The position numbers and the translations under genes are program-made. Positions 1 through 26,859 of a stretch of 26,859 nucleotides of DNA are shown here, piece by piece. The notes below the pieces were generated by a model that was not told where the DNA came from, did not search any database, and saw nothing but the letters and a program-made list of their open reading frames with translations. The stretch is from IMG/VR virus record IMGVR_UViG_3300030329_002963, positions 1-26,859 of that record; one strand, 5' to 3'. Position 1 is the first letter of the stretch. The number at the start of each line of letters is the position of its first letter. The stretch comes from a virus.

Positions 1-66
1 TAGTATTATCAGCTCTCTGCCTGTCAGTTGGGCTGAAGTTTTATCCTCTTTTTCTTTATCCACCAT
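1..66 (-). CDS. 5' part of a small gene cut by the window edge
   Basis: An open frame begins with ATG at 66 and runs off the window without a stop, giving 22 residues that start MVDKEKEDKTSAQLTGRELI. It overlaps the end of the preceding 57-residue gene by 11 bases, as is usual in this compact operon. A weak purine-rich GGAATA lies just upstream. The visible part is charged and then turns hydrophobic (LIIL) at the edge, so a membrane segment may follow, but that is a guess. Function is unknown, and the short length makes the call uncertain. Confidence 0.45.
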   Translation of the reverse strand, partial: MVDKEKEDKTSAQLTGRELIIL

Positions 67-229
67 TATTCCAAACCGCTATTCCTAAAATAATAGTTGC
101 AACACAGTTCACTCCAAGCAGTATAGTCAGCCCTAACAGCATTGTGTCTATACTACCTAGCTTGCTTCTCAGTCTACCCATATCTCCTCTTAAATCATCT
201 ATGGAAATTAATACTCTTTGTATATCCAT
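56..229 (-). CDS. 57-residue protein with one membrane segment (holin-like or other small membrane protein)
   Basis: The frame starts at ATG 229, three bases after the stop of the preceding gene, and ends with TAA at 58-56. The first 28 residues are charged and polar (MDIQRVLISIDDLRGDMGRL...). Residues about 29-53 are almost entirely hydrophobic (LLGLTILLGV, then ATIILGIAVW), followed by a short tail WNNGG. This is one transmembrane helix with a charged N-terminal part. Its place at the end of the tail genes, where phages often keep lysis genes, makes a holin or spanin-like role possible. No enzyme gene of a lysis cassette is visible beside it, so that role is inference only. Confidence 0.65.
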   Translation of the reverse strand: MDIQRVLISIDDLRGDMGRLRSKLGSIDTMLLGLTILLGVNCVATIILGIAVWNNGG

Positions 230-232
230 TAG

Positions 233-442
233 CTAGCTTGGAGAGAATGTAGAGTACGTTACTGTTTGTCTCTTGTCATCATAAGACTTGACCCTGGCAG
301 TAAGTACGTTAGTTAATTTTGCTTTTATATAAGCTGCATCAACAGTACCTGCGGTATCACCATCGGTAGTAAACGCAAACGCTGACTGTACGGTACTCCA
401 TTGTGCTTCCGGTATTGTTATAGATATTACTGTGTCTGCCAT
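233..442 (-). CDS. Small conserved-type phage protein, function unknown (69 residues)
   Basis: Start ATG at 442 follows an AGGAGG site that overlaps the last codons of the tail-fibre gene, and the fibre stop is only one base away. The protein is acidic and polar (MADTVISITIPEAQWSTVQSAF... KSYDDKRQTVTYSTFSPS) with no membrane segment or signal peptide. Short proteins with an N-terminal 'I-x-I-P' strand are common downstream of tail-fibre genes in phages, but I cannot assign a function. Its position and coupling suggest that it belongs to the late operon and may be a minor virion or fibre-assembly component. Confidence 0.75.
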   Translation of the reverse strand: MADTVISITIPEAQWSTVQSAFAFTTDGDTAGTVDAAYIKAKLTNVLTARVKSYDDKRQTVTYSTFSPS

Positions 443-443
443 A

Positions 444-3400
444 TTAGCCTCCTATTGCCTGTAATTTTGATTCAAGTATTTTTACTTTATCTTCAAGTGC
501 CTGTCGTTTTTCAAACTCTTGGAAGATAGCACCGTTGTGTAGGAAAAGAAGCTTGGTTAAGTTAAGCATCCCACCTTCATTAATCTTCTTACCAAGTATT
601 CCAAGTTCTACTAATCTGTCCTCAAATTTATTTGCGAACTTATCCCACCCAGATTTGATTAGGGTTTTCTTATCTGATTCTTTATTTCTTGCAAGGTCAA
701 ATGCCCTTACCAACATAACGTCATCTTCCTCGTCAAAAACATCTACTGTTGCAGAAGCATCAGAATGTAATTCGCCTGTAGAATTTACGATAAAGGCAGC
801 GTGTATTCCTGAACTGTTTCTTCTTGTTATAGAAAACAAAGCCTTGTCATCATCTACAGCTACAGCACTATTACTTCCATTATGACACTCTACAGCAAAA
901 TCAATTGCCCCATAATCACTAACTGCTGCTGTACCTAAATCGTTAGGTTGACCCCTTCTATACATCTGTATATCAAACGAAGAGGCTGCATCATCTGTAT
1001 CTTGAAAAGCTTCAATTCTTAATCCACCATTCGTACCATTTCTTTTTTCAAAAAAAGCGTATGTATCTGTTTCAGCTTTACTGGTATAACCATGAGCAAC
1101 GTCACTTGACTTGAGTGTTATAGCTTCATTGTCATTTGCACCTTGGTTGATAGTTAAACCTACAGTTGTTCCTGCATTGGAAGTATCACCTAGAAATAAA
1201 GCACCGTCCTTATTAAGCCTCATTACTTCAGCATGATTTACATCTTCTCCACCGGGATTAAGTTGCCATTTAAACCCAGCCGGATTATCGTTGCTTGCAG
1301 TAACACCATCTGAATATGCACTAAATATGGCTGCTGTCCTTGTATAGGTATAGGCATTTACAGCCCCATCACCAGACCCAAACCATATCTTACCTATTTC
1401 ATCGCCATCAGATAGAGTACTAGCACTTCCTATTGTTCCGTCTCTATCTTTAACAAAAGCTAAAGTCCCACCTTCTGCATTTGCTGACCATCTACCTATG
1501 ACGATAGCTGTATCTGTAGCACTTGTTCCAAGAATGTTGATAGGCCCTGCATTTGCCGTATACAGCTTTGTGTTGGTATCAGCAGTAGAGGCAGTTCCTC
1601 CACCGAATACTGATATACCACCACCACTCATGTCATAGTGTTGAGCGACTACGGTACTGCCACCATCGTTTCCTGAGATGGTAAGATCTTTATCAGATTG
1701 TCCAACCGCAATAGTAATATCATCTGAACTATCAGTAATGGAAAGTTCATTACCCGCTGTGCCAAAATAAGCTGTTCCTTTAGCTTTAACTGTTCCAGTA
1801 ATAACTAAGTTGTCATTTACTGTAGTCTCAGAAGTTGTATGCCCAATACTTATTGGCACTCCTGATGTTGCAGTACCTATAGTTATTCCATTACTTGTAT
1901 TAGAGTTGTCAATGTTAAATGTTGTTGTGCTATCTAGGGATATGTTAGTACCGTCAACAACTAGTGTTCCGTCTATATCTGTATTATCTAGGTTGGTTGT
2001 GCCATCTATGTCTAAGTTACCTGTAGTAGAAAGGTTTTCGTCACCAAATGCTATAGCTCCACTAGAATCTGTAATACTACCATTGGCTAGTGTTAAGTTA
2101 CCTATAGTAGAACCTGTAGCTGTAGAAATAGTGCTAGAAAATGTAGCTGCTTGCGGAACTGTTATACCACCACCATCAGCTATTGTTATCGCATTATCTC
2201 CATCAGTATAGCCAATACTTGCCGTCTGTACTTCTCCTCCAACCTTTAAATCTGCTGACACATCCACTCTAGTACTAGCATTAAGGTCAATTATAGCTTC
2301 ACCATCAATTCTTAATGTGCCGTCAGATGACTGTGCTATATAACTTGCAGCATCTCCAAAAGTCAGCTTGTTAGTTGAATTTAAAGTTAATCCAGTACCA
2401 TCTGTATGTGTTAGAGTTGTGTCTCCATCTGCTCCAAAAGCTATTACTGAACTATCAGATAATAATTTTATGTCATCTCCAAACACAGCATCCTTAACTA
2501 CAGATAATCCACCGTCTGTTTGTAGTGATCCATCGGTTGTAGATGTAGCTTCTGTTGCATCATCTGTCTTTAGTATTCCTGTAGCTGTTACTGCACCACT
2601 TAAATTAATAATATTTCCACTAATTGTAAGGTCAGTTCCATCTCCCTCAATCTTTTCTCCGTCATCTCCGAAGGTAATTCCAACATTTTGAGGAACATTG
2701 ATATCGCTTGTTGCAGTTAGATTGATATCACCACCTGAGTTTATGGTGAGGTCTGTATTATTGCTTTCTATCTTTTCAGAAGCATTGTCATCAAATACTA
2801 TTCCTACGTTCTTAGGAATGTGTACGTCACTAGTAGCTGTTAAGTTTATTTTTGCACCAGAGGTCACAGTTAAATCTGTACTATCACCTTCTATCTTTTC
2901 TCCTGAACCGAATGTAACGCCTACATTTGCAGGGATAACTACATCAGCTGTAGCCGTAAGGTTGATGTTGTTACCAGATATTGTTAAATCAGTACCATCA
3001 CCCTCTATTTTCTCTGCATCATTTCCGAAAGTAAGACCTACATTCGCAGGAATGTTTACATCGTTGGTTGCATCTAATTCTATATCTGCACCTGCGGTAA
3101 ATGTAATTCCACCTGCATCACTTAGTAATTTAATACTGCCTGTTCCAGTACCCTGATCTGCATGAAGAACAATTGTCTCTGAGGTCCCTCCATCGGCTGT
3201 GAGAAGAATAGCATTAGCACCATTTAAACCTGACTTTAAATTGATACCGCCAACGTCTGATAGTAATTGAATACTAGCAGAACCTTCAGTTGCACTTGTA
3301 CCTTGATCGTTAAATAATGTCATCGTTGATGTTGTACCGCCATCAACTGTTATGTTGACTGCGTTAGCTAGGTTAGCTGTACTTCTAATTCCAACTCCAC

Positions 3401-3953
3401 CTGCATCAGATAAGATGTTGATTGATTCAGCACCCTCAGTTACTGATGTTCCTTGGTCTGCATGGATCTTGATAGTACCGCTAGTACCTGCATTTTCTCG
3501 TAAATATATAGAGCCTGCGGCATCGTTAGTACTGACTAGATCTATATCTCCAGATGAATCTACCTGAACATCACTAACATCCCAATCAACTGAGCCGTTA
3601 ACATCCAAGATACCTGGAAATGTAACTGAACTTGAAGTTATAGTGCTGTTAGGGGTGATTGTTAAATGCGTTACATACGATCCGGCTGATGCTATATCAT
3701 TACCAATCGTCATGACTCCTGCATCAGCAACATTAAATTTCCACTCGTCTCCTGCATCATCTCCTTCGTCAGCCTTCATGTAAAATATAGCAGCATCTCC
3801 TTCAGCTGCGAGTATCGTAAATTCTGCATGGGCACGACCATTACTGGCATCATGAAGATGACCTGAAGTCGTACTTAGTACATCATCCCTAAGATTGTTA
3901 TATTGACTGGCGGTCGCTTGTTCGCCACTGCTTACGGTACTACTGTTTGCCAT
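444..3953 (-). CDS. Tail fibre protein with two families of internal repeats (1169 residues)
   Basis: Role: probably the receptor-binding fibre or appendage. The N-terminus carries an AxQYNNLRDDVL-like segment followed by GHLHDASNGR (residues about 15-40), a pattern often found at the start of phage fibres. The body is Gly/Ser/Thr/Asp-rich beta structure. Residues about 161-290 hold three copies of a 50-residue repeat with the markers DQGTS, LLSDxGG and DGGT. Residues about 291-450 hold four copies of a 40-residue repeat with IPxNVGxTF, EKIEGD and TDLTIS. A long beta-rich shaft follows. The last 100 residues are different: helical and charged, with a final coiled coil (EFEKRQALEDKVKILESKL), likely a trimerisation region. 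No peptidase or chaperone motif is seen. Start ATG at 3953 follows a G-rich site overlapping the upstream stop. Fibre identity is likely; receptor and host are unknown. Confidence 0.85.
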   Translation of the reverse strand: MANSSTVSSGEQATASQYNNLRDDVLSTTSGHLHDASNGRAHAEFTILAAEGDAAIFYMKADEGDDAGDEWKFNVADAGVMTIGNDIASAGSYVTHLTITPNSTITSSSVTFPGILDVNGSVDWDVSDVQVDSSGDIDLVSTNDAAGSIYLRENAGTSGTIKIHADQGTSVTEGAESINILSDAGGVGIRSTANLANAVNITVDGGTTSTMTLFNDQGTSATEGSASIQLLSDVGGINLKSGLNGANAILLTADGGTSETIVLHADQGTGTGSIKLLSDAGGITFTAGADIELDATNDVNIPANVGLTFGNDAEKIEGDGTDLTISGNNINLTATADVVIPANVGVTFGSGEKIEGDSTDLTVTSGAKINLTATSDVHIPKNVGIVFDDNASEKIESNNTDLTINSGGDINLTATSDINVPQNVGITFGDDGEKIEGDGTDLTISGNIINLSGAVTATGILKTDDATEATSTTDGSLQTDGGLSVVKDAVFGDDIKLLSDSSVIAFGADGDTTLTHTDGTGLTLNSTNKLTFGDAASYIAQSSDGTLRIDGEAIIDLNASTRVDVSADLKVGGEVQTASIGYTDGDNAITIADGGGITVPQAATFSSTISTATGSTIGNLTLANGSITDSSGAIAFGDENLSTTGNLDIDGTTNLDNTDIDGTLVVDGTNISLDSTTTFNIDNSNTSNGITIGTATSGVPISIGHTTSETTVNDNLVITGTVKAKGTAYFGTAGNELSITDSSDDITIAVGQSDKDLTISGNDGGSTVVAQHYDMSGGGISVFGGGTASTADTNTKLYTANAGPINILGTSATDTAIVIGRWSANAEGGTLAFVKDRDGTIGSASTLSDGDEIGKIWFGSGDGAVNAYTYTRTAAIFSAYSDGVTASNDNPAGFKWQLNPGGEDVNHAEVMRLNKDGALFLGDTSNAGTTVGLTINQGANDNEAITLKSSDVAHGYTSKAETDTYAFFEKRNGTNGGLRIEAFQDTDDAASSFDIQMYRRGQPNDLGTAAVSDYGAIDFAVECHNGSNSAVAVDDDKALFSITRRNSSGIHAAFIVNSTGELHSDASATVDVFDEEDDVMLVRAFDLARNKESDKKTLIKSGWDKFANKFEDRLVELGILGKKINEGGMLNLTKLLFLHNGAIFQEFEKRQALEDKVKILESKLQAIGG
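2604..3083 (-). repeat. Four roughly 40-residue coding repeats in the tail fibre (IPxNVG/EKIEGD type)
   Basis: IPANVG, IPANVG, IPKNVG and VPQNVG occur at fibre residues about 301, 340, 380 and 420. Each is followed by an EKIEGD or EKIESN segment and a TDLTI or TDLTV strand. The period is 39-40 residues. Such arrays can change copy number by recombination and so change fibre length. Confidence 0.8.
3084..3473 (-). repeat. Three 50-residue coding repeats in the tail fibre (DQGTS type)
   Basis: DQGTS-type motifs stand at fibre residues about 166, 216 and 266, exactly 50 residues apart. Each is followed by LLSDxGG or ILSDAGG and by an ANAxxxTxDGGT segment. The unit reads as repeated beta-strand layers of a fibre shaft. 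Sequence divergence between units suggests old duplications kept under selection for fold. Confidence 0.8.
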
Positions 3954-3956
3954 GTT

Positions 3957-6389
3957 TTACCCCCATACGAAATCGCCCCACCTAATGTTGTTCCATGAGT
4001 TATCACGGTTAGGTTTGGCTTCTCTTAATGTTAAATTTATAGCTCGTGAAAATATTGGATTACCGGCTGCTCCACTTGAAGCCCTCACCTGCGTTTCCGA
4101 CATTTCAGTTATAGATGCAAAATAATCATCGGAGTCGATATCAGTCAGAATTATTGGAGCCACTTCCTGTTGAAGAAAATCTAAATTAGCTTTTAACTGC
4201 TTTAAACCAAGTGCGTATCTTACGCCTTGCATACTTCTCATATTATCTTCAACAGCTGCTGTTATACGCCACCTTTTTAATCTGTCAGGCCTCCATGTCA
4301 TCTTTAGTGTAAAACCTTTTAAAACCGGAGAAGCAGTAGAACTTCCACTTTCAAATTTAAACCTCAGCCTTACACGTTTGCCTATCACTCCTGAGTCGAA
4401 ACTTATAACACCTGATGGACTACCGGAAAACACACTGGATGTACTGTTAACATCTGTCCAGCTCGTGTCGTTATCAACCTGATACTGAACACTTATCTTT
4501 TCTGTAGATGTAAGATTCTCAGACGTTATCGAAATTTCATTCATAGCTTTATATACGCCTGGTCTGTTTCCATCGTAATAAGAAGTAGTGAAATAACCTG
4601 TAGTGATCATTTCAGCGTTGGTTGCGAGTCGTGGAGTATCTGTCCTGTTAGGCAGTTTAAACCGATAGCTGTAAGCTTCATTGTTTATATCGCCATTAAT
4701 ATACATATACCTGTTGGTATCACCGCTAGGCTTATGTATAACCATGTCTATGGCATCTGAGAGCACTAGCGAGCATACCTGATGCACCAACCACTGCCCC
4801 TGAACTTCCTTTAACGCATATAACCAAGACTGTTTTGTTACAGAATCTGCATTTAAATCTTCAACTAATGCGTACAGCCACTGTCCATCTGTACCAAGTG
4901 CCCTTACTCTGTTGCCGAAATCACTGAATCCTGGAGATTCAATTACACCTGATATATCCTCGAAATTCCTGCCATCGTACCTGACTAGTCCTACCTCGCC
5001 CAAAGTGGTGTAGAACATTCCGTTATATACGATTCCTCGGCTGAAATTATCAGTAGATACCATTGTTTCAGCACCAGGATAAATGTTCTTAAACTGTCCC
5101 TGAGAAAAGAATGTACTGCTACCTGTGTTAATTACATATTGATATAGCCCATCTTCTTTTCCAATAGCTATAGTGCCATCTAATAACTGATGTACTGTAT
5201 TAATCTTATGATCGTCTTTACCTGCCTCTATAGCCGTACTCCATATAGCAGCACCGGTAGGGGCGGTAGACAAATGAATATCGTCATCGTTCAAAGTCTT
5301 TACTAAAGCATAATTTCCATTCTGATTAAGGCTTTTACTGAATCTGTTAGCCTTATTGCCACTGCCTGTAGCTGCTGTCCATGAAGACATATCATTTGCA
5401 TCTGAATAACTATAAGCCGTAGATTCTCCCTGACCGATAAATAATCTATTATCAAATACCTGTGCTCCTGTTATAGCAGCATGAACTTTCTGTAAGCACC
5501 AGTAGTCTCCGGTATCATCGAATTTCCATACGCACAGGTTTGTAACCGCATATAAATCTGTTCCTACAAACCCCATCTGTACATTAGAAGCATTAGGTAC
5601 TGTAGAACCTGGCAATAATTGAACACTGTCAAAATAAATGGTTCTATCACTACCGCCATCAGCTGTCATGATGAGCCTTAGCTGAACCTGAGTTGAATCG
5701 CCCTGTAAAGTAACAGTAGCTGAAATAGTCTGATAACTTGTGGATATAGATACTGCATCTCCCTGAGTAGTCGGTGTACTTGATCCACCTGATTCAACAA
5801 TCTGCATCTTCATAGTTCCACCTGCCGCACTTCCTCTTACTTTGGCAACAGCTGTTACCGCCTGACCCACAAGCCTTGCAGCAGGCTGTTCTGTCTGGAC
5901 ACAATTTATAGCGACATAGTCGTTTGTAGACCATGCGGAACCTGTGAAATGGTTGTTCCCAGAATGAGGAGCTGTCGTATCTATGGCAAGCGTAACATTG
6001 GATGCAGTCCAATTTGTAGTTGCTCCTAACTGTCCTCCACCATTTCTAACTCCAAATGTAACTGTCTTGGGCTGATATGATAACGATACTTCGTTAGGAG
6101 TAAGTGCAAATGTGCCGTCTGCTATTCCGTAATAAGCTGTATCTCTTGGGTCATGATAGAATCTCAATCCACCTTTCGACCAATCGTTCTGATTCCATAC
6201 TAATTCCTGGTCTGGGCTGAATTGCCCATAGCTTACGTCAGCAGCAGTGGTATCAGGTGCTAATGCAGGAGCAAGGTCCCATCCATATAACAGCTGACCG
6301 TCATTACCTCTAAGTATCTTTAGACCTGTAGTCCTTGAGGACGATGAATCCTTTAAAACTACAAATTCACTTTTACTGCCTCTAGCCAT
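3957..6389 (-). CDS. Large tail protein, nozzle- or hub-like, with an inserted carbohydrate-binding-like domain (810 residues)
   Basis: Start ATG 6389 directly abuts the stop of the preceding 462-residue gene. After about 100 residues there is a segment (roughly 125-265) that starts NWTASNVTLAID and ends TIYFDSVQLLPGS. Its lamination and closing 'F-D-S/D-V-x-L' strand resemble beta-sandwich carbohydrate-binding modules. After it come repeated Trp/Tyr/Gly-containing strands (for example WKFDDTGDYWCLQK, LYQYVINTG, VRYDGRNFEDISG) that look like a beta-propeller. The C-terminal part is again a beta-sandwich (SVQYQVDNDTSWTDV). Size, propeller and position next to an adaptor-like protein recall the tail nozzle of T7-like phages (gp12, about 790 residues). 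That comparison is structural inference, not sequence recognition. It could equally be a baseplate or fibre-attachment protein. Confidence 0.7.
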   Translation of the reverse strand: MARGSKSEFVVLKDSSSSRTTGLKILRGNDGQLLYGWDLAPALAPDTTAADVSYGQFSPDQELVWNQNDWSKGGLRFYHDPRDTAYYGIADGTFALTPNEVSLSYQPKTVTFGVRNGGGQLGATTNWTASNVTLAIDTTAPHSGNNHFTGSAWSTNDYVAINCVQTEQPAARLVGQAVTAVAKVRGSAAGGTMKMQIVESGGSSTPTTQGDAVSISTSYQTISATVTLQGDSTQVQLRLIMTADGGSDRTIYFDSVQLLPGSTVPNASNVQMGFVGTDLYAVTNLCVWKFDDTGDYWCLQKVHAAITGAQVFDNRLFIGQGESTAYSYSDANDMSSWTAATGSGNKANRFSKSLNQNGNYALVKTLNDDDIHLSTAPTGAAIWSTAIEAGKDDHKINTVHQLLDGTIAIGKEDGLYQYVINTGSSTFFSQGQFKNIYPGAETMVSTDNFSRGIVYNGMFYTTLGEVGLVRYDGRNFEDISGVIESPGFSDFGNRVRALGTDGQWLYALVEDLNADSVTKQSWLYALKEVQGQWLVHQVCSLVLSDAIDMVIHKPSGDTNRYMYINGDINNEAYSYRFKLPNRTDTPRLATNAEMITTGYFTTSYYDGNRPGVYKAMNEISITSENLTSTEKISVQYQVDNDTSWTDVNSTSSVFSGSPSGVISFDSGVIGKRVRLRFKFESGSSTASPVLKGFTLKMTWRPDRLKRWRITAAVEDNMRSMQGVRYALGLKQLKANLDFLQQEVAPIILTDIDSDDYFASITEMSETQVRASSGAAGNPIFSRAINLTLREAKPNRDNSWNNIRWGDFVWG

Positions 6390-7778
6390 TTAGTAACTCC
6401 AGTCTGGTACTAAAATCCGTCTTTGACCTAAAGGTTGTGAATGTATGCTTTTTCGCTGTATCTCCTCAAAGGCTCTGTTGCGTAATCCTGCATATACATT
6501 GGTATCAAATGTGGCAGAAGCCTGTGCTAAACGCTGATATAGCTCAGCTGCTGCGAAAGCATATAATAGTTCTGTTCTAGGTTTGGCAATCTCCATCGTG
6601 TCAGTCTCTGATGAAACTTCATTCAAATAGTTCTTACCCTGTATTCTGAGTAATTTCAGATTAGGTAGATTATATGGAAAATGTATGGAAGTTCTGTCAG
6701 TAGTCGATTCCATTTCAGGTACATACTGCCAGTTCATAAGAATATCTCCACTTTCCTGTGCCTCGACTCTAGGACCAACAGTCGCTACGGCTTCGTCCAA
6801 ATACACAACAAGCCCTGTACTAGCTGCGGCAGTCATCTCTACACCTATTTCTAGTGTGCTAAGAGTAGTAGCAGAATCTTCATAATGAGTTAATAATTCC
6901 CAACCTGTTCCCTGATGCTGTCCGCCATCTGCCTGCGATCCAAGATGCTCGGTTGAGTTTAATTTTATATAAGTTGAAATAGTAGATGCTTCATTTGAAT
7001 GCACCCATATTTGGAAGTTGATCCTCTGTCCGCTATATGTTCCAGGTGAACTAAATGACTCATACACAGCCCTTTTGGTACCTGTGGTACCATTTGTTAT
7101 CTTTGCTGAGTATTGACCACGAAATACCGCATAGTTAAATGGATTGGTTGTAAGCTCCTCCTGAGCCGCAGTAGCCTCTACAGTCCAAGTACCTGGAGTA
7201 GATGAATTAGTCCAAGTCTCAAATCCTGGATTAGTTAATATATTATCTCCGCTTTCTACAGCTGCTATGCCGTCTTCTATACTAATTCTAGTGGGTCTAT
7301 CTTTTATAGCTGAGGGTAATTCATACCGATATTGATTTTCTGATGTATAAATAGTTTTAGATATAGGCACATGAAGCATTGGAAATGCCTGTACTCTAGC
7401 TGAATTAAGAACCTCACGAAGCATGGTAGGGGAATATTTATGTATCTCAAAATCTACATTGCCTGACTCAGCTGCAAGGTTACTGCCTGATACTGTTATC
7501 TGACCTGCTGAGGCATCATAGGATTTGATTCTTCTGACTACCTGTGCGTTATTAGTACCATGAATAATAACCCAATGGTTTTGAAACAGATCGTCTGTAT
7601 CTCCTGCTGTATCTAAATCATCGAAACCATAATCGGTTAATTCAGTAGATGTTATTGTAGTCCCTGCACCTATAGTAGATGTAGTTGTCCATGCTTCACC
7701 GTCTTTTCCGAGAATCTCAGAGTAGCCCAGATATGCTCCGAACTCTCTGCGTAAGTTCTGTAGTGTAGTTGTAGCCAT
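6390..7778 (-). CDS. Adaptor-like virion protein with a central jelly-roll insert (462 residues)
   Basis: Start ATG 7778 shares its A with the stop of the previous gene (TAATG). The N-terminal part (MATTTLQNLRREFGAYLG) and the C-terminal helical part (PRTELLYAFAAAELYQRLAQAS, then RNRAFEEIQRK) look like the helical head-tail adaptors found in phages. Between them, after an RPTRISIEDG segment, residues about 180-335 begin NPGFETW and end VVYLDEAVATVG. 'NPGFE-W' and 'YLDEA/DV' are typical first and last strands of carbohydrate-binding-type beta sandwiches. A role in joining head and tail, perhaps with a surface-exposed sugar-binding insert, is inferred from this layout and from its place between capsid and tail genes. 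Confidence 0.65.
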   Translation of the reverse strand: MATTTLQNLRREFGAYLGYSEILGKDGEAWTTTSTIGAGTTITSTELTDYGFDDLDTAGDTDDLFQNHWVIIHGTNNAQVVRRIKSYDASAGQITVSGSNLAAESGNVDFEIHKYSPTMLREVLNSARVQAFPMLHVPISKTIYTSENQYRYELPSAIKDRPTRISIEDGIAAVESGDNILTNPGFETWTNSSTPGTWTVEATAAQEELTTNPFNYAVFRGQYSAKITNGTTGTKRAVYESFSSPGTYSGQRINFQIWVHSNEASTISTYIKLNSTEHLGSQADGGQHQGTGWELLTHYEDSATTLSTLEIGVEMTAAASTGLVVYLDEAVATVGPRVEAQESGDILMNWQYVPEMESTTDRTSIHFPYNLPNLKLLRIQGKNYLNEVSSETDTMEIAKPRTELLYAFAAAELYQRLAQASATFDTNVYAGLRNRAFEEIQRKSIHSQPLGQRRILVPDWSY

Positions 7779-7996
7779 TACTCATCCTCTTCTATTGGTA
7801 TTTCCTCCGGATCGCCATCACCATTTAGAGAATTAAGAAGATTGACAAAGCCCATTATTGCTCCCTGAACACGATTTAATTCAGCGAACAATGTGTTTTC
7901 CTGTGCCTTATGTCCCTGCAATTTTTCAAAAGCAGCCTTCTCCTGAGCCTTTAGATTATCTATTTGAGCCTGTAAACTTTCTTTAGTTATCTCCAT
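7778..7996 (-). CDS. Small coiled-coil protein (72 residues)
   Basis: The frame begins at ATG 7996 after an AGGAGAAA site and overlaps the next gene through TAATG. Residues about 5-50 form a heptad-rich coiled coil (LQAQIDNLKAQEKAAFEKLQ), followed by a short hydrophobic stretch (IMGFVNLLNSL) and an acidic tail ending EEIPIEEDE. No catalytic motif is present. It may be a minor virion or assembly protein, but the function is unknown. Confidence 0.75.
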   Translation of the reverse strand: MEITKESLQAQIDNLKAQEKAAFEKLQGHKAQENTLFAELNRVQGAIMGFVNLLNSLNGDGDPEEIPIEEDE

Positions 7997-8008
7997 GTTT
8001 TCTCCTTT

Positions 8009-8287
8009 CTATGCGTAACCTACGTTAACCTTTAAATTTGTTCCTGGTACGTCTACATATATTCCAGTTCCGAAACTGATTGGAGCACCTGTGAAGTCAA
8101 AGAATTGAGTAGAATTAGCAGCGACAGTTATATCTAATATGTCCGTACCTCCGTCAGCAGTAGAATCATTTAATTGAAATGCTCCACCTGTTGCACCTGC
8201 TGAAACTGCTACCCAATAAACTACGCCAGGACTGCTTTTAGCAGCACCGTCACTTGTTTTAATACTGACTGCTGTTACTTGTGGCAT
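8009..8287 (-). CDS. Small beta-rich virion-type protein (92 residues)
   Basis: Start ATG 8287 lies one base from the stop of the preceding gene. The sequence (MPQVTAVSIKTSDGAAKSSPGVVYWVAVSAG... FTGAPISFGTGIYVDVPG) is Gly/Thr/Ala-rich with alternating hydrophobic strands. It carries the 'G-x-Y-V-D-V' type strand common in small phage structural proteins that sit between capsid and tail genes. No signal peptide or membrane helix is seen. A decoration or connector role is possible but not shown. Confidence 0.7.
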   Translation of the reverse strand: MPQVTAVSIKTSDGAAKSSPGVVYWVAVSAGATGGAFQLNDSTADGGTDILDITVAANSTQFFDFTGAPISFGTGIYVDVPGTNLKVNVGYA

Positions 8288-8288
8288 A

Positions 8289-8825
8289 TCATTTACCTCT
8301 TTTAGCTAGATATTTAAGTCTACGTTTGCCTGACCATCTACGTTTCGTATCCCATCCAATTCCAAGATTGTTAGGTTCTGCACCTAGTTCTCTTGGATCA
8401 GGCATATCGAATTTGTCTTTTCTTACATCAACGAAAGTCGGATTACCTGCTCTGTCAGGAATCATAAGTTCCAGACTGCCAGGGTCACCCTGCTTAGGCA
8501 TAATCATCGCATCAGGTGGAGTACCACCCCACTTCTTACTGACAGCAATTCGCCTTTGCAGTTCTGCCCACTCTGCTTCAAAGTCCTTGTTATTGATCTG
8601 GTCAATAGCATCTTTAAAAGCGTTGTCTATTTCTTCTTGTGAATGGACTGCTCCATGTCCGTCATGTTTAAGTTCATTGCACTCTGCCATAGTCTCAGCA
8701 AGCAAAGTAGCTGCTTCCTCTGTTTCTAAAACACAAACCTTTCCATCACCCATAGGTACAAAGTGTGCTACATTAGGATGTTCTTTAGGCCAGTATTCAA
8801 TATAAGCATGTGGAGTTGCAGGCAT
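8289..8825 (-). CDS. Hypothetical late-operon protein (178 residues)
   Basis: Start ATG 8825 shares a base with the stop of the 32-residue gene before it (TAATG), which fixes the start. The N-terminus reads MPATPHAYIEYWPKEHPNVAHF. A charged middle part (DNAFKDAIDQINNKDFEAEW) is probably helical. The C-terminus is very basic (WDTKRRWSGKRRLKYLAKRGK) and could bind nucleic acid or the acidic DNA-filled head. I recognise no family. The opposite strand here also has a long open frame, but the coupling and composition favour this strand. Confidence 0.7.
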   Translation of the reverse strand: MPATPHAYIEYWPKEHPNVAHFVPMGDGKVCVLETEEAATLLAETMAECNELKHDGHGAVHSQEEIDNAFKDAIDQINNKDFEAEWAELQRRIAVSKKWGGTPPDAMIMPKQGDPGSLELMIPDRAGNPTFVDVRKDKFDMPDPRELGAEPNNLGIGWDTKRRWSGKRRLKYLAKRGK

Positions 8826-8923
8826 TATTTCTTTTTCCTTCTTTTTAATCTTTCACGTTCTTTCTTAGCAGCTTTCATTCCCTTTGGTGTATAGGAATAT
8901 TTTTTACCACCGACTTTAGGCAT
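8825..8923 (-). CDS. Very small, strongly basic phage protein (32 residues)
   Basis: ATG at 8923 is preceded by a strong AGGAGGG site, and the TAA at 8827-8825 shares its last base with the next ATG. The product starts MPKVGGKKYSYTPKGMKAAK and ends in a run of Lys and Arg. Tiny proteins beginning MPKVG with a Y-T-x-x-G-M-A/K-A-A-K core are frequent in tailed-phage structural operons, so this is probably a real member of that group. Its role is unknown. The charge (about half Lys/Arg) suggests DNA or RNA contact. It sits in a place where no larger gene fits. Confidence 0.75.
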   Translation of the reverse strand: MPKVGGKKYSYTPKGMKAAKKERERLKRRKKK

Positions 8924-9004
8924 AACACCCTCCTAATGACATTGTGCAAAGCACCTTATCCTTTACAGAATCAGATGCTCTACACATTTGTCGTTTAAAA
9001 CCTG

Positions 9005-9772
9005 TTACGGAGCTATCTGTAAAAAGATTAGTCCATAATCTCCAGAACCTGTAGGCACAACATTCATCTGTACACCGATTACCTGCTCGTCTTCATTAGT
9101 ACCGTCCCTCTTTAGGTCCTCATAACCACCAGCAGTAGTTGCTCCGCCAACTCTAACATGCTTGCCAAATGTGTCCGCAGTTTGTGAGTTGGAAAGTACA
9201 GCTGCCTCACCCCATGTTTGAAGCCAGCAGTAGTAATCTGCGGTAACAGATGTTGTTGAAACGCCAATAGCTACGTTGGTTACAGTAGTAGGCGATATAA
9301 TAACGTCTTTGTATGTGTTTATACTAAGACCACACAAAGTGTTTGCTGCTGTTGAATCAGTTGCAACCCTAACGGTGTCACCATCGTACAACGTAACTAC
9401 CATACTGTTACCATTAGTTCCTGCTGCATTGCTTGCAATCTTGTAAATAGTTCCTTCGCCAGTACCGTCATTTAGAAAAATGAAACCATCTGCGTACTTG
9501 TCTTTTGCTATAGTTCCTTGGGCTGTAACAGTAATTGTTCCATCTCCAACACTAGCCTGTGCCCCCAAAGGTACATCAACATCATCAGCGGCTGTCGCTG
9601 CTGCTGCTTGTACTATAACGCCTGCATGAAGAGCAGTCCCTGCGTTTTCGGCATATCTAAATGCTCTACCGTCAGGCAAAACCATTCTCGTACCTAAAGC
9701 GTGTAATTTGGTTTCTCCGGTAGCTTTTTCGTCTCCAAAATTACCCCAAATTGTTCCGTATGTAAGTGCCAC
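9005..9772 (-). CDS. Structural protein, head-decoration-like (255 residues)
   Basis: The start codon is GTG at 9772, seven bases after a strong AGGGAGG site. The protein is Gly/Ala/Thr/Val-rich and beta-structured. It begins MALTYGTIWGNFGDEKATGE and ends in a strand-rich GDYGLIFLQIAP. It contains 'R-x-F-R-Y-A-x-N' and 'A-G-x-x-V-Q-A' segments typical of proteins found next to major capsid genes, which are often annotated as capsid decoration or minor capsid proteins. There is no signal peptide or enzymatic motif. Its position in the head block supports a virion role; the exact function is inference. An 81-base non-coding stretch (8924-9004) follows it. Confidence 0.65.
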   Translation of the reverse strand: MALTYGTIWGNFGDEKATGETKLHALGTRMVLPDGRAFRYAENAGTALHAGVIVQAAAATAADDVDVPLGAQASVGDGTITVTAQGTIAKDKYADGFIFLNDGTGEGTIYKIASNAAGTNGNSMVVTLYDGDTVRVATDSTAANTLCGLSINTYKDVIISPTTVTNVAIGVSTTSVTADYYCWLQTWGEAAVLSNSQTADTFGKHVRVGGATTAGGYEDLKRDGTNEDEQVIGVQMNVVPTGSGDYGLIFLQIAP

Positions 9773-9784
9773 AATAGCACCTCC

Positions 9785-10531
9785 CTAATTTTTATTTGTT
9801 AACATCTGCTCCAAGGTCAACGCCCAAACACCTGACCTATGCTTATGAGTTATATGTTGATTAGCAAGCCTGTCTCCATGAAATCCAGTATTATGAATTA
9901 CGCAGAAATACTTGGTCTTCTTGCTTCTCTCAATAACTTCATCCGGCAGCTCAATAGTCGGCTGTTCACTATGATGCAGACAATGTTTTAAGTAACTCTT
10001 CCACGATGAAAACCCAAAGGTATCAACGTGGTTTGTGCAAATATATTTAATTGGAGCAGCTTCCTGTTCCAAATCAGCTTGCAAGATTTCATCAGGAACG
10101 GCATTTCTAAAAACATCAATATCAACTCCGTTTTCAGGAGGACGTAGACGGAAACCTTTCTCGAAGTACGCAGCAAATTGGGATGGATTATTGACTGACA
10201 TACCCTGTGATGTGGGCTGAAAGCCATGATCCACTTCTTCCAATCTGACTGAGGCGTTTTTACCATTACCTTTTTTCCGAACTGTAACAATATGTCGCTG
10301 CCATAAAACGCATCTGCCTGGAGCAGTCCAGAATGGTTCGATACCGTCACGGATGTGCCAGTTATACTCTGATGCAAGCTGTTGCTTTATCTGAGTCCAT
10401 TCGTCTACTCGCCATCTTTCGATGTGCAAACGTAACATTTTTATTTGGCCTTCACGATCAATTTCGCTAAGTCCTTGTTCAAGGTCATAGTCAATATGAA
10501 CGTCCCATTTCTGCAAAGTTGCAAGTGTCAT
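9785..10531 (-). CDS. Late-operon protein with two CHHH zinc-finger-like modules (248 residues)
   Basis: Start ATG 10531 overlaps the previous stop (ATGA) and follows AAGGAG. Residues 1-160 are a mixed domain of unknown type (MTLATLQKWDVHIDYDLEQG...). The C-terminal third has two similar modules: KYICTNHVDTFGF with C165, H168, H183 and H186, and KYFCVIHNTGF with C210, H213, H226 and H229. Both have the aromatic-x-C-x2-H start, a 12-14 residue spacer and an H-x2-H end, as in a C2H2-type finger whose second Cys is His. The gene before it carries two fingers as well. Zinc binding and nucleic-acid or protein contact are inferred. Expression with the capsid genes suggests a virion or assembly role rather than early regulation. 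Confidence 0.65.
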   Translation of the reverse strand: MTLATLQKWDVHIDYDLEQGLSEIDREGQIKMLRLHIERWRVDEWTQIKQQLASEYNWHIRDGIEPFWTAPGRCVLWQRHIVTVRKKGNGKNASVRLEEVDHGFQPTSQGMSVNNPSQFAAYFEKGFRLRPPENGVDIDVFRNAVPDEILQADLEQEAAPIKYICTNHVDTFGFSSWKSYLKHCLHHSEQPTIELPDEVIERSKKTKYFCVIHNTGFHGDRLANQHITHKHRSGVWALTLEQMLTNKN

Positions 10532-11124
10532 GCTGTTCTCCTTCGTTTGTGCCGACTGCGACTTCTTTTACGTTTAGAAGGAGTCACGCTCCGCTCAACT
10601 ACACCGGAAATAGCCCTAGCTACCTGTTCTTTACGCAGGTAATTAGGTAATGATTCTTGCAAGCTGAATTGGTAAATCAACTGTTCTTCGATAATTCCCT
10701 GATGCTTTTCGTAAGCATCCTTAATATTTGCAATGTGCTTTTGCGTAGAATTAGAACGTCCTGTGAATGTAAGGTTACATCCAGTACACGTTGATTCTTT
10801 ATCTACTGCATTAGCGTGTTTTTCGCCTTCTTCTCTGACAGACTTAGCATGTCTTGCAACATCACCGTCAAAACTCGAAGTAAAAGTACACTCGCTGCAT
10901 CTGATAATCACTTTCTTTAAGTAAAGATCATTTGCGGAATTTCTTGAAAATGGCTCTGTCCAGTTTTTTCCAATTACATCCCATAAACGAACTTTATTTT
11001 GAGCATCATCTTCTACAGATGTAATTACTCGGTCACGATTACCGTTTTCAACCTGCTTTCGCAAATCTTTATACTGCGTATTCGATACCTCAAATTCTTT
11101 TGTGTCATCTATCAAAGTCGGCAA
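10528..11124 (-). CDS. Protein with two zinc-finger-like modules and an Arg/Lys tail, TTG start (198 residues)
   Basis: The only possible start is TTG at 11124, eight bases after AAGGA, because a TGA lies upstream in frame and no early Met exists. Residues 76-103 give C76-x2-C79-x12-H92-x10-H103. Residues 113-141 give C113-x2-C116-x13-H130-x10-H141. Both follow an 'I-R-C-S-E-C / T-C-T-G-C-N-L-T-F' type knuckle and so look like two duplicated fingers with an unusually long His-His gap. The last 17 residues (SKRKRSRSRHKRRRTA) are protamine-like. The gene lies directly after the capsid gene and is coupled to a second finger protein, so binding to packaged DNA or a head-assembly role is a reasonable guess. 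No known family is recognised. Confidence 0.65.
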   Translation of the reverse strand: MPTLIDDTKEFEVSNTQYKDLRKQVENGNRDRVITSVEDDAQNKVRLWDVIGKNWTEPFSRNSANDLYLKKVIIRCSECTFTSSFDGDVARHAKSVREEGEKHANAVDKESTCTGCNLTFTGRSNSTQKHIANIKDAYEKHQGIIEEQLIYQFSLQESLPNYLRKEQVARAISGVVERSVTPSKRKRSRSRHKRRRTA

Positions 11125-11135
11125 TGTTCAATTCC

Positions 11136-12023
11136 TTATAAAGTGCTTGCTGTGTCACTTAGAATTTCAACACCGTGGACATCCACTCGTTGTGACTCAC
11201 CCCATTCCTGGAATATGCCGTATTCTATAGCTCTCAAGGAGTTGTCATCTTCCTCTGTAGTTTCAGCTTCGTTAGCCATGACTAATATCATGGAATCGTC
11301 TGCAAAAACCGCTCCTTTTGATGTGTTTCCAGAACTTCTACTGATAACACCGGAATGGAATATCTGGACTCCGTAAAGTCTGTCATTACCTTTCCACCAT
11401 CGTTGAATCATGTCATCGCCAAAACCGGCAGGTCTTCCACCTGCTGCTGTACCTGGGTCTGATATGTCCAATATGATGTCGCTAATCTGCTCGATATGCA
11501 GAGAAGCTCTTAAAGGCATTGGTGCAGGACCATATGATGAACTGTTGTCTGTCATAAGGTATGCAACTGCTCCTCTAAAGTGTGTAACGTCAAGAGTGCC
11601 GCTACCTGGCGATGATTTTGTAAACGAATCATAAAGCGTTACAACGTCATTAGCCATCTTTCGCCTGAGAGAGTTAGCAAGTAGAGTTCCTGTAGTCGAA
11701 ACCACGTTAGAATCTCCCTGCCTTCTGATCAATCGCTTTGAAACTGTAGCTATGATGCCATGTTCACTTGGAGTGATCGATAAACTGTTTGTCACTAACT
11801 GCTCTGACTGAGATAAATCAACGCCTTCAGACAATGCAGAAGCATTACTCATTCTGGCGTAAGTTAGAACGTCCCATTGTTTGTGTCCCTGTGGAATACG
11901 TTCATTAGTTATCAAATCTGGGTCTGGTGCAGCCGGCTCAAATGCTTCTTTAGCAGAAGCAACAAGTATTTTTTGTCCAGAGGACATATTACTGGTTGAA
12001 GAAATTGATAAGCCTGTAGCCAT
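11136..12023 (-). CDS. Probable major capsid protein (HK97-like fold expected, 295 residues)
   Basis: It follows the scaffold-like gene after 19 bases, with a strong GGGAGG site before ATG 12023. The sequence shows features of capsid proteins of N4/P22-like short-tailed phages: an N-terminal segment with IPQGHKQWDVLTYARM; a SLSITPSEHGIIATVSKRLI strand region; a helical NSLRRKMANDVVTLYDSFT 'spine' segment; GGRPAGFGDDMIQRWWKGND; and a C-terminal QEWGESQRVDVHGVEILSD strand. Length matches small HK97-type capsids. I identified it by this pattern and by gene order (portal, virion proteins, scaffold, capsid), not by a clear motif, because capsid proteins lack catalytic residues. Confidence 0.8.
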   Translation of the reverse strand: MATGLSISSTSNMSSGQKILVASAKEAFEPAAPDPDLITNERIPQGHKQWDVLTYARMSNASALSEGVDLSQSEQLVTNSLSITPSEHGIIATVSKRLIRRQGDSNVVSTTGTLLANSLRRKMANDVVTLYDSFTKSSPGSGTLDVTHFRGAVAYLMTDNSSSYGPAPMPLRASLHIEQISDIILDISDPGTAAGGRPAGFGDDMIQRWWKGNDRLYGVQIFHSGVISRSSGNTSKGAVFADDSMILVMANEAETTEEDDNSLRAIEYGIFQEWGESQRVDVHGVEILSDTASTL

Positions 12024-12042
12024 ATCATCCTCCCTTTAAATT

Positions 12043-12798
12043 TTATTGTAGTTTTTGTACCAAAGTCTGATACTCAGCCTTTTCTATCTTGCCCTCGATA
12101 TATGCACTTCGTACATCATCCAGGTTTTTATAACTAGGAGCTGCTTTACCGCTCGGTTGGTCTACCGGTGGCGATACTGTAGTAGGCTTCTGAGTCTGTG
12201 GCTGCTGTGGACTAGGCTGTTGTGGAGGAGTACCTCCTTTAGCCCTTACAGCGTTGCCTACCGATTCAGCAAACTGTGCACTACGCTGCTCTGGGGTCAG
12301 ACTGTTAGTCGGATCAAGAGCACTGTAACGCAAGTTAGGGTCGTTTCTATCTAAACCCATACTTTCAACGAATTTATAGATTTGCTCCCACTGCTGTTGT
12401 GCCTGGTCAGGTGTTGCCTGCTGCTGAGTTTGACTCGGTTGAGGCTGTGCCTGTTGCACGTTCTGCTTTCTGAGCTCTTCCATTTCGTTGAGTAGTGGGG
12501 CAACGACCGCCCTTTGCTCCTCATCCAGATTTTCAAGATATGCCTTTTTTTCCATCTCATTTCTCATGCCGCTGAACTGTTGTTCCGCCCATGTTTGAGT
12601 ATCCCTTCTGATGGCATTAAGGCCATTGTCAACAAGTCCCTGTAAACCACGATTCTCTGACCTCAGCTGCTGTAATTCGTTTTGAATGTTCGTCAGCTGG
12701 TCAGGTGTGACGTACTGCGGAGTGGCTGCTACTTCGCCCTGCTCCTCGTCTAGGCTCTGCTGATCCTGTGTTACCTCGTCATTCTGGTTGTTAACCAT
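12043..12798 (-). CDS. Probable head scaffolding protein (251 residues)
   Basis: ATG 12798 follows AGGAGG. The protein is extremely hydrophilic and Gln/Pro/Glu-rich. Residues about 30-75 and 85-115 are coiled-coil (LQQLRSENRGLQGLVDN; EEQRAVVAPLLNEMEELRKQ). Residues about 115-140 and 190-215 are low-complexity Gln/Pro runs. The C-terminus is a short charged helix (DVRSAYIEGKIEKAEYQTLV). An elongated helical, Gln-rich protein immediately before the capsid gene fits the internal scaffold that guides procapsid assembly and is then removed. It is the first gene after the terminator at 12841-12887, so its transcription may be set separately. Confidence 0.75.
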   Translation of the reverse strand: MVNNQNDEVTQDQQSLDEEQGEVAATPQYVTPDQLTNIQNELQQLRSENRGLQGLVDNGLNAIRRDTQTWAEQQFSGMRNEMEKKAYLENLDEEQRAVVAPLLNEMEELRKQNVQQAQPQPSQTQQQATPDQAQQQWEQIYKFVESMGLDRNDPNLRYSALDPTNSLTPEQRSAQFAESVGNAVRAKGGTPPQQPSPQQPQTQKPTTVSPPVDQPSGKAAPSYKNLDDVRSAYIEGKIEKAEYQTLVQKLQ

Positions 12799-12840
12799 AT
12801 TAATTTACCTCCTGGATGAACTTACGTTCCTGTCCTTAAA

Positions 12841-12887
12841 TAAAAAAACCCAACTCCGGTCTTCTAAGGAAAACTCGAAATTGGGAT
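12841..12887 (-). terminator. Rho-independent terminator inside the late gene block
   Basis: Read on the minus strand, CCCAA (12885-12881) pairs with TTGGG (12053+ region at 12853-12849 on the plus strand as CCCAA). An inner stem GTTTTC/GAAGAC with loop CTTA extends the hairpin, and it is followed at once by seven U residues (plus-strand A-run 12842-12848). It lies after the 59-residue gene and before the scaffold gene. It should stop or reduce read-through from the packaging genes into the capsid genes. Confidence 0.7.
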
Positions 12888-12921
12888 ACTAATGGTATCT
12901 GCTATTAAATTGTTAAACCAA

Positions 12922-13101
12922 TTATTTAACTATTTCTTCGTCACTGTCAAGATGATAACGCACAAGATGCGTTCTGCCATGACGTTTTGCCATTATCGTT
13001 ATGACATCATCTTCTTTTACTGCCATCTTCTGCTGTCTTCCTGTTGGGCAGCATTCACATAAAATATCTTCTACTGTTCTAATTCTTTTGAATTGTTCCA
13101 T
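12922..13101 (-). CDS. Small hypothetical protein (59 residues) overlapping the end of the 1420-residue gene
   Basis: ATG at 13101 lies inside the last codons of the 1420-residue gene (31-base overlap, other frame), and TAA is at 12924-12922. The product MEQFKRIRTVEDILCECCPT... continues with MAVKEDDVITIMAKRHGRTH and ends LDSDEEIVK. It has a C-x-C-C cluster (residues 15-18) and a beta-like, charged C-terminal part that resembles a small SH3- or S1-like barrel in composition only. The ribosome site is weak (GGTAA), so it would rely on coupling. The terminator follows 35 bases later, which fits an operon-end gene. Confidence 0.6.
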   Translation of the reverse strand: MEQFKRIRTVEDILCECCPTGRQQKMAVKEDDVITIMAKRHGRTHLVRYHLDSDEEIVK

Positions 13102-16100
13102 GTTACCGGTCTGGCTGCTATTTCCCTTTCATCTTGGTCTACATTATCAGGATGCTTTAAAGTATCTATATATCCCCACCTAAACAAAAACCTTTCTACT
13201 TTGGCATTGCTCATGCGGAAATGTAATCTTCCTTTCGACTGAGCTGAAGCTACTTCTTTAAACATAGGGTAGTCTTCAAGCATTTCCTCTCTTTGATATC
13301 CTCTTGCTTTCAGATATTCCTTCCACTTAGGAACAAGATTTCCATGCCCTGTTTGTTTTAAGATGATTTCTCCTATTTCCCAATAAGGAGCTATTGCTTT
13401 TCTGCCTTGGTCAAGTTCCTGAAGCAAAGGAGGCTTATTTACACTGAGTCTTTCTCTGACATAAGCTAAGTTTGGTGTACCCCATTCCTGCTCAAACAGA
13501 TCAATAGCTTCCTGCTGCTTTGCATAATCAAATTCGCCATCTATTTCGTTATAGAAATCTCCTGCAATCACTTCTTTTACATATGCTTCATACGCAAGGT
13601 CCTCAAGGTGTGCTCTTGGGTTCTGGCTTTCTTCGTTCAGCATATCTGCTGTTTCCTGATGTTCTTCATATATCATGTCGTAGTTAAAAGAAAGAGCAAA
13701 TCCTAATTTAGAACGCCTTTCTCTAAATTCCTGCGGAGTTATGTGTCCAGGTACAGTATCAGGCAGATGGAATCTATTTATTTCTTCTTGAAGGTCGGCA
13801 TCGTATTTTTCTCTGGTTTGATTTAAAGCCTCTCTATAATCGGCTACTTCCTCACGCTTTTCCCTTAAAGCACTAATTTCAAACGCTTCGTCCTGTATCT
13901 TCTGTAATTGAGGATACATATTCATTACCTTAGTTCTGTCAACTTTATTCAGCTCGTCCCATGTTTTGCCGGTAGATTTCATTGCATATACATTAAAATG
14001 TTCTTTAAACCTGTCCCATTGACCTACAGGAAACGATCTTAAACCCATAAATTCAGCAGGCGGTGCAATCGCCCCTGCTCTTGGTTGATCAAACAACATT
14101 CCTGATACCCAGAAAGGCATCATATTTTCACCTGCTACTGTTTTTATTATTTGACCAGCATTTTCTGTAGTGGGTTCTCCCATGTAGTTTCTGCCGCTTA
14201 TCATATCCCATCCTGTACCCGTCAAAGGAGCTATCTGGCTGCGAACAAAGTTTTTAACTGCATTATCAGTATCAAAAACATTAAAGGATTTTTTAGGGTC
14301 TTCAATTGTATCTGAAACAAATCTTCCCATAAACCTTGCTGTAGAAAGAAACGCTGAACCAATACCAACATTGGTATTACCTATTTTATACGTTAGAAAC
14401 TTTCCACTTGTAGGATCAAGGTTCGGAGTCTGATTAAGGTGATGACCAAGGTAGGAGTAATACATTATAGCCGCTGCCGTCATGTGCCCCATAGCATCTC
14501 TAGCAAGTTCACCCTGCAAATTACCTCTAAAGATATCTCTCATCAATCCGTATGTAGCAAGTCTGTATCTTGGAGCAAACATAAGCATTGCTCCCATAGC
14601 CTGCTGTGTTGTAGGTCTTAAACCCATTCCTGCCATACTGACAGTACCTGTCATCTTATTGATATGAGAGCCAAGCTGCCGTAACGCTTCCTCTTTCGGT
14701 AATCCGCTTTTTAAAGCCATTGGTTTTAAGCCTTTCCACATTTCAACTTTTGCCATGCTAAGTGCACTTTCAAAGTTTCTTTCGACAGCATCAAGTACCA
14801 CGTTTACAGGTGTTCCCATTTTTGGAATCCTTCCAAGCTGTCGCAAACCTCCACCCTTACCCATAGACTCAACAAATTCGTTTAGTGCACCGTGCATGAC
14901 ATCGTAATCATACATTTCTCTTACAGCATCCCAATTTTCATCTAAATATTTAGCAAGTACATTTTCTCTTTTCAAAGCGAATCTGCTGTTTTTTATGCTA
15001 ACCTGTCCACCGACAAGTGCCTGCATGGATTTACCTACTACATTCCTCCACATTTTATTGTCAGTCAATGCAAGAGGTAACAGGTGTATGAAATATACTC
15101 CGAGGTCTATACCTGCCATCATTGTTCTAGCAGTAGCCTGAGTCCCCTGTGCTATACGCAAAATTGCATTGCCTGACGATGTTCTTTCTTTTATGGATTT
15201 AGAAACGAACTGCCATTCTTTCATTTTAAGATTATCAAACGGTTCATCAACTCTTGTGAAATTTCTGCTTTTTATTACATCCACAAGTTCTTCAGGTGTT
15301 CCTATCTTTCCTGCAAGACCAGTCATGGGAAAACTAAACTCACCTGGATGTTTTCCTGCCATTTTAAGTATTCTGGCTTTTTCCTTTCTCAATATTATTT
15401 CGTTTTGTTCTGCTTCCTTTAATGTCTTCTTCACCTGTTCACGCAAATCTTTTAATTCTTTTTGCAGACCTTTACCTTTTAAGCCAAGTCTTTTCATAGT
15501 GACATCTGTACCTGCTGCGATATCAGCTCTGCGTGGCTTTGCAAAACTAACTAATCTTGCAATTTCCTGCCACCTGTTATCAAGCTCTAGGTCGTTATTC
15601 ACTATAGCTTTTCTACCTGAATAGTTTTTTGACATTTTGCCAGGTGAAACGATTCTTCCTTCTTTGGGATCTAAAATTTTTCTTGCAGGTGCACCGTATT
15701 TTAAAGTTGTATTTATCGACTTTATCATTTTTTTAAGGCCATTCCGCCTTGCTATAGCAGCATCAAGCTGTTGACCATACTTGGGATCCATACGGCTAAG
15801 AATACTTTTCATGTAAGGATTCATGTAATCTATGAGCTGCTGGTCTAGCATACGCTGATACATAGATGTCCATAACAAAGCTACCTGCTGCATCGGATCG
15901 CCTCTGTATCCTGCTTTATACGCTTCAGCAGCGTGTTGATAAAGTCTTGGTTTTTCTTCAGCCCCTTTTGCTCCCAAAGCACCTTTAGTAGAAGTTTTTA
16001 ATTTAATAACCTCGTCATCAAAGGTTTTGAAAAACTGCCAATGGTTAGGAAAATACTGTCCTTCCACATCGTCTACTAATTGTAGGTCAGGGTCGAGCTT

Positions 16101-17333
16101 ACCCCTGTAAGCACCTCTGTCTACAGTCTTTTGCCTTAATTCTCCTGTTATATTTTTAAATTCATCAAACCAATTTTTTTGTTGACTGGTTAGTATAAAT
16201 TGATTTGGGTTCTGTGCCACTTCCTGAAATGAATGTGTTCCTTTTACTAAACGAGTAGGAGATTCTAATTTGCTAAATGTACCTGCAAATTCTTCATCTA
16301 AATTAAATATTTTATTTGCATCTCCTACAGCACCTATAAATCTCTGCATCACTATTTTAGCAGCTGTATCAACACCTTCCTGACCTCTTATACTTGCTAT
16401 CCACCATCTGTGACCAGGATTGGTAGGGTCTGCAAGAGCATTGATACCTACTTTTTCAAACAGTAAATCTTTAACTCTTCTTGTAGCTTCCTTTAATTTC
16501 ATTTCACCAAACAAATCAATCTTGAAATTAGCTTGTGTCTGTTCTACGTTTTCACCGATTTTCGCACTATATTTAGGCATTCCTTCTTCTATTAAATCGT
16601 GAATAGGTTTAACATCAGGCAATGTTCCTTCAGCCGTTTCTTTCACGCCTGTTTCAACAGCTTCCTTTACAGGCTCAACAGCACCTGGTTTAATTACCTT
16701 TTTGGCTACTTTAGCACCCTTGCCAACGCCCTTAAATCCATATTTAATTCCTTTTATCCCTGCACCAATTAATCTCGGAGCAAGTAAATACTCAGCAGGA
16801 TTAAGTGCACTTAAAGCTATTTGTTCCCACCAAGGTCTATCTGACCTTATTTGTTTTACATCATCCAGCATGTCTTTCATTTCCCTGTATTTTTCAGAAG
16901 AAAACAATGCACCCCATTCCCATTGATTTTTATCTTTATCGAAATACTGGTCAAGCCGAGCCACAGCTTTTTTACTCTGTTCATTTTTAGGGTCTATACC
17001 AAGAAGTTTATTTCCTAATAAATAAGGAACAAGTTCAGGTACAAATTCATAAATTCCATATGCAGTTTTCAGAGCTTCTGTAGCAGGTTTTTCTATTACA
17101 TCAGGTATAGCTTTATCGAGAAAACCAAACATACTTTTGTCTGGAGCTGCCGTTTTAGCAGCTTCTACATTCTGCTGAACCTGTCTATCGTTATATTCCT
17201 GCTGTGCCCATTGAGAACCTTCCTGAGCACGTTGATTTCTTTTTATAATCTTAGCTTGGTTAGACAGTTTTATCAGCTCTCTAAAAGATCGTTCCTGCTC
17301 GTCCTGTGCATTGTTTCTTCTTGGAGATACCAT
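13071..17333 (-). CDS. Very large virion-associated protein, possible DNA-ejection protein (1420 residues)
   Basis: ATG 17333 abuts the stop of the 700-residue gene. The protein is mostly helical. Residues 1-60 are charged (MVSPRRNNAQDEQERSF). Around residues 183-215 there is a Gly/Lys amphipathic stretch (LIGAGIKGIKYGFKGVGKGA), the kind found in membrane-active segments. Hydrophobic patches lie near residues 740 (MAGIDLGVYFIHLLPLAL), 920 (MGAMLMFAPRYRLATYGLM) and 958 (MTAAAIMYYSYLGHH). The C-terminal 300 residues are charged and coiled. No protease, transglycosylase or polymerase motif was found by eye. Size, position between portal and capsid, and membrane-active segments suggest an internal head protein ejected with the DNA, as in short-tailed phages. 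Large 'polyvalent'-type proteins are an alternative. Confidence 0.6.
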   Translation of the reverse strand: MVSPRRNNAQDEQERSFRELIKLSNQAKIIKRNQRAQEGSQWAQQEYNDRQVQQNVEAAKTAAPDKSMFGFLDKAIPDVIEKPATEALKTAYGIYEFVPELVPYLLGNKLLGIDPKNEQSKKAVARLDQYFDKDKNQWEWGALFSSEKYREMKDMLDDVKQIRSDRPWWEQIALSALNPAEYLLAPRLIGAGIKGIKYGFKGVGKGAKVAKKVIKPGAVEPVKEAVETGVKETAEGTLPDVKPIHDLIEEGMPKYSAKIGENVEQTQANFKIDLFGEMKLKEATRRVKDLLFEKVGINALADPTNPGHRWWIASIRGQEGVDTAAKIVMQRFIGAVGDANKIFNLDEEFAGTFSKLESPTRLVKGTHSFQEVAQNPNQFILTSQQKNWFDEFKNITGELRQKTVDRGAYRGKLDPDLQLVDDVEGQYFPNHWQFFKTFDDEVIKLKTSTKGALGAKGAEEKPRLYQHAAEAYKAGYRGDPMQQVALLWTSMYQRMLDQQLIDYMNPYMKSILSRMDPKYGQQLDAAIARRNGLKKMIKSINTTLKYGAPARKILDPKEGRIVSPGKMSKNYSGRKAIVNNDLELDNRWQEIARLVSFAKPRRADIAAGTDVTMKRLGLKGKGLQKELKDLREQVKKTLKEAEQNEIILRKEKARILKMAGKHPGEFSFPMTGLAGKIGTPEELVDVIKSRNFTRVDEPFDNLKMKEWQFVSKSIKERTSSGNAILRIAQGTQATARTMMAGIDLGVYFIHLLPLALTDNKMWRNVVGKSMQALVGGQVSIKNSRFALKRENVLAKYLDENWDAVREMYDYDVMHGALNEFVESMGKGGGLRQLGRIPKMGTPVNVVLDAVERNFESALSMAKVEMWKGLKPMALKSGLPKEEALRQLGSHINKMTGTVSMAGMGLRPTTQQAMGAMLMFAPRYRLATYGLMRDIFRGNLQGELARDAMGHMTAAAIMYYSYLGHHLNQTPNLDPTSGKFLTYKIGNTNVGIGSAFLSTARFMGRFVSDTIEDPKKSFNVFDTDNAVKNFVRSQIAPLTGTGWDMISGRNYMGEPTTENAGQIIKTVAGENMMPFWVSGMLFDQPRAGAIAPPAEFMGLRSFPVGQWDRFKEHFNVYAMKSTGKTWDELNKVDRTKVMNMYPQLQKIQDEAFEISALREKREEVADYREALNQTREKYDADLQEEINRFHLPDTVPGHITPQEFRERRSKLGFALSFNYDMIYEEHQETADMLNEESQNPRAHLEDLAYEAYVKEVIAGDFYNEIDGEFDYAKQQEAIDLFEQEWGTPNLAYVRERLSVNKPPLLQELDQGRKAIAPYWEIGEIILKQTGHGNLVPKWKEYLKARGYQREEMLEDYPMFKEVASAQSKGRLHFRMSNAKVERFLFRWGYIDTLKHPDNVDQDEREIAARPVTWNNSKELEQ

Positions 17334-19436
17334 TTATGTTCTCCTTCCTGTAGGCATTCCGCCTCCAAATATTCTTGGTGCAGCAGTTTGTATACCGCCT
17401 GGAGTGACTCCTGCCGCTGCTCTTCCAAATTGCTGAGGGGTAATTCCACCTGCAAAACCCAACATATTTGTAAGTGTCTGTAAAGCCTGTGGATCAAGTT
17501 GTCCGAGTTGACCCATAGTTGGAATACCGCCTTGAAAGAACTGTCCGATTCCCTGCTGTGGAGTCTGAGGTGCAGTTTGAGCAGGCTGCTGAGTTGTTGG
17601 AACCTGCATACCAAGTCCCTGCAACTGCTGAGGCATTCTGCCTCCGGTCAAAGCTGTTAAAGCACCAAATGCGGCAGGGTTCTGAAGCATGAGTGCAAGG
17701 TTTTGGCTTGCAAGCTGCTGCCTCTGAAAATCCATTTGGCTTGCCAACATCGTGCGTTCAAGTTCAATTTCTTTATCTCTTAATGCTTCATTAGCTTCTT
17801 CAGCTCTTATTTGTGCAGCTAGCCTTCTGTCCGCTAATGTAGTAGCTTCGTCTTCGTTATATCCAAGTTCTATCAGTCTGATTTTTTCAGCTTCCTGATT
17901 AGACCTTACCAACTCAGTTATTTTACTATTGGCAGTAGCCCTATCTAAATTTCGCTGTGTAATATCTTCAGCCAGTTTTCGTGACTCTAAAGTCTGTAAT
18001 ATAGGTTCTCCATCTGGACCTCTTTTAATTATGTTATTTTCATCTCTAACATAAGCTCCGGCAGGCGAAGTACCTAATATGGAAAGAAGTCTTTGGCTTT
18101 GATCTCCTATACGCTGATTTACTTCCTCATCGTATCGTTTTTCGTCCATATCAAGTTGATCCATCCACTGCTGCTTGGCAAAGGTTTTAAATCCTGTACT
18201 AGGATGAACTCCCATAATGGATGCTTGCTGCAAATCAGCCTGAGCATCTGCAAGCTCTTTTTCATGCTCAAGTTTTTCACGAGCCAAAGTCTTGCTTCTA
18301 CCGCCTATATCACTGTCAAAAAATCCTGTTTGGTCTGCCTGTTGTATATTTTTTTCAAGTTCTAACCTGTCTCTTGCTAAGGTGTTTGCATTATTCTGCA
18401 TTCTTCCTGTAATCTGAGCTTCCGTCATCTTTTGGTCGAAATCCTGCTGCTTTTTAGCTAAGGTGTCTTTATCTCCAAATTTACCGGTAGCCTGTGCAGT
18501 CTGTATCTTTCTGTCCCATTCCTGCTGCTCTGTAGCTCTTTTTTGACCTTCTACTGTTACTGCTCTGTCTAACAATGCTCTGCTTCTGTCAGTCATAACA
18601 GGAGAACCTGCTACAAGTTGACCTTCAATTTCCATTTGAGGAGTATGAAATTTCAAATACTGACCTATATTAGCCATATCGAAATTAGGATTGTTTACCT
18701 GACCCCATGCTTTGTTAAAATCTTCGTCAGCCCAATCGGCATCGCCCTGCTGTGCAGTAGTTGCAGTAGGTGCTGTTGGTGTCTCTACTAAAGGTGTTCC
18801 TGCCATTTGTTGTTGTTTTTGTTGTGCTTCTCCTGCTGCAAAAGCAGTCTGTGCCTCTGGATCACCTGTTAACCTTTTCTTTATATCAAACTCCTCTTGC
18901 TCTTCTTCAGTTCCTGGATATTGAACTTTAAGAGGTGTTAGTACCTGTTGTCCTGTTCTAGGGTCTATTGTCGGAGCTCCAGGGTCATAAGTTCTTTCAA
19001 CTTTGGGTTGCGGCTCATATCCTCCTAAACCTAAAGACCGTTGTAATTCCACAAGTCCTGCCATTTCCTCTGGTGTTTCAGCTGTTTGCACACCACCTGG
19101 AATAATTCTGGGACTATAAAAGTCCTGACCTGGAACAACATTCATGACCGAACCTGGCAACGCAACTTCAGCAGGTGCAGCTGTTTGACCGTTACCGTTG
19201 GTTACAGGCTGTCCTCCAGGCTGTTGATACAAGGGGTTTTGCTGCATGATATTTGGTGTTTCACCGGTTTTTAAATAATAATCGTCCGATTCCACAGGCT
19301 GAACTATACCAGACATTCCGCTAACATCAGGAGAAGGAACTCCGCCCTGGTCTTCTAATGTTTTAGCTAATGCCTTTTCCTGTGCTTCTCTTGCAGCCTG
19401 TTCGGCAGGATTAAATTCTTCATATCCGTTTGCCAT
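17334..19436 (-). CDS. Gln-rich coiled-coil structural protein with helical repeats (700 residues)
   Basis: ATG 19436 follows GGAGGTT. Residues 1-230 are Pro/Gln/Gly-rich and probably disordered. Residues about 300-410 contain a repeated helix-turn unit of about 35 residues with the signature A-Q-x-T-G followed by D-T-L-A-x-x-x-x-x-x-E/D (for example IQTAQATGKFGDKDTLAKK and MTEAQITGRMQNNANTLARD). Residues up to about 610 are long charged helices (REKLEHEKELADAQADLQQ; RAEEANEALRDKEIELERTM). The C-terminal 90 residues are Gln/Gly/Pro-rich. The same 'ATG...DTLA' helical repeat style is widespread in phage virion proteins next to portal genes. It probably works with the 1420-residue protein as an internal or neck protein. 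Function is otherwise unknown. Confidence 0.65.
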   Translation of the reverse strand: MANGYEEFNPAEQAAREAQEKALAKTLEDQGGVPSPDVSGMSGIVQPVESDDYYLKTGETPNIMQQNPLYQQPGGQPVTNGNGQTAAPAEVALPGSVMNVVPGQDFYSPRIIPGGVQTAETPEEMAGLVELQRSLGLGGYEPQPKVERTYDPGAPTIDPRTGQQVLTPLKVQYPGTEEEQEEFDIKKRLTGDPEAQTAFAAGEAQQKQQQMAGTPLVETPTAPTATTAQQGDADWADEDFNKAWGQVNNPNFDMANIGQYLKFHTPQMEIEGQLVAGSPVMTDRSRALLDRAVTVEGQKRATEQQEWDRKIQTAQATGKFGDKDTLAKKQQDFDQKMTEAQITGRMQNNANTLARDRLELEKNIQQADQTGFFDSDIGGRSKTLAREKLEHEKELADAQADLQQASIMGVHPSTGFKTFAKQQWMDQLDMDEKRYDEEVNQRIGDQSQRLLSILGTSPAGAYVRDENNIIKRGPDGEPILQTLESRKLAEDITQRNLDRATANSKITELVRSNQEAEKIRLIELGYNEDEATTLADRRLAAQIRAEEANEALRDKEIELERTMLASQMDFQRQQLASQNLALMLQNPAAFGALTALTGGRMPQQLQGLGMQVPTTQQPAQTAPQTPQQGIGQFFQGGIPTMGQLGQLDPQALQTLTNMLGFAGGITPQQFGRAAAGVTPGGIQTAAPRIFGGGMPTGRRT

Positions 19437-19438
19437 GT

Positions 19439-19633
19439 TTAACCTCCAGGCAGTAATTTAGAAAGCTCTTGAATAATGTCATCCACAGGCTGACCTGCAA
19501 CCATTGTGGGCTTAGGCTTTTTAGGCTTTCCAAGTATGCCTTCAAATATTTCTTCGGTCTGTATACTAGCTGTATCGGCAGCTATATCCACTGGTGTCTG
19601 TAAATGATTTCTGTCGGTTCTTTTTTTAGCCAT
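19439..19633 (-). CDS. Small hypothetical protein downstream of portal (64 residues)
   Basis: ATG 19633 lies one base after the portal stop, with GGAG overlapping the last portal codons. The next gene starts just after its stop. The product is charged (MAKKRTDRNHLQTPVDIAAD...), with a KPKKPKP linker and a short amphipathic C-terminal helix (VDDIIQELSKLLPGG) that could be a docking peptide. No family is recognised. Compact placement between portal and a virion gene suggests a head-assembly or minor virion role. Confidence 0.7.
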   Translation of the reverse strand: MAKKRTDRNHLQTPVDIAADTASIQTEEIFEGILGKPKKPKPTMVAGQPVDDIIQELSKLLPGG

Positions 19634-19634
19634 A

Positions 19635-21488
19635 TTATTCTCCTATAGTCTCACCGCTTGGCATTCCTACTGCTCCGCCTGTAGGTCCACCAAGTTCAGC
19701 CCCTAGCTGATCTATACCGCCCATACCCTGTGGATATACGCTTGGTCTTCCCTGTTGAGAAGCTACTCTTGCAGCTTGTATGTTAGCTTCTCCTGGTCTT
19801 TGTAACTGTGCTCCGCCTATATTTCTACTACCTACGTTTCCTGTCTCGCCTGTAGGTGAAGCCGCCTGCTCCATCTGTGTAGGCAGTCCTACTTTCTGTA
19901 ATAGTAAAGCAGTCTGCTGCTGTATAAATTCAGGTGTATTAAGCAATTGTTCGGCTCTAATCTGCATCTGTTCTTCCATTGGATCGGTTATACCACTTCT
20001 TCTTTGAGCCTCATATAATGAAATTATCCCTGCACCTTTAAGCCTCATGGCAAGCAGAGCCTCTCTTTCACGCTCTTCCGGTGCTTCTGCCTTAACCCTG
20101 ACAGTATTTTCGTGATAACCACGAATCTGGTCAGGACCTATCGTCTGATCGAAATTATGTATCTCATTTCTGCCGTATACAGTAACTCTGCCGCCTGCCT
20201 TGTTTTCTATCAGCATAAGCCATTTTTTATTTATATCTTCCAACGCATGTCTTAATCCGTCAGCCACTCCCTGAAATACCAATCTGCCCATTCCGGCAAG
20301 TACGCTTAATCCAAACCCTGAAGAAACACCTGTAGGTCTTACTCCTCTTATCACGTTTGGAAAAGTAGCTTCCTCTATCTTGGTTTGTATCATAGATAAC
20401 TGCTGATATATATCCGGTGGTATCTGCACCATTGGAGATGGTCTTACGTCCACTCCTGGAAGCACGATATTCTTACCGCCAAAGAGTTCATAGTCACTTC
20501 TGACTCTTTCTGCGTTCTGCTCAGGTCCATAGAAATCTATAGTTCTATACGCTACTGTTCTGACCAACGCTCCTATCTGAGTCATTAATCTTGCTTCCTC
20601 GTCTAATAGATTATGCACAGTATTAAGTACGCCCCTGTAGCGTTCTTCAGGGCTACCGTCTTCAAATGTATAGCTGTGAACAGGAATTATAGGCGTATAT
20701 GGCAGATGACCATAACCATGACGGTGAGGTCCCCACACTATCTGTCTGTCACAGACATACATCACCCAATCTTCGTCCCAATACTCGAACCACTCAGCTT
20801 GAGATGCAGATGGGTTTTCAGGTTTCCATTCAGGATATTTCTGACTAACGTCATCTACGTCACGTTCCATAAATTCAATAACCCACTTTGTTTTGGTTTT
20901 AGAGTCATCCCATACCAGATTGCGTGGATTAATCACGTTAGCAGCAAAGGGGAACTTTATGCTTCGGTCTTCCATGAAATCGTTAAGAGCACGTTTATAG
21001 TCAGCTTCATCCTCGAAGTCATCGACTACAGGGGCATTAGGCCAATTATCTGAGTCCCACATGGATTTAATCCAACCTACGCCATATAGGAAACTCTGTC
21101 TTACAGCTGTTCTAAGCACCGGCTTTTTCATCATGAGCCAAATGCCTGTCAAAGTCTTTTGAATCCGTTCCGCCCTTGCTCTTGATCTAGGAGAGGAAGG
21201 TACATCTATAGCTAGATTATTTACATCCACATGGTCGCTAGCCGTATTGACTATAGCACCTGCCGTAGCAGGCCATACAGGATCTATACCTTCAGGAGCA
21301 GGCACAGTCCTATTGCCCATGTAATATTCCTCTTCAGTCTCGCACTGTTTATGAAAATCCTGATAATAGGCTTTCTGCCTATCGAACAGGTCAAGTACGT
21401 CATCTAATTCAGGTGCATCCGAGTTTTCAGGATCACCAGGCATCCATTCGGTTATTTCTTCCATCACAGGTTTTTCTGTAGTTACCAT
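19635..21488 (-). CDS. Portal protein (617 residues)
   Basis: Its start overlaps the terminase stop (TAATG). The N-terminal region has the long helices and Trp/Tyr-rich segments of portal proteins (DLFDRQKAYYQDFHKQCETE; GIWLMMKKPVLRTAVRQSFL followed by GVGWIKSMWD). It continues with WDDSKTKTKWVIEFMERD-type strands, a long alpha-helical stem region (LLDEEARLMTQIGALVRTVA), and a helical C-terminus ending in a Gly/Gln-rich tail that probably lies inside the head. The portal forms the twelve-part ring through which DNA enters and leaves the capsid and to which the terminase binds. The order TerL-portal supports the call. Length is in the upper range of short-tailed phage portals. Confidence 0.8.
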   Translation of the reverse strand: MVTTEKPVMEEITEWMPGDPENSDAPELDDVLDLFDRQKAYYQDFHKQCETEEEYYMGNRTVPAPEGIDPVWPATAGAIVNTASDHVDVNNLAIDVPSSPRSRARAERIQKTLTGIWLMMKKPVLRTAVRQSFLYGVGWIKSMWDSDNWPNAPVVDDFEDEADYKRALNDFMEDRSIKFPFAANVINPRNLVWDDSKTKTKWVIEFMERDVDDVSQKYPEWKPENPSASQAEWFEYWDEDWVMYVCDRQIVWGPHRHGYGHLPYTPIIPVHSYTFEDGSPEERYRGVLNTVHNLLDEEARLMTQIGALVRTVAYRTIDFYGPEQNAERVRSDYELFGGKNIVLPGVDVRPSPMVQIPPDIYQQLSMIQTKIEEATFPNVIRGVRPTGVSSGFGLSVLAGMGRLVFQGVADGLRHALEDINKKWLMLIENKAGGRVTVYGRNEIHNFDQTIGPDQIRGYHENTVRVKAEAPEEREREALLAMRLKGAGIISLYEAQRRSGITDPMEEQMQIRAEQLLNTPEFIQQQTALLLQKVGLPTQMEQAASPTGETGNVGSRNIGGAQLQRPGEANIQAARVASQQGRPSVYPQGMGGIDQLGAELGGPTGGAVGMPSGETIGE

Positions 21489-22915
21489 TAGCTAATCCCC
21501 AATTCTTCAGCTCTTTTGGCTATTTTTTCGAGTCTTCTAAGTCTCATCAGTTTCGGTCCTTCTAAATTACCCTGATTCCAACCGTTATTAGCTTCAGCCT
21601 GCGTAGGCACATATCTTGAATTGCCTATAGGTCTGAAGGAACTGGTCACAGGTCTACTGGAATCAGCCACTTCTAAAGCAAGTGCAAGTGCAAATACGGC
21701 ATCGTCATGTTCACCTGGAGGTGCTTCCGCCTTATATCTTCCGCCAGGCATTTTTCTATACTGAAAGGCTCTAAGCTGTCTTAAAAGCCTTTTTTCATTA
21801 AAGAACGAAATAGTCTGTCTTTCCAAAGCTACTACAAGCTGCTGAAGCAGATGTTCTCTTGAGGACTGAGAAAATATATACGGAGATACAGGAACTCCTG
21901 CTTCTATGAGTTCACTCATAAATACGTCACCTATACCTGTAGCATCAATACATATCTGTTCTATACCCCATTCCTCTACAAGCCTGATAACGTGTTCTCT
22001 CTGAGCTACCCATTCGGTACCGTCATCCCATCCGTGATAATGCACCATTTTTCTTTCTGCTGCATCCATTATCACCATAACTGAGGGATCCATCTTTCTA
22101 CCAAGGTCAAGCCCTGCTATATACCTTGCACCTGGAACAGGTCCCTGCATGGGGTCACCTGCTATATTGGCATCTATATTAGTGAAATAACCGGCTGAGT
22201 CAGAAAATTCAGCAAGGTACATACGTCTCCAGACCCTTTCAGGCAACAGCTCCTTGTCAGATTCTATCTCCGCCTTCTGTTCTGCGTTAAGCAAAGGGTT
22301 TTCAAAGCTTGTAGCCTTAAAGGAAGAAAATCCTCGTTCACCTCTTTCGCCTGCTACAAACGCTCTTCTGAACCAATGATCAGGATAAAGAGCAGGAATA
22401 CCTTCAAATATACCGTAACCAAGTCTTTCAGGGCTTCTAAGCGTAGGCAATAGCTTTTCAAAAGCCTTATCGGATATATCCTGAGCTTCTGATATCCATA
22501 GAAAATCCAGACCTGCCGTTTGTAGGCTGTCCGGATCATGAGCTGATTTAACCTCTATTTGTCCCCAAGTTCTTTTATCGCTGCCTTTTAGGTGCATCAG
22601 CCAAGAGTCCTGCTTAATACCGGCAGGAGATATAAACTCATTAGGGAAGAAAGCAATCATTTCGTTCCAAATCTGCCTAGCCTGCGGAAAATTCGGTGTT
22701 ACTATCCAAGCATGAAAAGGCGGTATCAAATGAGATTCCACCTCTATTTCAAGGCTTTCTACATATCTTCTGATTAATTCCCATAACGCAAAGCGAGATT
22801 TACCCCACCTACGTCCTATCTCCAAAACCTTGATTTTAGCATCAACTCCATGCACTCTCTGCTGACCTGGATGAGGTTTATAAAAATCACTTAAATTGAG
22901 CTGTTGTTGAACCAT
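21488..22915 (-). CDS. terL: Large terminase subunit: packaging ATPase and headful/cos nuclease
   Basis: The ATPase domain shows the Walker A GRRWGKS (residues 34-40) and the Walker B segment LDFLWISEA (136-144, acidic pair with E143). The C-terminal RNase H-like nuclease shows three expected acidic positions: D270 in AGLDLGRKMDPS, D324 in ICIDATGIGD, and D404/D405 in GEHDDAVFALALA. Length (475) is normal. It cuts concatemeric DNA and drives it through the portal. The ATG at 22915 directly follows the TAA of the overlapping second frame in the methyltransferase gene, and an AGGAG site lies seven bases upstream inside both upper frames. The methyltransferase frame itself overlaps TerL by 29 bases. 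Confidence 0.95.
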   Translation of the reverse strand: MVQQQLNLSDFYKPHPGQQRVHGVDAKIKVLEIGRRWGKSRFALWELIRRYVESLEIEVESHLIPPFHAWIVTPNFPQARQIWNEMIAFFPNEFISPAGIKQDSWLMHLKGSDKRTWGQIEVKSAHDPDSLQTAGLDFLWISEAQDISDKAFEKLLPTLRSPERLGYGIFEGIPALYPDHWFRRAFVAGERGERGFSSFKATSFENPLLNAEQKAEIESDKELLPERVWRRMYLAEFSDSAGYFTNIDANIAGDPMQGPVPGARYIAGLDLGRKMDPSVMVIMDAAERKMVHYHGWDDGTEWVAQREHVIRLVEEWGIEQICIDATGIGDVFMSELIEAGVPVSPYIFSQSSREHLLQQLVVALERQTISFFNEKRLLRQLRAFQYRKMPGGRYKAEAPPGEHDDAVFALALALEVADSSRPVTSSFRPIGNSRYVPTQAEANNGWNQGNLEGPKLMRLRRLEKIAKRAEELGIS

Positions 22916-24248
22916 TTAAGACTCCTGACCTTTCGATACAGAGTCTGAGTGCGATAGCTCCTGCCTGCCAAGCGACTGCGTTCCCAAGGGCTTTAAGTCT
23001 GTCCATCCTATTAGCCATTTTCCCATCATCAGATATTCTACAAAAAGCGGGTTCAATCTCCGGCATGATACTGAGCAGGTACTCCCATCCGGATGAGTCT
23101 GAGGGTCCTGGTGGGTAGTTTGGGAATTGATCCTCGTAGTATCCTCTAGATTCAGAGAGTGGGAGTTCTTCCCATCTTTCGTCTTTCTCCTGCCTGTATG
23201 AGTCATCTCTATATCCGTGTGTACAGTCTCCTGTGTTGTCGGAGTCGGCCATTTCGTCACAGCTGTGGGAAGTGTCACTGAATGCATCGATCCTTCTTTT
23301 ATCTGAGTCGATTTCAGATTCCCTGTGTATGTATCCGCTACTGTCGGAGTCGGCCAGTTCCTTGCAACAGGACCGAGATTGTCCTGTCTGTTTTCTCTTA
23401 TTCTTGCACTCGACTTGTGTTCGGATGAGTTCGGTGTCGGCCATTTTCCTGTTTCCACAACATCTTTCAGCTTGACTCCCCATCTTACTCCCTGTTCGTT
23501 CTTTCTGCTGAAATGACCGTTGTGCATCTCCACATTCTTTACTGTTCCCCCTTCCGTGTCGCTCACTCTCGGAGTCGGCCAGTTTTGGGCAATCGCTGCC
23601 GCTCTGTCCAAAGTTATCTGGACATGCTTTCCAGTCTTTGGGTTGTATGCTCTCTCCCCTGTCTTCGCCGGTTTTCCTTCCTTCGTCACTAATGTTTTTA
23701 AAAATTCTCCCTTCCCTGCGGTTTGATTCGTTGGAGTCGGCCAGTTTCCTATAGGCAAAGCAGAACCACCTTTTTCTTCTGTGGGGAGCTCCTGCATCGT
23801 CAGCTCCGACAATTTCCCATTCCGCATCGAACCCCTCTTCGGCAAGGTCCCTGAGTACTGTGTACACATAGGGCTGCCGTCCTTCGCCATCTCCAGAAAG
23901 GAGACCTGGTACGTTCTCCAGGAAGACGTACTCCGGTCGAGCCATGCGAATGACTCTGAGGGTGTCCGGCCACATGTTCCTATCGTCTGATTCACCTTTT
24001 CTCTCTCCTGCTACAGAAAACGGCTGACACGGAAATCCACCAACCACCATGTCAGTCTTTTCCCATTTAAATTTCCTTATATCATCGAATATCTCCGCTT
24101 TGTCCAGATATCCGTCCTTCATCCTCGCCCTTAAAACCTTCTGACAGAATCCGTCTATCTCCACATACACTTCCGTCTCCGCACCTAAAACAGACCTCAC
24201 CGCCAAATCCAAAGCTCCTATTCCGCTGAACAGTGATATATATTTCAT
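22887..24248 (-). CDS. DNA cytosine-5 methyltransferase with LADS-repeat region (453 residues)
   Basis: It transfers a methyl group from S-adenosylmethionine to carbon 5 of cytosine. Visible motifs are: motif I SLFSGIGALDLAV (5-17); motif IV GGFPCQPFSVAG with catalytic C74; motif VI ENVPGLLS (111-118); motif VIII APHRRKRWF (154-162); and motif X RLKALGNAVAWQAG (417-430). Between VIII and X the usual target-recognition region is replaced by charged, low-complexity sequence with five LADS/MADS/MADT motifs (residues 169, 223, 269, 298, 333). A classical motif IX is not obvious in this frame. The gene sits between small and large terminase genes and may protect phage DNA from host restriction or mark DNA for packaging. 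The site specificity cannot be read from the sequence. Confidence 0.9.
   Translation of the reverse strand: MKYISLFSGIGALDLAVRSVLGAETEVYVEIDGFCQKVLRARMKDGYLDKAEIFDDIRKFKWEKTDMVVGGFPCQPFSVAGERKGESDDRNMWPDTLRVIRMARPEYVFLENVPGLLSGDGEGRQPYVYTVLRDLAEEGFDAEWEIVGADDAGAPHRRKRWFCFAYRKLADSNESNRREGRIFKNISDEGRKTGEDRGESIQPKDWKACPDNFGQSGSDCPKLADSESERHGRGNSKECGDAQRSFQQKERTGSKMGSQAERCCGNRKMADTELIRTQVECKNKRKQTGQSRSCCKELADSDSSGYIHRESEIDSDKRRIDAFSDTSHSCDEMADSDNTGDCTHGYRDDSYRQEKDERWEELPLSESRGYYEDQFPNYPPGPSDSSGWEYLLSIMPEIEPAFCRISDDGKMANRMDRLKALGNAVAWQAGAIALRLCIERSGVLNGSTTAQFK
22916..23995 (-). CDS. Overprinted reading frame inside the methyltransferase gene: WPTP-repeat protein (359 residues)
   Basis: This is a second frame lying wholly within the methyltransferase gene. 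It starts with GTG 23995 after an AGGAG site nine bases upstream, and its TAA (22918-22916) abuts the TerL ATG. The product starts MNQTIGTCGRTPSESFAWLD and has an STSSWRTYQVSFLE segment. It has five WPTP motifs (residues 85, 139, 185, 214, 249) and near the end LNPLFVEYLM...GWTDLKP (314-336). Each WPTP is read from exactly the same bases as an L/MADS or MADT motif of the methyltransferase. The 'W-R-T-x-Q' start, WPTP units and 'NPxFVEYLM...GWTDL' end match, from memory, a protein type often annotated as hypothetical in phages. Whether it is translated is unproven; it may be a conserved by-product of a repeat-containing gene. Confidence 0.55.
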   Translation of the reverse strand: MNQTIGTCGRTPSESFAWLDRSTSSWRTYQVSFLEMAKDGSPMCTQYSGTLPKRGSMRNGKLSELTMQELPTEEKGGSALPIGNWPTPTNQTAGKGEFLKTLVTKEGKPAKTGERAYNPKTGKHVQITLDRAAAIAQNWPTPRVSDTEGGTVKNVEMHNGHFSRKNEQGVRWGVKLKDVVETGKWPTPNSSEHKSSARIRENRQDNLGPVARNWPTPTVADTYTGNLKSTQIKEGSMHSVTLPTAVTKWPTPTTQETVHTDIEMTHTGRRKTKDGKNSHSLNLEDTTRINSQTTHQDPQTHPDGSTCSVSCRRLNPLFVEYLMMGKWLIGWTDLKPLGTQSLGRQELSHSDSVSKGQES

Positions 24249-24271
24249 TCACTCTTCTTGCACCAGCCTAA

Positions 24272-24523
24272 TTAATCGTTCCACTTAAATATTGGCGTAT
24301 ACTTTCCCACATACGCACCTTCGGTGTTAAAAGTAAAATACTCCATCGCATCCTCGTAGCTCATCCCATCGTTCTCCATAAACACCTCAATACACTTTTC
24401 ACTCGAATAGACAGCAACCTTATTACCGTTTCTACTACCAACACCTATAATGGCCTTGTCTAGCCCATCGGCCAACATAGCCTCCGGATTAACCTCAATT
24501 AATCGTCCTGTAACCTTTCTCAT
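24272..24523 (-). CDS. Small conserved phage protein of unknown function (83 residues)
   Basis: I chose ATG 24523 rather than an ATG 54 bases earlier because it follows a GGGGAAAG site and reduces the overlap with the preceding gene from 83 to 29 bases. The product begins MRKVTGRLIEVNPEAMLADG, continues with AIIGVGSRNGNKVAVYSSEK, and has a GMSYEDAMEYFTFNTEGAYV segment near the end. This 'LIEVNPEAMLADGLD...GMSYEDA.E...FNT.GA.VG..TP.F' arrangement is one I recognise as widespread in phages, but it has no known function. Its position between the terminase small subunit and the methyltransferase suggests late or packaging-linked expression. Confidence 0.75.
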   Translation of the reverse strand: MRKVTGRLIEVNPEAMLADGLDKAIIGVGSRNGNKVAVYSSEKCIEVFMENDGMSYEDAMEYFTFNTEGAYVGKYTPIFKWND

Positions 24524-24704
24524 CTTTCCCCAAGCTATGCAGCCATAAATATTCCTTCGTATCCTTCCACCCTGCATTATCTAAATCCATCGGCAATACA
24601 TTGATCATCTGCTTCCTATGCCCACACTTCTCACATACCCCAACCGAATACCTGCCGTCAGGCAACCCAATCAAATAACTATGTACGCACTCAGTCTTTG
24701 CCAC
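24495..24704 (-). CDS. Small putative zinc-binding protein (69 residues)
   Basis: The start is GTG 24704, inside the last codons of the small-terminase gene (14-base overlap), and the ribosome site is weak, so translation is probably coupled. C6 and H8 in ECVHSYLIG and C24-x2-C27 in GVCEKCGHRK could form one small zinc ribbon. The C-terminal half (GWKDTKEYLWLHSLGKDEKG) is aromatic and charged. Its size and coupling to the terminase suggest a DNA- or protein-binding accessory, but no family is recognised. Confidence 0.65.
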   Translation of the reverse strand: MAKTECVHSYLIGLPDGRYSVGVCEKCGHRKQMINVLPMDLDNAGWKDTKEYLWLHSLGKDEKGYRTIN

Positions 24705-25164
24705 CGGAAGAACCAGTAAAATTACTCACACTGACATTCACGAAATTCCCTGCTCCTGTAACCGCTCCCTCAGGCATCATGCCCCTTATCTGATGCAAAT
24801 GCTTTATTGCATTCAGCTGTACATTCTTATTAACGTCCTGCTCTATTAAATTCTTCAACTTAATAATCGACATAGGCAGCATTATCCCTGCTATCTGCTC
24901 AGCTATCCGCTTAGGCTCATGCATAACATCCACAAATACCCTCTCAAAATCCTCACTCATCATCCTCTGCTCCTCTACCCATGCCATAGACTCCCCTGTC
25001 AACTCACACGCCCTCGCAGCATCCATACAATCCATATAAACAGTCATAAATGACCTCTGCTCTACAGTCAGCTCACTCCACTCAGATCTGTCCTCTACAT
25101 TAACCTTCACAGCATTCTTAGCAGCTAACGCAGGATGCTTTGTTAAATCCGCCTTCCTAGCCAT
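24691..25164 (-). CDS. terS: Probable small terminase subunit (157 residues)
   Basis: The start ATG 25164 overlaps the end of the 27-residue gene by eight bases (ATGGCTAG). The protein begins MARKADLTKHPALAAKNAVK. It contains a helix-turn-helix-like segment (DAARACELTGESMAWVEEQR, residues about 48-67) and then long helices (RIAEQIAGIMLPMSIIKLKN) that could form the oligomer, and ends in a short low-complexity tail. This layout fits small terminases, which recognise the pac or cos site and load the large subunit. The large subunit lies four genes downstream and there is no better candidate in the window. Sequence alone gives no defining motif. Confidence 0.65.
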   Translation of the reverse strand: MARKADLTKHPALAAKNAVKVNVEDRSEWSELTVEQRSFMTVYMDCMDAARACELTGESMAWVEEQRMMSEDFERVFVDVMHEPKRIAEQIAGIMLPMSIIKLKNLIEQDVNKNVQLNAIKHLHQIRGMMPEGAVTGAGNFVNVSVSNFTGSSGGKD

Positions 25165-25240
25165 TGTGGCACCTGCATTCGCAACCTGTTAGATTGCAAT
25201 CCTTGCATCCGCCATATACACATATCAATGATGTTGCCAT
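25157..25240 (-). CDS. 27-residue Cys-rich peptide, first gene of the packaging operon
   Basis: ATG at 25240 follows a perfect AGGAG site (25246-25251), and the TAG at 25159-25157 overlaps the small-terminase start. The product MATSLICVYGGCKDCNLTGC is followed by ECRCHNG. It therefore has C7, C12, C15, C20, C22 and C24 plus H25, a spacing that suits one or two metal sites. Similar tiny 'C-x2-C...C-x-C-x-C-H' proteins occur in phage genomes. Because it is first in the transcript, its translation may be what the structured leader controls. Function is unknown. Confidence 0.7.
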   Translation of the reverse strand: MATSLICVYGGCKDCNLTGCECRCHNG

Positions 25241-25245
25241 TAATA

Positions 25246-25251
25246 TCTCCT
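25246..25251 (-). promoter_or_regulatory. Shine-Dalgarno of the first operon gene, complementary to a loop of the leader RNA
   Basis: AGGAGA on the minus strand lies six bases before ATG 25240. Its perfect complement UCUCCU is in the apical loop of leader helix P2 (25319-25314). Pairing between them would hide the ribosome site. Confidence 0.6.
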
Positions 25252-25260
25252 AATTAATCA

Positions 25261-25343
25261 GGGGTAACACTAAACTTCACGAGAGCAAGTCGGAGCCGAT
25301 GGAAACACTTTAAAGGAGAAGAAAACCACCGTAGTGCTACCCC
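25261..25343 (-). ncRNA. Structured 5' leader of the packaging operon (three-way junction, possible regulatory RNA)
   Basis: On the minus strand, P1 pairs GGGGUAGCACUA (25343-25332) with UAGUGUUACCCC (25272-25261), 12 pairs. P2 pairs CGGUGG (25331-25326) with CCAUCG (25302-25297). P3 pairs GACUU (25291-25287) with AAGUU (25277-25273). The three helices meet in a junction with 0, 5 and 0 unpaired bases. Each helix uses one G-U pair that would be an A-C or C-A mismatch on the plus strand, which fixes the strand. P1 starts about six bases after the predicted transcription start. The 23-base P2 loop contains UCUCCU, complementary to the downstream Shine-Dalgarno. No known riboswitch class was recognised. 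Confidence 0.65.
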
Positions 25344-25353
25344 CACTTTAAAC

Positions 25354-25415
25354 TGTAATCTAATTACATATGTCTATAAAGTCAATAGCTAACAGTATTA
25401 TTTTTAATTACAGTT
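25354..25415. promoter_or_regulatory. Possible operator: TGTAAT/ATTACA half-sites around the promoter
   Basis: TGTAATCTAATTACA (25354-25368) is a perfect 6-3-6 palindrome covering the -10 box. A further ATTACA half-site is part of ATTACAGTT (25407-25415), which is the inverted copy of AACTGTAAT at 25351-25359. The half-sites therefore flank the core promoter and could bind a dimeric repressor. No matching regulator gene is visible in the window. Confidence 0.4.
25357..25385 (-). promoter_or_regulatory. Sigma70-type promoter for the packaging operon
   Basis: On the minus strand, a -35 box TTGACT (25385-25380) and a -10 box TAGATT (25362-25357) are separated by 17 bases. The start point would be near 25350, at the 5' end of the structured leader. 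The -10 box lies inside the palindrome at 25354-25368. Confidence 0.65.
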
Positions 25416-25465
25416 ATGAAGTGATTTTGAATGATTTATCGCTTGAGTGGGTACCAACAAAGAAC

Positions 25466-25528
25466 AAGGGCGGCCCCTGGCCAACCGGCGAGGCCAAGAC
25501 TCGGAAAGTGTCCGCTCTTCCTGGAAGA
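25466..25528 (+). ncRNA. GC-rich multi-hairpin element in an AT-rich gap (candidate structured RNA or packaging site)
   Basis: AAGGGCGG (25466-25473) pairs with CCGCTCTT (25512-25519) over eight bases, including one G-U valid only on the plus strand. Inside lie TGGCC (25478-25482) with GGCCA (25492-25496) and a short ACT/AGT stem. Alternative small hairpins are CGGA/TCCG (25502-25514) and TCTTCC-T-GGAAGA (25516-25528). The surrounding 25345-25588 holds no credible gene. Apart from the operator-promoter, the rest is AT-rich with a CAATAAAC tandem pair at 25561-25578. The gap lies upstream of the terminase genes, where cos or pac sites are often found, so a DNA role is also possible. Confidence 0.4.
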
Positions 25529-25588
25529 TAGCAAAGCAGCTTGATAATAACGATTACTACCAATAAACGACAATAAACAGATAGCCAA

Positions 25589-25852
25589 TTATTTAGCTTT
25601 TGGATTTATGCTATCAAACTTTTGTAATGCTCTGAATATCTCATTAAATGCCACTGGTTGATCACATCCTGCATAGATACAACAACTGGCCACTATAAGG
25701 TTCAGATAGTTTGAGCGACTCTTATTAGATATTAAATATCGTATTCTATAATCATTACTCAATAAATCAGTATTAAATAATATTTTAGGAATCCACATTC
25801 TTAAACTTTTAGACTTATATATTTTTTCATTATGAATATGGAAATCATTCAT
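25589..25852 (-). CDS. Hypothetical protein (87 residues)
   Basis: ATG 25852 follows AGGAG (25864-25860) with a seven-base gap. The protein is basic and rich in Asn, Ser, Ile and Lys (MNDFHIHNEKIYKSKSLRMW...). It has a hydrophobic, Cys-containing stretch LNLIVASCCIYAGCDQ (residues about 51-66) followed by a helical FNEIFRALQKFDS. Codon use is much more AT-rich than in the late operon and like the plus-strand small genes on its other side. It probably belongs to the early or accessory region. No family is recognised. Confidence 0.55.
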   Translation of the reverse strand: MNDFHIHNEKIYKSKSLRMWIPKILFNTDLLSNDYRIRYLISNKSRSNYLNLIVASCCIYAGCDQPVAFNEIFRALQKFDSINPKAK

Positions 25853-25894
25853 TATTTAACTCCTAAAATATTATTTAATTATGTTAAAAAACAC

Positions 25895-25925
25895 TAATAT
25901 TCTTCATCTGTTTAGAAGAATATTA
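25895..25925. promoter_or_regulatory. Perfect 11-base inverted repeat between divergent genes
   Basis: TAATATTCTTC (25895-25905) and GAAGAATATTA (25915-25925) form a perfect stem with a 9-base loop. It lies 43 bases upstream of the minus-strand 87-residue gene and far upstream of the plus-strand array, with no T-run that would make it a strong terminator. An operator or a transcript-end hairpin are both possible. Confidence 0.4.
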
Positions 25926-25987
25926 TCATTAAATTTAAAAATAACTCTAATAATTATATATATAAGATATATTAATACTCTATAGTA

Positions 25988-26003
25988 TGTATTAATTAAT
26001 ACA
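25988..26003. promoter_or_regulatory. 16-base palindrome upstream of the plus-strand gene array
   Basis: TGTATTAATTAATACA is a perfect palindrome 48 bases before the first plus-strand ATG, within an AT-rich stretch that includes TATAAA-like boxes. It is a plausible operator or promoter element; no clear -35 box was found. Confidence 0.35.
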
Positions 26004-26027
26004 TTTAATATAAACTGATTTTAACTT

Positions 26028-26133
26028 AAAACTTTGAAGGAGTTTAAAAAATGAATGCCTACACACATGAACAATACGAAAAAAAGGAATCCAGTGATTT
26101 TCATGAATGGTTGAATTCACAGTCATTAAAAAC
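26028..26133 (+). repeat. Direct repeat, first copy (leader plus gene start)
   Basis: The 106 bases from AAAACTTTG to the end of the visible second copy recur at 26754-26859, an offset of 726. Only two coding bases differ (AGT to AAT and CAT to AAT codons), and both change the amino acid. This marks a recent duplication or an active gene array that runs beyond the window. Confidence 0.85.
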
Positions 26134-26206
26134 ACTTAAAAAAGAATATTTAAAATTATTCATGAAAAATTTTAAATCAAATAGGATTGATTGGTTAAAT
26201 AAATAA
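26051..26206 (+). CDS. Small hypothetical protein, first copy of a duplicated gene (51 residues)
   Basis: ATG 26051 follows a GAAGGAG site in a leader shared by three genes; TAA is at 26204-26206. The product MNAYTHEQYEKKESSDFHEW continues with LNSQSLKTLKKEYLKLFMKN and ends RIDWLNK. It is charged and mainly helical, with no membrane segment. A near-identical copy starts 726 bases later. Small Lys/Glu-rich proteins in AT-rich plus-strand arrays of phages are often early, host-directed proteins, but nothing here shows a function. It is followed by the three-hairpin element. Confidence 0.7.
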   Translation: MNAYTHEQYEKKESSDFHEWLNSQSLKTLKKEYLKLFMKNFKSNRIDWLNK

Positions 26207-26212
26207 ATCCAA

Positions 26213-26278
26213 TAGCATGTTAAACCATGCTATAACCTAATAAAAAATTATTAGGTTATAAGATGGTTTAAATCATCT
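26213..26278 (+). ncRNA. Three-hairpin element with complementary loops, copy 1
   Basis: Hairpin 1 is TAGCATG, loop TTAAAC, CATGCTA. Hairpin 2 is TAACCTAATAA, loop AAAA, TTATTAGGTTA. After TA, hairpin 3 is AGATG, loop GTTTAAAT, CATCT. Loop 1 TTAAAC is complementary to GTTTAA of loop 3, so a kissing-loop contact is possible. The copy at 26625-26684 keeps the layout while the loop sequences change together. No U-run follows, so it is not a simple terminator. Confidence 0.6.
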
Positions 26279-26282
26279 AAAT

Positions 26283-26310
26283 AAAAAACTTTGAAGGAGT
26301 TTAAAAAATG
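26283..26310 (+). promoter_or_regulatory. Repeated ribosome-binding leader of the plus-strand genes
   Basis: The string AAACTTTGAAGGAGTTTAAA followed by AAATG occurs unchanged before the genes at 26051, 26308 and 26777. AAACT and AGTTT can pair, placing GAAGG in the loop. Strict identity before two different gene types shows it is a shared module and not part of one gene copy. Confidence 0.7.
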
Positions 26311-26619
26311 ATCACATATGTTACACAGTCCGAGTTTATCGATACATTCAAGCAATCCGAATTAAGAAAAAATAAATTTTCTTATGATGGCCTAATAGCA
26401 TTATTTGAATACCTGGAAGACCTTGAAGAAGATACCGGTGAACAAATTACCTTCGACATGATCGCTATCTGCTGCGAATATTCCGAATATAGCAGTTTAG
26501 AAGACTTCAATGAAGCTTATAGTAAAAATTTTACTAGCATTGACCAGATACAAGAAGAAACAGAAGCTATTCCTATTAATGAAGGTAATGGTAATAGCTT
26601 TATAGTTTTAGATTATTAA
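26308..26619 (+). CDS. Small acidic phage protein, widespread type, function unknown (103 residues)
   Basis: ATG 26308 follows the shared GAAGGAG leader. The product begins MITYVTQSEFIDTFKQSELR and continues with FSYDGLIALFEYLEDLEEDT and an ITFDMIAICCEYSEYSSLED segment. I recognise the pattern 'M-I-x-x-x-x-x-S-x-F...R-x-x-x-F-S-Y-x-x-L-x-x-L-F-x-Y-L-E...E-x-x-T-G-E-x-I...D-x-I-A-x-C-C-x-Y-S-E' as one found in many phages and plasmids without known function. The usual form ends shortly after the Y-S-E segment; here about 35 further residues, ending SFIVLDY, are attached. The acidic charge could suit DNA mimicry or binding of a host factor, but that is speculation. Confidence 0.75.
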   Translation: MITYVTQSEFIDTFKQSELRKNKFSYDGLIALFEYLEDLEEDTGEQITFDMIAICCEYSEYSSLEDFNEAYSKNFTSIDQIQEETEAIPINEGNGNSFIVLDY

Positions 26620-26624
26620 TAATC

Positions 26625-26684
26625 TAGCATGTTAATTCATGCTATAGGCTTATTAAATAGCCTATAAGGTGAATTAATTCATCT
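26625..26684 (+). ncRNA. Three-hairpin element with complementary loops, copy 2
   Basis: Hairpin 1 is TAGCATG, loop TTAATT, CATGCTA. Hairpin 2 is TAGGCT, loop TATTAAAT, AGCCTA. After TA, hairpin 3 is AGGTG, loop AATTAATT, CATCT with one G-U pair. Loop 1 TTAATT is complementary to AATTAA of loop 3. Compared with copy 1, two loop-1 bases and the matching two loop-3 bases have changed together, hairpin 2 is wholly different but still paired, and hairpin 3 keeps pairing through A-U to G-U. Confidence 0.6.
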
Positions 26685-26698
26685 AAATTAAAAACTTT

Positions 26699-26761
26699 AA
26701 ATAAATAATCCCTAGATACGGCCAATATCCAGGGATTTTGTCACAAAAATAAAAAAACTTT
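26699..26761 (+). repeat. 63-base insertion-like segment with a hairpin, flanked by AAAAACTTT
   Basis: Relative to the first unit, the spacer after the second three-hairpin element carries 63 extra bases, and AAAAACTTT stands at both ends (26690-26698 and 26753-26761). Inside, AATCCCT-A-GATA (26707-26718) pairs with TATC-C-AGGGATT (26726-26737), 11 of 12 pairs. The single mismatch would be a G-U pair on the minus strand. TTTT partly follows on the plus strand, so a terminator is another reading. Confidence 0.4.
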
Positions 26762-26859
26762 GAAGGAGTTTAAAAAATGAATGCCTACACACATGAACAA
26801 TACGAAAAAAAGGAATCCAATGATTTTAATGAATGGTTGAATTCACAGTCATTAAAAAC
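26754..26859 (+). repeat. Direct repeat, second copy
   Basis: It matches 26028-26133 with two differences over 106 bases and reaches the window end, so its true right border is unknown. Confidence 0.85.
26777..26859 (+). CDS. Second copy of the 51-residue gene, cut by the window end
   Basis: ATG 26777 follows the same leader as the copy at 26051. The visible 27 complete codons match that gene except for Ser-15 to Asn and His-18 to Asn (MNAYTHEQYEKKESNDFNEW...). The gene continues past the window. Both changes are amino-acid replacements with no silent changes, which is worth noting but too little to prove selection. Confidence 0.7.
   Translation, partial: MNAYTHEQYEKKESNDFNEWLNSQSLK

Follow-up and report, generated by a model that had tools for sequence, protein, structure and literature searches.

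An overprinted second frame in a phage cytosine-5 DNA methyltransferase gene that may encode a modular recognition subunit

Introduction

The cytosine-5 (C5) methyltransferases of the Bacillus phages SPR, phi3T and SPbeta are multispecific, carrying between motifs VIII and IX several recognition modules in tandem, each a few dozen residues long. A different organisation is found in M.EcoHK31I and M.EaeI, where the gene of the large subunit encodes the small one in another frame. To our knowledge, only very few C5 methyltransferases are split into two chains such that motif IX resides on a small polypeptide of its own. M.EcoHK31I is active as a two-polypeptide enzyme, the large subunit carrying motifs I-VIII and X and the predicted TRD, and the small subunit carrying motif IX (PMC3404938). 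In M.AquI, also made of two chains, the recognition region and motif IX are located on the second chain (PMC3404938).

The locus described here lies in a window of 26,859 nucleotides, positions 1 to 26,859 of the virus record IMGVR_UViG_3300030329_002963, and consists of a methyltransferase gene (alpha) and a second open frame (beta) nested entirely within it. Compared by its published description, M.EcoHK31I (YGGCCR) has the same partition of motifs as alpha and beta, and beta also lies in another frame within the large chain, as does the small subunit of M.EcoHK31I, which is, by analogy, a precedent for the pair in the window. It differs in having its predicted TRD on the large subunit, while beta holds the putative recognition cassettes of the window, and in being one characterised restriction-modification enzyme for which no cassette array or repeat joints have been reported. 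M.AquI (CYCGRG) resembles the pair in being split into two chains, the second of which bears motif IX and the recognition region, but its motif X is on that chain as well and its first chain ends after the variable region, whereas motif X of the window is in alpha. The M.AquI form is resembled by phage Andrew and by loci L111 and L154, in which motifs IX and X were both found in the beta frame, and not by the window.

Among single-chain enzymes, gp71 of Mycobacterium phage WillSterrel has LLPTP segments, motif IX and motif X in one frame, and was matched by the beta profile (E 8e-18). Its motif order is that of the pair, and its cassette and motif IX region is homologous, but it is one chain in one frame, and its +1 frame retains only the N-terminal part of beta. 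The enzymes of SPR, phi3T and SPbeta are like the window in their tandem modules between motifs VIII and IX, the window cassettes being modular and recurring; they differ in being single chains without a second frame, and for the window one specificity per cassette is a putative feature. The same pair as in the window is present in Paenibacillus phage Diva as gp49/gp50, gp50 being listed as a hypothetical protein and annotated 'g49 internal gene'; this case differs in that it consists of annotation only, and neither the records nor the papers found propose a role for it or a wider family. The literature searched, on overlap and overprinting and on two-chain and multispecific methyltransferases, did not describe the alpha/beta family, and relative to it the scale of the arrangement, the cassettes and the repeat joints appear to be new.

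Results

The main frame of the gene encodes a C5 methyltransferase with motifs I-VIII, including the catalytic PCQ (FSGIG, GGFPCQPF, ENV and HRRKRW in the translation), followed by a LADS-rich linker and motif X. An earlier note on this DNA had reported a 359-codon open frame lying wholly inside this gene, with an AGGAG nine bases ahead of its GTG and a TAA directly against the ATG of the terminase large subunit gene (TerL). Each of these features was located as reported (Table 1); the TAA occupies 22916-22918, and the TerL ATG sits within the 3' end of alpha. The note was also correct that motif IX is missing from the main frame and that the end of the second frame resembles it. A motif check detected no motif IX in alpha, and in the alignment L035 and L036 presented a textbook motif IX at the position of the beta motif IX region. 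Only the pair as a whole has the recognition region and both motifs IX and X of a C5 methyltransferase, with X in alpha and the cassettes and IX in beta.

Table 1. Features of the alpha/beta locus in the window
Feature	Position	Strand	Basis or remark
alpha, cytosine-5 DNA methyltransferase, 453 aa	22887..24248	-	PF00145 E 2.8e-41; phrog_363; motif check
alpha motif VIII, HRRKRW	23766..23783	-	translation
alpha motif X, DRLKALGNAV	22974..23003	-	translation
beta, WPTP protein, 359 aa, GTG start, +1 frame	22916..23995	-	putative target-recognition cassettes and motif IX
AGGAG, putative ribosome-binding site for beta	24005..24009	-	sequence
beta motif IX region, LNPLFVEYLMMGKWLIGWTDL	22994..23056	-	alignment
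TerL	21488..22915	-	phrog_2 E 1.3e-38
Dual-coding repeat 1, TGGCCGACTCC	23733..23743	-	WPTP in beta, LADS in alpha
Dual-coding repeat 2, TGGCCGACTCC	23571..23581	-	an exact match of 146 nt with reordered L002 DNA begins here
Dual-coding repeat 3, TGGCCGACACC	23433..23443	-	MADT in alpha
Dual-coding repeat 4, TGGCCGACTCC	23346..23356	-	
Dual-coding repeat 5, TGGCCGACTCC	23241..23251	-	
Cassette 1, 162 bp, KEGKPAKTGERAYNPKTGKHVQITL type	23582..23743	-	relatives in L085, L105, L109, L122, L131
Cassette 2, 138 bp	23444..23581	-	identical to L002 cassette 6
Cassette 3, 87 bp	23357..23443	-	about 98% identical to L002 cassette 2
Cassette 4, 105 bp	23252..23356	-	matches L002 cassette 5
Last cassette, extends to motif IX	23057..23251	-	common to L001, L003, L004

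The pair is old and widespread. Alpha was found in the same +1 relation at 214 of the 222 phage and bacterial loci with a beta relative, including 157 of the 160 found by beta alone, and the offset was the same in all 15 genomes with beta from two bacterial classes. None of the 217 alphas of pairs had a motif IX and 210 had a motif X, while a motif-IX-like end was present in 198 betas; monomeric relatives keep motif IX in frame. WPTP proteins encoded apart from a methyltransferase, which the earlier note had proposed to look for, were not found except for one fragment (L166). The beta motifs were conserved across 20-40% identity, including contigs of 34-38% GC. Several records annotate only one gene of the pair, and for the cultured carrier Lactobacillus phage Lc-Nu this is alpha.

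LADS and WPTP proved to be two readings of a single 11-bp repeat, TGGCCGAC(T/A)CC. The five plus-strand CGGCCA positions previously listed (23246, 23351, 23438, 23576 and 23738) were all confirmed, with LADS, MADT or MADS read in alpha and WPTP in beta at all five. The alanine codon at these sites was always GCC (5/5), compared with 3/26 elsewhere in alpha, and in 5000 synonymous shuffles of alpha a count of five WPTP was never reached (mean 0.09, maximum 2). Three more CGGCCA (23967, 24469 and 26719) are present in the window, outside the repeat pattern.

The cassettes bounded by this repeat, as cut by a heuristic pattern, were 72-162 bp long, with every length divisible by 3, and numbered from 1 to 8 per locus. 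The window and its nearest relative contained the same cassettes in a different order, and on sequence comparison the breakpoints fell at the repeat. Between unrelated phages, recurrent cassette families showed 60-70% conservation when read in the beta frame, far more than in the alpha frame. The WPTP-bounded segments of beta matched the target-recognition region of single-chain phage methyltransferases, to which beta is homologous as judged from sequence. No cassette could be tied to any known specificity. No model matching betas was present in Pfam or NCBIfam, and the beta profile matched no sequence in the PDB. Modelling of the window beta and the L016 beta with AlphaFold2 gave low-confidence structures that had no match in a structural search, so that sequence homology is the basis for the recognition role.

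The cassettes may be read in two ways. A combinatorial DNA-recognition array in an alternative frame, in which cassettes of one specificity each would be swapped between phages at the dual-coding repeat, re-aiming the enzyme with both proteins intact, was considered to have an even chance of being correct. The two-subunit enzyme might instead be real with the cassettes acting as a tolerant linker resized by repeat recombination, the specificity being single; the wide range in cassette number, the failure to match a known specificity and the weak structure predictions fit this possibility, which was nevertheless held to be rather unlikely, as beta-frame conservation between unrelated phages is needless for a passive linker and the cassettes are located where single-chain relatives have their recognition region.

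The earlier note had suggested that the second product could assist the enzyme. This suggestion was retained in a sharper form: as beta holds the motif IX and recognition region missing in alpha, it most likely makes up the enzyme's second half rather than serving as an accessory. The reading of beta as a real protein but no subunit, such as a regulator, an anti-restriction factor or a translation coupler to the next gene, was judged improbable. The single-chain enzyme lacks an in-frame equivalent of the conserved N-terminal domain of beta, and the beta stop adjoins the start of TerL both in the window and in close relatives; both observations would agree with such a role. However, WillSterrel, Jarcob and Andrew have motif IX and the LPTP segments as part of the methyltransferase chain, alpha never possesses a motif IX of its own, and beta without alpha is practically never found. 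The gene following the pair also varies (MazG in Diva), so that the proposed coupling to TerL, concordant with the abutting start in close relatives, does not apply in general. A single chain made by programmed frameshifting, with entry into the beta frame downstream of motif VIII and return to the alpha frame ahead of motif X, was regarded as very improbable: single-chain versions such as gp71 exist, and motif I is located in the beta frame in L042, L045 and L058, but the return of motif X to the alpha frame would need two opposite shifts, and SD matches of at least 4 bases were enriched at likely beta starts (48%, against 13% of control start codons).

Selection on the second frame was assessed by several measures. 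When alpha was shuffled synonymously 5000 times, the +1 frame never stayed open for 364 codons, the longest open run being 349. An earlier stop count had used ORFs defined as stop-free and was biased by construction, and the count was consequently repeated on alpha-selected loci, 44 methyltransferases chosen irrespective of the second frame, over a fixed interval. Only 2 stops were observed in the +1 frame, compared with 176 expected, whereas the +2 frame of the same set (576 observed, 617 expected) and monomeric control methyltransferases (44 observed, 40 expected) were at expectation. Differences at the three codon positions, a kind of measure suggested in the earlier note, were distributed 24:17:59 outside the overlap and 41:20:39 inside (58 pairs), and omega was 0.45 (0.35-0.56) for beta and 0.55 (0.44-0.67) for alpha, both intervals lying below 1. 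As far as sequence can tell, these values show purifying selection on both frames. Together with the conserved +1 relation, they strongly support an overprinted pair with both products selected. The view of the second frame as a by-product of alpha protein sequence and codon use can practically be dismissed: L/M-A-D-S/T written as CTG/ATG GCC GAC TCC/ACC does give WPTP in GC-rich DNA, and the alpha amino-acid sequence alone reduces +1 stops (about 4 expected over 320-360 codons), but the stop counts and their controls, omega for beta, the retention of beta motifs at low identity and low GC and the rarity of GCC for alanine elsewhere in alpha all contradict it. On the sequence data, chance or codon bias as the origin of the beta frame was rejected by the shuffles, frame controls and substitution tests.

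Discussion

Both frames have been conserved and selected over the long term, with the motifs partitioned between them. Alpha and beta are in all likelihood two subunits of one cytosine-5 methyltransferase, beta being an overprinted, modular recognition subunit. Alpha would provide SAM binding, catalysis through the PCQ loop and motif X, and its LADS stretch would be mainly a linker carrying the reading frame from motif VIII to X. Beta would start from its own ribosome-binding site within alpha, be translated as a separate chain and assemble with alpha into one enzyme, to which it would contribute the target-recognition region and motif IX. This region may be an array of cassettes, each opened by WPTP and each presumably with one specificity, and the 11-bp repeat would serve as the joint for their gain, loss and reordering; cassette lengths in multiples of 3 would keep both frames open. 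The phage genome is probably methylated at one or more sites, which might protect it against host restriction.

The distribution of the pair suggests that phages and prophages commonly have the two-chain arrangement, across Gram-positive, Gram-negative and environmental hosts. If this is true, an entry annotated 'DNA cytosine methyltransferase' and cloned alone would be half an enzyme. As a same-strand overprint that is long, old and well supported, and for which the monomeric relatives provide built-in controls, the pair also lends itself to the study of two-frame co-evolution, and the cassettes shared between loci would make DNA specificity accessible to methylome sequencing.

The alpha and beta genes

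The window, an IMG/VR virus record of 26,859 bases, encodes a cytosine-5 DNA methyltransferase (alpha) and, within it, a WPTP protein (beta); the same names are used for the counterparts in relatives. The features described in an earlier note were found in the window sequence: CGGCCA at the five stated positions, the AGGAG site, and the junction of the second frame with the ATG of the terminase large subunit gene (TerL). Neither an equally long open +1 frame nor five WPTP motifs appeared in 5000 synonymous shuffles of alpha (0/5000 for each). The bases at the five sites follow the WPTP reading, because alanine is always encoded there by GCC (5/5), a codon little used for the other alanines of alpha (3/26). 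Directly upstream of the methyltransferase, two minus-strand ORFs (24272-24577 and 24495-24704) overlap by 83 bases. A pair of long ORFs antisense to each other is also present at 8281-8825 (plus, 8281-8805, 174 aa; minus, 8289-8825, 178 aa). Seven large ORFs downstream of TerL (444-6389, 9005-12798, 17334-21488) had no PHROG match at E 0.001, and 6390-7778 gave a weak match to a tail fibre family (PHROG).

Position of the overlapping genes in the window
Feature	Position	Strand	Evidence
alpha, cytosine-5 DNA methyltransferase, 453 aa	22887-24248	minus	PF00145, E 2.8e-41
beta, 359 aa, +1 frame, entirely within alpha	22916-23995	minus	ORF reading

Selection on both frames

Stop codons were counted in 44 methyltransferases, that of the window and relatives retrieved by alpha searches only. 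The interval was fixed, running from downstream of the PCQ motif to upstream of motif X, and the expectation came from synonymous shuffles. Frame +1 contained 2 stops vs 176 expected; frame +2 contained 576 vs 617 expected. For three monomeric relatives, the frame +1 count was 44 vs 40 expected. Among 58 independent close pairs, the differences at alpha codon positions 1:2:3 were 24:17:59 percent in the part of alpha preceding the overlap, 41:20:39 within the overlap and 20:20:60 in the part following it, and the third-position rate dropped from 0.25 to 0.11 in the overlap. When each change was sorted by its consequences for alpha and for beta (42 pairs), omega_beta in the overlap was 0.45 (0.35-0.56), and omega_alpha was 0.55 (0.44-0.67) in the overlap vs 0.27 outside. 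The stop counts, codon-position pattern and omega values bear out the earlier proposal and indicate, at the level of sequence, that both frames are under selection. SD matches of at least 4 bases preceded 48% of the likely beta starts vs 13% of other ATG/GTG codons.

Distribution of the pair

The alpha scan of viral contigs yielded 55 loci, nearly all with a +1 ORF having the same start and end motifs. Scans with beta only detected at least 437 viral-contig relatives and 141 from contigs of bacterial genomes, from which 80 viral and 80 bacterial relatives were retained (160 loci). Alpha lay over beta, with beta in frame +1, at 214 of the 222 loci with a beta match, including 157 of the 160 found with beta only; these are counts of loci rather than of independent lineages, because a small number of contigs are present in duplicate. 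Among genomes sampled from two bacterial classes, 9/274 and 6/196 carried beta, with the same +1 offset at every locus. Beta is annotated in the record of Paenibacillus phage Diva (gp50, 'g49 internal gene') and unannotated in Burkholderia BcepC6B, Salmonella SW3, Klebsiella KlebP_265, Lactobacillus Lc-Nu and phage C75C1. Of 94 diverse betas tested, every one matched phrog_1008 and none matched Pfam or NCBIfam. Two loci are possibly decayed copies: L061 (2648-3701), with beta cut in two by a single stop, and L166 (2500-2860), a beta fragment for which no alpha was found.

Motif partition and identity of beta

In the window, alpha has motifs I (FSGIG), VIII (HRRKRW) and X (RLKALGNAV), together with the catalytic PCQ loop and the ENV motif, and lacks motif IX. 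The window beta ends in LNPLFVEYLMMGKWLIGWTDL, and aligned betas elsewhere have ends resembling LQPAFVEWMMGFPIGWTDL; that of the relative L036, KLTPKEKERLMGFPENWT, is a textbook motif IX. Of the alphas in 217 pairs, none has motif IX and 210 have motif X; 198 of the partner betas have a motif-IX-like end. In three monomeric relatives the methyltransferase's own frame encodes LTPREWARLQGFP. At loci L042 (2214-3392), L045 and L058, alpha motif I (YGELCAGIGG...) is encoded in the frame of beta and upstream of it, with the remaining alpha in its usual frame; alpha may be broken here, a frameshift may occur, or the organisation may differ.

In Mycobacterium phage WillSterrel, gp71 combines motifs I-VIII, LLPTP segments, IX and X in a single chain and a single frame; its stretch from LLPTP to IX is matched by the beta profile (E 8e-18). 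At L111 and L154, alpha ends after VIII and the frame of beta extends past motif IX to include X; Arthrobacter phage Andrew gp43/gp44 is similar. These forms argue that, in the WPTP cassettes (beta segments starting at WPTP) and the GxPxGW end, beta carries as a separate subunit what an ordinary C5 enzyme has as its recognition region and motif IX. Nothing in frame in the single-chain enzyme corresponds to the conserved N-terminal domain of beta, which perhaps serves in docking to alpha. An ORF of 177 codons that matches the N-terminal part of beta (E 9e-20) nevertheless persists in the +1 frame of WillSterrel gp71 (L237, 1552-2083). The structures predicted for beta alone were of too low confidence to inform on its role.

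Cassettes and the dual-coding repeat

The repeat TGGCCGAC(T/A)CC gives both LADS and WPTP, according to frame, and recurs in the window and close relatives at spacings of 72-162 bp, always a multiple of 3. Cassette order differs between the window and the relative L002, window cassettes 2, 3 and 4 corresponding to L002 cassettes 6, 2 and 5. Exact matches of 146, 68 and 84 nt start at a repeat or no more than a few bases away, and a shared upstream block of 370 nt ends just beyond one. Heuristic cutting of all betas gave about 600 segments (1-8 per beta), some N-terminal pieces included, and cassette families reappear at different positions in unrelated phages. Window cassette 1 was 60-71% identical in the beta frame and 25-40% in the alpha frame to those of three relatives (L085, L105, L109). 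For the 4575 cassette pairs with identity below 85%, a set in which many pairs come from related loci, mean identity was 0.59 for beta vs 0.49 for alpha; this higher beta-frame identity argues that cassette content is moulded mainly by beta.

Known systems and proposed mechanism

The beta chain of EcoHK31I is also read from another frame within its alpha, and tandem recognition modules have their precedent in multispecific enzymes of Bacillus phages that consist of a single chain. M.EcoHK31I, likened here by description rather than sequence, has the same motif partition as alpha and beta but differs in TRD placement, its TRD being predicted in the large chain (PMC3404938). In M.AquI the division falls inside the variable region and the second chain carries motif X (PMC3404938). 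The literature searched contained no description of the breadth of the overprinted family, of a second-frame cassette array or of a dual-coding repeat as joint.

We propose that alpha and beta would be translated separately from two starts on one mRNA and would assemble into one methyltransferase, in which the beta cassettes would read DNA and alpha would supply catalysis, motif X completing the alpha fold. Recombination between repeats would alter the number and order of cassettes and leave both frames intact. In an attractive but hypothetical last step, each cassette would provide one specificity, giving a multispecific enzyme that would guard the phage against host restriction.
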